Assembly (NCBI RefSeq): GCF_009184865.1
Contig: NZ_CP045096.1
Span: 1,302,001 to 1,366,000, forward strand
Origin: Streptomyces phaeolivaceus
GTDB lineage: Bacteria; Actinomycetota; Actinomycetes; Streptomycetales; Streptomycetaceae
Reading direction: 5' to 3'
Length of the DNA stretch: 64,000 nt
Part shown: in pieces, positions 1 through 64,000 of the stretch
Position numbering within the stretch: position 1 is the stretch's first letter
Layout of the letters: each line of letters starts with the position of its first letter
Notes under the pieces: model-generated
What the model was told of the DNA's origin: nothing
Databases searched by the model: none
What the model saw: only the letters and a program-made list of their open reading frames with translations
Position numbers and translations under genes: made by a program

Positions 1-1
1 G

Positions 2-508
2 GTCGCCGGTCTCGGCCTCGGCTTCCTCGGTGTGCTGACCGTGCTCGGCGCCTGGCAGGGCTTCCACGGCCTCGACGCCACCGGCACCACGCTGGCCCTG
101 CTGGCCTCCCTCAGCTATCCGATCGGCTGGATCTACGTCCGCCGCACCCTGGCCGGCACCACGCACTCCCCGCTCTCCCTCACCGGCACCCAGCTCCTGC
201 TGGCCACCGCCCAACTCGCATTCGTCACCCCGCTGTTCACCACGCTGCCGAGCCGTTTCCCGGTCCTGCCGCTGCTGGCGGTGGTGGCGCTGGGGGCGCT
301 CGGCACGGGTGTCGCGATGCTCGTCCAGTACGGCCTGGTCTCCGAGGTCGGCCCCACGACGGCCCAGATAGTCACCTACTTCATCCCGGTCATCGCCACG
401 GCCGCCGGTGTCGCCCTCCTCGGCGAGTCCCTCACCTGGTCGACACCGGTCGGCGCCGCGATCGTCCTGGCGGGCGCGGCCCTGACCCAGGCCGGATCCC
501 GCGCCTGA
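2..508 (+). CDS. EamA/DMT-family membrane transporter, C-terminal part
   Basis: The reading frame is open from the left edge, so the start lies outside the window. The visible 168 residues are almost all hydrophobic and form about five membrane helices. They end in the pattern typical of the second EamA repeat, with GLVSEVGPTTAQIVTYFIPV followed by a helix containing GEXLTW. This family of drug/metabolite exporters moves small metabolites across the cytoplasmic membrane; the substrate cannot be read from sequence. It converges with the MocR gene, only 16 bases away, and no terminator hairpin is visible between them. A second, separate EamA gene lies at 2711-3718. Confidence 0.85.
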   Translation, partial: VAGLGLGFLGVLTVLGAWQGFHGLDATGTTLALLASLSYPIGWIYVRRTLAGTTHSPLSLTGTQLLLATAQLAFVTPLFTTLPSRFPVLPLLAVVALGALGTGVAMLVQYGLVSEVGPTTAQIVTYFIPVIATAAGVALLGESLTWSTPVGAAIVLAGAALTQAGSRA

Positions 509-524
509 GCCGACGCGGGCGGAA

Positions 525-1841
525 TCAGGCGTAGCCTCCGCCCGCGCCGGGCCCGACCGCCGAGGCCACCGCGTCCGCGAGCCTCCCGATCTCCTCCTCG
601 GTGAGCGTGGACACCGTGATCCGGATCCCCTGCGGGGCGCTCATCCGGAAGCGCGCGCCGGGCGCGACGGCCCAGCCCGCGTGCAGCAGCCGGGCCACCG
701 CGCCGGTCTCGTCCGGGACCCGGATCCACACGTTCATCCCGCTGACGCCGCGCGCCTCGACCCCGCGCCGCGCGAGCGCGCCGATCAGCACGTCCCTCCG
801 CCGCCCGTACGCCGCCGCCACGGCCGGGGCGTCCACCGCGCCAGCGGACCACAGCCGTACGACGGCCCGCTGCACCAGCCGGCTCACCCAGCCCGGCCCC
901 AGCCGCTGCCGTCCCCGCACCCGGTCGACGGTGACGGCGTCCCCGGTGAGCACCGCGAGCCGCAGATCGGGGCCGTACGCCTTGGCGACCGACCGCACGA
1001 ACGCCCAGCTGTGGGTGACCCCGGCCAGCGGATGCAGGGGCTGGTCGACGATCCGGTGGCCGTGGTCGTCCTCGATGAGCAGGGTCTCGGGATGGTCCCG
1101 CAGCACGGCCCGCAGGGCACACGCGCGTGGAGCGCTCACGGCCGCGCCGGTCGGGTTCTGCGCCCGGTCGGTGACGATGAGCGCCCGCGCCCCGGCCGCC
1201 AGTGCCTTGCGTACGTCGTCGGGGAGCGGCCCCTCGTCGTCGACGCCGACCGGGACGACACGCAGCCCGAGCGCCGGGGCGAGGTCGAGCACGCTCCCCC
1301 ACCCGGGGTCCTCGACGGCGACGGCGTCCCCGGGTTTGAGATGGACGGCCAGGATGCGTTCGATGGCGTCGAGCGATCCGGAGGTGACGGCGACCGGCCC
1401 GTCCGGCACCCCGTCGGCGTCCAGCTCGGCCCGCGCGATCCGCGCCAACTCGGGCTCCACGGCCCCCACTCCGTAGAGCACCGGCTCACGGTCGCCCTGC
1501 TCGGCGGCGGCGGCGAACACCTCCGCCAGCGGCGGCAGCAACGCGGTGTCGGGGTTGCCGTCGGCGAGGTCGCGCACCCCCTCCGGCACCCCGACCCGGA
1601 TGTACTCTCGCCCCGTCGTCGCCGGCCGGGGCCGCACCCGGCTCCCCCGCCGCCCGGCGGTCTCGATGACCCCGCGCTCGCGCAGGGTGCGGTAGGCAGC
1701 CGCGACGGTGTTCGGATTCACCCCGAGCCGCACCGCCAACTCCCGCATGGGTGGAAGCAGTTGACCGGGCTCCAGCTCGCCCGCACCCACCGCCTGCTCG
1801 ACACTCGCCGCGATCTCGGCTGCGCGCCGCCCGGTCACCAT
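525..1841 (-). CDS. MocR/PdxR-type regulator (GntR HTH fused to aminotransferase-like domain)
   Basis: This 438-residue protein has two parts. An N-terminal GntR winged helix spans about residues 10-75 (LPPMRELAVRLGVNPNTVAA, then a GVIETAGRRGSRV wing). A PLP-dependent fold-type I aminotransferase-like domain follows from about residue 100 to the end, with the usual NPTG motif (QNPTGAAVS) and SVAKAYGPDLRLAV around the PLP lysine. MocR proteins use PLP as an effector and often control vitamin B6 genes. I chose the ATG at 1841 because GGAG lies 6 bases before it; the frame is open a few codons further. The neighbour transcribed divergently, 50 bp away, is a PPOX-fold protein, the classic partner and probable target. 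Confidence 0.88.
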   Translation of the reverse strand: MVTGRRAAEIAASVEQAVGAGELEPGQLLPPMRELAVRLGVNPNTVAAAYRTLRERGVIETAGRRGSRVRPRPATTGREYIRVGVPEGVRDLADGNPDTALLPPLAEVFAAAAEQGDREPVLYGVGAVEPELARIARAELDADGVPDGPVAVTSGSLDAIERILAVHLKPGDAVAVEDPGWGSVLDLAPALGLRVVPVGVDDEGPLPDDVRKALAAGARALIVTDRAQNPTGAAVSAPRACALRAVLRDHPETLLIEDDHGHRIVDQPLHPLAGVTHSWAFVRSVAKAYGPDLRLAVLTGDAVTVDRVRGRQRLGPGWVSRLVQRAVVRLWSAGAVDAPAVAAAYGRRRDVLIGALARRGVEARGVSGMNVWIRVPDETGAVARLLHAGWAVAPGARFRMSAPQGIRITVSTLTEEEIGRLADAVASAVGPGAGGGYA

Positions 1842-1849
1842 GTATTCTC

Positions 1850-1875
1850 CTAGCACAAACAAGATTATGCACTAG
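1850..1875. promoter_or_regulatory. Candidate MocR operator in the divergent promoter
   Basis: The 50-bp space between the MocR and PPOX genes is AT-rich compared with its surroundings. It contains an imperfect 26-bp palindrome whose arms read CTAGCAC on the left and GCACTAG on the right. MocR regulators commonly bind paired short repeats in such divergent promoters. The assignment to this regulator is an inference from position. Confidence 0.5.
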
Positions 1876-1891
1876 CGCAATGGAGCAGGCA

Positions 1892-2593
1892 ATGACGGGG
1901 CCCCAGCAGCCGACCACACCGATACGGACGACACACCCACCCGCCGCCTACACCCCCACCGCCCGCACCGTCCCGACCCGGTCCGCGCAGAAGGCCTCGT
2001 ACGACAGGGAGTTGGTGCACTCGATCCTCGACGAGGGATACGTCTGCCATCTCGGCTTCGTCCGTGACGGCGCCCCGGTGGTGCTGCCCACGCTGTACGG
2101 ACGGGTCGGCGAGACGCTCTATGTGCACGGTTCGACGGGTTCGCGCCCGCTGCGGATGACGGGCCAGGCCGACCCGGGCCTCCCGGTGTGTCTGACGGTC
2201 ACGCACGTGGACGCGCTGATCCTGGCCCGCTCCGGCTTCCACCACTCGATCAACTACCGCTCGGTGGTGGTGCACGGCATCGCCCACCAGGTCACCGACC
2301 CGGAGGAGCGGCGGATCGCCCTGGACGCGCTGGTCGACCACGTCGTACCGGGACGTTCGCGGGACTCCCGGCCCGCCAACGGCAAGGAGTTCGCGGCCAC
2401 CGCCGTGATCCGCCTCGACCTGGACGAGGTCTCCGCCAAGACCCGCACCGGCGGCGTCAACGACGAGCCCGAGGACCTCACCCTCCCCCACTGGGCCGGA
2501 GTCGTCCCCCTCCGCAAGGGCTACGACACCCCGATCCCGGACCCCGACCTGGCCCCGGGCACCGAACTCCCGGAGTACCTCAGGACGCTGTAG
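1892..2593 (+). CDS. PPOX-fold (pyridoxamine 5'-phosphate oxidase-like) flavoprotein
   Basis: The product is 233 residues. After a proline/threonine-rich N-terminal tail of about 35 residues, the split-barrel PPOX fold starts (CHLGFVRDGAPVVLPTLYGR, then LYVHGSTGSRPLR). A conserved HHSINYRSVVVHG stretch and a C-terminal GVVPLRKGYDTPIPDPDL are characteristic of the FMN/F420-binding PPOX subfamily common in actinomycetes. The start is the ATG at 1892, with GGAG 6 bases upstream, rather than the ATG at 1880. It is divergent from a MocR gene, which fits a vitamin B6 or flavin-linked redox role. The exact substrate is unknown. Confidence 0.82.
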   Translation: MTGPQQPTTPIRTTHPPAAYTPTARTVPTRSAQKASYDRELVHSILDEGYVCHLGFVRDGAPVVLPTLYGRVGETLYVHGSTGSRPLRMTGQADPGLPVCLTVTHVDALILARSGFHHSINYRSVVVHGIAHQVTDPEERRIALDALVDHVVPGRSRDSRPANGKEFAATAVIRLDLDEVSAKTRTGGVNDEPEDLTLPHWAGVVPLRKGYDTPIPDPDLAPGTELPEYLRTL

Positions 2594-2630
2594 GGCGAGG
2601 GGGCTGACGAACCGAAGTGCCGCTTGGGCC

Positions 2631-2663
2631 GCGCCCCGTAAGGGGCGCGGGGAACTGCGCGAG
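2631..2663. repeat. GC-rich intergenic palindromic repeat, copy 1
   Basis: The element contains the hairpin GCGCCCCGTAAGGGGCGC followed by GGGGAACTGCGCGAG. It lies after the PPOX gene and before the 3' end of the convergent EamA gene. The same 32 bases occur in reverse orientation at 55783-55814, and a shorter relative lies at 61583-61604. Its place between convergent 3' ends suggests a shared terminator. Confidence 0.7.
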
Positions 2664-2710
2664 CGACCACACGCGCCCCTCGGCCCGAAACGCACAGGCC
2701 CCCGACGGCG

Positions 2711-3718
2711 TCACCGCCCCCGCCCCACCGACAGCTCAGGCTCGACCTCTTCACCACCGGACGCCACCCTCGGAGACGCCCCCCTCCGCGGCGCGGCCCG
2801 CTGAGCGACGAACGCCCCGGCCAGCACCACCACCCCGCCCACGATCTGCGGCGCCGACAACCGCTCCCCCAGCAACGCCCACGCCAGCATGATCGCGACA
2901 ACCGCCTCAAGACAGCCCACGACGCCCGCCACCTGCGGGGACAACCGCCGTACGGCCACCACCCCGGTGACGTACGCGAGCACCGTGGCGATCAGCACCA
3001 CCCACCCGAGCAGCAGCCAGGCCGGTACGGGCGTCCCGTCCATCCGCGCGGTGCCGCCGAGCACCGCCCACTCCATCCCCCACGGCCGGGCCACCACCGT
3101 GAGCACCACCGCGCCCACCAGCAGCCCGTAGGCGATGACCCCGAGCGGATTCGGCGCCTCGGCCCCCGCTTCGCTCCCCTGGTCGGACAGCACGAAGTAC
3201 CCGGCCTGGCAGCAGGCGGCACCGAGCGCGAGCAGCAGCCCCAGCGGGTCGAAGCTCAGGCCCGACCAGATCTCGACGACACAGGCGAGGCCGCCGACCG
3301 CGAGCACGACCCCGACGGCGGCGGCCCGCGTCACCGGCCGCCGCTGCGCGAACCGCACCCAGCCGAGGACGAGGGCCGGTCCGAGGTACTCCACGAGAAG
3401 GGCGACACCGACGGGGATACGGGAGATCGACGCGAAGTAGAAGGCCTGCACACCGGCCACGGCGAACAGCCCGAACCCGACGAGCAGCGCGGGCCGCCGG
3501 AACACCAGATCCCGGTGGCGCACCGCCAGCGGCAGCATCACCAGCGCGGCCCCCACGACCCGTAGCCACACCACGTGCAGCGGGTCGAGCCCCGCCTCTA
3601 TGAGCGGCTTGCCCGCGGTCCCCGATCCACCGAAGGCGATCGCGGACCCGATCGCGAGCACCAGCCCGACACCGCGCCCGCGGTGCCCCCGACTCCCCTG
3701 AGACGTATGCACCGGCAC
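2711..3718 (-). CDS. EamA/RhaT-family transporter
   Basis: This 335-residue protein has about ten hydrophobic segments and the two-repeat layout of EamA exporters. The first repeat begins LVLAIGSAIAFGGSGTAGKP and the second contains GVVGCLEAVVAIMLAWALLGE. A charged tail of about 25 residues follows the last helix. The GTG at 3718 is the longest in-frame start. No good ribosome-binding site is visible, and a start a few codons later is possible. It lies 75 bp downstream of the Clp-N gene on the same strand. The transported compound is unknown. Confidence 0.85.
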   Translation of the reverse strand: MPVHTSQGSRGHRGRGVGLVLAIGSAIAFGGSGTAGKPLIEAGLDPLHVVWLRVVGAALVMLPLAVRHRDLVFRRPALLVGFGLFAVAGVQAFYFASISRIPVGVALLVEYLGPALVLGWVRFAQRRPVTRAAAVGVVLAVGGLACVVEIWSGLSFDPLGLLLALGAACCQAGYFVLSDQGSEAGAEAPNPLGVIAYGLLVGAVVLTVVARPWGMEWAVLGGTARMDGTPVPAWLLLGWVVLIATVLAYVTGVVAVRRLSPQVAGVVGCLEAVVAIMLAWALLGERLSAPQIVGGVVVLAGAFVAQRAAPRRGASPRVASGGEEVEPELSVGRGR

Positions 3719-3793
3719 ATGATGACAGCCGACGACAGGAGCGTCATCCCCAATGACACCTGTCTCAGCGACTGGACTCCCGGTGACCCCGGC

Positions 3794-4378
3794 TCAGCGC
3801 CCCCGACCACCTCCCACGACGTGCCCCTCGACCGGCTCCGTCCCCGTCCCCTCGTCCGGGTCCTCCCCGATCACGGCGATCCGCCGCGCCACCGCCTCCG
3901 CGTCGACGCCCACGCCGCCCAGCACCTCCATGGCCCGCGACCCGCCGGCCGCGACCAGCACGGCGAGCAGATCGAGACCGTGGGCCGCCCGCTCACCCCG
4001 CAGCACGGCCCGGTCGTACGCCTGTGTCATCACCCGAGCCGCCACGGGCGACCAGCCGGGGGTGCCGGGTGCCCCCGGGACGACACCGGCGTCCTCGACA
4101 CCGATCTGCCAGCGCAGTCCGTAGCCGATGCTGCGCTGCACCAGATAGCCGAGCAGCCGGGCGACCTGCGTCTCGTCGAAGACGGCGCGGACCTCGGCGT
4201 CGGACTCCATGAGCGAGTGCAGCAGATGGGCGGTGTCGATCTGCCGGTCCCCGTCGCGGAGGGCCCGTCTGCGCGCACCGGCGACCACCGAGGCCAGCTC
4301 GTCCGTGAGCCTGTCCTCGATCTCCACGTGGTCCGGACCATGGTCTACGGCCGACTGCCGGGGAATTCGGGATCGCAC
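3794..4378 (-). CDS. Clp N-terminal (Clp-R) domain protein
   Basis: The product is 194 residues. It carries two copies of the Clp repeat fold but no AAA ATPase. The first copy (about 20-90) contains ARRRALRDGDRQIDTAHLLH, and the second (about 110-170) contains AYDRAVLRGERAAHGLDLLA. Stand-alone Clp-R proteins are frequent in Streptomyces and may act as adaptors or decoys for ClpC/ClpB, but this is not established. The start is uncertain: GTG at 4378 with a GAAGGG sequence close by, or an internal GTG near 4327. The C-terminal end is glycine-rich and probably disordered. Confidence 0.75.
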   Translation of the reverse strand: MRSRIPRQSAVDHGPDHVEIEDRLTDELASVVAGARRRALRDGDRQIDTAHLLHSLMESDAEVRAVFDETQVARLLGYLVQRSIGYGLRWQIGVEDAGVVPGAPGTPGWSPVAARVMTQAYDRAVLRGERAAHGLDLLAVLVAAGGSRAMEVLGGVGVDAEAVARRIAVIGEDPDEGTGTEPVEGHVVGGGRGR

Positions 4379-4451
4379 CCCTTCACCCCATCAGTCCCAC
4401 CGCCCTCCGGTCATCCACGAAAGGAAGCATCTTCGCGTCCGACACAGGTTG

Positions 4452-4481
4452 CGTAGGGAGGAGCCACGTCTCCTCCCTACG
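4452..4481. terminator. Perfect 12-bp hairpin upstream of the SRPBCC gene
   Basis: CGTAGGGAGGAG and CTCCTCCCTACG pair perfectly around a 6-base loop. The hairpin lies between the divergent starts of the Clp-N gene and the SRPBCC gene. There is no following T-run. It could be a terminator for incoming transcription, or a regulatory structure. Note that its left arm contains an AGGAG ribosome-binding-like sequence. Confidence 0.5.
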
Positions 4482-4638
4482 GATGAGATCCGACCGCTCC
4501 GCCTCAGGCGCGCGCGCCTCCTTGCCCCGCACCCCGCACACGCCCCGGACCGATCCCTGACACTTCATCAGTATTGAATGTTCCGGCCCCCACGACTACG
4601 TTCCGCGACACCAGCGTCCGAGACGAAGGGGTTGTCGC

Positions 4639-5067
4639 ATGGCCGATGTCAGCGCGGAGGCACGCATCGAGGCGCCCGCCGAGCAGGTCTGGGCCCGGCT
4701 CGTCGACTGGCCCGCGTACGGCGAGTGGAACGCGACCCACACCGGCTTCCCCAAGGGCGGCCCGGAGACCCTCGCGGTGGGCGGCACCTTCCAGGAGAAC
4801 CTGCGGCTGATGGGTTTCCCGGCGGAGGTCGAGTGGACCATCGCCGAACTGGAGCCCGCCCGCACCCTGGCCATCGAGGGCAAGGGCCCGATGGCCGTGG
4901 ACCTCGCCACCCGCTACACCCTCACCCCCGACGGCGACGCCACCCGGGTCCGTATCGACGGCCGGTTCACCGGCGCCGCCGTCTCCCTGATGGCGGGCAA
5001 GCTCAAGGACTCCGCCACGGCCGCGCTCGGCGAGTCGCTGCGCAAACTGAGCGCCCTCGTCAGCTGA
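4639..5067 (+). CDS. SRPBCC (polyketide cyclase/START-like) family protein
   Basis: The protein is 142 residues, the full length of a single SRPBCC domain. It begins with the typical strand and helix VSAEARIEAPAEQVWARLVD, then W-x-x-WN (WPAYGEWNATH), and ends in a long C-terminal amphipathic helix (LKDSATAALGESLRKL). These domains form a hydrophobic pocket for lipophilic ligands; no specific ligand can be named. The start at 4639 has GAAGGGG about 8 bases upstream. It converges with the PadR gene, and a strong hairpin separates the two. Confidence 0.82.
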   Translation: MADVSAEARIEAPAEQVWARLVDWPAYGEWNATHTGFPKGGPETLAVGGTFQENLRLMGFPAEVEWTIAELEPARTLAIEGKGPMAVDLATRYTLTPDGDATRVRIDGRFTGAAVSLMAGKLKDSATAALGESLRKLSALVS

Positions 5068-5109
5068 TCCCGCGCCCCACACCACCACCCGCACGCCCCA
5101 CGCACACGC

Positions 5110-5145
5110 GAGGGCGCCCCGCGGAAACCTCCACGGGGCGCCCTC
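5110..5145. terminator. Bidirectional terminator hairpin
   Basis: A perfect 12-bp stem (GAGGGCGCCCCG with its complement) and a 12-base loop sit between the convergent SRPBCC and PadR genes. There is no T-run, as is usual in Streptomyces. Confidence 0.75.
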
Positions 5146-5200
5146 ACTCACCGCTCACCCACACACTGCCTCAACCCACGTCGACCCAGTCCTAGTCGGC

Positions 5201-5839
5201 TCAGTCCTCGTCGGCGAGGATCAGATACAGCTTCTTGCGGGCTTCGTTGATCACGGTCAGCGCCTTGTCGCGCTGGTCCTTGTCGCCGGTCTTCCAGACC
5301 TGGCCGAACGCCTCCATCAGACCGAAGCCGGCCTGCCGGATCTCGCTCAGCGCCTCCCAGTCGACCCCGCGCGAGGCCTCTTCCCAAGGAGCCTCGGGCC
5401 CCTCGTCGGCCGCGGTGCGACCGGCCTCGGTGAGCGAGAACAGCTTCTTGCCGCCCTCGGTCGCGCTGGCGATCAGCCCCTCGTCCTCCAGCAACTGGAG
5501 GGTGGGGTACACCGAACCGGGGCTGGGCTTCCACGCCCCGCCACTGCGCTCGGCGATCTCCTGGATCATCTCGTAGCCGTGCATGGGCCTGTCCTTGAGA
5601 AGAGCCAGGATCGACGCGCGCACATCGCCGCGCCGCGCCCTGCCCCTCGGTCCGCCTCGGCCGCGCCCACCCCAGGGGCCCCCACCGAACGGTCCGAACG
5701 GCCCGGGACCACCATGGCCCGGCCCGAAGGGCCCGAAGGCGGCGCGCAGCGCCTCGGCGTCACCTCGGCCGTGGGGGTGCTCCCCACCACGGCGTCCATG
5801 TCCACGCTCGAATCCGAAGTCCTGTCCACGGGAACTCAT
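5201..5839 (-). CDS. PadR-family transcriptional regulator
   Basis: This 212-residue repressor has a long glycine/phenylalanine/arginine-rich N-terminal tail (about residues 1-70, with FGPFGPGHGGPGPFGPFGGG). The PadR winged helix follows (VRASILALLKDRPMHGYEMI, SPGSVYPTLQLLEDEGLI) and then a C-terminal helical dimerisation segment ending DED. The ATG at 5839 is preferred because GGAG lies 8 bases before it; a GTG at 5848 overlaps that site. PadR proteins usually repress their own gene and a nearby transporter or detoxification gene. No obvious target is adjacent. Confidence 0.9.
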   Translation of the reverse strand: MSSRGQDFGFERGHGRRGGEHPHGRGDAEALRAAFGPFGPGHGGPGPFGPFGGGPWGGRGRGGPRGRARRGDVRASILALLKDRPMHGYEMIQEIAERSGGAWKPSPGSVYPTLQLLEDEGLIASATEGGKKLFSLTEAGRTAADEGPEAPWEEASRGVDWEALSEIRQAGFGLMEAFGQVWKTGDKDQRDKALTVINEARKKLYLILADED

Positions 5840-5882
5840 CGCAATCACTCCATTCCATCGTTGATCTGTCGCGATGCCTCAA

Positions 5883-5892
5883 CGATATATCG
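5883..5892. promoter_or_regulatory. Candidate PadR operator
   Basis: A perfect palindrome CGATATATCG lies 44 bases upstream of the PadR start, in otherwise GC-rich DNA. Such ATATCG-containing palindromes are frequent before actinobacterial padR genes. Binding is inferred. Confidence 0.45.
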
Positions 5893-6020
5893 GGACCGGT
5901 CGCATGACAACCCCCGGTCCATGTCTCCCTCGCGATCCACCCCACCGCCACGGACACCGCTTCCGCGATCGGCCACGTTCTCCGCACGCCGCCGCATCGC
6001 ACGCCGGTCACCCCGCCGCC

Positions 6021-6035
6021 TAGGGTGCGGGAATG
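6021..6035 (+). promoter_or_regulatory. Leaderless-type promoter of the SDR gene
   Basis: TAGGGT ends 6 bases before the ATG at 6033 and no Shine-Dalgarno sequence is present. A transcript from this -10 would begin at or next to the start codon. Confidence 0.55.
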
Positions 6036-6812
6036 ATCTCCAACAGCTACCTCGCGTCACTGTTCTCGCTGGACGGCCGCGTCGCCGTCGTGACGGGCGG
6101 CAGCTCCGGCATCGGCAAGGCCATCACCGGAGCCCTCGCCCGCGCGGGAGCGAGCGTGGTGATCGTCGCGCGCAAGGAGGCTGAACTGACGGCCACGGTC
6201 GACGAGTTGACGGCGGACGGCTGCCGGGCGGCCCGAGTGAGCGCCGACCTGAGCACCCGCGCCGGCGTACGCGCGGCGGCCGAGCAGGCGGTAGAGGCGT
6301 TCGGCGAGCCCGACATCCTCGTCAACAGCGCCGGCGTCAACCTGCGCCCGCCGATGAGCGAGCTGGGCGAGGACGTGTGGGACACCACCATGGCCCTGAA
6401 CCTGGACGCACCCTTCCTGCTGGGCCAGCGCTTCGGCCCCGGCATGGCCGAGCGGGGCTACGGCCGCATCATCCACATCACCTCCCAGCAGGCACACCGG
6501 GCGTTCGTCCGCAGCGGCGCGTACGGCGTCTCCAAGGGCGCCCTGGAGTCACTGGCCCGGTCACAGGCCGAGGAGTGGTCGCCGCACGGCGTCACCTGCA
6601 ACACCCTGGTCCCCGGCTTCGTCCCGACCTCGCTCAACACCAGGCTGTCGTCCGACCCGGAGGCCGTGGCCGCCCTCGCCGCGCGCACCCTGGCCGGCCG
6701 CAACGGCCTGGCCGAGGACTTCGCCGGGGCGGCCGTGTTCCTGGCGGGCCGCTCCGCCGGCTACATCACCGGGCAGTCGATCTTCGTGGACGGCGGCTTC
6801 TCGGTCCACTGA
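6033..6812 (+). CDS. Short-chain dehydrogenase/reductase
   Basis: The 259-residue protein is a classical SDR. The NAD(P)-binding motif TGGSSGIGK is at about residues 21-29, the NSAG motif follows (LVNSAGVN), and the catalytic tyrosine/lysine are in YGVSKGAL near residue 160 with a Ser in ITSQQ upstream. It ends with the standard GQSIFVDGGFSVH. The overall pattern resembles gluconate 5-dehydrogenase and 3-oxoacyl-ACP reductase types. VARK after the second strand suggests NADPH use. It is monocistronic, between PadR (divergent) and phzF-like (same direction). The substrate is not defined by sequence. Confidence 0.9.
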   Translation: MISNSYLASLFSLDGRVAVVTGGSSGIGKAITGALARAGASVVIVARKEAELTATVDELTADGCRAARVSADLSTRAGVRAAAEQAVEAFGEPDILVNSAGVNLRPPMSELGEDVWDTTMALNLDAPFLLGQRFGPGMAERGYGRIIHITSQQAHRAFVRSGAYGVSKGALESLARSQAEEWSPHGVTCNTLVPGFVPTSLNTRLSSDPEAVAALAARTLAGRNGLAEDFAGAAVFLAGRSAGYITGQSIFVDGGFSVH

Positions 6813-6923
6813 CCGACCGACCCCACACCGTACGAGGCCGCGCGCCCCGCCGAAGCCCACTGGCCCCCGAAAACCGGTCCACCTTCCTGGAATTGGCCTT
6901 GGCCCGCGGCTCCTCGGACCACC

Positions 6924-6938
6924 TAGCGTCGTCCCATG
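6924..6938 (+). promoter_or_regulatory. Leaderless-type promoter of the PhzF-like gene
   Basis: TAGCGT ends 6 bases before the ATG at 6936. TTGGCC lies 19 bases further upstream as a possible -35. There is no ribosome-binding site. Confidence 0.55.
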
Positions 6939-7745
6939 CGCATTCGTATCGTCGACGCCTTCACCGACCGCCCCTTCTCCGGCAACCCCGCCGGAGTCCT
7001 CCTCCTCGACGCCTTCCCCGACGACGCCTGGCTGCAGGACGTGGCCAAGGAGGTCAACCACGCCGAGACCGCGTTCGCCCACCCCCTCCCCGACGGCGGC
7101 CAGGCCGACTGGGCACTGCGCTGGTTCACCCCGGTCGCCGAGGTGGCGATGTGCGGCCACGCCACCCTGGCCACCGCGCACGTCCTGACCAGTACGCACA
7201 CCCACGAGGGCCCGGTCCGGTTCGCCACCCGCAGCGGTGTCCTCGTCGCCACACCCCGCCCGGACGGCTCCCTCACCCTCGACTTCCCGACCGCGCCCCT
7301 CACCCCGGTCGCCGTCCCCGAGGGCGTCGCCGAGGCCCTCGGAGCCGAGCCGCTCGGGGCCGTCGACACCGGCCCGAACCTCGGCGACCTGCTGGTGGAA
7401 CTCGCCGACGAGAAGACGGTCCTGGGCCTCGCCCCCGACCTGCGCTCCCTCGGCCGCTACTCCGCGCGCGGCCTCATCGCCACCGCCCGCGCCGAGGACC
7501 CCACCGCCGGCCACGACTACGTCTCGCGCTGCTTCTTCCCCAACCTCGGCATCGACGAGGACCCGGTCACGGGCAGCGCCCACACCGCGCTCGCCCCGTA
7601 CTGGTCCGCGCGCCTGGGCAACCCGGACCTCACCGGCCTCCAGGCCTCCGCCCGCTCGGGCAACGTCCGGACCGAGCTCCGCGGCGACCGCACCCTGCTC
7701 TCCGGCCGCGCGGTCACCGTCATCGACGGCGAACTCCTCGCCTGA
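6936..7745 (+). CDS. PhzF-family epimerase/isomerase-like protein
   Basis: The 269-residue sequence matches the two-lobed PhzF fold. It has DAFTDRPFSGNPAGVLLL at the N-terminus and the catalytic glutamate in NHAETAF (about residue 45). The conserved MCGHATLATAHVL (about 70) and the C-terminal half motif DEDPVTGSAHTALAPYW are also present. PhzF of phenazine synthesis isomerises DHHA. Most actinomycete homologues are not in phenazine clusters and have unknown substrates, and no phenazine genes are nearby here. The gene probably has a leaderless transcript. Confidence 0.88.
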   Translation: MRIRIVDAFTDRPFSGNPAGVLLLDAFPDDAWLQDVAKEVNHAETAFAHPLPDGGQADWALRWFTPVAEVAMCGHATLATAHVLTSTHTHEGPVRFATRSGVLVATPRPDGSLTLDFPTAPLTPVAVPEGVAEALGAEPLGAVDTGPNLGDLLVELADEKTVLGLAPDLRSLGRYSARGLIATARAEDPTAGHDYVSRCFFPNLGIDEDPVTGSAHTALAPYWSARLGNPDLTGLQASARSGNVRTELRGDRTLLSGRAVTVIDGELLA

Positions 7746-7797
7746 CCGCACGGTCCCCACCGCGACCACCGCGCCGCCCGGGACCGTACGCCACCGC

Positions 7798-8598
7798 TCA
7801 CGGGGTCGGCAGCCAGGGCACCTTCCCCGCCAGCAGCGCGTATCCCACGAACGCCCCGATGTCGAGCAGCGAGTGGGCCACCACCAGCGGGCCCACTCGC
7901 CCCCACCGCCGGTACAGATAGACGAAGACCACGCCCATCACCATGTTGCCGATGAAGCCGCCGATGCCCTGGTAGAGGTGGTACGAGCCGCGCAGCACCG
8001 AGCTGGCGGCGAGCGCGCTGCCCGGCGACCAGCCCAGCTGCTGGAGCCGGCGCAGCAGATACGCGACCACGATGACCTCTTCGAGGACCGCGTTCTGGAT
8101 CGCGGAGAGGATCAGCACGGGGTACTTCCACCACACCTCGGGCAGCGCCTCCGGCACCACCGTGAGGTTGAAGCCGAGTTCGCGGGCCGCCAGATAGAAG
8201 GCGATGCCCGTGCTGCCGATCACCGCGGCGATCGCCGCGCCCCGCCCGAGGTCGGGCCATGGCCTCGTCCGGTCGAACCCGAGGGTGCGCAGCCCGGCGC
8301 CCTCGCGCAGCAGGAAGTGCGCGACCAGGGCGACGGGCACCAGGGCGGTCGTGATCCCGAAGAGCTGCCACGCGAGGTCGAGCCAGGGCCGCCCCGGCGC
8401 GGCCGAGGCGTTCATGGTGGCCGCCTGGTCCTTCAGCCCGCCCGGCCTGGTGACCGAGCCGATGAAGCTGATCAGCGCGGACACCCCGCTCGCGCCGAGC
8501 GAGACCGCGAGGACGAGCAGTGTCTCGTCCCTCAGGATCCGTCGCCCCGGCCGCTCCCCCGGCAACGCACCCTCAACCGACTCCGCCTGCCCCTGCAC
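7798..8598 (-). CDS. CPBP-family intramembrane protease
   Basis: The 266-residue protein has about seven hydrophobic segments. The CPBP (Abi/Rce1-like) motifs are visible: the paired glutamates in AVLEEVIVVAYLLRRL, a downstream SYHLYQG histidine motif, and a C-terminal VVAHSLLD histidine. The residue after EExxx is Ala-Tyr instead of the usual W/F-R-G, so activity is likely but not certain. Such proteases process membrane or prenylated substrates and bacteriocin-like peptides. The start is the GTG at 8598, with GGAGG a few bases upstream. It lies 119 bp downstream of the glutamate-cysteine ligase family gene and may be cotranscribed with it. Confidence 0.85.
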   Translation of the reverse strand: MQGQAESVEGALPGERPGRRILRDETLLVLAVSLGASGVSALISFIGSVTRPGGLKDQAATMNASAAPGRPWLDLAWQLFGITTALVPVALVAHFLLREGAGLRTLGFDRTRPWPDLGRGAAIAAVIGSTGIAFYLAARELGFNLTVVPEALPEVWWKYPVLILSAIQNAVLEEVIVVAYLLRRLQQLGWSPGSALAASSVLRGSYHLYQGIGGFIGNMVMGVVFVYLYRRWGRVGPLVVAHSLLDIGAFVGYALLAGKVPWLPTP

Positions 8599-8717
8599 CC
8601 ACGCCTCCAGTTGTCCGGCCCCACCGAGGGTCCATCATCACCCGCGGCGGTTCCGTACATTCCGGCGGCTTACCTCACAGGAGCCCGCAGGGGCTCACAG
8701 GTGGCTCACCGGGCGTC

Positions 8718-10232
8718 TCAGCCCAGCGGTACCGGTTCCGGCAATCCGACCGGCCAGCTGTGGACGGGCTCCCCGGAGTGCATCAGCTCGCCGTACCGCC
8801 GCGTGGTGGCGGCCAGCGCCGCGTCCCTGCCGAGCCCCTTGGCCAGCGCCTGATGGAACGTTTCCACCTGCCAGGACGCCCCGTTGACCCGACGTCGGCA
8901 GCGCTCCTCGATCACCCCGAGATAGAAGTCCCGGTCGACCGGCTCGACCCCCCAGGCGTCCAGCCCCACCTCCGCGAGCGGCAACAACTCGTCCCGTACG
9001 AGGTTCACCGCGTCCACCGGTCCGACGCCGCCGTAGCGCCCGCGCGGCCACTGCAGCCGTGCGTCGATGCCGTGCCGGCACGCCTCGTCGAAGTTGGCCG
9101 CGGCGGCCTCGAACGGCAGCCTCGTCCACACCGGCCGCGACTCCTCGGCGAGGGCGCGGACGACCCCGTAGTAGAAGGCGGCGTTGGCGATGACGTCCGT
9201 GATGGTCGGTCCGGCGGGCAGCACCCGGTTCTCGACGCGCAGGTGCGGGACCCCGTCGGCGATGCCGTAGACCGGGCGGTTCCAGCGGTAGATCGTGCCG
9301 TTGTGCAGGGTCAGTTCGGCGAGCGAGGGCACACCGCCCGCGTCGAGAACCTCCATCGGATCCTCGTCGTCGCAGATGGGCAGCAGCGCCGGGAAGAAGC
9401 GCAGGTTCTCCTCGAACAGGTCGAACGCCGAGGAGATCCACCGCTCCCCGAACCAGGTGCGCGGCCGTACCCCCTGGGCCTGGAGTTCGGGCGGCCGGGT
9501 GTCGGTGGACTGCTGGAACAGCGGCGGGCGCGACTCCCGCCACAGCTCGTGCCCGAACAGGAAGGGCGAGTTGGCGCCGATGGCGATCTGCGCGGCGGTG
9601 ACCGCCTGGGCGGCGTTCCACACATCGGCGAACCGGCCCGGGGTGACCTGGAGGTGCAACTGCACGGAGGTGCAGGCGGCCTCGGGCGCGATGGACTTCG
9701 AGGTGCAGACGAGCCGCTCGACCCCGTCGATGTCCAGGGTGAAATCCTCGCCGCGGGCGGCGACGATCTGATCGTTCAGTAGGGTGTAGCGGTCGCCCGC
9801 CGAGAGATTCGACGAGACCAGGTCGTCACGGCCCAGCGTGGGCAGGATGCCGATCATCACGATTCCCGCGCCCACCTCGATCGCCTTGCGGTCGGCATAG
9901 GCGAGGGAGGTGCGCAGCTCCTCGGAAAGCTGGTCGAATACCCGGCCGCCCAGCCGGTGTGGGGCAATGTTGACTTCCAGATTGAACATGGCGAGTTCTG
10001 TTTGGAAATCTCTGCTGGCAATCCGCTCCAGTACTTGCGCATTCATCATTCTCGGCAGACCGTCGCCGTCGACCAGGTTCAACTCGATCTCCACACCCAT
10101 GAGGTTCTTGGGGCGGTCGAACCGCTTCTCCTCCAACAGCCGTGCCAGCCCCGCCAGGCACTGGCGGAGCTTGTCGCGGTACTGCTGGCGATCGGAGAGG
10201 CCAAACGGCCCCGCCACGACCTTCTCCCCCAT
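8718..10232 (-). CDS. Glutamate-cysteine ligase family (GCS2/COG2170) protein
   Basis: The protein is 504 residues. It belongs to the ATP-dependent carboxylate-amine ligases of the GCS2 type. The N-terminal metal/ATP site is in NLMGVEIELNLVDGDGLPRM, the central sheet includes SVQLHLQVTPGRFADVWNAA, and GANSPFLFGHELWRESRPPL and HLRVENRVLPAGPTITDVIA are family hallmarks. Actinomycetes make mycothiol and ergothioneine, so the product may be a gamma-glutamyl compound other than glutathione; this is unproven. The start is the ATG at 10232, with GGAGGG 9 bases upstream. The longer frame upstream is not needed. Confidence 0.85.
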   Translation of the reverse strand: MGEKVVAGPFGLSDRQQYRDKLRQCLAGLARLLEEKRFDRPKNLMGVEIELNLVDGDGLPRMMNAQVLERIASRDFQTELAMFNLEVNIAPHRLGGRVFDQLSEELRTSLAYADRKAIEVGAGIVMIGILPTLGRDDLVSSNLSAGDRYTLLNDQIVAARGEDFTLDIDGVERLVCTSKSIAPEAACTSVQLHLQVTPGRFADVWNAAQAVTAAQIAIGANSPFLFGHELWRESRPPLFQQSTDTRPPELQAQGVRPRTWFGERWISSAFDLFEENLRFFPALLPICDDEDPMEVLDAGGVPSLAELTLHNGTIYRWNRPVYGIADGVPHLRVENRVLPAGPTITDVIANAAFYYGVVRALAEESRPVWTRLPFEAAAANFDEACRHGIDARLQWPRGRYGGVGPVDAVNLVRDELLPLAEVGLDAWGVEPVDRDFYLGVIEERCRRRVNGASWQVETFHQALAKGLGRDAALAATTRRYGELMHSGEPVHSWPVGLPEPVPLG

Positions 10233-10803
10233 CGAAGTGTCCCTCCTCGGATGGGCAGGCCGACGAACCGGCCACTGCTGTCCCGGGTCCACGGATGATG
10301 ATGCCCAGGCCGAGCCACCGATAACGTCCCACGCACGACCTGCACACGCTAGGCTGAGCGCGGTCACGTCCAACCTTATTCACTCGGCGTGCTTCTGGCA
10401 CATTCACCGGGCAAGAATGAGCACGCGCTTTCCGCCCTGGGCGCTTTCGTGAAAAGCGCCGACGAGAACCGGCCGTCCGCCACACGACGGTAATCCGAGG
10501 TCACCGACACACCCCCACGGAAAAGCGGGGTGACGTCCATGTTCCGGCGACCGGATACCGCCTTGCTCTTCATATTCGGAACGGCTAGACGAAACCTCTG
10601 GTGAACACGTGTCGTATAAACTCCGCAAACGAGGCTGAGAGCCGGCACTCGCGGTCCTCGGTCCTGCCGTCAGGTCCTGCGCGGCGGACCCGACCCACGC
10701 ATCCGGACCCCGGGCACCCGTCTCTCCGATCCCCGAGAGCTGACAGCGCCGTCCGCCCCCGCCCTCGCGCCACCGTGCCTGTCGAATTGAGAGGCGACCC
10801 ACC
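10233..10803. other. 571-base intergenic region
   Basis: This gap separates the GCS2 gene (leftward) from the next rightward gene. Its GC content is lower than the surroundings, especially 10376-10640. It contains one candidate small leftward ORF (10376-10573), a CACGTG sequence and an AT-rich TATAAA box near 10614 that could serve as a -10 for the rightward gene. I recognise nothing else. Confidence 0.4.
10376..10573 (-). CDS. Possible small hypothetical protein (65 aa)
   Basis: A short frame starts MKSKAVSGRRNMDV and ends SACSFLPGECARSTPSE. Third-position GC is moderately high, which fits coding, but lower than in neighbouring genes. There are no domains or membrane segments. Upstream is TAGCCG about 8 bases before the ATG and no clear ribosome-binding site. 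It could be a real small gene or part of the regulatory region. Confidence 0.25.
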   Translation of the reverse strand: MKSKAVSGRRNMDVTPLFRGGVSVTSDYRRVADGRFSSALFTKAPRAESACSFLPGECARSTPSE

Positions 10804-11388
10804 ATGCCGCTGCATGTCCCCCCGGCTCCCGCGCCCGCCCTGCGCACCGTCCTCACGGCACTCGGTTCCCCCACCGCCGTCCACGAGGCGCGAACCCCCT
10901 CCCTGAAGAACGCCCAGGGCCCGGCCGTACCCGAACTGCCCCTGCCCGTCCATGTGCTCGACCGCGTCACCCCGGAGGGCACGGGTGCCACCCGGCTCAC
11001 CGGATGGCGGTTCCTGATCCGCTGTGGCGACCGCGCCGTGGCCGCCGCCGAGACCCGGCTGACCCCGGACGGCTGGGCGTTCTCGCACTTCTTCGAGGGC
11101 CCGTACATCGCCTCCACCGAGCGCGCCCTGCGCCAGGCCGAGGTCATGCAGCAGCCCTACCAGCCTCGCCTGCTGTCGGTGCCCGAGCTGTACATGCTCA
11201 CGCTCTGGCTGCACGCCGACCCCACCGCCGACGGCACCACCGGCCACCCGGCACCGACCGATCTGCTGGTCCCGCTGGCACCCGCGCCACCGGGCATCGC
11301 CGCCCACCGCCCGCACCGGGTCGCCGACCTCCTCCCGGTGCTGACCACCCGCCTTTCACCCGCGCCGCTCCTCGGATCGCCCGCCTGA
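10804..11388 (+). CDS. Actinobacterial conserved hypothetical protein
   Basis: The product is 194 residues with no domain I recognise. The N-terminal half is globular and contains TGWRFLIRCGDRAVAAAETR and GWAFSHFFEGPYIASTERAL. The C-terminal part is proline-rich. There is no signal peptide or membrane helix, so it is probably cytoplasmic. The start has GAGAGG 10 bases upstream. A terminator-like hairpin follows the stop. Function unknown. Confidence 0.7.
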   Translation: MPLHVPPAPAPALRTVLTALGSPTAVHEARTPSLKNAQGPAVPELPLPVHVLDRVTPEGTGATRLTGWRFLIRCGDRAVAAAETRLTPDGWAFSHFFEGPYIASTERALRQAEVMQQPYQPRLLSVPELYMLTLWLHADPTADGTTGHPAPTDLLVPLAPAPPGIAAHRPHRVADLLPVLTTRLSPAPLLGSPA

Positions 11389-11810
11389 AACCCCACCCGA
11401 AACCCCGTCCGAAACCAGGGTCGCCCCGTCACACGCACCGCTCGCGCCCCGCCGCCGATATACCGGTGGCGGGGCACTTGTTTCCGTTACCGAGAATTCC
11501 CGCTCTTTCGGGCGCCAATACGCTCGTACGAGCTATTCGGACGCCCTTCCCGCGGCAGGACTAGCCCTATCCGGCCACGGCGAACCACCCGAAGGGACAG
11601 TGCGGTCGGGATGAACCGTCCGCGCGAGGGATGCGTCATCAACCTGTGAAGAAGCCGTGCTGCGAAATGCCTGCGGATTGACGCCCGTGGGGCAACACTG
11701 GGACCGGACCGATTTATCAACGGGGGGCGGCCATGAACGGGGCATCAAGCCGCGGGTCAGACAAACCAGCCATCTCAGACCACACGACAAGCCGAAAGAT
11801 CCCAACAACC
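11389..11810. other. Intergenic region between two hypothetical genes
   Basis: It contains the hairpin at 11446-11475. Near 11677 a TTGACG box precedes the small DUF5999 gene. The remainder shows no gene. An upstream in-frame ATG at 11733 would extend the small gene by 26 residues, but the extension is unlike the conserved core. Confidence 0.4.
11446..11475. terminator. Terminator-like hairpin
   Basis: GCCCCGCC and GGCGGGGC pair, with an inner CCG/CGG pair set around an AT-rich loop. It lies 57 bases after the stop of the 10804-11388 gene. Confidence 0.6.
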
Positions 11811-12011
11811 ATGTGCCAGCACCAGCCACTGTGCCCGACTGCCGAATCCGCCGACCGGGAAGGCGCCCGACTCGTGGCGCACCACCCGGAGCAGGGATGG
11901 AGCCTGCTCTGCAACGGCGTTCTGCTCTTCGAGGACACCGGTGAGCTCCTGCCGGACGGCCAGATCATCGCCCCGCACCGCCCGATGGGCAGTGTGGTGA
12001 CCGCCGCCTGA
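11811..12011 (+). CDS. DUF5999-type small protein
   Basis: This 66-residue protein begins MCQHQPLCPTAESADREGAR. It continues with a well-conserved core around HPEQGWSLLCNGVLLFEDTG and ends in PHRP. Three cysteines (positions 2, 8 and about 34) and several histidines could bind metal, but this is inference. Small proteins of this family are widespread in Streptomyces and uncharacterised. The start is the ATG at 11811, which matches the conserved core; only a weak GAAAG precedes it. A strong terminator follows. Confidence 0.7.
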   Translation: MCQHQPLCPTAESADREGARLVAHHPEQGWSLLCNGVLLFEDTGELLPDGQIIAPHRPMGSVVTAA

Positions 12012-12072
12012 GCCGCACTCACGTGCGCACAGGGTGAGCGTCCCCGCACAGGACGTCCGCCCGGACAGAAGA

Positions 12073-12108
12073 GGGGCCGGCCGGAGAAGCACTCTCCGAA
12101 CCGGCCCC
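12073..12108. terminator. Bidirectional terminator between DUF5999 and gcvP
   Basis: The outer stem GGGGCCGG/CCGGCCCC and the inner stem CGGAGA/TCTCCG make a long composite hairpin between the convergent gene ends. Confidence 0.8.
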
Positions 12109-12127
12109 GACGCGTATCCGGGTGTGA

Positions 12128-15013
<2,886 letters not shown>

Positions 15014-15075
15014 TACGGAGGCCTCCTGGTCTGACACGACCTTCGAGGGGCACCACGGCACGGGTGCCCCGACGG

Positions 15076-15275
15076 CCTCCCCCTCTGTCATCTCAACCTG
15101 AGAGCTTCACCGGTCCAGGTACGAACCGGCTTTCACCGTCGGTGAGAGCGGATGCCATGACACCCGCTCTGCTTTCCAGAGTGACCTCGTCCGTGCGGTA
15201 CGTGAGCCTGAGAGATTCCGGGGAGGAGTTGCTCCTTCGGCGCCTCCGGATGGTGTCCGGAGGACTCTCCCGCAC
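15076..15275 (-). promoter_or_regulatory. Tandem glycine riboswitch controlling gcvP
   Basis: Read on the minus strand, aptamer 1 contains GCCGAAGGAGCAACTCC and CTCTCAGG (15207-15214). Aptamer 2 contains a second CTCTCAGG (15097-15104), followed by GACAGAGGGGG (15079-15089), the typical 3' end of glycine aptamers. These are hallmark conserved segments of the glycine riboswitch class. The element ends about 60 bases before the gcvP start. Its expression platform near the GAGGCC before the start may act on translation or termination. It is expected to turn gcvP on with glycine. Confidence 0.93.
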
Positions 15276-15406
15276 GGGGTCGACAGCCGCTGCCAGCGTA
15301 TCAGCGCGGTCAACGCACGGGTCTTCGAGTGGCCGCCGCCCCCGATGTGGCTTTTCGTAGTGGTGAGAGACGACGCGCCACCCCTTTGCGACCACCTGGA
15401 GGGCCC
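15276..15406. promoter_or_regulatory. Divergent promoter region, gcvP riboswitch / PRC-barrel gene
   Basis: A TACGCT box (minus strand, 15295-15300) lies about 20 bases upstream of the first aptamer and could be the gcvP -10. No convincing -35 is seen. The rightward promoter for the PRC-barrel gene must also be here. Confidence 0.35.
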
Positions 15407-15775
15407 GTGCAGACCGACATCGATCCGCGCAATCTGATCGGCCGCAAGGCGTTCGACCGCAAGGGCAGCAAGATCGGCACCGTCGACGAGGTCTATCTCG
15501 ACGACGCGACCGGTGTCCCCGAGTGGGCCGCGATACGCATGGGCTTCTTCGGCCGGGACGCCTTCGTCCCCCTGGAGCCCAGCCACCTCGCCGAAGGCAC
15601 CCTCCACGTCCCCTTCGACCGCGCCCTCATCAAGGACGCCCCCGACTTCGGCGTGGGCCGCCATCTCTCCCCCGAACAGGAACTCCAGCTCTACCACCAC
15701 TACGGCCTGGACATAGCCCCACCGCCACCCGCGGACCACAACTTCGGCAACGTGACAGGCCAGGACGACCCCTGA
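15407..15775 (+). CDS. PRC-barrel domain protein
   Basis: The 122-residue protein has a PRC-barrel fold. It begins with NLIGRKAFDRKGSKIGTVDE, a typical PRC start, and has VPEWAAIRMGFFGRDAFVPL in the middle. PRC-barrel domains bind RNA or partner proteins in the photosynthetic reaction centre and RimM families; stand-alone copies in actinomycetes are linked to stress but are not characterised. I chose the GTG at 15407 because GGAGGG ends 3 bases before it; an upstream ATG would add a basic tail unlike the family. The C-terminus is proline-rich. It converges with dinB. Confidence 0.8.
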   Translation: MQTDIDPRNLIGRKAFDRKGSKIGTVDEVYLDDATGVPEWAAIRMGFFGRDAFVPLEPSHLAEGTLHVPFDRALIKDAPDFGVGRHLSPEQELQLYHHYGLDIAPPPPADHNFGNVTGQDDP

Positions 15776-15925
15776 ACCCGGCCCCCGCCTCCCCACCGGC
15801 CACCCCCGTCCTGCTCCCGCCCCACCTCATCCTCTTGCCCCCCGCCCTCCTCAAGCCATGCCCCTCTTCATCCCGCCGCGACGGCGCCGAGCCACAGCGT
15901 CGTTCCCCGGCGGTGCCGTGCGACC

Positions 15926-17281
15926 TCAGCCCCTCACCGCACCCGACACCAACGGCAACGGCTCCGCCGGCTCCAGCCCCGGATCATCGGTCCTGAAGGT
16001 CCGCACCCGCCCAGGCCCCACATCGTCCGGTCTCTCGAACCGCACGGTCACCCTCCCCAGCCCGCTACCCTGCACCCACCCGTGCCCGTACTCGGCATGC
16101 CGCACGTCGTGCCCGGCCCTCCACTGCCGCTCGGCGACCGCACCCGCGCCCGCCTCCACCACGGGCACCTCGGCGTCCACCGTCTCCTCCTCCACAAGCT
16201 CCGGCTCCCCGGCCGCCTGCGCGAACAGATCCTCCTGCGTGTAGTCGGCGAGCCCGCTGACCCCGACCCCGAGCAGCCGCACCCCACCCGTCGTGTCCAC
16301 GGCCTCCAGCAGCCGCCCCGCGGCCTCCCGCACCACCGCCGGGTCGTCCGTCGGCCCCCGCAACGTCTCGGACCGGGTCAGCGTGGAGAAGTCGTACCGC
16401 CGCACCTTCAACACGATCGTCCGCCCGGACAGCCCGGCCCCCCGCAACCTCCGCACACACCGGTCCGCGAGCCGCCGCACCTCCATCCGCACCCGCACCC
16501 GGTCATGGATGTCCACGTCGTAGGTGTCCTCCACCGACACCGACTTCGTGTCCCGCTCGGCCACCACCGCCCGGTCGTCCCGCGCCAGCGCCATCGCGTA
16601 CAGCCCGTGCCCATGGGCCTTCCCGAGCAGCCGTACGACCTCGTCCTCGCCCGCCTCCACGATCTCCTCGACCGTGGTGATCCCGGCCCGCCGCAGATGG
16701 TCCCCGGTCGCCGGCCCCACCCCCGGCAGGATCCGTACGGACATCGGCCCCAGCAGCTCCCGCTCGGTGCCCGGATCGATCAGCGCCAGCCCGTCCGGCT
16801 TGGCCTGCTCGGAGGCGATCTTCGCGAGCATCTTGGAGGCGGCCAGCCCCACGGATCCGGTCAGCGCGGTCACCGCCCGGATGTCCGCCCGCAACCGCAC
16901 CCCCACCAGCCGCGCCGACGCCTCGTCCCAGGCCGCGTCCCCGGCCTCCAGGTCCACGAACGCCTCGTCCAGGCTCAGCGGCTCCACCAGCGGCGACAGA
17001 TCACGCAACAGCCCCATGACCTGATCGCTGATCGCCCGGTAGAACGTGAAGCGCGGCGTGAGATACGCGGCGTTCGGCGCGAGCCGACGCGCCTGGGCCA
17101 TCGGCATCGCCGAGTGCACCCCGAAGGCCCGCGCCTCGTACGAGGCGGTCGCAACCACCCCACGCGGCCCGAGCCCGCCCACGACAACGGCTTTCCCCCG
17201 CAGACTCGGCTTGGACGCCTGCTCCGCCGAGGCGTAGAAGGCATCCATGTCGAGATGCAGGATCGTGGGCGCGGTTCTCAC
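15926..17281 (-). CDS. dinB: DNA polymerase IV (Y-family)
   Basis: This error-prone translesion polymerase acts at stalled forks. The catalytic carboxylates are in LHLDMDAFYASAE near the N-terminus and SLDEAFVDLE near residue 105. The steric region YEARAFGVHSAMP is conserved. The Y-family core and little finger end near residue 345. There follows QEDLF (349-353), which resembles the beta-clamp-binding motif. An extra tail of about 95 residues then contains GHDVRHAEYGHGWVQGSG, which looks like the Tudor-type module at the end of PcrA/UvrD helicases. The start is the GTG at 17281; GGAG is very close (2 bases), so a nearby start cannot be excluded. Confidence 0.92.
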   Translation of the reverse strand: MRTAPTILHLDMDAFYASAEQASKPSLRGKAVVVGGLGPRGVVATASYEARAFGVHSAMPMAQARRLAPNAAYLTPRFTFYRAISDQVMGLLRDLSPLVEPLSLDEAFVDLEAGDAAWDEASARLVGVRLRADIRAVTALTGSVGLAASKMLAKIASEQAKPDGLALIDPGTERELLGPMSVRILPGVGPATGDHLRRAGITTVEEIVEAGEDEVVRLLGKAHGHGLYAMALARDDRAVVAERDTKSVSVEDTYDVDIHDRVRVRMEVRRLADRCVRRLRGAGLSGRTIVLKVRRYDFSTLTRSETLRGPTDDPAVVREAAGRLLEAVDTTGGVRLLGVGVSGLADYTQEDLFAQAAGEPELVEEETVDAEVPVVEAGAGAVAERQWRAGHDVRHAEYGHGWVQGSGLGRVTVRFERPDDVGPGRVRTFRTDDPGLEPAEPLPLVSGAVRG

Positions 17282-17364
17282 ATCTCCGATGCTGCCCTAC
17301 GCCACTGACAATGCCCCGTACCGCCGGAGTCCCGTACCGCTCGGCCGGGGGGCGGGGACGCCCC

Positions 17365-18009
17365 TCAGACCGCCCGGTTCCGCCGCCGCGCCAGCTCGTC
17401 CGACGGGTTGTGACCCACGAGCGTCTCCCCCGTGTCGACCCGCTCCCCGTGCAGCTGGGAGAGAGCGCTTTCCACATCACGCCAGACCACCCCTACGGCG
17501 ATCCCGAAGACCCCCTGGCCGCCCTGGAGCAGGGCGTGGACCTCGTCGGGCGAGGTGCACTCGTAGACCGTCGCCCCGTCGCTCATCAGCGTCATCCGCT
17601 CCAGATCGCTGAAGCCCCGCTCGCGCAGGTGCTGGACGGCGGTGCGGATGTTCTGCAGCGACACTCCCGTGTCGAGGAACCGTTTCACGATCTTCAGGAC
17701 GACGACGTCCCGGAAGCTGTAGAGCCGCTGCGTCCCCGAGCCCTGGGCGGACCGCACACTCGGCTCCACCAGGCCGGTCCGGGCCCAGTAGTCGAGCTGC
17801 CGATAGGTGATGCCGGCGGCCGCGCACGCGGTGGGGCCGCGGTAGCCGACGTTCTCGTGCGGCTCGGGCGCCGCTTCCGCGCTGTCCTGCACGGCCGTGG
17901 GCCGCTGCGGGACGTGACCGGCCGCGCTGCTGTGAAGCGGGTACGGGCCGCCGTCCCCCAGCCTGCGTCCGGGGGCACCCCCAGCCGTACCGTCGCCGCT
18001 GCTTCTCAC
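17365..18009 (-). CDS. MerR-family transcriptional regulator
   Basis: The 214-residue protein has a disordered N-terminal stretch (1-50), then a MerR helix-turn-helix (ACAAAGITYRQLDYWARTGL with VEPSVRSAQGSGTQRLYSFRD) and a helical C-terminal part. The conserved block LERMTLMSDGATVYECTSPD is shared with the MerR protein next to the DUF151 nuclease in other actinomycetes. It lacks an obvious metal-binding cysteine cluster, so the signal is unknown. The GTG start at 18009 has GGAGGT 5 bases upstream. It follows the DUF151 gene on the same strand after 297 bp that hold candidate operators. Confidence 0.88.
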   Translation of the reverse strand: MRSSGDGTAGGAPGRRLGDGGPYPLHSSAAGHVPQRPTAVQDSAEAAPEPHENVGYRGPTACAAAGITYRQLDYWARTGLVEPSVRSAQGSGTQRLYSFRDVVVLKIVKRFLDTGVSLQNIRTAVQHLRERGFSDLERMTLMSDGATVYECTSPDEVHALLQGGQGVFGIAVGVVWRDVESALSQLHGERVDTGETLVGHNPSDELARRRNRAV

Positions 18010-18078
18010 GCCGACCTCCGTCCTTGACCTGCCTCATCGACGGTAGGCAGCCACCAGGGGTGCGTCAACGACCACCGC

Positions 18079-18164
18079 ACTCGCCACGCCGAGTGATAAT
18101 CACCCTGAGAGTGGTTTCCCGTGCCCTCCCGTGGGGAAAGGCTAGCCGAATGCGCTGCAGCGCA
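18079..18164. promoter_or_regulatory. Two palindromes upstream of the MerR gene
   Basis: CACTCG-N6-CGAGTG lies at 18079-18096 and the perfect 14-mer TGCGCTGCAGCGCA at 18151-18164. Both are in the 297-bp gap before the MerR start. The second overlaps a TTGCGC box with TAGCCT 15 bases downstream. They are candidate operator sites. Confidence 0.4.
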
Positions 18165-18306
18165 ACTGCCTGACAGCGCACTGGCGCGCGGCATGTGCCG
18201 GGCCCCGGACGGGCATCCCGACCGAACCGAGCAGCCCACCCACCTGTCACGGCCGCCGTCGGACGGTGTCAAGGGCCCTCGGCCCCGTACGACCGCCCGC
18301 CCGGCC

Positions 18307-18780
18307 TCACTGACTGTTCGTTCCGAAGTCCTCGGGCGAGATCTGGTCGAGGAACTCGCGGAACTTCTCCACCTCGTCCTCCTGCTCGTCCGGGATTGCG
18401 ATGCCCGCGTCGTCGAGCACCCCGTCACTGCCGAAGATCGGCGTCCCGGTGCGCAGCGCCAGCGCTATGGCGTCGGAGGGCCGGGCACTCACCTCAACCC
18501 CACTGGCGAACACCAGCTCCGCGTAGAAGACGCCCTCACGCAGGTCGGTGATGCGCACTTCCGTGAGCTCCTGGCCGACGGCCTCCAGCACGTCCTTGAA
18601 CAGGTCGTGGGTCAGCGGTCGCGCGGGGGCCATGCCCTGCTGGGCGAAAGCGATCGCCGTCGCCTCCCCCGGCCCGATCCAGATGGGGAGGTAACGGTCG
18701 CCTCCCACTTCGCGCAGGAGCACGATCGGTTGGTTGGAGGGCATTTCGACCCGGACACCTACGACATCGAGCTCGTTCAC
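18307..18780 (-). CDS. Bifunctional nuclease-type DUF151 protein
   Basis: The protein is 157 residues, the normal length. The DUF151 fold is clear: VLLREVGGDRYLPIWIGPGE, AIAFAQQGMAPARPLTHDL, then RPSDAIALALRTGTPIF. In plants a member has dual DNase and RNase activity; the bacterial role is not settled. The acidic C-terminal tail (DEQEDEVEKFREFLDQISPE) is common in actinomycetes. It sits between the two MerR genes. The GTG start at 18780 has TAGGGT 6 bases upstream and no Shine-Dalgarno, so a leaderless transcript is likely. Confidence 0.9.
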   Translation of the reverse strand: MNELDVVGVRVEMPSNQPIVLLREVGGDRYLPIWIGPGEATAIAFAQQGMAPARPLTHDLFKDVLEAVGQELTEVRITDLREGVFYAELVFASGVEVSARPSDAIALALRTGTPIFGSDGVLDDAGIAIPDEQEDEVEKFREFLDQISPEDFGTNSQ

Positions 18781-18792
18781 ACAGCAACCCTA
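18778..18792 (-). promoter_or_regulatory. Leaderless-type promoter of the DUF151 gene
   Basis: On the minus strand TAGGGT (18787-18792) is followed by 6 bases and then the GTG start. This is the same arrangement as at 6021-6035. Confidence 0.55.
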
Positions 18793-18864
18793 GGCCGTGC
18801 TCGGGATGTTTGGGTAGTCGGGCTCGGATCGGCCCACCGATCCGCCACGGGCGAACACCGCACC

Positions 18865-19626
18865 TCAGCGGAGCCGTACACCCAGCGCGCTCTGCACGAG
18901 CGCGGCGTGCAGCTTCACCGTGAGCCCCGCCAGTTCCCTCGTCCTGTCCTCCGCATGCGCCCTGGTCTGCGGATTCCGGTGCAGCCGCAGAGGCGCCACG
19001 ACCTGGTCGACGAGCCCCGCCTCACGGTCCGCGGCGGCCCGCATCACCCGCAGATGCCGGGGCTCGATACCGAACCGCCCCAGTTCCACCACAAGCGTGG
19101 CGACAGTGAGGGACTCGGCGTCGAACGACCCGTCCGGCAGCGGGGCCACCAGCCCGTACGACTCCCACTCGGCCAGCTGCTCCTCGTCGATCCCGGCACC
19201 GGCGACCAGCTCACCGCGCCCGATCCGGGCGGCCGTCGCCTCCTCGGGCTCCCCGAAGCCGAACAGCTCGCTCAGACTCTCCCCGTCACCGGCGTCCCGC
19301 TGACGCCCCACGGACGGCAACCGTACGTCCTCACCGCGCTCCAGGGCCTCCAGATACTCGCGGATGACCTTCAGCGGCAGATAGTGGTCCCGCTGCATCC
19401 TGAGGACGTGTCCGAGCCGCTCGACGTCCCCGGCGCTGAACTTGCGATACCCCGAGGGGGTCCGCTGCGGCTCGATGAGCCCTTCCGACTCCAGAAAACG
19501 GATCTTGGAGATCGTTACCTCGGGGAACTCCTCACGCAGTGCGTTCAGCACCGTGCCGATGCTCATCAGGCCACTGTCCGCGGCGGTGGTGCCGTGGTCG
19601 GCACCACCGCTCGTTGTTCGAAGCAT
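18865..19626 (-). CDS. ftsR: MerR-family regulator FtsR-like
   Basis: The 253-residue product matches the actinobacterial FtsR type. Its MerR domain reads SIGTVLNALREEFPEVTISK, then IRFLESEGLIEPQRTPSGYR. The C-terminal part has RHLRVMRAAADREAGLVDQV. In Corynebacterium the homologue activates ftsZ; in mycobacteria the gene next to garA is the equivalent. Here it also lies directly after garA, so the identification rests on both sequence and order. The start is the ATG at 19626 with GGGAAGG upstream. A very tight hairpin (19644-19664) separates it from garA. Confidence 0.85.
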   Translation of the reverse strand: MLRTTSGGADHGTTAADSGLMSIGTVLNALREEFPEVTISKIRFLESEGLIEPQRTPSGYRKFSAGDVERLGHVLRMQRDHYLPLKVIREYLEALERGEDVRLPSVGRQRDAGDGESLSELFGFGEPEEATAARIGRGELVAGAGIDEEQLAEWESYGLVAPLPDGSFDAESLTVATLVVELGRFGIEPRHLRVMRAAADREAGLVDQVVAPLRLHRNPQTRAHAEDRTRELAGLTVKLHAALVQSALGVRLR

Positions 19627-19643
19627 GGACCTTCCCTGGGGTC

Positions 19644-19664
19644 CCCCCGGACATGGTCCGGGGG
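19644..19664 (-). terminator. Tight hairpin between garA and ftsR
   Basis: CCCCCGGAC and GTCCGGGGG pair around a 3-base loop immediately downstream of the garA stop and just before the ftsR ribosome-binding site. It may attenuate read-through. Confidence 0.6.
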
Positions 19665-19668
19665 AGGG

Positions 19669-20511
19669 TCAGTAGCCCCGCTGGCTCGCGTAGAAGACCA
19701 GCCGGTACTTGCCGATCTGCACCTCGTCGCCGTTGTGCAGGGCGACCTGGTCGATCCGCTCACGGTTGACGTACGTGCCGTTCAGGCTGCCGACGTCGGC
19801 GACCGTGAACGAGCCGTCCTGGCCCCGGCGGAACTCCACATGGCGACGCGACACCGTCACGTCGTCCAGGAAGATGTCGCTCTGCGGGTGACGGCCCGCC
19901 GTGGTCAGATCACTGTCCAGCAGGAAACGGCTGCCCGCGTTCGGACCGCGGCGCACGACCAGCAGCGCCGAGCCGAGCGGCAGCGCGTCGACGGCGGCCT
20001 GGGCCTCCGGGGAGAGCGCCGGCAGCTGGGTCTGTCCGGTGACCTCGGAGTCATAGGCCTCGAGGCCGGAGATGGAGATCGTCGAGGTCGTCTCGGAGGG
20101 ACGCTCGGCGGTGGCCCCGGCCCGCAGCGGAGCACCGCAGTTCGAGCAGAAGCGGCTGTTCTCCGCGTTGCGGTTACCGCACCTCGTACACACCAGGGCC
20201 GACATCGACGGATCCTCCTGCCGCGGCTGCCCCGCCGGGGCATGGGACGCATACGGGTCTGAAGTAAACCCTCCACCCGTACCTGAGGCTGACGGTTCCC
20301 CGAAACCTATGCGGCCCGACTGGGCAGGGTCAACAGACGGCGCGCCCTGACCTCCGGAAATGTCACCTCCCGGACCAGCGACCTGGTCCCGGAACATGGG
20401 GCGCTCACCGCCCTGGCCCTCCGCTTCCGAAGGCTGCGCGCGATGGCGGGAGGTCGCGTTGCCGCTGCCCTCTCGCGCGCTCTTGCCGAACAACTTCGCA
20501 AACAACTTCAC
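19669..20511 (-). CDS. garA: FHA-domain protein, GarA/OdhI orthologue
   Basis: The FHA domain fills the C-terminal half (RGPNAGSRFLLDSD, GRHPQSDIFLDDVTVSRRHV, VGSLNGTYVNRERI) and closely follows the GarA/OdhI pattern. The ETTS motif phosphorylated by PknB/PknG in those proteins is at about residue 140. Unphosphorylated GarA inhibits 2-oxoglutarate dehydrogenase and controls glutamate metabolism; kinase action switches this off. Before ETTS is a zinc ribbon (CTRCGN...CSNCG, Cys 108/111/122/125). Two starts are possible: GTG at 20511 (280 residues, AAGGGGAA upstream) and ATG at 20205 (178 residues) with a strong AGGAGG. The second gives a GarA-sized protein. Confidence 0.88.
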   Translation of the reverse strand: MKLFAKLFGKSAREGSGNATSRHRAQPSEAEGQGGERPMFRDQVAGPGGDISGGQGAPSVDPAQSGRIGFGEPSASGTGGGFTSDPYASHAPAGQPRQEDPSMSALVCTRCGNRNAENSRFCSNCGAPLRAGATAERPSETTSTISISGLEAYDSEVTGQTQLPALSPEAQAAVDALPLGSALLVVRRGPNAGSRFLLDSDLTTAGRHPQSDIFLDDVTVSRRHVEFRRGQDGSFTVADVGSLNGTYVNRERIDQVALHNGDEVQIGKYRLVFYASQRGY

Positions 20512-20701
20512 GGGCGATTCCCCTTGACCGAAACAGACCCGCCCGTGGGGCAGGACGAACCCTGACTGAACACACCGGCCGAGCCGGACAACCTCACAAC
20601 GTCCGTATCCACCAGACAGTTTCCACCACGCACCACCCATTCGGTGCGCCGACCCCCCGCAACCTCATGCCCTCGCCGGACGGGCCCTATGCACCTGCGG
20701 T

Positions 20702-21577
20702 TCACTGGGAGGACGACCGAGCGTAGTCAGGCTGCTTCGCCGCTCGCAAAGCGTCCACGACGATCTTGTCCGCCCGCTGCACGGTCACGGTGGCCTGCTC
20801 CTTCTCCAGTGTCTGCACCACGCCTCCGGGGATGTTCAGTGCGGGTTCGAGGTCCTGCGGGTTGCCGATGACCTTGAAACGAAACGGCTGGGTGATCTTG
20901 TTCCCGTCGACACTGATTCCCTCACCGGAATCGGTCAGATAGGTACTGGCCACGACCCGTACACCGTTCACCTGGATCGCCTCCGCGCCGGCCGCGCGCA
21001 GCTCCTGGATCGCGTCGAGCAGCATGTCCGCCTCGACCGTCCCCTTCGTGTCGTCGATCGTCAGTGTGATGCCGGGTCCCTGCGCCGCCACCGTGCCCGC
21101 CAGAATGCCGAGTTGCCGCTCCTTCTCGACCGTCTGCTTGCGTGCCTCCTCGGCCTGGTCCGAGCTGTTCTCCAACTCGGTGCGCTGATCCTCGAGACCT
21201 TGCTTCTCCTCCTCCAGACGCTGTGTACGGTCATCCAGTTCATCGAGGATGCGTACGAGGTCCTCCTGACGGGCTCCGCGCAGCGCGCTGTCGTCGTTGG
21301 TGGAGGCCACCTGGATGGCCAGTCCGAATCCGAGGCCGAACAGCAGGAGGGCGACGATGAGTTGGGCGCGGGTGAAGCGCGGTGGCCACAGTCCCTGAGC
21401 CAGCCGCTGCCGCCCGGTCACCTTGTCCTGCTCGTCCCGAGGGGCCTCACCGGGCTCCTCGGCGGCCGTGGAAGGCACCTCCTGGGGCAGTTCCCGGCGC
21501 AGCCGGGTCGTCGGGGAGTCGTCCTCTCCCCCACCCTGAGTCGGCTTCGGCCTCGGTGTCTCGTCCCGTTCGTTCAT
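20702..21577 (-). CDS. DUF881-family membrane protein (second copy)
   Basis: The 291-residue protein has a charged, disordered N-terminus (1-70), one membrane helix (LIVALLLFGLGFGLAIQVAS), and a coiled coil (about 100-150, LDELDDRTQRLEEEKQGLED). The extracytoplasmic DUF881 fold follows, with GPGITLTIDDTKG and AEAIQVNGVRVVASTYL. DUF881 proteins flank the small basic protein gene in many actinomycetes and firmicutes. They are linked to the cell surface or division, but their exact function is unknown. The start at 21577 (MNERDE) is close to GTGAGG. It is the last gene of a tight DUF881-Sbp-DUF881 group. Confidence 0.85.
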   Translation of the reverse strand: MNERDETPRPKPTQGGGEDDSPTTRLRRELPQEVPSTAAEEPGEAPRDEQDKVTGRQRLAQGLWPPRFTRAQLIVALLLFGLGFGLAIQVASTNDDSALRGARQEDLVRILDELDDRTQRLEEEKQGLEDQRTELENSSDQAEEARKQTVEKERQLGILAGTVAAQGPGITLTIDDTKGTVEADMLLDAIQELRAAGAEAIQVNGVRVVASTYLTDSGEGISVDGNKITQPFRFKVIGNPQDLEPALNIPGGVVQTLEKEQATVTVQRADKIVVDALRAAKQPDYARSSSQ

Positions 21578-21582
21578 CGGCC

Positions 21583-21915
21583 TCACGCCCGGAACACGTG
21601 CCGGCGGATCGCCGCGGCGTTGGAGAAGATACGGATACCGAGGACGACCACGACGCCCGTGGACAGCTGGGCGCCGACGCCCAACTTGTCGCCGAGGAAG
21701 ACGATCAGGGCGGCCACGACCACGTTCGACAGGAAGGACACCACGAAGACCTTGTCGTCGAAGATGCCGTCCAGCATCGCGCGCAGACCGCCGAAGACGG
21801 CGTCGAGCGCCGCGACCACGGCGATGGGGAGATACGGCTCGACCACCGCCGGTACCTCGGGCCGGACCAACAGTCCGGCCACGACTCCGAGGACGAGGCC
21901 CAGTACGGCGATCAC
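21583..21915 (-). CDS. sbp: Small basic protein (Sbp, DUF1290)
   Basis: The 110-residue protein has about three membrane helices (VIAVLGLVLGVVAGLLVRPE, YLPIAVVAALDAVFGGLRAM, VVVAALIVFLGDKLGVGAQL) and ends in a short basic tail. It is the standard small basic protein found between two DUF881 genes. The GTG start overlaps the TGA of the upstream DUF881 gene by four bases (GTGA), so translation is probably coupled. Its function is not established. Confidence 0.88.
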   Translation of the reverse strand: MIAVLGLVLGVVAGLLVRPEVPAVVEPYLPIAVVAALDAVFGGLRAMLDGIFDDKVFVVSFLSNVVVAALIVFLGDKLGVGAQLSTGVVVVLGIRIFSNAAAIRRHVFRA

Positions 21916-22808
21916 GATGTGCCCTTCTCTGTGCTGGGTTCTGCTGTTCGTACGATCACGCTCGGCGCCGCCGGCACCTTGATGTCGTCCTCGGCGGAGA
22001 TGCTCGTCCGGATGCCGAAGTTCTCCTGGAGGGCGTGCAGATACAGCCCGTCGGGGCTGTTCTGGAACCTGGTGCTCAGTCGTTGCCCGTCCCCCACGGC
22101 GAGGATCGTGTAGGGCGGTGCCAGTGGCTTGTTGTCGACCAGTATCGCGTCGCCGGCGGCCCGGATCGCCGACAGCGCGGTGAGCCGCTGCCCGTTGATC
22201 GAGATGGCCTCGGCGCCCGACGCCCACAGTCCGTTGACGACCCGCTGCATGTCCCGGTCGCGCACCCGACCGGTGTCCGAGAACCCGGACGTCTCCCGGG
22301 GGTCGCCGTCACCGCCCTGCGCGGCGCTCTTGGAGTCGTTGACGACGAGCCGGACCCCGGGGCCGTGCACTTCGACGGCGCCCGACAAGATGCCCACCAG
22401 GTCGTTCCCGTCGCTGCCGCCGTCCTCCTTGAGCGCCCTGCGCTGGCGTGCGCTCACATCGTCGCGGAGTCCGTCCACGGAGTCCTCCAGCTTGTCCGCG
22501 GCGGCGGTCTCCTGCTGGATGCGGTCGATGAGCTCCTCGCGCTCCTTGGCCACCACCGGAGCGCTTATCCGCGCCTGCGCCGCACCCACGGTCACCACCA
22601 GGGCGGCGAGCACCAGACCGACCGCGAGCCCCAGCTTGGCCCGTACCGTCTTCGGCAGGCCCTCGGTGCCCGCGGCCTTCCGGCGGGCGGCGGCCTCGGC
22701 GTATCCGTCGTCGAGGCTGTGATCCATGACGTTGGTGAGCAGCGACATGGAGGCGTCCGGACGCGACGGGCGCGCGGGTGTGCTCCGAACGGGGGGCTGC
22801 TGCGGCAT
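21912..22808 (-). CDS. DUF881-family membrane protein (first copy)
   Basis: The 298-residue protein has an N-terminal cytoplasmic segment and one membrane helix (LGLAVGLVLAALVVTVGAAQ). A short coiled coil follows (KEREELIDRIQQETAAADKL), and then the DUF881 domain with GPGVRLVVNDSKS and SGAEAISINGQRLTALSAIR. Its stop overlaps the sbp start. It is the first gene of the DUF881-Sbp-DUF881 set. A 12-bp hairpin upstream (22858-22899) separates it from the manC-type gene, so the set probably has its own promoter. Confidence 0.87.
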   Translation of the reverse strand: MPQQPPVRSTPARPSRPDASMSLLTNVMDHSLDDGYAEAAARRKAAGTEGLPKTVRAKLGLAVGLVLAALVVTVGAAQARISAPVVAKEREELIDRIQQETAAADKLEDSVDGLRDDVSARQRRALKEDGGSDGNDLVGILSGAVEVHGPGVRLVVNDSKSAAQGGDGDPRETSGFSDTGRVRDRDMQRVVNGLWASGAEAISINGQRLTALSAIRAAGDAILVDNKPLAPPYTILAVGDGQRLSTRFQNSPDGLYLHALQENFGIRTSISAEDDIKVPAAPSVIVRTAEPSTEKGTS

Positions 22809-22857
22809 GCCTCACATCGTCGCACGTCGCGGCCCCTACCTCCGAATGGCCCCACCC

Positions 22858-22899
22858 GCGTGCCGGACAGGCCCCGTTGGGGGCACTTGTCCGGCACGC
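22858..22899 (-). terminator. Terminator hairpin after the ManC-like gene
   Basis: GCGTGCCGGACA pairs with TGTCCGGCACGC around an 18-base loop. It lies just after the stop of the ManC/PMM fusion gene and before the DUF881 gene. Confidence 0.7.
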
Positions 22900-22915
22900 G
22901 CGCGTGCGAGACGGT

Positions 22916-25411
22916 TCAGCGGCCGGCGCTGTCCACGACCGCCGACCACTCGTCGAGCAGGGCCTGCGCGGAGGCGTCGTCGGGTCCTTCGGCCCACAGA
23001 TGTGTGACCGCCTCGGCCGGGTCGGGCAGCACCATCACCCACCGGCCGTCGGTCTCCACGACCCGCACCCCGTCGGTCGTGTCCACGAACCGGTTCCCGG
23101 CCTCCTCCACGACCCGGCGCATGACCAGGCCCTTGACGGCCCACGGGGTGGCGAGGTCGCGCTTGAGGACGTGCGCCCGCGGAATCCGCGCGTCGATCTG
23201 GCTGAGCGTGAGCTGCGTCCTCGCCACCAGTCCGATGAGGCGTACGAAGGCCGCCGCCCCGTCGAAGACACTGCTGAACTCGGGCACGATGAACCCACCG
23301 CGCCCGTCACCGCCGAAGATCGTCGTCTCGTCCCCGCCGACCCGTGTGAGGTCGTCCGGCGAGGTGGTCGTCCACTCGACCTGGGTGCCGTGGTAGGCCG
23401 CGACCTGCTCACCGATCCTGGTCGTCGTCACAGGGAGCGCCACCCGCCCACTCCGCCGCTCGGCGGCCACCAGGTCGAGCATGACCAGCAGGGCCCGGTC
23501 GTCCTCGACGATCCGTCCCTTCTCGTCGACGAGGGACAGCCGTTCGCCGACCGGATCGAACCGCACGCCGAACGCGGCCCGCGAGGACGCCACGATCTCG
23601 CCCAGCCGCACCAGCCCCGACCGCCGCATGTCGCCGGTCTCCGTCGGCCGGGACTCGTCGAGTCCGGGGTTGATCGTCAACGAGTCGACGCCCAGCTTCC
23701 CGAGCAGGCTCGGCAGCACGAGCCCGGCACTGCCGTTGGACGCGTCCACGACGACCTTGAGCCCCGACTCGGCGATCCCCGTCGTGTCGACGTTCCGCAG
23801 CAACGACCCGGTGTACGAGTCGAACACACTGGCAGGGAAGTGCAGGTCCCCGATCTCACCGGGGAACGCGCGCCGGTACTCCTGCCGTGCGAACACCCGG
23901 TCCAGCTTCCGCTGGCTGGCCTGCGAGAGGTCGGACCCCTGTCCGTCGAAGAACATGATGTCGACCGAGTCCGGAACCCCCGGCGTCGTCCGGATCATGA
24001 TCCCGCCGGCACTGCCCCGCGCGGTCTGCTGCCGCGCCACCGGCAGCGGTACGTTCTCCAGGTCCCGTACGTCGATGGCGCTGGCCTGCAGCGCCGAGAT
24101 GACCGCCCGCTTCAGCGCACGGGCGCCTCGGGAGTGGTCGCGGGCGGTGGTGACCGTGGAGCCCTTCTTGAGGGTCGTCGCGTACGCGCCCGCGAGTCTC
24201 ACGGCCAGCTCGGGGGTGATCTCCACATTCAGGATGCCGGAGACTCCGCGGGCACCGAAGAGATGCGCCTGCCCCCGGGATTCCCAGATCACCGAGGTGT
24301 TGACGAAGGCACCGGCCTCGATCGTCTTGAAGGGATAGACGCGTACGTTTCCCTGGATGATCGATTCTTCGCCGACGAGGCACTCGTCACCGATGACCGC
24401 GCCGTCCTCGATCCGTGCGGCTCGCATGATGTCGGTGTTCTTTCCGACCACGCATCCGCGCAGATTGCTGTGCTGCCCGATGTAGACGTTGTCGTGAACG
24501 ACGGCCTTGTGCAGGAAGGCCCCGCTCTTCACGACGACGTTCGAACCCACGACGGTGTGCTCACGGATTTCCACGCCGGCCTCGACCTTGGCGTAGTCCC
24601 CGATGTACAGCGGCCCGCGCAGTACGGCGTCGGGGTGCACCTCGGCGCCTTCCGCGATCCACACGCCGGGCGAGAGCTCGAATCCGTCGAGTTCGACGTC
24701 GACCTTGCCCTCCAGCACGTCGGCCTGAGCCTTCACATAGCTCTCGTGTGTGCCGACGTCCTCCCAGTAGCCCTCGGCGATATAGCCGTAGACCGGCTTG
24801 CCCTCCTTCATCAGCTGCGGGAAGACATCTCCGGACCAGTCGACGGGGACATCGGCCTCGACGTAGTCGAAGACTTCGGGCTCCATCACATAGATGCCCG
24901 TGTTCACGGTGTCCGAGAAGACCTGACCCCAGGTCGGCTTCTCCAGGAACCGCTCGACCTTGCCTTCCTCGTCCACGATCGTGATACCGAATTCCAGAGG
25001 ATTCGGTACCCGTGTCAGACAGACGGTGACCAGTGCACCCTTTTCCTTGTGGAAACTGATGAGTTCGGTGAGGTCGAAGTCCGTGAGGGCATCGCCGGAG
25101 ATGACAAGGAACGCATCGTCCTTCAGCGCCTCTTCGGCGTTCTTGACGCTCCCGGCGGTACCGAGTGGCTTCTCCTCATTGGCATAAGTGAGCTCCATAC
25201 CGAGCTCCTCGCCATCACCGAAGTAGTTCTTGACGAGTGACGCCAGGAACTGGACAGTAACGACGGTCTCGTTGAGCCCATGCCTTTTGAGCAGCCTCAG
25301 CACGTGCTCCATGATCGGGCGGTTCGCCACGGGCAGGAGCGGCTTGGGCATGCTCGAGGTCATGGGGCGAAGGCGTGTGCCTTCACCTCCGGCCATCACG
25401 ACGGCCTTCAT
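22916..25411 (-). CDS. manC: Mannose-1-phosphate guanylyltransferase fused to a degenerate phosphomannomutase domain
   Basis: The 831-residue protein has three parts. Residues 1-235 are a nucleotidyltransferase with [13 protein letters not shown] and the sugar-binding [19 protein letters not shown]. Residues 250-370 are hexapeptide left-handed beta-helix repeats. Residues 380-831 follow the phosphomannomutase fold. All four catalytic loops of the mutase part are altered: TASHNP is replaced by [14 protein letters not shown] by DPVGER, GEESGG by GGDGRGG, and the RxSGTEP phosphate loop by LPDPAEA. The guanylyltransferase (GTP + mannose-1-P to GDP-mannose) looks intact. The mutase part is probably inactive and structural or regulatory. 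The start has AAGGAGG 11 bases upstream. It lies between pgs/cls-type and DUF881 genes. Confidence 0.88.
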
Positions 25412-25526
25412 GTCGGAAGCGTCCTCCTTGAAGAGACGACGGTCTAGCCGACTTCACCCGTCCAGATTGTCCCGCACATTTCCGAAGCGGGCCATCGAGC
25501 CACTACAGCCGCCCTATCGGGCGGGC

Positions 25527-26135
25527 TCAATCGGCCATGGCGTCCGCACTGACGAGTCGGCGGACCTGCACCACGTAGAGGATTCCTGCCCACCAGTACA
25601 GCGTTGTACCCCATCCGGCGAACGCCCATCCGAAAATAGCAGCGAGTGACGAGATCCATCCACTTCCGTCACTGAGCAGCAGCAACGGGAAAGCGTACAT
25701 CAAGTTGAAGGTAGCCGCCTTCCCCAGGAAGTTCACCTGCGGCGGCGGATAGCCGTGCCGCCTGAGGATGCCCACCATCACCAGCAGAACCAGCTCCCGC
25801 AAGAGCAGTACAGCGGTCAACCACAATGGCAGGATCTCGCGCCAGGTGAGTCCCACGAGAGTCGACAGAATGTACAACCTGTCAGCCGCGGGATCGAGGA
25901 GCCGGCCAAGACTGCTGATCTGGTTCCAGCGCCGGGCCAGCATGCCGTCCAGATAGTCACTGACGCCGCTGAGAGCGATCACCAGGAACGCCCAGCCGTC
26001 GACCTTGGGGCCGCCGAACTCGGGCCAGAGAACCAACCACAGGAAGACGGGCACGCCAACGAGCCGCGCCATGCTGAGAATGTTCGGGATGGTGAGGACC
26101 CGGTCCGTCTGGACCCGGGTCTCCTGTACCTCCAC
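25527..26135 (-). CDS. CDP-alcohol phosphatidyltransferase (cardiolipin synthase type)
   Basis: The 202-residue membrane protein carries the family signature DYLDGMLARRWNQISSLGRL followed by LDPAADR (D-G-x2-A-R-x8-G-x3-D-x3-D). It has about five membrane helices. These enzymes transfer a phosphatidyl group from CDP-diacylglycerol to an alcohol. The Streptomyces protein in this genomic place is known as a eukaryote-like cardiolipin synthase (CDP-DAG + phosphatidylglycerol), and I infer the same here. I chose the GTG at 26135, preceded by AGGAGG. The longer frame runs into the rRNA terminator and is not used. Confidence 0.87.
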   Translation of the reverse strand: MEVQETRVQTDRVLTIPNILSMARLVGVPVFLWLVLWPEFGGPKVDGWAFLVIALSGVSDYLDGMLARRWNQISSLGRLLDPAADRLYILSTLVGLTWREILPLWLTAVLLLRELVLLVMVGILRRHGYPPPQVNFLGKAATFNLMYAFPLLLLSDGSGWISSLAAIFGWAFAGWGTTLYWWAGILYVVQVRRLVSADAMAD

Positions 26136-26191
26136 CCGGGGGCCTCCTGTGGGAAATGAGCCAACGATGCACCCTGACCCTACCTCAACGC

Positions 26192-26235
26192 AAAAAAGCT
26201 CCGGCTCCTGGGCGGTTTGCCCAAGAGCCGGAGCT
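26192..26235 (-). terminator. Intrinsic terminator of the rRNA operon
   Basis: AGCTCCGGCTC/GAGCCGGAGCT with an inner TGGGC/GCCCA stem is followed on the minus strand by six T residues. It is the only T-tailed terminator I see in the window. It isolates the rRNA operon from the downstream phosphatidyltransferase gene. Confidence 0.93.
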
Positions 26236-26244
26236 ATAAAGGGA

Positions 26245-26363
26245 GTTCGGCGGCGTCCTACTCTCCCACAGGGTCCCCCCTGCAGTACCATCGGCGCTGT
26301 AAGGCTTAGCTTCCGGGTTCGGAATGTAACCGGGCGTTTCCCTCACGCTATGACCACCGAAAC
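26245..26363 (-). rRNA. 5S ribosomal RNA
   Basis: On the minus strand the sequence starts GTTTCGGTGGTCATAGCG and ends GACGCCGCCGAAC. This fits a 119-nt actinobacterial 5S RNA. It follows 23S after about 88 bases. Confidence 0.95.
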
Positions 26364-26430
26364 ACTATGAAACACTCAACCGCACCACCCAGTGGCCCTG
26401 GGCGGGGTTGTTCGTGGTTTCAGAACCAAC

Positions 26431-26446
26431 ACAGTGGACGCGAGCA
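26431..26446. repeat. 23S processing stem, downstream arm
   Basis: This 16-base arm (ACAGTGGACGCGAGCA on the plus strand) is perfectly complementary to 29577-29592. The two would form the long stem that RNase III cuts around pre-23S. Confidence 0.85.
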
Positions 26447-26451
26447 ACTGA

Positions 26452-31400
<4,949 letters not shown>

Positions 31401-31787
31401 ATGTTTACCCGTAATCGGGTGCACACATCACGAGAGCGGAACCACCGGAGGAATGATCCGATGGTTCACAGCGTCCTCGCTGTGTTTTCTTCAAAGGAAC
31501 CTCGTCCCAGCAGAAGCTGGAGACGGGGTATCAACATATCTGGCGTTGATTTTTGGCACGCTGTTGAGTTCTCAAGGAACGGACGCTTCCTTCGTACTCA
31601 CCCGAGAATCTTCTTGGGCTTTCCTCCGGGCGCTTCCCTTCGGTGTTCCAAACTCTATCAGTGTTTTTCCGGCCCCCTGACCACCACCCTGCAGACATGC
31701 AGAAGGTGACCCCGAGATAGGATCTGAGCGAGATTGGTGCTGCCGGGCGCAGACACAGAGTGTCGGTCACCCCCAGGCAGGAGTACG

Positions 31788-31817
31788 ACTCTACATGGGG
31801 CCGCGGAGCGCGTGCAA
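31788..31817 (-). promoter_or_regulatory. rRNA operon promoter
   Basis: On the minus strand TTGCAC and TAGAGT are separated by 18 bases, close to the sigma-HrdB consensus. The start would lie about 380 bases before 16S, consistent with multi-promoter rrn leaders. Confidence 0.7.
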
Positions 31818-31829
31818 ATTACTTAGCGG

Positions 31830-31845
31830 GGTGGTCTAGACCTCT
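31830..31845. promoter_or_regulatory. DasR-type operator (dre)
   Basis: GGTGGTCTAGACCTCT matches the dre consensus AGTGGTCTAGACCACT at 14 of 16 positions. DasR, a GntR regulator sensing glucosamine-6-phosphate, controls PTS genes including crr-ptsI in Streptomyces. The site is 115 bases before crr and 13 bases upstream of the rRNA -35 box. Confidence 0.8.
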
Positions 31846-31960
31846 AATGCGGAGCTATCGTGCGGAACGGGTACTTCAACCGACCTACCCTGCTGATCAG
31901 CGCGCCGTCCGGGACGAGCACTGACGGTGTCCCTGTAGATCTCCACCTGGGAGGCTTCCC

Positions 31961-32410
31961 ATGACCACCGTGACGTCCCCGCTTGCCGGACGTGCCATCG
32001 GACTGGCCGCCGTACCGGACCCCGTCTTCTCGGGAGCGATGGTCGGCCCCGGCACCGCGATCGACCCCGTACGTGAGGCGGGCGAGGCTGTGGCCCCCAT
32101 CGACGGAGTCATCATCTCCCTGCACCCGCACGCGTTCGTCGTGGTCGACTCCGAGGGACACGGGGTGCTGACTCACCTCGGTATCGACACCGTGCAACTG
32201 AACGGTGAGGGCTTCGAACTGCTCGTCAACAAGGGAGACACCGTGCAGCGGGGGCAGGCCGTGGTTCGCTGGGACCCCGCCGCCGTCGAGGCCTCGGGCA
32301 AGTCCCCGGTCTGCCCCGTCGTGGCACTGGAGGCCACGGCCGATGCCCTCTCCGCACTTCGCGAGGACGGCGAAGTGAAGGCCGGCGAGACGCTCTTCGG
32401 CTGGCAGTGA
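31961..32410 (+). CDS. crr: PTS IIA component (glucose/N-acetylglucosamine type, IIA-Crr)
   Basis: The 149-residue cytoplasmic protein passes phosphate from HPr to a IIB domain. The phosphorylated histidine is in GVLTHLGIDTVQLNGEGF and the partner histidine in LHPHAFVVVDSEGHG. It has the usual IIA-Glc beta-sandwich pattern (GRAIGLAAVPDPVFSGAMVG; GTAIDP; GEAVAPIDG). The start is the ATG at 31961, with GGGAGG 7 bases upstream. ptsI follows after 78 bases in the same direction. A dre site upstream suggests DasR repression relieved by amino sugars. Confidence 0.96.
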   Translation: MTTVTSPLAGRAIGLAAVPDPVFSGAMVGPGTAIDPVREAGEAVAPIDGVIISLHPHAFVVVDSEGHGVLTHLGIDTVQLNGEGFELLVNKGDTVQRGQAVVRWDPAAVEASGKSPVCPVVALEATADALSALREDGEVKAGETLFGWQ

Positions 32411-32488
32411 CGTCGGGGCCGTGCCGGCCCCCAATCTTCCGCAACCACCGCGGCGGCGGGACCCGCCGCACTATCGGAGACAGGTGAG

Positions 32489-34159
32489 ATGGAGACAACG
32501 CTGCGAGGCGTCGGTGTGAGCCACGGTGTGGCGGTCGGCGAGGTTCGGCATATGGGAACGGCGGTGCTGGAGCCGCCTGCCAAGCAGATCCCGGCGGAGG
32601 ACGCGGAGCGCGAGCAGGGACGCGCACGTAAGGCGGTGGACGCGGTGGCCGCCGATCTGATCGCGCGCGGCAACCTGGCCGGGGGCGAGGCCCAGGCGGT
32701 GCTGGAGGCCCAGGCCCTGATGGCCCAGGACCCCGAGCTGATGGCGGATGTGGAGCGCCGTATCGCCGTGGGGAGTACGGCGGAACGTGCCGTCTACGAC
32801 GCCTTCGCCGCCTACCGCGCGCTGCTGGCCGGAGCCGGCGAGTATCTCGCGGGTCGCGTGGCCGACCTCGACGATGTGCGGAATCGTATCGTCGCCCGGC
32901 TGCTCGGGGTTCCGATGCCGGGGGTGCCGGACAGCGACGAGCCGTACGTGCTCATCGCGCGTGACCTGGCGCCCGCGGACACCGCGCTGCTCGATCCGAC
33001 GCTCGTGCTCGGTTTCGTCACCGAGGAGGGCGGGCCGACCAGTCACAGCGCGATTCTGGCGCGGGCGCTCGGGGTGCCGGCCGTGGTCGCGCTGCCCGGG
33101 GCCGGGGAGCTGGCCGAGGGCACGGTGATCGCCGTGGACGGCAGCACCGGTGAGATCTTCGTGAACCCGAGCACGGAGAAGAAGGCCGAGCTGGAGGCCG
33201 CGGCGGCGGCGCGGAAGGCCGCGCTGGCCGCGTCGAGCGGGCCGGGGGCGACGTCCGACGGGCACAAGGTTCCGCTGCTGGCCAATGTGGGCGGTCCCGC
33301 CGATGTGCCGGCGGCGGTGGAGGCCGGGGCCGAGGGTGTCGGGCTGTTCCGTACCGAGTTCCTCTTCCTGGACGACAGCAAGACGGCGCCGTCCGAGGAG
33401 AAGCAGATCGAGGCGTACCGGCAGGTGCTGGAGGCCTTCCCCGAGGGGCGTGTGGTCGTGCGGGTGCTCGACGCGGGCGCCGACAAGCCTCTGGAGTTCC
33501 TGACCCCGGCCGACGAGCCGAACCCGGCGCTCGGTGTGCGCGGGCTGCGAACGCTGCTCGACCACCCCGACGTGCTGCGGACGCAGCTGACCGCGCTCGC
33601 CAAGGCCGCCGAGGGGCTGCCGGTCTACCTCGAGGTCATGGCGCCGATGGTCGCGGACCGCACGGACGCCAAGGCGTTCGCCGACGCGTGTCGTGAAGCG
33701 GGGCTGCGGGCCAAGTTCGGTGCCATGGTGGAGATTCCGTCGGCGGCGCTGCGCGCGCGGTCGATTCTGCAGGAGGTCGAGTTCCTGTCGCTGGGGACCA
33801 ACGACCTCGCGCAGTACACCTTCGCGGCCGACCGACAGGTGGGTGCGGTGTCTCGGCTGCAGGACCCGTGGCAGCCCGCGCTGCTCGACCTGGTCGCGCT
33901 GTCCGCGGAGGCGGCGAAGGCCGAGGGCAAGAGCTGTGGGGTCTGCGGTGAGGCCGCGTCGGACCCGCTGCTCGCGTGTGTGCTGACCGGTCTGGGTGTC
34001 ACCTCCTTGTCCATGGGTGCGGCGTCGATTCCGTATGTGCGGGGGACGTTGGCGAAGTACACGCTGGCGCAGTGCGAGCGTGCCGCGGCGGCGGCGCGTG
34101 CGGCGGACACGGCCGAGGAGGCGCGCGCCGCCGCTCAGGCTGTGCTGTCGGGCGAGTAG
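32489..34159 (+). CDS. ptsI: PTS enzyme I (phosphoenolpyruvate-protein phosphotransferase)
   Basis: The 556-residue protein starts the PTS phosphorelay, taking phosphate from PEP and giving it to HPr. The active histidine is in EEGGPTSHSAILARALGVPA near residue 190. The PEP-binding barrel has GLFRTEFLFLD, EVMAPMVADRTDA, EIPSAALRARSIL, LGTNDLAQYTFAADR and the cysteine site CGEAASDP. The start has AGGTGAG upstream. It forms an operon with crr. A strong hairpin follows the stop. Confidence 0.96.
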   Translation: METTLRGVGVSHGVAVGEVRHMGTAVLEPPAKQIPAEDAEREQGRARKAVDAVAADLIARGNLAGGEAQAVLEAQALMAQDPELMADVERRIAVGSTAERAVYDAFAAYRALLAGAGEYLAGRVADLDDVRNRIVARLLGVPMPGVPDSDEPYVLIARDLAPADTALLDPTLVLGFVTEEGGPTSHSAILARALGVPAVVALPGAGELAEGTVIAVDGSTGEIFVNPSTEKKAELEAAAAARKAALAASSGPGATSDGHKVPLLANVGGPADVPAAVEAGAEGVGLFRTEFLFLDDSKTAPSEEKQIEAYRQVLEAFPEGRVVVRVLDAGADKPLEFLTPADEPNPALGVRGLRTLLDHPDVLRTQLTALAKAAEGLPVYLEVMAPMVADRTDAKAFADACREAGLRAKFGAMVEIPSAALRARSILQEVEFLSLGTNDLAQYTFAADRQVGAVSRLQDPWQPALLDLVALSAEAAKAEGKSCGVCGEAASDPLLACVLTGLGVTSLSMGAASIPYVRGTLAKYTLAQCERAAAAARAADTAEEARAAAQAVLSGE

Positions 34160-34195
34160 TCACGGAGGACGGTCGGTCTGCCGACCGGTCGGTGT

Positions 34196-34231
34196 CGAGG
34201 GGCGCTCCACCTGTGGGTGGGGCGCCCCTCG
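34196..34231. terminator. Bidirectional terminator after ptsI
   Basis: A 16-bp stem (CGAGGGGCGCTCCACC with its complement, one G-T pair) and a 4-base loop lie between the convergent ptsI and the next gene. Confidence 0.85.
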
Positions 34232-34236
34232 CCCGT

Positions 34237-35145
34237 TCAGTGGGTGTGTCCGTCCGTGGCGGGGCCTCCTCCGCCGTGGTCGTCCCCGAGGTCGGGTGGG
34301 GTGCTGTAGTCGACGCCGGACTCGGGGGAGACGAGGTCGCCGGATTCCATGTCGGTGCAGTAGGCGTCGAAGACCTCGCCCGCGGTGAGGGGTTCGAGGC
34401 CGTCGCCGCGCAGACGCCAGCCGTAGACGCGGTCGGTCGTGTCCGGGGCGGTGGTGCGCATGACGAGTCCGCCGGGGCAGCGGGTGGCGAGGCCGACGGC
34501 CAGGACCGTGGCGAATTCCAGGGCTTCGGACTCGTCGAGTCGGGTGGCTCCTTCGTCGTCCTCGTCGGCGCGGAGGGCGGCGGCCAGTGCCTGGGGTTGG
34601 GCCGAGACGCTGCAGACGAGGTGGCGTTCGCCGGGGCCGGCGGTGTCGAGGACGCGCTTGAGGAGGTGCATGGCGCGGGAGAACGCGGCGCGTCCGATGT
34701 CCTCGCCGCAGGAGGCGCACTCGCCGATCCGGGCGAGGAGGGTGGTGGCGTACTCCCAGGTGGCGAGGCGGACGGCTTCGTCGATCAGGTCGGGGACGAG
34801 CTCGGCGAGGGGCTGGCCCTCGTAGGGGACGGCGGCGCCTGTCGCGGCCAGTTCGGCGGTGAAGCGGGTGCGGCTGGTCGGTGTGTCGGGTTCGAGGCCG
34901 GTGTCGGCGCAGAACTCGGCGTACTCCTCGGGGTCGAAGAGGGCGACCGTGGTGTGGTTGCCCTGCGCGGCGAGTGTCCTGAGCAGGGCTTCCATCTGGT
35001 GGAGATAGGTCGTGTGGTCGTCGAAGGTGAAGCTGCGGTAGCGCCGCATCGCGGTGAAGTCGTGTGCGTCGGCGAGCAGGCCGATGGTGCCGGCGATCTC
35101 GCGGCGCAGGACGCGTCGCATGCTCTGGTGGCTGGTGTGTGTCAT
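34237..35145 (-). CDS. Streptomyces conserved hypothetical protein
   Basis: The 302-residue protein shows no domain I can name. The N-terminal 80 residues are helical (GTIGLLADAHDFTAMRRYRS). A central CASCGEDIGRAAF could be a minimal metal or nucleotide motif. The C-terminus is acidic, then Gly/His-rich (DDHGGGGPATDGHTH). No membrane segment or signal peptide is present. The start ATG at 35145 has GGGGGAAG upstream. It converges with ptsI. Confidence 0.75.
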   Translation of the reverse strand: MTHTSHQSMRRVLRREIAGTIGLLADAHDFTAMRRYRSFTFDDHTTYLHQMEALLRTLAAQGNHTTVALFDPEEYAEFCADTGLEPDTPTSRTRFTAELAATGAAVPYEGQPLAELVPDLIDEAVRLATWEYATTLLARIGECASCGEDIGRAAFSRAMHLLKRVLDTAGPGERHLVCSVSAQPQALAAALRADEDDEGATRLDESEALEFATVLAVGLATRCPGGLVMRTTAPDTTDRVYGWRLRGDGLEPLTAGEVFDAYCTDMESGDLVSPESGVDYSTPPDLGDDHGGGGPATDGHTH

Positions 35146-35249
35146 GGCTTCCCCCTGTGTGCGAGCGGTCGATCAATGCTCACTCACAGTAATCGTGGCC
35201 ACTGACAACGCTCCTCGACCGCCTCCTGTCGCCCCTCGGCCGAGGGTGA

Positions 35250-37217
35250 TCAGGCGCGCTCGCGGGCCAGGGCCTCGTAGAAACGCAGGAGGTCGAGGTT
35301 GTCGATGGAGCCGGGGTTGACCGCCTTTTCCAGGGGGGTGCCCTGGAGGAGTCGTTTGACGGGGACCTCGATGCGTTTGCCGGTGAGGGTGTGGGGGACG
35401 CCGGGGACCTCGATGACCTCGTCGGGGACGTGGCGCGGGGAGAGGTGTTCGCGGATGGTGCGCTTGATGCGGTCGTGGAGGGCTTCGTCGAGGGTGGCGC
35501 CCGGGGCGAGTTGGACGAAGAGGGGCATCCAGTAGCCGCCGTCGGGCTGTTCGATGCCGATGACGAGGGACTCCTTGATCTCGGGGAGGCGTTCGACGGC
35601 TTCGTAGATGTCGGCCGAGCCCATGCGGACGCCCTGGCGGTTGAGCGTGGAGTCGGAGCGGCCGTGGATCACGACGGAGCCGTGGGAGGTGAGGGTGATC
35701 CAGTCGCCGTGGCGCCAGACGCCGGGGTAGGTGTCGAAGTAGCTGTCGTGGTAGCGGGTGCCGTCGGGGTCGTTCCAGAAGCGGATCGGCATGGACGGCA
35801 TGGGGTTGGTGACGACGAGTTCGCCGACCTCGTCGGTGAGGGGTTTGCCGCTGGGGTCCCAGGACTGGAGGTCGGTGCCGAGGCCGGGTGCCTGGAGTTC
35901 GCCGATGTGGACGGGGAGGGTGGGGACGGCTCCGGCGAAGCAGGAGCAGACGTCGGTGCCGCCGCTGACGGAGGCGATCCACAGGTCCTCGCGGACCTCG
36001 TCGTGGAGCCAGCGGAAGCCGTCGGGCGGGAGCGGTGAGCCGGTGGTGCCGACGCACTGGACGCGGGAGAGGTCGTAGTCGCGGCCCGGGTGGATGTCGG
36101 CCTTGCGGCAGGCCATGACGTAGGCGGCGGAGGTGCCGAAGAGGGTGGCGCCGGTACGTTCGGCGACGCTCCACTGGGCGCCGGTGTCGGGATACCCGGG
36201 GCTGCCGTCGTACAGGACGACGGTGGTGCCGGTGAGGAGGCCGGAGACGAGGAAGTTCCACATCATCCAGCCGGTGGAGGTGTACCAGAAGAAACGGTCC
36301 TCGGGGCCGAGGTCGCAGTGCAGGCCGAGCTGTTTGAGGTGTTCGACCAGGATGCCGCCCTGGGACTGGACGATGGCCTTGGGGAGGCCGGTGGTGCCGG
36401 AGGAGTAGAGCACCCACAGCGGGTGGGCGAAGGGGACCTGTTCGAAGGTCGGGGTGATGTCCGCGGAGGTCAGGGCCGACCATTCCAGGGCGCCCTCGGG
36501 GGCCTCGGTGCCGAGGACGGGGATGTGGACGACGGCGCGCAGGGTGGGCAGTTCGCGGCGGAGTTCGGCGACGATGTCGCGGCGGTCGTGTTCCTTGCCG
36601 CCGTAGCGGTAGCCGTCGACGGTGAACAGGACGACGGGTTCGACCTGTTGGAAGCGGTCGAGGACGCTGCGGGCGCCGAAGTCCGGGGCACAGGAGGTCC
36701 AGACGCCGCCGACGGCGGCCGTGGCGAGGAGGGCGGCGACGGCCTCGGGGATGTTGGGCAGATAGCCGCTGACGCGGTCTCCGGGGCGTACGCCGAGGGC
36801 GCGCAGTTCGGCGGCGAGGGAGCCGACCTGCCGGCGCAGCTCGGACCAGGTCACGGGGCGGGGTTCGTGGGTCTCGTCGACGTGCAGCAGGGCGGGTTCG
36901 TCGGCGCGGGCGTCGGCGGCACGCAGGGCGTGTTCGGCGTAGTTGAGGGTGGCGCCGGGGAACCACTCGGCGCCGGGCATGGCGCGGTCGCCGAGCACGC
37001 GCGCGTAGGGGGTGGAGAACCGTACGTCGAACCACTCGGTGACGGCTTTCCAGAACGTCTCGAGTTCGTCGACGGACCAGCGGTGCAGGGCCGGGTATCC
37101 GCCGTCGGCGGGGGCTCCGTGGTGTTCGGCCGCCCAGGACTGGAACGCGGTGATCCGGGCCCGTGCGACGCGTTCCGCGTCGGGCTGCCAGAGCGGCGAG
37201 GGGTTCGCTGGGGTCAT
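35250..37217 (-). CDS. Acetoacetate-CoA ligase
   Basis: The 655-residue AMP-forming synthetase activates acetoacetate (ATP + CoA). It has the nucleotide loop LYSSGTTGLPKAIVQSQGG, the adenylate motif FFWYTSTGWMMWNFLVSG typical of acetoacetyl-CoA synthetases, GRSDSTLNRQGVRMGSADIY near the hinge, and the catalytic C-terminal lysine in TLTGKRIEVPVKRL. The N-terminal WQPD and W-x-V motifs also fit AacS rather than acetyl-CoA synthetase. I chose the ATG at 37217, with GGGAG upstream, over a longer frame. It is divergent from the GH31 gene. A role in ketone body, leucine or butanoate use is likely. Confidence 0.92.
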   Translation of the reverse strand: MTPANPSPLWQPDAERVARARITAFQSWAAEHHGAPADGGYPALHRWSVDELETFWKAVTEWFDVRFSTPYARVLGDRAMPGAEWFPGATLNYAEHALRAADARADEPALLHVDETHEPRPVTWSELRRQVGSLAAELRALGVRPGDRVSGYLPNIPEAVAALLATAAVGGVWTSCAPDFGARSVLDRFQQVEPVVLFTVDGYRYGGKEHDRRDIVAELRRELPTLRAVVHIPVLGTEAPEGALEWSALTSADITPTFEQVPFAHPLWVLYSSGTTGLPKAIVQSQGGILVEHLKQLGLHCDLGPEDRFFWYTSTGWMMWNFLVSGLLTGTTVVLYDGSPGYPDTGAQWSVAERTGATLFGTSAAYVMACRKADIHPGRDYDLSRVQCVGTTGSPLPPDGFRWLHDEVREDLWIASVSGGTDVCSCFAGAVPTLPVHIGELQAPGLGTDLQSWDPSGKPLTDEVGELVVTNPMPSMPIRFWNDPDGTRYHDSYFDTYPGVWRHGDWITLTSHGSVVIHGRSDSTLNRQGVRMGSADIYEAVERLPEIKESLVIGIEQPDGGYWMPLFVQLAPGATLDEALHDRIKRTIREHLSPRHVPDEVIEVPGVPHTLTGKRIEVPVKRLLQGTPLEKAVNPGSIDNLDLLRFYEALARERA

Positions 37218-37428
37218 GGGGCGGCTCCCGGGACTGTGCGCGTGGTGAGCGTCGGGCGCGCACGGGCAGGGGTGTGCGCGTGCGGCTGCCACGGACGATG
37301 CCATGTGATCGACTTCCGCACCAGGGTGAGCCGCAGATGGACGGGCGGATGAAGATGTGCCATCACCACGGGTGAACGGAAGTTGAACGGCTCACACGAT
37401 TGGCCGGGTCGGTGGCAGGGTGAGCGGC

Positions 37429-39792
37429 ATGGACGGTCGTGACCTGGTGCGTTCGGTGAAAATGTTCGGTTCCGCGGGGGCGGCTCAGGGGCTGCGCACC
37501 GTACGGGCCGCATGGCGCAGGAGGCGTGCCGACGCCGTCGGGTTGCCGGCGCGGGGCGCCGAGCGGGCCCGGGTGCCGGGGCCGGTGGTGGATGTGCAGT
37601 CGGGGCCCGGCGGGGGGATCGTGCGGTTCGGGCGGTCGGCGCTGCGGATCACCGTCGATGTGAACGGGGCGGTGTTCTGGGGCTGGGACGGGGCGGGGCC
37701 GGAGCCGTCGTACGCGCTCGCGGGCCGGTGTCCGGAGCCGGATCCGCGGGCCGTTCTGGAGCCGGACAAGGACGGCGGCTGGCGGGTCGTGTCCGAGCGG
37801 GTGACGGTCGTGGTGTCGCGGCACGGGGCCGTGGAGGTGCGTACGCCCGGTGGGGTGACGCTGCGGCGTGATCTGCCGCCCCGGTGGTGGGAGCCGGTGG
37901 GCGGGGGCGAGGCGCGGTGGGTGCAGCGTTCCGAGGTGGCGGCCGACGCGCGGTTCTTCGGTCTGGGTGGCCGGGCGGCGGGGCCCCGGCTGCGTGGCGG
38001 AACGTATCGGCTGTGGAACACGGACCCCGGTCACACGTTCGCGCCCGGTGACGATCCGCTGTACATCACGATGCCGGTGCAGATGGTGGTGGCCGACGCG
38101 GCCACGCATCTGGTGTTCCACGACACCACGTGGGACGGCACGGTGACGTTGCGGGAGGGCGAGGAGGGGGCCGGGTCGGGGCACGACCGGGCGGGGACGT
38201 CCGAGGTGCGGATGGACGGCGGGCCGCTGCGCTGCTGGGTGATCGTGGGCACCCCCGCGCGCGTGCTGCACGCCTGGGCCGCTCTGACGGGGGCTCCGGC
38301 GCTGCCGCCCGCGTGGGCGTTGGGGCACCATCACGCGCGCTGGGGCTTCGGGAGCGAGCGGGAGGTGCGGCGGATCGTCGCGGGCTATCGGGAGCACGGT
38401 CTGCCGCTCGACGCGGTGCACCTGGACATCGACCACTACGACGCCCATCGGGTGTTCACGGTGGACACGGAGAACTTCCCGAAGCTGCCGGATCTCGCCG
38501 ACGAGTTGCGGCGGGACGGCATCCGGCTGGTGTCGATCGTGGACGCGGCGGTCAAGGCGGAGCCGGGCGACGCGGTGTACGACGGCGGGACGGCCGAGGA
38601 CGCGTTCGTGCGGGACGCCGCCGGGCAGGTCGCGCAGGGCCTCGTGTGGCCCGGGGAGTCGGTCTTCCCGGACTTCACGCGTGCGCGTACGCGTGCGTGG
38701 TGGGGCGGTCTCTACGAGGAGCGGCTGGCGCAGGGCTTCTCCGGGTTCTGGCACGACATGAACGAGCCGACGTCGTTCACGGCGTTCGGCGAGAACACCC
38801 TGCCCCGGTCGGTACGGCACGATCTGGAGGGCCGGGGCGGTGACCATCGCGAGGCGCACAACGTGTACGCGCTGTGCATGGCCCGCGCGGGGTACGAGGG
38901 GCTGCGCGAGCTGGTGCCCCAGGAGCGGCCGTTCGTCTTCTCCCGCTCCGGGTGGGCCGGCATGCAGCGCTACGGGGGCACGTGGTCCGGGGACGTGGCG
39001 ACGGGCTGGCCGGGGCTGCGGGCGTCGCTCTCGCTGGTGCTGGGGCTGGGGCTGTGCGGGGTGCCGTACTCGGGTCCGGACGTGGGCGGGTTCGACGGGA
39101 GTCCTTCGCCCGAGCTGTATCTGCGGTGGTTCCAGCTCGGCGCGTATCTGCCGCTGTTCCGTACGCACGCGAGTCTGCGGGCGGGGCGCCGGGAGCCGTG
39201 GGAGTTCGGGGAGGAGACCGTCGGGCACGCGCGCGTGGCGCTCGTCGAGCGGCGGCGGCTGCTGCCGTACTTCGTGACACTGGCTCATCTGGCGCGCCGT
39301 ACGGGGGCGCCTTATGTGCGCCCGTTGTGGTGGGGCGCGCCCGAGGACCGGACGCTGCGCGACTGCGAGGACGCGTTCCTGCTGGGTGACTGTCTGCTGG
39401 TGGCGCCGGTGCTGGATCCCGGGGCGGACCGGCGTGCGGTGCAGCTGCCGCGCGGGCGCTGGTACGACACGGTGACCGGACAGGCGTACGAGGGGCCGGG
39501 GCAGGTGCTGGACGCGCCGCTGTCGCGGATCCCGGTGCTCGCGCGCGCGGGTGCCGTGCTGCCGGTCCGGGGCGCTGACGGCGGCCTGGAGCTGGAGGTG
39601 TGGGCACCCGCGCCCGGACGGACGGGGGGCGGGCTCGTGGTGCCGGACGCGGGCGACGGCTGGGACGAGCCGGAGGTCGAGCGGTACACGGCGCGCCGGG
39701 AGGGGCCGCGGGTGGTCGTGGAGCGGGACGGGGAGGTGGGTCCGGTCGAGCCTGCGTATCCCGTGCGGGTACGCGGGCTCGACCGGGAATGA
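37429..39792 (+). CDS. Glycoside hydrolase family 31 (alpha-glucosidase-like)
   Basis: The 787-residue enzyme has the GH31 N-terminal beta-sandwich (RFFGLGGRAAGPRLRGGTYR), the barrel (PPAWALGHHHARWGFGSERE, LDAVHLDIDHYDAHRVFTVD) and the nucleophile in GFSGFWHDMNEPTSF. PFVFSRSGWAGMQRYGGTWS precedes the acid/base region. Beta-sheet domains follow (LLVAPVLDPGADRRAVQLPR). No signal peptide is visible, so it is probably intracellular. It acts on alpha-glucosides; the linkage is unknown. The start is the ATG at 37429 with AGGGTGAG upstream. A GTG at 37420 is also possible. Confidence 0.92.
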   Translation: MDGRDLVRSVKMFGSAGAAQGLRTVRAAWRRRRADAVGLPARGAERARVPGPVVDVQSGPGGGIVRFGRSALRITVDVNGAVFWGWDGAGPEPSYALAGRCPEPDPRAVLEPDKDGGWRVVSERVTVVVSRHGAVEVRTPGGVTLRRDLPPRWWEPVGGGEARWVQRSEVAADARFFGLGGRAAGPRLRGGTYRLWNTDPGHTFAPGDDPLYITMPVQMVVADAATHLVFHDTTWDGTVTLREGEEGAGSGHDRAGTSEVRMDGGPLRCWVIVGTPARVLHAWAALTGAPALPPAWALGHHHARWGFGSEREVRRIVAGYREHGLPLDAVHLDIDHYDAHRVFTVDTENFPKLPDLADELRRDGIRLVSIVDAAVKAEPGDAVYDGGTAEDAFVRDAAGQVAQGLVWPGESVFPDFTRARTRAWWGGLYEERLAQGFSGFWHDMNEPTSFTAFGENTLPRSVRHDLEGRGGDHREAHNVYALCMARAGYEGLRELVPQERPFVFSRSGWAGMQRYGGTWSGDVATGWPGLRASLSLVLGLGLCGVPYSGPDVGGFDGSPSPELYLRWFQLGAYLPLFRTHASLRAGRREPWEFGEETVGHARVALVERRRLLPYFVTLAHLARRTGAPYVRPLWWGAPEDRTLRDCEDAFLLGDCLLVAPVLDPGADRRAVQLPRGRWYDTVTGQAYEGPGQVLDAPLSRIPVLARAGAVLPVRGADGGLELEVWAPAPGRTGGGLVVPDAGDGWDEPEVERYTARREGPRVVVERDGEVGPVEPAYPVRVRGLDRE

Positions 39793-39822
39793 GCCGGGTG
39801 CGGCTCGGCGGTGGTTCTCGGC

Positions 39823-40359
39823 TCAGATGTAGCGGCCGTCGAAGAAGGCCTGGACGGCCAGGGTGTGCAGGGGGAAGGCGAGTTCGGTGGGTCTGCGCAG
39901 CAGATGCCAGCCCTCCGTCTCGTCGGTGGCGACGGGCTCCGGCAGCGTGGCGGCCGGGCGCTCCGGGAGGAGCCCGAACAGCAGCAGATGACCGTCGGGT
40001 GAGCTCATGGCGTCGGCGAGGCGCACCTCGCGGTCGGCCACGCAGATACCCGTCTCCTCCTTGAGTTCACGGGCGACGGCGTGCCGCCAGTCCTCCCGGT
40101 GGTCGATGAAGCCGCCGGGCAGGGCGGTGCCCCCGCGCGCGGGGGCGATGGTCCGTGTGATCACGACAAGGGCGGTGCCCTTGGTGTCGTACACGGGCTG
40201 GAGGGCCACCGCGACGGGGAGCGGATTGCGGTAGGCCACTGTGCGGCAGGCCTCACAGGTGCGGGGCCAGCCGGAAACGCCCTCTCCGTAGGGCGCTCCG
40301 CAGCTCGAACAGTGCGAGTCGCGTGCGGAGTTGGCGGGTGGGTGTTGGTTCGCGGACAC
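39823..40359 (-). CDS. NUDIX hydrolase with zinc ribbon
   Basis: The 178-residue protein has an N-terminal zinc ribbon (CSSCGAPYG...CEACRTVAYRNP), then the NUDIX domain with the box GGFIDHREDWRHAVARELKE ETGI. The layout is like NADH pyrophosphatase-type and related ribbon-NUDIX proteins. It hydrolyses a nucleoside diphosphate linked to another moiety; the substrate is unknown. The GTG start at 40359 lacks a ribosome-binding site and has TACAGT 7 bases upstream, so a leaderless transcript is likely. The 239-base gap upstream is shared with the divergent DUF35 gene. Confidence 0.88.
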   Translation of the reverse strand: MSANQHPPANSARDSHCSSCGAPYGEGVSGWPRTCEACRTVAYRNPLPVAVALQPVYDTKGTALVVITRTIAPARGGTALPGGFIDHREDWRHAVARELKEETGICVADREVRLADAMSSPDGHLLLFGLLPERPAATLPEPVATDETEGWHLLRRPTELAFPLHTLAVQAFFDGRYI

Positions 40360-40598
40360 GCGGCGGACTGTATCCGATCATCTGCTGGTCGTCTTACCGG
40401 GGCGGCGCAATGCGCCACGCCGGGGAGTCCGCGGATATGGGTGAAGGTCGGCCGGAACCACCCCCGTGGGCCCCGGCCGACCCTCCCGATACTCCGACGC
40501 CGGTCGGGGCTCGTTGGTTCTCCGGAGGGCCTGCCCATTTGCGGATGCCCGTGCCAGACTCCTGACGGTCCATCAGATCCGCTCGCCGGGGAGGGATT

Positions 40599-41045
40599 TT
40601 GTCGCGAAGTCGCACACCTGTGGTCACCGGCTGGTTCACCGGGGAGGGCGAGGGTTTCCGGCTGCTGGGTACGCGCTGTTCGGCGTGCGCCTCGGTGTTC
40701 TTCCCCCGTGAGGACGTCCTCTGCCGCAATCCGGGCTGTCCGGGCGGTGATCTGCGCGAGGTCCCGCTGTCGCGGCGGGGTCGCGTGTGGTCCTACACGG
40801 ATGGCCGGTACCGGCCTCCGTCACCCTACGTGTCCGATCCGGAACTTCCGTGGGAGCCGTACGCGTTGATCGCTGTGGAACTGGCCGAAGAACGCCTCGT
40901 GGTGCTCGGACAGGCGGTTCCCGGGGTGACCGTCGCCGATCTGACGGTGGGCATGGAGGTGGAGGTCGTCCCGGGTGTCCTGAACGAGGACGCGGAGACG
41001 ACCTGGACGACCTGGCACTGGCGGCCGACGGGGGTGGGGGCATGA
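40599..41045 (+). CDS. DUF35 (zinc ribbon and OB-fold) acyl-CoA-associated protein
   Basis: The 148-residue protein has the DUF35 pattern: a rubredoxin-like zinc ribbon (RCSACASVFFPREDVLCRNP GC) and an OB fold (RGRVWSYTDGRYRPPSPYVS, LVVLGQAVPG). DUF35 proteins form complexes with thiolase-like partners, as in the ChsH2/Ltp2 steroid side-chain aldolase and archaeal HMG-CoA synthase. The start is an unusual TTG at 40599, with GGAGGG at the right distance. Its stop overlaps the next gene by ATGA, so the two are translationally coupled. Confidence 0.87.
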   Translation: MSRSRTPVVTGWFTGEGEGFRLLGTRCSACASVFFPREDVLCRNPGCPGGDLREVPLSRRGRVWSYTDGRYRPPSPYVSDPELPWEPYALIAVELAEERLVVLGQAVPGVTVADLTVGMEVEVVPGVLNEDAETTWTTWHWRPTGVGA

Positions 41046-42232
41046 CGGGCGAGGTGGCGGTGTTGGGTACGGGCATGCACCCGTGGGGCAAGTGGGGAAG
41101 GAGTTTCGTCGAGTACGGGACGGCGGCGGCGCGTGCGGCCCTGGACGACGCGGGGGTCGACTGGCGGGACGTCGGCTCGGTCGTCGGGGCGGACACGGTG
41201 CGTGGCGGCTATCCGGGCTATGTGGCGGGGGCGACCTTCGCCAAGGCGCTGGGCTGGCAGGGGGCCCGGGTCACGAGTGTGTACGCGGCCTGCGCGTCCG
41301 GGGCGCAGGCGGTGGGCACCGCGCGGGCCCAGATCCTCGCGGGCCTCGCGGACGTGGTGCTCGTCGTGGGCGCGGACTCGGCTCCGAAGGGGTTCTTCCG
41401 GCCGGCCGGAGGGGATCGGGCGGACGACCCCGACTGGCTGCGGTTCCGGATCCTCGGGGCCACCAATCCGACGTACTTCGGGCTGTACGCGCGGCGGCGG
41501 ATGGCGATGCACGGGGACACACCGGAGGACTTCGCGCGGGTCAAGGTGAAGAACTCCGCGCTGGGGGCGCTCAATCCGTACGCGCGCTATCGCAAGCGGG
41601 TCACCGCCGAGGAGGTCGCGGCCTCCGCGGTGGTCGCCGATCCGCTGCGGCTGCTGGACATCTGTGCGACCTCGGACGGGGGTGCGGCCCTGGTGCTGTC
41701 CAGCATGGAGTTCGCGCGGCGGCACGGGGTGGCGGAGCCGGTGCGGATACGGGCGGTGTCCACCGTGACGCCCCGCTATCCCAACACCGTGCTGGATCTG
41801 CCGGACATCGCCACGGACTCGGCGGTCGCGGTGGCACCGCCGGAGGAGACGTTCCGGGCGTCGATCGCGCGGGCGGCGTACGAGGAGGCGGGTGTCGGGC
41901 CCGAGGATCTCTCGTTCGCCGAGGTCTACGACCTGTCCACGGCGCTGGAGTTGCAGTGGTACGAGGATCTGGGGCTGTGCGGCGAGGGCGGGGCGGCAAA
42001 GCTGCTGCGGGACGGTGGGACGGCGCCCGGCGGGCGCATACCGGTGAACGCCAGCGGAGGGCTGGCCTCGTTCGGCGAGGCCGTTCCGGCGCAGGCGATC
42101 GCCCAGGTGTGCGAGTTGGTGTGGCAGTTGCGGGGCGAGGCGGGCGATCGGCAGATCGAGGGCGCGCGGGTGGGGATCAGCGCCAACCAGGGCCTGTTCG
42201 GGCACGGGTCGGCGGTGGTCGCCGTTCGGTGA
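41042..42232 (+). CDS. Thiolase-like lipid-transfer (Ltp) family protein
   Basis: The 396-residue protein has a thiolase fold. The nucleophile-type cysteine is in SVYAACASGAQAVGTARAQI near residue 85. The glycine-rich NASGGLASFGEAVPAQAI and GLFGHGSAVV are at the C-terminal end. Its small ATGA overlap with a DUF35 gene points to an Ltp2-like retro-aldolase or a C-C bond-forming/cleaving enzyme on acyl-CoA, rather than a plain thiolase. No other steroid genes are nearby. The start at 41042 is set by the overlap. Confidence 0.85.
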   Translation: MTGEVAVLGTGMHPWGKWGRSFVEYGTAAARAALDDAGVDWRDVGSVVGADTVRGGYPGYVAGATFAKALGWQGARVTSVYAACASGAQAVGTARAQILAGLADVVLVVGADSAPKGFFRPAGGDRADDPDWLRFRILGATNPTYFGLYARRRMAMHGDTPEDFARVKVKNSALGALNPYARYRKRVTAEEVAASAVVADPLRLLDICATSDGGAALVLSSMEFARRHGVAEPVRIRAVSTVTPRYPNTVLDLPDIATDSAVAVAPPEETFRASIARAAYEEAGVGPEDLSFAEVYDLSTALELQWYEDLGLCGEGGAAKLLRDGGTAPGGRIPVNASGGLASFGEAVPAQAIAQVCELVWQLRGEAGDRQIEGARVGISANQGLFGHGSAVVAVR

Positions 42233-42746
42233 CGGGTGAGATGGGCGCACGCGCCGTGAGCGGCCGGGAATGCCGCGTGAACAGCTCGTGACCGACGGGT
42301 CCCGGGCGGCGCCGAGGATGAGCCCAGCGGCACGACGGCCACGACGCGAGCAACTGGGCGGCGCGCGGCCGGCCTTCGTGCGGTTCGGTGCGCACCGGGG
42401 TCGGTTCGGCGCCCGCCGGGGCCGGTGGGGTCCGCGCCGGTGGGTGCGCCCCGTAGTCGCCTCCAACCGTTGCCGTCCTTGTCCTTGACGCCCCCTGGGT
42501 GCCGGTGAACACTTCCGGTGTCGGTCGGCATCGCCGGATTCGGGCGTCTTTGTGCACCGCGCCGCTCGGGCACTCGGCCTGGGCAACAAGCCGTACCCCA
42601 TGGGCGATTCGGCCGCGACGGCACGCTCGTCACGGACGCCGGGCGGGGCGCGGGACCCTCCCCGCCTTCGGCTGAAGCAGCCAGGGGAACGCACCCTGCA
42701 CGGAAGGGCCGGGGTCGATCACTCCGGGCCGGGCCAAGGAGCCGCC
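42233..42746. other. 514-base intergenic region upstream of glpF
   Basis: No protein gene is convincing; small frames here have unlikely composition. It precedes the glpF-glpK operon and probably carries its promoter and operator (in Streptomyces often GylR, an IclR-type regulator), but I cannot point to a clear site. AAGGAG before 42747 is the glpF ribosome-binding site. Confidence 0.4.
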
Positions 42747-43532
42747 ATGAGCAACGGAGACATATTCGTCGGTGAGGTCATCGGTACGGCGATCCTGATT
42801 CTCTTCGGCGCCGGTGTGTGCGCCGCGGTCACTCTCAGGTTCTCGAAGGCGAGGGCGTCGGGCTGGATCGTCATCGCGTTCGGCTGGGGCTTCGCCGTGC
42901 TGGCGGGCGCCTACACCGCCGCTCCCCTGTCGGGCGGGCATCTCAACCCGGCGGTGACGATAGGGATCGCGGTCGACACGGAGACCTGGGACAAGGTCTG
43001 GGTGTATCTGCTCGGGCAGCTGGTCGGCGCGATGCTGGGGGCGGTCCTCGCCTATCTCGTCTATCTCGCGCAGTTCCGGGCGAACGTCCGCGAGGAGGGG
43101 ACAGGGGAGGGCACGGCGGACGAGCCGACGCCGACCCTCGGGATCTTCTCCACCATCCCGGAGATCCGGAACCCGGCCGCCAACCTGATCACGGAGATCA
43201 TCGCGACGATCGCGCTGGTCCTGCCGATCCTCGCCCTCGGCCGGAACACGGGCATCGGCATCGGCCAGATCCCCGGTGAGGAGGCCGGGATCTACGGCTC
43301 GGGCATCTCGGTGCTGCTGGTGTCCTTCCTGGTCGTCGGCATCGGGCTCTCCCTCGGCGGGCCCACCGGCTACGCCATCAACCCGGCCCGTGACCTCGGC
43401 CCGCGCATCGTGCACACCTTCCTGCCGATCCCGAACAAGGGCACCTCCGACTGGGGTTACGCCTGGATCCCGGTCGTCGGCCCCCTGGTCGGCGGTGCCC
43501 TCGCGGGCCTCGTCTACCACGCGGCCTTCTGA
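42747..43532 (+). CDS. glpF: Glycerol uptake facilitator (aquaglyceroporin)
   Basis: The 261-residue membrane channel has six helices and the two half-helix motifs HLNPAVT and INPARDLGP. The aspartate in the second (NPARD) is the glycerol-type signature. It lets glycerol diffuse into the cell for GlpK to trap. AAGGAG is 6 bases before the ATG at 42747. It forms an operon with glpK (31-base gap). Confidence 0.95.
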
Positions 43533-43563
43533 CGCCACCGATGTAAAGACGTGAGGGGATGTC

Positions 43564-45084
43564 ATGCCGGACAACGCCCAGAAGTACGTCGCCGCCATCG
43601 ATCAGGGCACCACTTCGAGCCGTTGCATCATCTTCGACCACGGCGGAGCCATCGTCGCCGTGGACCAGCGTGAGCACCGCCAGATCTTCCCCAAGCCTGG
43701 CTGGGTGGAGCACGACGCCACCGAGATCTGGTCGAAGGTGCAGGCGGTGGTCGCCGGGGCGATCGCCAGGGCGGGGCTGCGCGCGGACCAGATCAGCGCG
43801 CTCGGCATCACCAACCAGCGTGAGACGACGGTCCTGTGGGACCGCGCCACGGGCAAGCCCGTCCACAACGCGATCGTCTGGCAGGACACCCGTACCTCGG
43901 CGCTCTGCAACGAACTGGGCGGCACGGACGGGCAGGATCGCTTCCGTGAGCAGACCGGGCTGCCGCTGGCCAGCTACTTCTCCGGTCCGAAGGCCGCCTG
44001 GCTGCTCGACAACGTGCCGGGGCTGAGGGTCCGCGCCGAGCGCGGCGAGATCGCGTTCGGCACGATCGACTCCTGGCTGATCTGGAACCTCACCGGCGGC
44101 ACGGACGGCGGACGGCACGTCACCGACGTCACCAACGCCGGGCGCACCATGCTGATGAACCTGGAGACCCTCCAGTGGGACACCTCGATCCTCTCGGCGA
44201 TGAACGTCCCGGAGGCCGTCCTGCCGGAGATCAGGTCCTCCGCCGAGGTGTACGGCACCGCCGTGGGCCCCCTGGCCGGCGTACCCGTCGCGTCGGCGCT
44301 CGGCGATCAGCAGGCGGCGGTGTTCGGGCAGGCCTGTTACGACGTGGGCACCGCGAAGAACACGTACGGCACCGGCAGTTTCCTGCTGCTCAACACCGGG
44401 AACCGGCCCGTGCCGTCGAAGAGCGGGCTGCTGACAACCATGGGGTACAAGATCGGCGGCGAGGCGCCGGTGTACTGCCTGGAGGGGTCGATCGCGATCA
44501 CGGGCGCCCTGGTGCAGTGGTTCCGCGACCAGCTCGGCATCATCCGTACCGCCGACGAGATCGAGTCACTGGCGGCGAGCGTCGACGACAACGGCGGGGC
44601 GTACATCGTGCCGGCGTTCTCGGGGCTGTTCGCGCCCTACTGGCGGTCGGACGCGCGCGGGGTGGTCACCGGGCTGACCAGGTACGTCACCAAGGCGCAT
44701 CTCGCGCGTGCGGTGCTGGAGGCGACGAGCTGGCAGACGCGGGAGGTCGTGGACGCCATGTTCCAGGACTCCGGGGTGCACATCACGACCCTCAAGGTCG
44801 ACGGGGGCATGACCAAGAACAATCTGCTGATGCAGCATCAGGCGGACGTCCTGGGCGTGCCGGTGATCCGGCCGCGGGTCTCGGAGACGACGTGTCTGGG
44901 TGCCGCGTACGCGGCCGGGCTGGCCACCGGGGTGTGGAACGACCTGGACGAGCTGAAGTCGCACTGGCGCGAGGACGTCTCGTGGACGCCGTCCATGGAG
45001 GCGTCCGTGCGGGACCGCGAGTACCACAACTGGCGCAAGGCGGTGGAGAAGAGCCTCGGCTGGCACGAGGACGACGCGAGCTGA
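43564..45084 (+). CDS. glpK: Glycerol kinase
   Basis: The 506-residue FGGY kinase phosphorylates glycerol to sn-glycerol-3-phosphate. It has the N-terminal [20 protein letters not shown], the substrate loop [28 protein letters not shown], the ATP-binding [12 protein letters not shown], and the C-terminal [26 protein letters not shown] precedes the ATG. Next to glpF, it makes the intake-and-trap step of glycerol use. glpD is not in the window. Two CG-repeat palindromes and a terminator follow. Confidence 0.97.
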
Positions 45085-45096
45085 GAAGGCGTGGCC

Positions 45097-45153
45097 CACG
45101 CGCGCGCGTGCGTGGCGTTCGCCCGGACCGAGGTCCACGCGCGCGCGTGTGTG
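45097..45153. repeat. Paired CG-repeat palindromes after glpK
   Basis: The 14-base self-complementary CACGCGCGCGCGTG occurs at 45097-45110 and 45136-45149, each followed by more alternating purine-pyrimidine bases. Such runs favour Z-DNA or hairpins. They lie between the glpK stop and the terminator. Confidence 0.7.
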
Positions 45154-45163
45154 TGCCGGGGAA

Positions 45164-45201
45164 GCCACGGCCCGTACCCCTGTCGGCGGGGGTACGGGCC
45201 G
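45164..45201. terminator. Bidirectional terminator between glpK and cvnD
   Basis: A perfect 15-bp stem (CACGGCCCGTACCCC and complement) with an 8-base loop lies between convergent genes. Confidence 0.88.
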
Positions 45202-45204
45202 TGC

Positions 45205-45810
45205 TCAGGTGGCGGCGGGCTGGCGGTTGTCGGTCGCCTGGGCCATCGCGTGCCGGACGACGGAGACCAGGACGTCCTTGACCGAGTCCCGGCGGCGGGC
45301 GTCGCACAGCACGATCGGCACCTCGGGGTCGAGGTCGAGGGCCTGCCGTACGGTCTCGGCCGGGTAGCGGGCGGCGTCGTCGAAGCAGTTGACGCCGATC
45401 ACGAAGGGTATGGAGCGCCGCTCGAAGTAGTCGACGGCGGCGAAGCAGTCCTCCAGCCGACGGGTGTCGACGAGCACCACCGCGCCGAGCGCGCCGGAGG
45501 CCAGCTCGTCCCAGAGGAACCAGAAGCGGTCCTGGCCGGGGGTGCCGAACAGGTACAGGACCAGGTCCTCGCGGAGCGTGATGCGCCCGAAGTCCATGGC
45601 GACGGTGGTGGTCGTCTTGTTCTCCACACCGCTGGTGTCGTCGACCGGGCGGCCGGCCTCGGTGAGCACCTCCTCGGTGCGCAGTGGCTTGATCTCGCTG
45701 ACCGCGCCGACGCAGGTCGTCTTGCCCACACCGAAACCACCGGCCACGAGGATCTTGAGCGTGACGGGCTCGACCGGAGGTGTGCCGCGCTCAGAGCGCC
45801 CGAGGATCAT
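45205..45810 (-). CDS. cvnD: Conservon small GTPase-like protein CvnD
   Basis: The 201-residue nucleotide-binding protein is the GTPase-like member of a Cvn signalling module. It has the P-loop GGFGVGKTTCVGAVSEIKPL, TVAMDFGRI, the DxxG-like LFGTPGQDRFWFLWDELASG and VGVN-type base recognition (IGVNCFD in place of NKxD). I prefer the ATG at 45810 (MILGRSERG), which has AGGAG upstream and matches the usual family N-terminus. It is the last gene of cvnABCD. Confidence 0.92.
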   Translation of the reverse strand: MILGRSERGTPPVEPVTLKILVAGGFGVGKTTCVGAVSEIKPLRTEEVLTEAGRPVDDTSGVENKTTTTVAMDFGRITLREDLVLYLFGTPGQDRFWFLWDELASGALGAVVLVDTRRLEDCFAAVDYFERRSIPFVIGVNCFDDAARYPAETVRQALDLDPEVPIVLCDARRRDSVKDVLVSVVRHAMAQATDNRQPAAT

Positions 45811-45867
45811 CGGTCTTTCTCCTGCTGGATGGTTGTCTGTCACGTATCCGCCCCGCTTCCGGGCCGG

Positions 45868-46263
45868 TCAGAGCGCTCTGAGGCCGTTGATGACATCGCG
45901 CAGGATGCTCTCGTCGACCAGCTCGGCGGGCGGGACGGGGCGGGTCACATGGACGAGTTCCTCGTCCACGAGGTCTCCGACGAGGACGCGGACGACTCCG
46001 ACGGGCAGGTCCAGGTCGGCGGCCAGTTCGGCCACCGACTGGGGGGTGTCACGGCAGAGTTCGACGATACGGACGTGCTCAGGGGAGAGGGAGTGGTCCT
46101 CCTCCGGGTCGTCGACGTGCGGTTCCGTGACGACCACGGCGATCAGGTCGAGGCGGTGCTGGATCGCGTGATTGGTCCGGCCGCGTGTCATCGCGTACGG
46201 ACGCACCACTGGTCCGGCCTCGTCGTCGAACCAGTGGCTTCTTCCCTGACCGTCTCGGCTCAT
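45868..46263 (-). CDS. cvnC: Conservon DUF742 protein CvnC
   Basis: The 131-residue protein is a winged-helix-like DUF742 member (VRPYAMTRGRTNHA; VAELAADLDLPVGVVRVLVG DLVDEELVHV). In conservons it interacts with CvnD and the others. It lies 9 bases after cvnB and 57 bases before cvnD. Confidence 0.92.
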   Translation of the reverse strand: MSRDGQGRSHWFDDEAGPVVRPYAMTRGRTNHAIQHRLDLIAVVVTEPHVDDPEEDHSLSPEHVRIVELCRDTPQSVAELAADLDLPVGVVRVLVGDLVDEELVHVTRPVPPAELVDESILRDVINGLRAL

Positions 46264-46272
46264 GCCATCCCA

Positions 46273-46710
46273 CTACCCGCCATGGGGGACATCGGCGCGT
46301 GGGGCGGAGCCCAGATGTACGCCGACCCGCTTGACCAGGAGGGTCATCTCGTAGGCGACCTGGCCGATGTCCGCCTCGGCGTCGGCGAGGACGGCGAGGC
46401 AGCTGCCGTCACCGGCGGCCGTGACGAAGAGGAAGGCGTCGTCGAGTTCGACGACGGTCTGCCGGACGCTGCCCGCCTCGAAGTGGCGGCCGACGCCCTT
46501 GGCGAGGCTGTGGAAGCCGGAGGAGACGGCGGCCAGGTGCTCGCTGTCCTCTCTGGTGAGGTCCTCGGAGACGCCCGTGGGCAGTCCGTCGCTGGAGAGC
46601 ACGAGCGCCTTGCGGATGCTGGCGACACGCTGCACCAGATCGTCCAGGAGCCAGTTCAGCTCCCCGGACGTGCCTGTCGCGGTGTGCCCTTCGGCCTTCG
46701 GTGCGGTCAT
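46273..46710 (-). CDS. cvnB: Conservon roadblock/LC7 protein CvnB
   Basis: The 145-residue protein has a roadblock/LC7 fold (ELNWLLDDLVQRVASIRKAL VLSSDGLPTG; FLFVTAAGDGSCLAVLADAE AD), acting as a GTPase co-regulator of CvnD. Its start overlaps the cvnA stop by four bases (ATGA), so translation is coupled. Confidence 0.93.
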   Translation of the reverse strand: MTAPKAEGHTATGTSGELNWLLDDLVQRVASIRKALVLSSDGLPTGVSEDLTREDSEHLAAVSSGFHSLAKGVGRHFEAGSVRQTVVELDDAFLFVTAAGDGSCLAVLADAEADIGQVAYEMTLLVKRVGVHLGSAPRADVPHGG

Positions 46711-49577
46711 CGACCGTCCCCCTTAGTCGTTCCTCGTGGTGCTGAGACGTCCTGGGCGTCGTCGCCCTCGGCGTTCTCCTCGCGGCCACGCTGCCAACCC
46801 CGTTGGAGCGAGGCCATACGGCTGCGTACCTCGTCGGCGTCCCGTTCGGTCGGCTCCGGACGCCGCTCGGGGCGGGACCGCTCGCGCTCGGCACGCCGGT
46901 CGGGGCCGTCCTTCAACTGCGGTGCCAGATTGGCCTGTCGGACGCGGCGGGGCAGTGGCCCCGGAGCTGATTCTGCCTGGTCGGTCGTCGTGCCCGCGCG
47001 CGGGGTGGGCTCCCCGGGGCCGTACGGCGAGGTCGTCGGGGCCGTGCCGCCCGCCGGAGTCGTACGGCGGCGCTGGGGCAGGGCGGGGCCGTCGTACCCG
47101 CCGGGGGGCAGGGCGCCGGCGCGGTGCGTGCCGGGAAGGGCCCCGGGTGCGGTGCGGTCGGTTCCGGGGCGGCTCTGCGGTTCGGTCCGGTCGCCGCGCA
47201 GCGCGGTGAGCGGGCGGGTGTCGGCGATCCCCTCGGGGCCCGGTGTACGGCTCTGCTCGGGTTCGTCCTCGGGCTGCCTCGGCCTGGACCCGGTGACCGA
47301 ACGGCCGTGCGAGCTGACGAGATGCGGGGTCCGGCGCTGCGGCAGCGGTACCGGGCCGAGCGTCGGGTCGGGGTCGGTGAGGGGGGTCCGGTGTCCTTCG
47401 CCGTCGCGCGTCGGCTGCTCGTCGGCGACGCCGGTGAGGGAGCGGCGGGGCCCGAACAGTCCGCCCCGTTCGGCGTCCTCCTGGCCGAGGGCGCCGGGGA
47501 AGCCGCCCAGGGGCTCCGGCGCGACCGGGGCCTCCAGCTCGACGGGGCCGTCCAGGATGGCGGCGGAGAGCCCCGGGAGCCTGACCGGGACCTCGGAGAG
47601 CGCGGCGTTGCGCTCGTCCTCCAGCTCGGCCTCCCGGGTGGGGTGGGCGCGGTCGAGGCGGAAGCCGATGCCGTTGGTGTCGGGGACGTCGTCGGTGAGG
47701 AGGGCGTCGGGGATGAACAGCACGGCCGTGGTGCCGCCGTACGGGGACGGCTGGAGGGAGACGCGGACCTTCTGCCGCTGGGCGAGGCGGCTGACCACGA
47801 AGAGCCCGAGCCGGTCGGTGTCGGAGAGTTCGAAGTCGGGGGTCTCGGCCAGCTTGAGGTTGGCGTCGAGGAGCGCCTCGGCGGACATCCCGAGGCCGCG
47901 GTCGTGGATCTCCAGGGTGAAGCCGTTGGCGACGCGCTCGCCGAGCACCTGCACGGCGGTGTGCGGCGGCGAGAACACCGTGGCGTTCTCCAGGAGTTCG
48001 GCCACGAGGTGGGTGAGGTCGGCGACCGCGGGGCCGGTCACGGCGACCCGGGGCAGCCGGCGGACCTCGATCCGCTCGTAGTCCTCGACCTCGGCGACGG
48101 CCGCGCGGACGACGTCCATGAGCTGGATGGGCTTGCGCCACTGGCGGGACGGGGCGGCGCCGGAGAGGATGACGAGGCCCTCGGCGTGCCGGCGCATACG
48201 GGTCGTCAGGTGGTCCAGGCGGAACAGGTCGGCGAGTTCGTCGGTGTCCTCGGTCCGGCGTTCCATGGTGTCGAGGAGGGTGAGCTGCTTGTGCAGCAGG
48301 ACCTGGCTGCGGCGGGCGAGGTTGACGAAGACCTCGGAGATGCCGCTGCGGAGTTCGGACTGCTTGACCGCGGCTTCGACTGCCGCCCGCTGGAGGGTGT
48401 TGAGGGCCTGGCTGACCTCGCCGATCTCGTTCCTGTCGTACTCCAGGCGTGGCACCTCGGTCTCCACGTCGATCTGTTCGCCCGCGGCGAGCCGGCGCAT
48501 CACGCTGGGCAGTCGCACCCCGGCGGTCTCGTGGGCCTCCTGGCGGAGCCGGCGCAGGTCGCGGATGAGGGCGCGGCCGATGCGCACGGACATGAAGAGC
48601 GAGACCAGCAGGGCGAAGAGGCCGAGGACACCGGCGACGGCGGCCCTCAGGATGACATTGGTGGCCAGTGGGCTGACGCGGTCCTGGAAGCGGTCGCCCG
48701 CCTCGATGCTGAGGTCGCGGAGGTCGGCGAGGACGGGCTCGACGGAGGTGTCCCACGCCTTCGCGGTGACCCCTGCGGGCTTGCCCGGGTCGGAGGCGAT
48801 GACGGCCTGCTCGACCGAGCGCAGCGGAGCGGAGCTCGCGCTCGTCCAGTACTCCTGGTAGCGGTCCCGTTCGGCGGAGGGCAGCTGCGGCAGGCTGATC
48901 TCATACAGCAGGGTGCGCTGCGCGACGAGGTCGGAGAAGTCGCGGATGTCGTCCTGGGTGATCCGGTCCGCGACGAGCACGGAACTGAGCAGGGCGTCCT
49001 CGCGAGAGAGGAGTTCGTGGGCGCGGCCGACGTTGATCAGGGCACGACCCTGCTTGTCCATCTCCACGCTGTCGAGCGCGGGGAGGTTGGAGAGCAGGGT
49101 GAAGCAGGGGTCGACGAGTTCGTTGTAGTGGCCGAGGGCCTGGGTGACCGTGACGGTGCCGCTCTCGACGCTCGTGCGCAGGGAGGGCAGGGTGTCGAGG
49201 GCGTCCAGGATGGCCGTGAGCCGCAGCGAGGTGGGCTCGCCCATCTCGTCCCGCAGGTCGGAGTCCGTGGCGTGCTCGCGGAACTCCTCGACCGCCGCGT
49301 CCGTGGCGGACCGGCTGCGGTCGAGTGCCGCGAGCGCCTCGTCGGACCGGGGGGCGGCGAGGTAGACGAGGGTCTGGCGGCGTTCCTGCTGGAGGACGCG
49401 GATGGTGTCCTCGGTGGGGTAGCCGACCTCCGCGACGATGTCAGCCACCCTGAAGAGATCGCTCGCCTCACGGCCCGTCAGCACGGTGGCGAACGTCCAG
49501 ACACCGGTCAGTGCCACCAAGGGCACGAGCAGCAGTGCCACGATCTTCCGGCGGATCGATTTCCCGCGAAAGCGCAT
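46707..49577 (-). CDS. cvnA: Conservon sensor histidine kinase-like protein CvnA
   Basis: The 956-residue membrane sensor begins with a helix (KIVALLLVPLVALTGVWTFA), then an extracytoplasmic nitrate-sensor-like (NIT) domain of about 280 residues. A second helix (GVLGLFALLVSLFMSVRIGR), HAMP and dimerisation segments follow (FRLDHLTTRMRRHAEGLVIL). The ATPase fold has the N box ELLENATVFSPP, DRGLGMS and PSPYGGTTAVLF. About 300 residues of proline/arginine-rich disordered tail follow. The signal is unknown. In the conservon it heads a G-protein-like system. The ATG at 49577 has GGGGGAGG upstream. It is the first gene of cvnABCD. Confidence 0.93.
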   Translation of the reverse strand: MRFRGKSIRRKIVALLLVPLVALTGVWTFATVLTGREASDLFRVADIVAEVGYPTEDTIRVLQQERRQTLVYLAAPRSDEALAALDRSRSATDAAVEEFREHATDSDLRDEMGEPTSLRLTAILDALDTLPSLRTSVESGTVTVTQALGHYNELVDPCFTLLSNLPALDSVEMDKQGRALINVGRAHELLSREDALLSSVLVADRITQDDIRDFSDLVAQRTLLYEISLPQLPSAERDRYQEYWTSASSAPLRSVEQAVIASDPGKPAGVTAKAWDTSVEPVLADLRDLSIEAGDRFQDRVSPLATNVILRAAVAGVLGLFALLVSLFMSVRIGRALIRDLRRLRQEAHETAGVRLPSVMRRLAAGEQIDVETEVPRLEYDRNEIGEVSQALNTLQRAAVEAAVKQSELRSGISEVFVNLARRSQVLLHKQLTLLDTMERRTEDTDELADLFRLDHLTTRMRRHAEGLVILSGAAPSRQWRKPIQLMDVVRAAVAEVEDYERIEVRRLPRVAVTGPAVADLTHLVAELLENATVFSPPHTAVQVLGERVANGFTLEIHDRGLGMSAEALLDANLKLAETPDFELSDTDRLGLFVVSRLAQRQKVRVSLQPSPYGGTTAVLFIPDALLTDDVPDTNGIGFRLDRAHPTREAELEDERNAALSEVPVRLPGLSAAILDGPVELEAPVAPEPLGGFPGALGQEDAERGGLFGPRRSLTGVADEQPTRDGEGHRTPLTDPDPTLGPVPLPQRRTPHLVSSHGRSVTGSRPRQPEDEPEQSRTPGPEGIADTRPLTALRGDRTEPQSRPGTDRTAPGALPGTHRAGALPPGGYDGPALPQRRRTTPAGGTAPTTSPYGPGEPTPRAGTTTDQAESAPGPLPRRVRQANLAPQLKDGPDRRAERERSRPERRPEPTERDADEVRSRMASLQRGWQRGREENAEGDDAQDVSAPRGTTKGDGR

Positions 49578-49996
49578 GGCCTCCCCCAGCTTGACCCCCG
49601 CCAGGCCCGGGGGCACACATGTGCGTCAACAAACGGCGTGAGCCTACTACCGACTCACACGTATCTCGAAGAGGAGGAGGGGGGCACTCCGGACCTGAGG
49701 CGAACCGGACATGGGGAGTTGTTCGCCCTTTGGGGTGGATTGCCTGGCCCTGTCAGGCACTTGAACCCGTGGCATCTCGTCGGAGAAGTCGACCAGTTGG
49801 CCGGATTTTTGCGTTCCGCGGGAATCTTCGACGCTCGTCGATCGTCTTTCTGTACGGGAATTGGGGGCGGAATCGGCCACAGGTCCCGCAAGCCGCTTCC
49901 AGGCGGCGTGAACCGGAGGAAGTCGGGCACCAGTGGGGGGCCGGGTCTCGGGACCCGGTGACTGTTGGTCCACCGGCGGTGGGGAGTGACAAGTTG
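49578..49996. other. Divergent promoter region of cvnA and a membrane protein gene
   Basis: The 419-base gap has lower GC than its neighbours and no convincing gene. A TAGGCT box (minus strand, near 49639) could be the cvn -10. GGGGAG precedes the rightward start. Confidence 0.4.
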
Positions 49997-50548
49997 ATGG
50001 GCACGGTGGAGCGGCGCGTAGCGCCCGGGGACGGAGCGGCGACGCCCGAGAGGGCGGCGCGAAGTGCTCAGGCACCGGATCGCGGCCTCCTGACGGGGGA
50101 AAGCGTCGCGGTGGAAGAACGAAGGATCTTGCCCCGAGGCGACGAAGAACGGGTGCATTACCGGCCGTTGTGGATCGAGGAGCCGGCGCGCAGGCGACGG
50201 CTGCCCGATCCGGTGCGGACGGCGGCGGTGCGCGCGGTCCTCATCATCGCGGTGACACTGCTTCAGGCGATGGTGGCGTTCCTGTGCACCCTGGCGGGTT
50301 CCTGGCTGGCGTTCCCGATGGTTCTGAGCAGTGTGGCGAGCACGATCGCGGCGACCTGGGGCGTGCTGGACGTCTGGGTGACCCGCCAGGTGTGGAACCA
50401 GCGCAACGGCGTGATCTCGGTCCCCAGCAGCACGGCGCGCTCGCTGCGCCGTGAGCGGCGCCGGGCACGCCGGGAGGCACGGGCGGCACAGCGCACACAG
50501 GAGCGGATACGCCGGCGCGGTGGCTCCGGGCAGCTGTCGCACCCGTAG
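49997..50548 (+). CDS. Hypothetical membrane protein divergent from cvnA
   Basis: The 183-residue protein has a disordered N-terminal part (1-70), two adjacent membrane helices (about 80-130: VRAVLIIAVTLLQAMVAFLC, MVLSSVASTIAATWGVLDVW) and an arginine-rich basic C-terminus. Such proteins occur next to conservons but have no known role. I chose the ATG at 49997, with GGGGAG about 10 bases upstream; the frame is open further upstream in DNA that does not look coding. Confidence 0.65.
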   Translation: MGTVERRVAPGDGAATPERAARSAQAPDRGLLTGESVAVEERRILPRGDEERVHYRPLWIEEPARRRRLPDPVRTAAVRAVLIIAVTLLQAMVAFLCTLAGSWLAFPMVLSSVASTIAATWGVLDVWVTRQVWNQRNGVISVPSSTARSLRRERRRARREARAAQRTQERIRRRGGSGQLSHP

Positions 50549-50910
50549 TACACCCGGGGCGGGCCCTCATGACAGGGGGCCCGCCTCCTCGGGGCGGCCA
50601 CGGCCGCCTCTTCCTCCGATCGCCTCGCCCTCCGCCCGGATCCTCCCGCGGTCGGCCCCGGGCAAGGGCTGCCGTTGCCTCGCAGGTGTGTGCGAAGGGT
50701 GGTGTGCTGGTGTCCACCGGGCACCGCAGCGGACCCTTCGTGACTGGTCTCCGGGGCAGGTGAGGGCGGTTCCCTCGAATGTCAGGCCTCTGACCAGACG
50801 TGTCGACCGTCACATTTGACTCCCTCTTGGGCATAGAACGCGGTCGTCCGGTTAGGCGCCCAGCGGCGAGGGCGCCTGCCGTACGGCGCTGACCAGGAGG
50901 AACGAAAGAC
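50549..50910. other. Upstream region of the betaine-type operon
   Basis: The 362-base region has no gene. It contains GTCAG-GCCT-CTGAC (50781-50794), a small inverted repeat, then TTGACT near 50816 without a well-spaced -10. AGGAGG precedes 50911. Confidence 0.4.
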
Positions 50911-52377
50911 ATGCCCGAACTTTTCATCGGCGGAGCATGGCGATCCGCGCTCGACGGCCGGACGCGTGAGATCCGCTGCCCCGCCGACGGCAGCCTGGTC
51001 GCGGTCGTCGACGAGGCCGGCGGCAAGGACACCGTGGAGGCGATCACGGCCGCCCGCCGCGCCTTCGACGACGGCCCCTGGCCCGCCACCACGCCCGCCG
51101 ACCGCGGTGACCTGCTGCTCAGGGTCGCCGACCTGCTCGTACGCGACAAGGACGCGCTCGCCCGCGCCGAGTCCCTCGACACCGGCAAGCGGCTGGTGGA
51201 GAGCGAGTACGACATCGACGACATCGCGAACTGCTTCCGTTACTTCGGACGGGCGGCCACCGCCGAGACGGGCCGGGTCGTCGACACCGGTCAGGCGGGC
51301 GTCGACAGCCGGGTCGTGTACGAGCCGGTCGGGGTGTGCGCGCTGATCACCCCGTGGAACTATCCCCTCCTCCAGACCGCCTGGAAGGTCGCCCCGGCGC
51401 TCGCGGCCGGCAACACCTTCGTGCTGAAGCCGAGCGAGCTGACGCCGCACACCGCGATCCATCTGATGCGCCTCCTGGAGGAGGCCGGGCTGCCCGAGGG
51501 TGTGGCCAATCTGGTCCTCGGCGCGGGCCCCGAGGCGGGCGCCCCGCTCTCCGACCACCCGGACGTGGACCTGGTCTCGTTCACCGGTGGTCTGCAGACC
51601 GGGCGACGGCTCATGGCCAACGCCGCCGCGAGCGTGAAGAAGGTCGCCCTGGAACTGGGCGGCAAGAACCCGAACATCGTCTTCGCCGACGCCGACTTCG
51701 ACACGGCCGTCGACATGGCGTTGACCGCGATCTTCCTGCACTCCGGGCAGGTGTGCTCGGCGGGCGCCCGGCTGCTGGTGGAGGACTCCCTGCACGACCG
51801 GTTCGTCGACGAGGTCGTCCGCCGGGCGCGGGAGATCCGGCTCGGCGGCCCCTTCGACGAGCGCGCCCAGACCGGGCCGCTGATCTCGGCCGCCCATCGC
51901 GCGAAGGTCGAGGAGTACGTCGCCAAGGGTCTCGCCGAGGGCGCGGTGCTGCGCTGCGGCGGCGAGCGGCCGACCGGCGACGCGTACGACGAGGGTTTCT
52001 ACTATCTGCCGACCGTCCTGGACGAGTGCGCGAGCACGATGTCCGTGGTCCAGGACGAGTCCTTCGGGCCGGTGCTGACGGTGGAACGCTTCAGCACCGA
52101 AGGCGAGGCGGTACGGCTGGCCAACGACACGATCTACGGTCTGGCCGGCGCCGTATGGACGACGGACGAGGCCAGGGCCCAGCGGGTCGCGGCCCGGCTG
52201 CGGATCGGCACGGTGTGGATCAACGACTACCACCCGTATGTGCCGCAGGCCGAGTGGGGCGGTGTCAAGCAGTCCGGCTTCGGCCGCGAACTCGGGCCCG
52301 CGGGGCTCGCCGAGTACCGCGAGGCGAAGCACATCTGGCGAAACACGGACCCTTCGCCGCAGGGTTGGTTCGCCTAG
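50911..52377 (+). CDS. Aldehyde dehydrogenase, probable betaine aldehyde dehydrogenase
   Basis: The 488-residue NAD-dependent ALDH has the cofactor motif TPWNYPLLQTAWKVAPALAA, the catalytic Glu in LELGGKNPNIV and the catalytic Cys in SGQVCSAGARL near residue 285. FGPVLTVERF and GGVKQSGFGRELG complete the pattern. Betaine aldehyde dehydrogenases oxidise betaine aldehyde to glycine betaine. The assignment comes mainly from the choline dehydrogenase-like gene two genes downstream. GMC/ALDH pairs for other alcohols are possible. AGGAGG lies just upstream. Confidence 0.83.
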   Translation: MPELFIGGAWRSALDGRTREIRCPADGSLVAVVDEAGGKDTVEAITAARRAFDDGPWPATTPADRGDLLLRVADLLVRDKDALARAESLDTGKRLVESEYDIDDIANCFRYFGRAATAETGRVVDTGQAGVDSRVVYEPVGVCALITPWNYPLLQTAWKVAPALAAGNTFVLKPSELTPHTAIHLMRLLEEAGLPEGVANLVLGAGPEAGAPLSDHPDVDLVSFTGGLQTGRRLMANAAASVKKVALELGGKNPNIVFADADFDTAVDMALTAIFLHSGQVCSAGARLLVEDSLHDRFVDEVVRRAREIRLGGPFDERAQTGPLISAAHRAKVEEYVAKGLAEGAVLRCGGERPTGDAYDEGFYYLPTVLDECASTMSVVQDESFGPVLTVERFSTEGEAVRLANDTIYGLAGAVWTTDEARAQRVAARLRIGTVWINDYHPYVPQAEWGGVKQSGFGRELGPAGLAEYREAKHIWRNTDPSPQGWFA

Positions 52378-52389
52378 CCCTCTTGTGAC

Positions 52390-52426
52390 CCAGGACACAG
52401 GAGGCGTAGTTCTGTCTCCGTCCTGG
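52390..52426 (+). promoter_or_regulatory. Hairpin between the ALDH and permease genes
   Basis: CCAGGAC (with GGAG) pairs with (CTCC) GTCCTGG, with an ACA bulge. It lies in the 119-base gap inside the operon and could lower or stabilise downstream mRNA. Confidence 0.55.
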
Positions 52427-52496
52427 CTCACGCACCGTTTCCCGGCACCCGCAGGAGCCGCTCCCCTCCTCCCCAAGGCCCACCAGGAGTCCGCTC

Positions 52497-54083
52497 ATGA
52501 CGACCATCGAGCAACCCACCGGACCCAAGAACAGCTCCGACGACACCGAACTCACCGAGTTCGGCTACAGGCCCGAACTCAAGCGCACCTTGGGCAACTT
52601 CCACACCTTCGCCGCCGGGATCAGCTACATCTCGATCCTGACCGGAACCTTCCAGCTGTTCTACTTCGGTTTCGCCAGCGGCGGCCCCGCCTACTGGTGG
52701 TCATGGCCGATGGTGTTCGTCGGCCAGTTCATGGTCGCGCTCTGTTTCGCCGAGCTGGCGGCCCGCTACCCGGTCGCGGGCTCGGTCTACAACTGGTCGA
52801 AGAAGATAGGCAACCCGCATCTGGGCTGGCTCGCCGGCTGGATGATGCTGATCGCCTCCATCGTGTCGATCGCGGCGGTGGCGCTGGCGTACCAGCTGAC
52901 GCTGCCCCAGATCTCCGACGTGTTCCAGATCGTCGGGGACGGCACCGGCAAGTACGACGTGGCGACCAACGCGGTCATCCTGGCCGCGGTGCTGATCCTG
53001 TTCACCACCGTGGTGAACGCGTTCGGCGTCAAGCTGATGGCCCGGATCAACACGGCGGGTGTGTTCATCGAGCTGATCGCCACCGTCGTCCTGATCGTGC
53101 TGTTCGCCGTCCACATCACCCGTGGCCCGCAGGTGGTCATGGACACCAACGGCACCGGCGACGCCTACGGCAACGGCTACCTGGGCGCGTTCCTCGTGGC
53201 CTCGCTGGCGTCCGCGTACGTCATGTACGGCTTCGACACGGCCGCCTCGCTCGGTGAGGAGTCGCTGGATCCGACGCGGAACGCGCCGCGCGCGATCATC
53301 CGGGCCATCGTCGCCTCCTTCGTCCTCGGCGGTCTGATCCTGCTGCTGGCGCTGATGAGCGTCTCCAGCCTGAAGGGCGAGCAGCTGTCCACGGACGGTT
53401 TGCAGTACGTCGTGCTCAATGTGCTCGGTCCGACGGCCGGCAAGGCGATGCTGTGGTGCGTCCTGATCGCGGTCACCGTCTGCGCCCTGGCCGTGCACAC
53501 GGCGGCGGTCCGGCTGGCGTTCGCGATGGCCCGCGACAACAACCTTCCCGCCTCCTCGAAGCTGGCCAAGTGCCACCCGAAGTTCCAGACGCCGGTGCTG
53601 CCGACCGTGATCATCGGGATCCTGGCCCTGTCGATCCTCGTGGTCAACATCCGTCAGCCGCAGATCTTCACCGTGGTGACCAGCATCGGCATCATCATGA
53701 TCTACCTGGCGTACCTGGGCGTCACCGTGCCGATGCTGGTGGCGCGGCTGCGCGGCAAGTGGCAGCCCGCCGGGGACGGCCGGTTCTCGCTGGGCCGCTG
53801 GGGCCTGCCCGTGAACATCCTCGCCGTGCTCTGGGGCGGCGGCATGACCCTCAACCTGATCTGGCCCCGGGCCGCGGTCTACAACGCGGCGGCCCCCTTC
53901 CACTGGTATCTGCAGTGGGGCGCGGTCCTCTTCGTCGGGATCATCGCCGGCGGCGGCTTCGCCTACTACTGGTTCATCCAGCGCCACAAGACGGGCGTGC
54001 TCGCCGAGCACCGCGTGGTCGTCGAGGACGGGACCGTACCGCCCGCGACGCCCGGACCCCTCACCACCTCGGCGGCCGACTGA
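52497..54083 (+). CDS. APC-family amino acid/amine permease
   Basis: The 528-residue protein has about twelve membrane helices of the APC superfamily. FHTFAAGISYISILTGTFQL marks helix 1, CFAELAARYPVAGSVYNWSK the second, and AYVMYGFDTAASLGEESLDP the middle. It is a likely secondary importer of an amine or amino acid. Its place between ALDH and choline dehydrogenase-type genes suggests choline or a related amine, but sequence alone cannot tell. CAGGAG precedes the ATG. Confidence 0.85.
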   Translation: MTTIEQPTGPKNSSDDTELTEFGYRPELKRTLGNFHTFAAGISYISILTGTFQLFYFGFASGGPAYWWSWPMVFVGQFMVALCFAELAARYPVAGSVYNWSKKIGNPHLGWLAGWMMLIASIVSIAAVALAYQLTLPQISDVFQIVGDGTGKYDVATNAVILAAVLILFTTVVNAFGVKLMARINTAGVFIELIATVVLIVLFAVHITRGPQVVMDTNGTGDAYGNGYLGAFLVASLASAYVMYGFDTAASLGEESLDPTRNAPRAIIRAIVASFVLGGLILLLALMSVSSLKGEQLSTDGLQYVVLNVLGPTAGKAMLWCVLIAVTVCALAVHTAAVRLAFAMARDNNLPASSKLAKCHPKFQTPVLPTVIIGILALSILVVNIRQPQIFTVVTSIGIIMIYLAYLGVTVPMLVARLRGKWQPAGDGRFSLGRWGLPVNILAVLWGGGMTLNLIWPRAAVYNAAAPFHWYLQWGAVLFVGIIAGGGFAYYWFIQRHKTGVLAEHRVVVEDGTVPPATPGPLTTSAAD

Positions 54084-54182
54084 CGGCCGGCTCGCGGGAA
54101 TCCCCCGTCAACACAGCACACCAGCGCAACCGCTCAGTGGCCCAATAGCTCGACGGCACAGCACACAGGAGGTCAACTCCCC

Positions 54183-55733
54183 ATGAAGGCAGACGAGTTC
54201 GACTATGTAGTGGTCGGCGGCGGAACCGCGGGAAACGTGGTCGCGGCCAGACTCTCCGAGGACCCGTCGGTCACGGTGTGCGTCCTGGAGGCGGGCCCCA
54301 GCGACGTCGGCGACGACGACGTGCTGAAGCTGGAACGCTGGATGGGGCTGCTGGAGTCCGGCTACGACTGGGACTACCCGGTCGAGCCGCAGGCCAGCGG
54401 CAACAGTTTCATGCGGCACGCACGGGCGAAGGTGCTCGGCGGCTGTTCGTCCCACAACTCCTGTATCGCCTTCTGGGCGCCGGCGGAGGATCTCGACGAC
54501 TGGGCGGCGGCGGGCTGCGAGGGCTGGTCCGCTGCCGACCTCTTCCCCCTCTACCGGCGCCTGGAGACCAACGACGCGCCCGGCGACCACCACGGCCGCA
54601 CCGGTCCGGTGAAGCTGCGCACCATCAAGAGCGAGGACCCGTGCGGCAACGCCCTGCTGGAGGCGTGCGTCCAGGCGGGCATCCCGACGACGCCCTTCAA
54701 CACCGGCACGACGGTGGTCCGGGGCGCCAACTGGTTCCAGATCAACTCCGACGAGAACAACATCCGGCAGTCCTCCTCGGTGGCGTACCTCCACCCGATC
54801 ATGGGCCGGCGGCCCAACCTGGAGGTACGCACCGGGGTCCGCGCCAAGAAGCTGGTGCTGGAGGGGCGGCGCTGTGTCGGCGCCGAGTATCTCGACCCCG
54901 ACCTCATCCACACCCGGACGGTGCGCGCCCGGCGTGAGGTCGTCGTCTCCTGCGGCGCCATCGACACCCCGAAGATCCTGATGCTCTCGGGCATCGGCCC
55001 CGCCGAGCAGCTGCGCGAGGTCGGCGTGGACGTGGTCGTGGACTCGGCCGGTGTCGGCGAGAACCTCCAGGACCACCCCGAGGGCGTGATCATGTGGGAG
55101 GCCGCCCAGCCGATGCCCACCGAGTCCAACCAGTGGTGGGAGGCGGGCATCTTCTACGACACCGAGCCGGGCCTCGACCGGCCGGACCTGATGTTCCACT
55201 ACGGGTCCGTCCCGTTCGACATGAACACGGCCCGGTACGGCTACCCCACCTCCGAGAACGCGTTCTGTCTGACGCCCAATGTGACACGGGCGAAGTCCCG
55301 GGGCACCGTGCGGCTGCGCACGCGCGACTACCGGGACAAGCCGAAGGTCGACCCGCGCTACTTCACGCACGAGCACGATGTGCGTGTGATGACGTACGGC
55401 CTGCGGCTCGCCCGGCAGATCGCGGCGCAGCCGGCGCTGAGCGGCTGGGCCGGGGCCGAGCTGGCTCCCGGGCCCGACGTGCAGACCGGTGAGGAGCTGC
55501 TCGACTACATCCAGAAGACCCACAACACCGTCTACCACCCGGCCTGCACGGTGAAGATGGGCGCCGACGACGATGCCTCGGCGCCGCTGGACGCGCGGCT
55601 GCGGGTGAAGGGGATCGAGGGGCTGCGGGTGGCCGACGGGTCGGTGATGCCGGAGTTGGTGACGGTGAATCCGTGCATCACGACGATGATGATCGGCGAG
55701 AAGTGCGCGGATCTCTTGAAAGCCGACGCCTAG
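54183..55733 (+). CDS. GMC-family oxidoreductase, probable choline dehydrogenase
   Basis: The 516-residue flavoprotein has the FAD-binding VVGGGTAGNVVAARLSED, the GMC signature near GGCSSHNSCIAFW, and SCGAIDTPKILMLSGIGP. The active-site end has HPACTVKMGADDDASAPLDA and VNPCITTMMIGEKCADLL, where the His and Asn match choline oxidase/dehydrogenase positions. Together with the ALDH and permease it would convert choline to glycine betaine, an osmoprotectant. AGGAGG is 9 bases before the ATG. A repeat element follows and overlaps the end of the convergent gene. Confidence 0.85.
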   Translation: MKADEFDYVVVGGGTAGNVVAARLSEDPSVTVCVLEAGPSDVGDDDVLKLERWMGLLESGYDWDYPVEPQASGNSFMRHARAKVLGGCSSHNSCIAFWAPAEDLDDWAAAGCEGWSAADLFPLYRRLETNDAPGDHHGRTGPVKLRTIKSEDPCGNALLEACVQAGIPTTPFNTGTTVVRGANWFQINSDENNIRQSSSVAYLHPIMGRRPNLEVRTGVRAKKLVLEGRRCVGAEYLDPDLIHTRTVRARREVVVSCGAIDTPKILMLSGIGPAEQLREVGVDVVVDSAGVGENLQDHPEGVIMWEAAQPMPTESNQWWEAGIFYDTEPGLDRPDLMFHYGSVPFDMNTARYGYPTSENAFCLTPNVTRAKSRGTVRLRTRDYRDKPKVDPRYFTHEHDVRVMTYGLRLARQIAAQPALSGWAGAELAPGPDVQTGEELLDYIQKTHNTVYHPACTVKMGADDDASAPLDARLRVKGIEGLRVADGSVMPELVTVNPCITTMMIGEKCADLLKADA

Positions 55734-55782
55734 AGGGTGGGGTGGCTTGGGGCGTGGGGCGACTGCGGGTCCGGTAGGACTT

Positions 55783-55814
55783 CTCGCGCAGTTCCCCGCG
55801 CCCCTTACGGGGCG
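55783..55814. repeat. GC-rich intergenic palindromic repeat, copy 2
   Basis: It is identical over 32 bases to the reverse complement of 2631-2662. It lies between the convergent betaine operon and the SMC-like gene, and supplies the TAA stop of the SMC-like gene. Confidence 0.75.
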
Positions 55815-58800
55815 GCTGTGGTCGGCCTCTTGTACATCCTCGTCGCGGTGATCTCCGTGTGTGCCGTCTCCCCCGCCTGGGGCTGCTGGGGCAGTCCCGG
55901 GCGGAGGTGTTCCTCCACGCTGATGTATTTGAGGCCCGCCCGTAGGTCGGCGTCGTTGCGGAGACGGATCACGAGCGGGAACTCCGCCAGTGCGGTCGTG
56001 TCGAAGAGGCCCGTGGTGTAGAGGAGTTGGACGCCGAGGGCGTCCGAGACCGCACGCTGGAGTTCCAGGAGGTAGGTCGCGTTGGCGCGGCCGATGGGGT
56101 TGTCGAGGAACAGGGTGCCGGCGTGGCGGTGCCTGTCCCTTCCCCGGTCGTTGCTGCGGAGCGCGGCCATCGTGCAGTAGAGCGCGATGGCGGCGGTGAG
56201 CAGCTGGCCGCCGGAGAAGACGTCGCCCATCTGTCCGACGGGGACGCGCTCGGCCCTCAGCACGGCGTCCGGCTTGAGGATCTCCACGGCGACGCCCTTG
56301 GGCTGGAGCGCGGCGCCGACGCCTCTGAGCAGCAGGGACATACCGTCGCGGCGCATGTCGGAGTTCTTCCTCACCGCCGCGCGGGTCGCCTCGTCCACGA
56401 CCTCGCCGAGCCGCTCGGTGAGGGTGGCCTGGTCGGGCTCCTCGAAGCGGATCCGCAGGAACTCCTGGCCCGACCACTCCCCGAGGCCCTCCGGGAGCCG
56501 GGAGAGCCGCTGGGCGGAGCGCAGGGTCGCCAGGGCGGATTCCACGAGGCCCCGCAGCCGGTCGACGATCGAGTCCCGGTTGCGCTCCAGCTGCGCCAGC
56601 TCGTCCGTGAGGACCCGGAGCCGGGGCGCGAACGCGTCGGCCCACTTCTGGGCGTGCTCGGGCAGCGAGGCCGCGGGCAGCTCCCGGATCTGCTGCCGGG
56701 CGGGCGTGCGGACCTGCTCGTAGCGCGTGGAGTTGGCGTGGCGTACGAGGACGTCGCTGGCCTCGCGTACCGCGGCCTCGGCGGCGGAGAGATCGGCGGC
56801 GCAGCCGCGCAGGGAGCGGCGGGCCTCGGCGGCGGCCCTGCGCGCCTCTTCGAGATCGCCGGGGTAGGGCTCGGGCTCCGCCTGCTCGTCGTCGGTGGAG
56901 TGATCGCGCAGCAGGTCCCGGAGCAGGGCGGAGGTCTCGTCGAAGCCGCCGGCGGCGTCCTCGGCGGCGCGGTGGGACTCCAGCAGTTCGGCGTGGGCCT
57001 CGCGGGCCCGGGTCAGCGCCTCGGCGTGGGAGGCGAGTTCGGTGGTGGCCGTGCGCAGCAGGGCCTGGGCGTGCTCGGCGTCGCGCGGGAGCAGTTCCTC
57101 GGGCAGCTCGGTGTGCGTCCCACCGTCCTCGGGCGCGTGCCGCTCGGCCTCGCCGCGCAGCCGCCCGAGCTGCTCGCTCGCGGTGGACACCCGGGTCTCC
57201 AGAAGCTGGACGAGTTCCTCGGCGCGGGCCGCCGCCGCCTGCCGGGAGGGCCCGTCGGAGCCGTCGGGCGACTGCAGGAGCTGCTCGGCGCGGTTGCGGA
57301 CCTTGTTGGTCAGCCGGTCCAGGTCGGTGATCGCGGCGCTCTCGTCGCTCTCGGCCCGCGCCTGCTCGGCCCGCAGATCGGCGCCGACGCCGACCTTCTC
57401 GTACACCTGGGAGGCGGCGCGGTAGGCCTCGCGGAGGGCCGCGAGGGGCTGCCGGGGGGCGTCGGCGTCCGTCTCCGGTACGTCGTCGGGGGCGCCCGCG
57501 ATCTCCGCTCGCTCGGCGCGCAGCGCACGGGCCGTGCGGCGGGCGTCGTCGGCGCCGCGCTGGGTGGCACGGCGATCCTCGTCGGCGGCGCGGGCGCGCT
57601 CCAGGCAGGACTGGGCGCGGGCCTCCGACTCGGCCGCCTCGTCGGCGAGTTCGCGGAGCTTGACCTGCCAGCCGGCGCGCTCCCGCAGCCGGAAGGCGAG
57701 TCCGGCGAGGGCGTCGGCGGCACGGCGGGCCTTCTGCGCGGCCTCCTGCCGCTCGTCCCGCACCTGGGCCGCCTCGGCCGCCTCCTCCTCGGCCTCGGCC
57801 CGCACGGTCCGTGCCTCCGCCAGCTCCGCCTCGGACTCCTCGGCGAACGCGCGTGTCTCCCGCGCGGTGTCCGCCAGTTCGGTGAGTCGTCCCGCCGGGC
57901 ACCCCGTGCGCCATGAGGCGAGCCGGGCCGCCAGCTCGCGGTCCTTGCCGAGCCGGGCCGCCAGCTCCCGGATCTCCTCGTCCCGTTCGGTGGCCCGCGC
58001 GCGCAGCGCCTGCCGCTCCTCGTCGGCGGCGTGCTCGTCGTGCATGGCCGGGTTCGGCGGCACCAGGAACACTCCCCCGTCACCGGACTCGGCGGGCGGC
58101 GTCGGCGCCAGCAGGGCGGCGGCGGTACCGACGGCCACGGCGGAGCGCGGCAGCAGCGCCGCCTCGCTCAGCGCCTCGCGGGCACGGGCATGCGAGGCCG
58201 GGTCGGTGATGATCACCCCGTCGACCAGTTCGGGGCGGGCGGCCAGCACGCGCGCGTGGTCGGCGGGGTCGACGGCCTGGGCGAGATAGCGCCAGCCGGG
58301 GAGGGCCGGGATGCCGTGCTCGCCGAGGAACTCGACGGTCGCCAGGACGTCCGGGCCCGGCGGCAGCAGTCCGCCGTCGCCGAGGGCGCCCAGGATGCGG
58401 GAGTCGTCGGCCGCGGCGGTCCGCAGCTCGAAGAGGTGCCGCTCGGCGGACGCCACGTTGTCGTCGAGCAGCTCCCGCAGCTCGTCGGCGAAGCGGTCCA
58501 GCTCCTCCGGGGTGAGGGGGCCGTCGGCGACGGCACGCCCGGCCGCCGTACGGGAGCCCTCGGTCATCGTGGCACCGACTCCCACGGGCTTCCCGCCCCC
58601 CGCGCTACCCGTGCCCTCGGCGCTGCGGGGCACCGGCACCCCGGGCCGCGGCCTGCCGGGGGCACCGGGCAGGCCGAGCAGCTCCGCGAGCCGCTCCTCC
58701 CCCGCGAGGCCCTCCGCCGTACGCCGTTCCCCGTCGTGGGCGCGCTCGGCGGCGAGTGCGGCGTCCGCCGCGCGGGCGGCCGTCAGCTCCGCGCGGGACT

Positions 58801-60508
58801 CGGCGGAGGACGCCTCCCGGGCGTGTTCGGAGGCCCGGCGCGAGGCGTCGCGTGCGGTGTCCCAGGCGGCGACGGCGGTCTTCTCGGCGTCGCTGGCCGC
58901 GAGGGCGGCGCGGGCCGGGTCGGCGTCGGGCGCGCTGTCGTCGAGCCAGCCCGCCCGGACCGCCTCGGCGGTCTCCTGCTCGACCTCGCCGAGCCGCTGC
59001 TTGAGATGCCCGACCTCGCTGCGGGCGCGCTGCGCCTCGGTGGCGGCGGACGTCGCGTCCCGGTGGGCGGCCTCGCCGACCTCCTGCAGCGCCGCCGACT
59101 TCTCCTCGCCCTCGTTCGCCAGGTCCTCGGCGCTCTCCGCGGCGGCGGCCAGCGCGCGGACGAGGTCGACGGCGGCCTTGGCGCGGGCGGCGAGCGCGGG
59201 GGCGGCGTCCCGTTCGGCCTCCTGGATGGCGGCGGCGACGCGGGCGACCCGGTCGGCGGCGGCCCGGTGCCGGAGCACCGCCTCGGCGGCCTGCCAGGCG
59301 GAGTGCAGGGTGCGCGCGTCGGCCAGCTCCCGCTTCTGCGCGGCGGCCGACTTCTCGGCGGCGGCCAGCGCCAGCGAGGCGTGCCGGTAGGCGAGTTCGG
59401 CAGCGATCAGCGCGCTGCGGTCGCGGGCGGCCTCGGAGTGGGTGACCGCGTACGCGGCGGCGGTGACCCGCTGGGCGAGGTCGGTGCCCCGCAGCCGCTC
59501 CCGCGCGGCCCGCGCGGTGAGCCGCCGGGCCAGGGTGCGGGTGCGCCGCTCGGCGCCCGCGTGGATGTCCCGGGCCCGTGCCCTGCCCTCGGCGGCCTCG
59601 ACGATCCGGCCCAGCAGATCCACGGACCCGGCCGTGAAGTCCCGCTCGGCGATCAGCTCGGCCCGCCGCCCGAGCTTGTTGCCGAACCCGCCGACCAGGT
59701 CGGCCAGCCCGTCCGTGTCGCGGGTGTCGGTGACCGCCCGCAGCAGCAGATCGGTGAAGTCGGAGTCCTTCTTCACCGCGAAGAGCCCGGCGGCCTCACC
59801 CTCGTCCGCGTTCATCTCGCGCTGGTAGCGGAAGAGTTCGGGGTCGAGACCGAGGTCCGTCAGATGCTCGTTCCAGCGGTCGTGGATCTCCTCCCAGTGC
59901 ACTTCGAGGTGCGGATACGCCTTGCCCGCCTCGGTGAGGGCGTCCCGGAAGCCCTTCATGGTCCGCCGCCGGCCCTGTGCGCCGGACGCGCCCTCGACGG
60001 GCGGCCGTACGGCGGTGGCCTCGGCGACGGGCAGGTTGTCCAGGCTCAGCCCCGGACCGGGCCGGAAGGAGTACCAGGCCTCGGCGAACTTCCGCGGGTC
60101 GTTGGAGACCTGGCGCCCCCGCCACTCGCTCACCTTGCCCACGACGACGCACTCGCCGGTCAGCGTGTGCTGCCACTCCAGCGCGACATGCCCGCAGTCG
60201 TCGGCCAGCAGGAACTTCCGCAGCACACCGGAGCTGGCGCCGCCCAGGGTGTTCCGGTGGCCCGGCAGCATCACCGAGAAGATCAGCTTGAGCAGCACGG
60301 ACTTGCCGCCGCCGTTCTCCAGGAACAGCACACCCGCCGGGGCCGGCCGGCGCGGCGGCCCGGTCGGCTCCTCCTCGAAGAACTCCGCCTGCTGCGGCGC
60401 GGGGTCGGGCACGTACGCGCCCACACCCCTCAGGTCCAGCACGGTGTCGGCGTAGCGCGCACCGGCCGGCCCGATGGAGTAGAGGCGGACCCGGGACAGC
60501 TCGTACAT
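55805..60508 (-). CDS. SMC/MukB/JetC-like coiled-coil ATPase
   Basis: The 1567-residue protein has an SMC-type layout. The N-terminal head has Walker A FLENGGGKSVLLKLIFSVML (Lys 69). A long Ala/Glu/Arg-rich coiled coil spans about 280-650, with a globular hinge-like region about 665-825. A second coil spans about 825-1380. The C-terminal head has the signature FSGGQ (1431) and Walker B GTLFLDNPIGRAN (Asp 1469). The usual catalytic glutamate after the aspartate is Asn 1470. The length exceeds typical JetC and MukB. It is last in an operon with kleisin-like and MukE-like genes. Its role is probably DNA loop handling: chromosome organisation or defence. No JetD nuclease is adjacent. Confidence 0.82.
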   Translation of the reverse strand: MYELSRVRLYSIGPAGARYADTVLDLRGVGAYVPDPAPQQAEFFEEEPTGPPRRPAPAGVLFLENGGGKSVLLKLIFSVMLPGHRNTLGGASSGVLRKFLLADDCGHVALEWQHTLTGECVVVGKVSEWRGRQVSNDPRKFAEAWYSFRPGPGLSLDNLPVAEATAVRPPVEGASGAQGRRRTMKGFRDALTEAGKAYPHLEVHWEEIHDRWNEHLTDLGLDPELFRYQREMNADEGEAAGLFAVKKDSDFTDLLLRAVTDTRDTDGLADLVGGFGNKLGRRAELIAERDFTAGSVDLLGRIVEAAEGRARARDIHAGAERRTRTLARRLTARAARERLRGTDLAQRVTAAAYAVTHSEAARDRSALIAAELAYRHASLALAAAEKSAAAQKRELADARTLHSAWQAAEAVLRHRAAADRVARVAAAIQEAERDAAPALAARAKAAVDLVRALAAAAESAEDLANEGEEKSAALQEVGEAAHRDATSAATEAQRARSEVGHLKQRLGEVEQETAEAVRAGWLDDSAPDADPARAALAASDAEKTAVAAWDTARDASRRASEHAREASSAESRAELTAARAADAALAAERAHDGERRTAEGLAGEERLAELLGLPGAPGRPRPGVPVPRSAEGTGSAGGGKPVGVGATMTEGSRTAAGRAVADGPLTPEELDRFADELRELLDDNVASAERHLFELRTAAADDSRILGALGDGGLLPPGPDVLATVEFLGEHGIPALPGWRYLAQAVDPADHARVLAARPELVDGVIITDPASHARAREALSEAALLPRSAVAVGTAAALLAPTPPAESGDGGVFLVPPNPAMHDEHAADEERQALRARATERDEEIRELAARLGKDRELAARLASWRTGCPAGRLTELADTARETRAFAEESEAELAEARTVRAEAEEEAAEAAQVRDERQEAAQKARRAADALAGLAFRLRERAGWQVKLRELADEAAESEARAQSCLERARAADEDRRATQRGADDARRTARALRAERAEIAGAPDDVPETDADAPRQPLAALREAYRAASQVYEKVGVGADLRAEQARAESDESAAITDLDRLTNKVRNRAEQLLQSPDGSDGPSRQAAAARAEELVQLLETRVSTASEQLGRLRGEAERHAPEDGGTHTELPEELLPRDAEHAQALLRTATTELASHAEALTRAREAHAELLESHRAAEDAAGGFDETSALLRDLLRDHSTDDEQAEPEPYPGDLEEARRAAAEARRSLRGCAADLSAAEAAVREASDVLVRHANSTRYEQVRTPARQQIRELPAASLPEHAQKWADAFAPRLRVLTDELAQLERNRDSIVDRLRGLVESALATLRSAQRLSRLPEGLGEWSGQEFLRIRFEEPDQATLTERLGEVVDEATRAAVRKNSDMRRDGMSLLLRGVGAALQPKGVAVEILKPDAVLRAERVPVGQMGDVFSGGQLLTAAIALYCTMAALRSNDRGRDRHRHAGTLFLDNPIGRANATYLLELQRAVSDALGVQLLYTTGLFDTTALAEFPLVIRLRNDADLRAGLKYISVEEHLRPGLPQQPQAGETAHTEITATRMYKRPTTAAP

Positions 60509-60663
60509 GGCGGGGGACTTTCGCGGTCGTATCGGTGGTTCGTGCGGGGCGGTGACAGAGATCCAGGGGATCTACAGGAGATCCGCAGATGGCTGCGTGG
60601 GCGTTGCGCGTGATCGTGGGACGTTCGGGTGGCGGTCGTGGGGCGTACGGGTGGTCGTGGCGG

Positions 60664-61542
60664 TCAGGAGTGGAACGGCAGCCCGGCGTCGGCCACCAGC
60701 TCCAGGTCGTCGGTGTCCTCGGCGGGCAGCAGCGAGGCCGAGCCGTCGGTGACCGGCACGATGCCCAGCTCCAGCAGTTCGGCCATCGCGGCGCTGCCCG
60801 CCATGTCCCGCACCTGAAGCTGATAACGCGCGGTCGTGCGATACGTACCGCCGTTGTCGTCCCCGGTGCGCTGGAGGAATCCCGAGTCGGTCAGGAAGCC
60901 CACCGCCTTGCCGATGATGCCGGTGGTGGAACCGGCCAGCCGGCGCGCGTCCTTGGTGGCCCCGGTGGAGCTGCGTCTCGCCCAGGTCCGCCAGGACGAC
61001 TCCAGGCCCGGCGCGTCGGTCGCGGGGTCGGTGTTCTCCCCCTGCTCCTCGGCCCGCTCCTCCAGCCGTCGGCAGGCCTGCCGGACGAAGGCGTCGACGC
61101 CGTTGACCGACACACGCCCGATGTACCCGTCGTCCGCGAGGTCCTCGGGCCGGGGGAACGCCATCGCGGCCACCGCGAGATGCGCCAGGCCGTGCAGGAA
61201 CCGGTCCACCGAGTCCGCCGCCGTCCGCCGCGCGTAGTCCCCCATCCGCACCGCGAACACCGAGTCCTCGGCCGCCGTCACCGCCATCCCGGCCCGCGGC
61301 GACACCTCCAGCACGACCAGCCCGAGCCCGGCGGCCACGGCGTCGGCGAGCCTCGCGAACGCCGAATCCTCCCGATACCGCCGCAGCAGCTCCCCGTACT
61401 CCTGATCCCGGGCAGGCTGAAGCTTCGGCTGCAGCCCGAAGGCGACGAGCCGCGCGGCATCGGCGGCGTCGGCGGGGGTGAGGACAGCGGCAGCGGGAGC
61501 GGCGGCCGTCTCCGGCTCACTCCACTCGACGTTCTCACTCAC
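60664..61542 (-). CDS. MukE/JetB-like winged-helix subunit
   Basis: The 292-residue protein is mainly helical. It contains two winged-helix-like stretches (about 60-140, FARLADAVAAGLGLVVLEVS, and 210-250, IIGKAVGFLTDSGFLQRTGD). Its size and place between the kleisin-like and SMC-like genes are those of MukE/MksE/JetB. I infer the family from architecture and context rather than from a strong motif. The GTG start at 61542 has GAGGAG 8 bases upstream. A GC-rich repeat lies in the 148-base gap before it. Confidence 0.7.
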   Translation of the reverse strand: MSENVEWSEPETAAAPAAAVLTPADAADAARLVAFGLQPKLQPARDQEYGELLRRYREDSAFARLADAVAAGLGLVVLEVSPRAGMAVTAAEDSVFAVRMGDYARRTAADSVDRFLHGLAHLAVAAMAFPRPEDLADDGYIGRVSVNGVDAFVRQACRRLEERAEEQGENTDPATDAPGLESSWRTWARRSSTGATKDARRLAGSTTGIIGKAVGFLTDSGFLQRTGDDNGGTYRTTARYQLQVRDMAGSAAMAELLELGIVPVTDGSASLLPAEDTDDLELVADAGLPFHS

Positions 61543-61582
61543 GACAGGAACTCCTCGATCTCATGACCAGGGGGGCATGGCA

Positions 61583-61604
61583 GCGCCCCTTCCGGGGCGC
61601 GGGG
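61583..61604. repeat. GC-rich palindromic repeat, related copy 3
   Basis: GCGCCCCTTCCGGGGCGC followed by GGGG resembles the core of the repeats at 2631 and 55783. A second hairpin, GTGCGGCTTCGCCGC, follows. It lies inside the Muk-like operon. Confidence 0.55.
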
Positions 61605-61690
61605 CTCTGACATGTGCGGCTTCGCCGCGTGGGCGCGGCCGGCCACGGCGAACCCGCCCCCGAGCAACAACCGAAACCCCGACGGCGCCC

Positions 61691-63214
61691 TCACGCTGCC
61701 TCCCTCTCCGCAGCCATCCCCGCAGAGTCCAACAGAGCCATCCCCACGATCAGATCGGCCCCACCGAACTCGGGATCGTCCAGCTCCACCCCGTCGTCCA
61801 CGGCGAACAACAGCTTCTCCTCCCCCTGCCGATACGCCGTACCGACCGGCGGACTGGCCGCGTGCACAGCCAACAGGGCCACCAGATAAGGCAGTTCCGC
61901 ATCCTGAAGCCGCGCTTCCGCCAGCAACCCCGACAACCGCCGAGGCGCGTCCGCAGGCAGATCCAGCAGCACCTTCGCCGCCGCCAACTGCTCCTCGCTG
62001 AACCGGCTGTCGTCCGGTGTGGCGATCAGATCCGGCTCCGGCATCTCGGCCCCGAGATGCTCCCGCTCCACCGGCGGTGTGAACAGCAGCTCCACCAGGT
62101 CCCCGACTCGCACGGACCCGGGCGTACGCAGCCCCGTCCCGCGCGCGAAGAACGCGTCGGTCACCCGCCGGGCCTGCTCCACGGGGAGCGGCAGCAGGGG
62201 CGCGACCAGGTGCCCGTACAGGTCGATCCCCGAGGTCGTCATCGGCGTGGCGAAGGCCTGCCGGTCCTGTTCGGCGCGGAACAGGGGCCCGGCCTCCAGC
62301 AGTCTCGACTGCAACTGGGTGTGCCGGCGGATGCAGTCCTTGACGATGTCGACCAGCTCGGCGGCGCGCCGCTTCTGCTCGGGCTCCTCGGACTCGTCGC
62401 GCGCCTTGCGGATGTTGGTGAGGATCGCGTTCTCGTGGCGGTAGCGGTCGGCGACGTGGTCGAGTGCCTCGGCGATCATGTCGGGCACGGTCTGGAGCCA
62501 GTCGACCGCGCGGACGTTGCGCCGGGTCGCGTCCAGGGCCTTCCTGAGCGTCTCCGAGTACTGCACGGTCCGGTAGCGCGCCTGTTCCGCGGCGAGTTGG
62601 GCGTCGGCGAGCCGACCCCGGCTGATGAGGACCTCCAGCTTGACCTCGGCGGCGATCTGGGCGCTGGTGACATCGGTGTCGAGGGCGCCCACGAGGACGT
62701 TGACGGCCTCGTCGGTCGTGCGGAGGTAGACACCGCCCCCGTAGCCGGGGACCTCCTCGATCAGCTTGAAGTCGTAGTCGCGGCGGACATAGGTGCCGTC
62801 GGGGGCGAAGGTCCCGTAGACGGCCCGGAAGCCGCGGTCGACGCTGCCGACGTTGATCAGGTTCTCCAGGACCCAGCGGGCCACCCGCTCGTGCTCCTCG
62901 ACGGGCCGCCGCGGGGCCTGGGCGGCGATGCGCGGGATGAGCCGGGCGACGATCTGGTCGTGGTCGGCGCCCGTGTCGAAGTCCATGTTCAGGGTGACCA
63001 GGTCGATGGCGGCGAGGGCGACCTCGGCCATGCCGTACACCGAGTACTCACCGGCGAGGTTCGCCTTGCGCGCGTCCAGGTCGTGCAGCGGCGCGGTGCA
63101 GGCGAGCGCGCGCAGCCGCCGCGCCAGTCCCTCGTCGGCGGCCGGGCCCTGTGCGGGGCGCGGCCCCGCGCTGAACTGGGGCGGAACACTGTCCGTCGAT
63201 GCGGGTGAAGTCAC
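61691..63214 (-). CDS. MukF/JetA-like kleisin subunit
   Basis: The 507-residue protein has a helical N-terminal domain (GMAEVALAAIDLVTLNMDFD; ERVARWVLENLINVGSVDRG). A long helical middle follows (LADAQLAAEQARYRTVQYSE; ENAILTNIRKARDESEEPEQ), and an acidic C-terminal winged-helix region (DDGVELDDPEFGGADLIVGM). This is the domain order of MukF/MksF/JetA. The true start is the GTG at 63214 (TSPASTD); the frame upstream is spurious. TAGTCT 7 bases before it suggests a leaderless transcript. It is the first gene of the Muk-like operon. Confidence 0.72.
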   Translation of the reverse strand: MTSPASTDSVPPQFSAGPRPAQGPAADEGLARRLRALACTAPLHDLDARKANLAGEYSVYGMAEVALAAIDLVTLNMDFDTGADHDQIVARLIPRIAAQAPRRPVEEHERVARWVLENLINVGSVDRGFRAVYGTFAPDGTYVRRDYDFKLIEEVPGYGGGVYLRTTDEAVNVLVGALDTDVTSAQIAAEVKLEVLISRGRLADAQLAAEQARYRTVQYSETLRKALDATRRNVRAVDWLQTVPDMIAEALDHVADRYRHENAILTNIRKARDESEEPEQKRRAAELVDIVKDCIRRHTQLQSRLLEAGPLFRAEQDRQAFATPMTTSGIDLYGHLVAPLLPLPVEQARRVTDAFFARGTGLRTPGSVRVGDLVELLFTPPVEREHLGAEMPEPDLIATPDDSRFSEEQLAAAKVLLDLPADAPRRLSGLLAEARLQDAELPYLVALLAVHAASPPVGTAYRQGEEKLLFAVDDGVELDDPEFGGADLIVGMALLDSAGMAAEREAA

Positions 63215-63221
63215 GGTGCAC

Positions 63222-63251
63222 AGACTAGGTGCTGGGTCTGACAACGACCCA
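63222..63251 (-). promoter_or_regulatory. Promoter and operator region of the Muk-like operon
   Basis: On the minus strand TAGTCT (63222-63227) is a -10 candidate next to the GTG start. Directly upstream is the inverted repeat TGGGTC-N7-GACCCA (63233-63251), which contains GTCAGAC, like FadR-type GntR half-sites. The adjacent GntR protein is the likely binder. Confidence 0.5.
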
Positions 63252-63300
63252 AATCGTTCCGCCGGGCGGGCCGGTCCCGGCACGCCGCCGGCCCCGTGCC

Positions 63301-63996
63301 TCAGGTGACGTCGGAGACGCGGCGCCCGTACACCTCCACCAGGTTCTCCAGCGAGTCGTCCAGATACCCCGCCAGCATGCGCTCGGCCTCGTCCCGCTCC
63401 CCTCGTCGCAGGGTCTCCAGGATGAGGTGGTTTCGCGCCAGATACGGCTCGTACAACTTGCGTGGATTGTCCACTACGTGGAAGGCGAGCCGGAGTTCGG
63501 CGAAGACGCTGCGCATCAGCTCGTCGGTGCGGGCGCTGCCGGCGAGGGCGACCAGTTCGCGGTGGAAGTGGATGTTGGCGGTGGAGACGCCTTTCCAGTC
63601 GCCCTCGCCGGCCTCCCGCTGCCCTTCCGCGACGGCTCCGGCGAGCCCGTCGAGACCGTACGGCGGGGCCCCGAGCCCGCGGACGACGGCGCATTCGACG
63701 AGGCGGCGGGTGCGATAGATGTCCTCGACGTCCTCGACGGTCAGCACCCGTACGAAGACACCGCGATTGAGTTCGTGGACGAGGAGCCGTTCATGGGTGA
63801 GCAGGCGGAACGCCTCGCGGAGGGTGTTGCGGGAGATGCTCAGGGCGCCGCCGATGCTGTCCTCGGACAGTCGTGTCCCGGGCGGGAAGAAGCCCTCGGC
63901 GATCCGGCCGCGGAGGATGTCCGAAACCCGTTCGGCGGTGCTGGTGCGCCCGAGGAGCGCGCGGTCGTCGGCAAGTCCGGTCAGTTCGGCGGCCAT
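63301..63996 (-). CDS. GntR/FadR-type (FCD) transcriptional regulator
   Basis: The 231-residue protein has a GntR winged helix (about 20-85: AERVSDILRGRIAEGFFPPG, SRNTLREAFRLLTHERLLVH) and a C-terminal all-helical FCD domain with the ligand-binding histidines (NIHFHRELVALAGS; EPYLARNHLILETLRRGERD). FCD regulators usually sense small carboxylates. The ATG at 63996 is at the right edge of the window, so an earlier start cannot be ruled out. It is 86 bases upstream of the Muk-like operon on the same strand and may control it. Confidence 0.85.
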   Translation of the reverse strand: MAAELTGLADDRALLGRTSTAERVSDILRGRIAEGFFPPGTRLSEDSIGGALSISRNTLREAFRLLTHERLLVHELNRGVFVRVLTVEDVEDIYRTRRLVECAVVRGLGAPPYGLDGLAGAVAEGQREAGEGDWKGVSTANIHFHRELVALAGSARTDELMRSVFAELRLAFHVVDNPRKLYEPYLARNHLILETLRRGERDEAERMLAGYLDDSLENLVEVYGRRVSDVT

Positions 63997-64000
63997 GCCC

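Follow-up and report, generated by a model that had tools for sequence, protein, structure and literature searches.

The window analyzed here, a stretch of 64,000 nucleotides from Streptomyces phaeolivaceus, carries three consecutive leftward genes that encode the putative subunits of an SMC-type complex. The first of these, jetA (61691..63214, minus strand), codes for a JetA/MukF-like kleisin of 507 amino acids, jetB (60664..61542, minus strand) for a JetB/MukE-like KITE protein of 292 amino acids, and jetC (55805..60508, minus strand) for a JetC/MukB-like SMC ATPase of 1567 amino acids; jetA and jetB both begin with GTG. The order kleisin-like, MukE-like and SMC-like, with just these protein lengths, had been proposed in an earlier note on this DNA, and the open reading frames, the PADLOC profile matches and the fold comparisons bear it out. 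The open frame of jetA extends to 63694, beyond the GTG at 63214, but we prefer the 507-residue start because most of the listed relatives are 507-514 amino acids long. Directly upstream of jetA lies a conserved promoter-like element of 36 bp (63220..63255, minus strand), recognized by a regular expression and by eye. Farther downstream on the same strand we found genes for a CvnA-like sensor kinase (46707..49616; a neighbor and not a subunit), a CvnB-like roadblock protein (46273..46710), a CvnC-like DUF742 protein (45868..46191) and a CvnD-like small GTPase (45205..45810).

Profile searches of all three proteins, as suggested in the earlier note, identified two of them. JetA, for which the long frame of 667 aa was used in the scan, matched the PADLOC profile JetA3 (PDLC00567; 611 bits, E = 4e-184), and JetC matched JetC3 (PDLC00588; 1413 bits, E = 0), but JetB returned no row in PADLOC, Pfam or NCBIfam. 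JetA gave no Pfam row and one unrelated sub-threshold row in NCBIfam, and Muk or Mks rows were absent for the operon proteins from Pfam and NCBIfam at E values up to 1. The assignment of JetB as a KITE protein comes from the fold of its AlphaFold model (mean pLDDT 71), for which the first seven VIA-align rows include JetABC, MukE, MukEF and MukBEF entries, while none of its Foldseek rows had an E value of 0.001 or better. For JetA the model is of poor quality and low confidence (pLDDT 50), and its first 11 Foldseek rows, with a best E of 1.2e-3, all come from MukF, MukEF or MukBEF entries. Searches with the JetB and JetC sequences against solved structures were uninformative. The operon hence provides the JetA kleisin, the JetB KITE protein and the SMC-type JetC ATPase of a Wadjet type III system, and it equally has the kleisin-KITE-SMC composition of a nuclease-free MukBEF or MksBEF operon, with weak fold support for JetA. 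An ScpA-type kleisin is not part of it, since JetA lacks a Pfam row and ScpA is encoded elsewhere in the genome.

Wadjet type III requires the Toprim nuclease JetD in the operon, and we did not find it there. The gene that follows jetC encodes a GMC oxidoreductase (54183-55733, plus strand; Pfam) and is a convergent neighbor, just as the earlier note had described when it reported JetD to be missing beside jetC. Its further suggestion of a nuclease encoded elsewhere gained no support as regards JetD: in the genome of S. phaeolivaceus, PF09983 had no match (with a positive control in Corynebacterium glutamicum), nor had PDLC00590, a weak negative as its control stayed silent, nor a nine-sequence JetD3 profile with which 20 of 100 first-look candidates were scored. 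Among 101 genomes of the genus, PF09983 had matches in 13 and the JetD3 profile from nine proteins in 9 (at most 20 candidates scored in each); by either profile, a JetD-like gene is present in 17 and was not detected in 84. When 46 stretches were scanned with a JetD profile, it was found at none of 36 core loci versus all ten accessory loci. The core loci comprise the one in our window, 27 from further Streptomyces genomes and 8 from a family (f18) that we take to be the Frankiaceae, given that its JetB relatives are named Frankia, Parafrankia and Pseudofrankia. JetD was encountered next to divergent accessory Wadjet-III copies alone. Close relatives with JetD in their operon would have spoken against the earlier note, and none of these 36 core loci offers such a case. 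Its reading of the operon as a stand-alone condensin or a nuclease-free Wadjet relative is thus supported by the operon, the genome and the core loci alike. Searched against solved structures, the JetD profile matched MksG with an E value no better than 0.17. We also considered an effector next to the core operon that might replace JetD and rejected it, as among the neighbor clusters compared, few of whose genes were annotated, none is placed alike at the Streptomyces and Frankia copies; cluster c17 is found near both, but at differing positions.

The ten divergent-copy loci comprise four taken for a nearby JetD_C (G091, G086, G032, G058) and six chosen without such knowledge. Nine of them (L072-L080) carry JetA, JetB and JetC, and the tenth (L081) is degraded. 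In all nine the JetD frame starts within the end of jetC, 4-17 nt before the stop codon in eight and up to 77 nt before it in L072, so that each of the nine intact JetD genes examined sits with its own JetABC. Their aligned products share invariant E-N and D-x-D positions, the ones expected of a Toprim domain. The accessory proteins are on average 39.2% (JetA), 39.5% (JetB) and 30.5% (JetC) identical to those of the Streptomyces core (eight core and nine accessory loci), and by our estimates of gene spacing the genes stand apart in the Streptomyces core and overlap, or nearly so, in the accessory copies. One genome (G090) contains two equally scoring accessory JetC matches (C1:11107-15633 and 9223501-9228027) at opposite chromosome ends, as in terminal inverted repeats.

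We then turned to the distribution of the operon. JetC3 was matched in 100 of 101 genomes of the genus, among them all 98 of good quality; within the family, 149 of 150 genomes had a match (144 of 145 of good quality; 17 of 17 genera). These counts cannot by themselves separate core from accessory copies, the 28 fully read Streptomyces loci having been picked as core-type hits. With 15 candidates scored per genome, JetB was matched in 147 of the 150 family genomes (142 of 145 of good quality); matches were weak or split in G398, G400, G451 and G458, and JetB was not found in G495 and G498, which possess JetA and JetC, or in G452, where neither JetC nor JetB was matched. JetA had matches in all 65 Streptomyces genomes of a draw from the order and in 3 of 15 sister-family genomes, one of them marginal. 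A draw from the class with two candidates scored per genome gave matches in 45 of 296 genomes, namely 28 from the same family, 16 from family f18 and a marginal one, and JetA3 was matched in 19 of 35 Frankiaceae genomes. Relatives of JetA were rare on plasmids (5 of 72,556 records, all below 60% identity); one is encoded by a Rhodococcus plasmid (NZ_CP070616.1:68393-69799) and is 51% identical.

With JetC matched in 149 of 150 family genomes, the operon lacks the sporadic, defense-like distribution that PMC10586767 ascribes to Wadjet, and it behaves like a core gene set in the Streptomycetaceae. Wide presence alone is no proof of a housekeeping role, since Wadjet is reported from 42% of actinobacterial genomes and tends towards the chromosome ends in Streptomyces (PMC10482375); on its contig of 10.12 Mb, our locus is found at 1.36 Mb, a distance of 13% from one end. 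The weight of a housekeeping reading rests on near-universality, synteny and the absence of JetD taken together.

The sequences of the operon are well conserved. Mean identities among eight Streptomyces core loci are 88.0% for JetA, 82.6% for JetB and 82.8% for JetC, and JetA is 87-98% identical to its relatives among the matches listed, at least 120 in number. Median dN/dS values (NG86, 28 pairs) are 0.14, 0.20 and 0.23 for JetA, JetB and JetC; this level, well below 1, together with the family-wide conservation argues against chance open reading frames. In a concatenated tree of 24 rows, from which L095 was omitted for lack of JetA, the Streptomyces core (100/100) and the Frankia core (100/100) each form a group, and the split of both together from the JetD-bearing copies has values of 65/70, for which the program warned that branches are long and composition is uneven. 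A single branch as the origin of all nuclease-free copies is weakly supported; JetD may have been lost once, lost twice or been ancestrally absent.

The ATPase motifs of JetC are preserved. The alignment contains the Walker A motif LENGGGKS in all 16 core rows, the signature FSGGQ and the Walker B motif LDNP, and in 27 of the 28 core loci from Streptomyces all three are read in the same frame. At the remaining locus (L098), in a genome with a chromosome-size contig, jetC (5061-9913) is split over two frames, which may reflect either a sequencing slip or a recent loss. SMC ATPases usually carry a catalytic glutamate after the Walker B aspartate. In JetC this residue is asparagine at each of the 107 loci with an LD-x-P pattern, JetD-bearing copies included; the pattern, which itself demands the proline, was found at 107 of 117 loci, some of which may share a genome. 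Asparagine in place of the catalytic glutamate is common to the JetD-bearing copies, but it makes the hydrolysis cycle of JetC uncertain. We rejected a decayed ATPase, since neither Walker A nor the signature is damaged and JetD-bearing copies have the LDN form of Walker B as well.

Taken together, we consider it reasonably probable, on the basis of sequence data, that the operon encodes a nuclease-free SMC complex of the Wadjet type III lineage that has turned into a housekeeping genome organizer in the Streptomycetaceae and acts beside Smc-ScpAB. It shares with Wadjet type III the JetA3 and JetC3 profiles, the gene order and the JetB fold but differs from it in its spaced Streptomyces core genes and in its near-universal, syntenic presence in the family; because JetD was sought and not found, we do not class it as a Wadjet system. 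It resembles MukBEF in its kleisin-KITE-SMC order and in JetA and JetB models that are nearest to MukF and to MukE or JetB entries, respectively. MukBEF, however, apparently replaced Smc-ScpAB in its hosts, judging from PMC10586767, whereas ScpA was present in all 21 genomes searched, including that of S. phaeolivaceus (G000:C2:1833625, a locus separate from jetABC), so that the complex would add to Smc-ScpAB and not replace it. Smc-ScpAB is an SMC complex of the same cells with a known part in sporulation (PMC8410768 and PMC13121528). The nuclease-free MksBEF of Pseudomonas, described in PMC10586767, is a precedent for such a complex; compared with MksBEF of Pseudomonas aeruginosa, our proteins match neither Muk nor Mks families of Pfam and NCBIfam, even at an E value of 1, and belong to the type III Jet lineage by PADLOC.

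Most likely, the complex is a motor that operates in the manner of MksBEF or Wadjet but has no nuclease. JetC dimers would bind and hydrolyze ATP, JetA would bridge the JetC heads and probably pair two motors, and JetB would form the KITE part of the complex. Once loaded on DNA, JetABC would extrude loops as do Wadjet and MukBEF, and without JetD a finished extrusion on a circle should not lead to cleavage. We infer that linear chromosomes, in hyphae as well as in spores, could be substrates of such a motor. As it is kept in nearly all Streptomyces relatives examined, a second chromosome organizer is more likely than a defense system.

A defensive role could nevertheless be envisaged in which the complex recognizes circular or conjugating DNA by extrusion and then compacts it, silences it or passes it to an unrelated host nuclease. 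The Wadjet-III profile matches, the Wadjet-like fold of JetB and the reported frequency of Wadjet in Actinobacteria (again PMC10482375) would fit such a non-cleaving anti-plasmid system, which we regard as unlikely, considering a presence that is near-universal and syntenic, unlike that of the sporadic Wadjet (PMC10586767), and considering that none of the neighbor clusters compared, sparsely annotated as they are, has the placement expected of an effector in Streptomyces and Frankia alike. A Wadjet system served in trans by JetD from an accessory locus is very improbable: although 17 of the 101 genus genomes have some JetD-like gene, none was detected in S. phaeolivaceus or in 84 of the 101, against JetC in 100, and the nine intact JetD genes examined each accompany a JetABC of their own.

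The complex might also serve DNA repair or replication, like Smc5/6 or mycobacterial MksB, and have no part in global folding. PMC13121528 reports Mks of Mycobacterium smegmatis to cluster near replisomes, which would suit this idea, but we noted no repair gene among the few annotated conserved neighbors and hold it to be quite unlikely.

If the housekeeping reading is correct, a second SMC complex in nearly every genome of the family would be an unexamined player in chromosome folding, which has been studied in Streptomyces with Smc, ParB and HupS (PMC8410768). Together with MksBEF of Pseudomonas, it would then make two cases of an anti-plasmid motor that became a housekeeping complex, and the coexistence of JetD-bearing and JetD-free versions in one genus allows their direct comparison. 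We found no description of the complex in Streptomyces in the accessible text of the literature, which included PMC10123090, PMC4255298 and PMC10512200 and scarcely extended to subscription papers and preprints.

The surroundings of the operon offer a possible link to development. The consensus of the element upstream of jetA is near CGTTTSG-CGTTGTCAG-AGGACCTARTCTGTGCACC-GTG, and it stands immediately before the gene. With a regular expression composed after the sequences had been inspected, we found it in 26 of 28 Streptomyces loci, one match per locus; our locus and L083 have variants recognized by eye. In the S. phaeolivaceus genome the element occurs once when as many as 3 mismatches are allowed, against no match for the reversed pattern used as a control, and it was not visible by eye in seven Frankia loci. 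Since its -10-like hexamer TAGTCT (63222-63227) ends 7 nt before the GTG, the arrangement suggests a leaderless jetA transcript. A sigma-70 and terminator scan of 60400-63400 made no calls, the jetA element included.

Of the 28 Streptomyces loci, 25 have a CvnA-like gene downstream of jetC and on its strand (our own, 6 of 7 with L083 as the exception, and 18 of 20 with L108 and L110 as the exceptions), the match being partial in L111, L114 and L116. Behind this gene, locus L087 carries genes for a roadblock protein, a DUF742 protein and a GTPase, all by Pfam. The four genes of our window were identified by tblastn against their L087 homologues, whose Pfam domains are named alongside (66% for the kinase, Pfam NIT and HATPase_c; 81% for the roadblock protein, Robl_LC7; 81% for the DUF742 protein, DUF742; 80% for the GTPase, ATP_bind_1). 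Kinase, roadblock, DUF742 and GTPase genes make up a conservon (PMC8510531). It is a tentative and rather speculative idea that the Streptomycetaceae and, separately or by transfer, the Frankiaceae own a second, unrecognized condensin, a plasmid-defense motor stripped of its nuclease and fixed in the family, which its promoter and the conservon, a G-protein-like signaling operon, would tie to the way in which linear chromosomes, present in multiple copies, are controlled while hyphae grow and sporulate. In our window, a plus-strand cluster (50911-55733) separates jetC from the conservon, while the two lie near each other in most relatives; it comprises aldehyde dehydrogenase and transporter genes, assigned by reading, and the choline dehydrogenase gene, a GMC oxidoreductase by Pfam. 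Upstream of the Frankiaceae core jetA, a TerD-like gene pointing away from it was present at all seven loci that cover this side (L089-L094, L096; Pfam TerD for L089). Elsewhere in the window, positions 24001-32000 have a GC content of 0.58-0.61, lower than the 0.69-0.71 of both flanks, a pattern like that of an acquired island.
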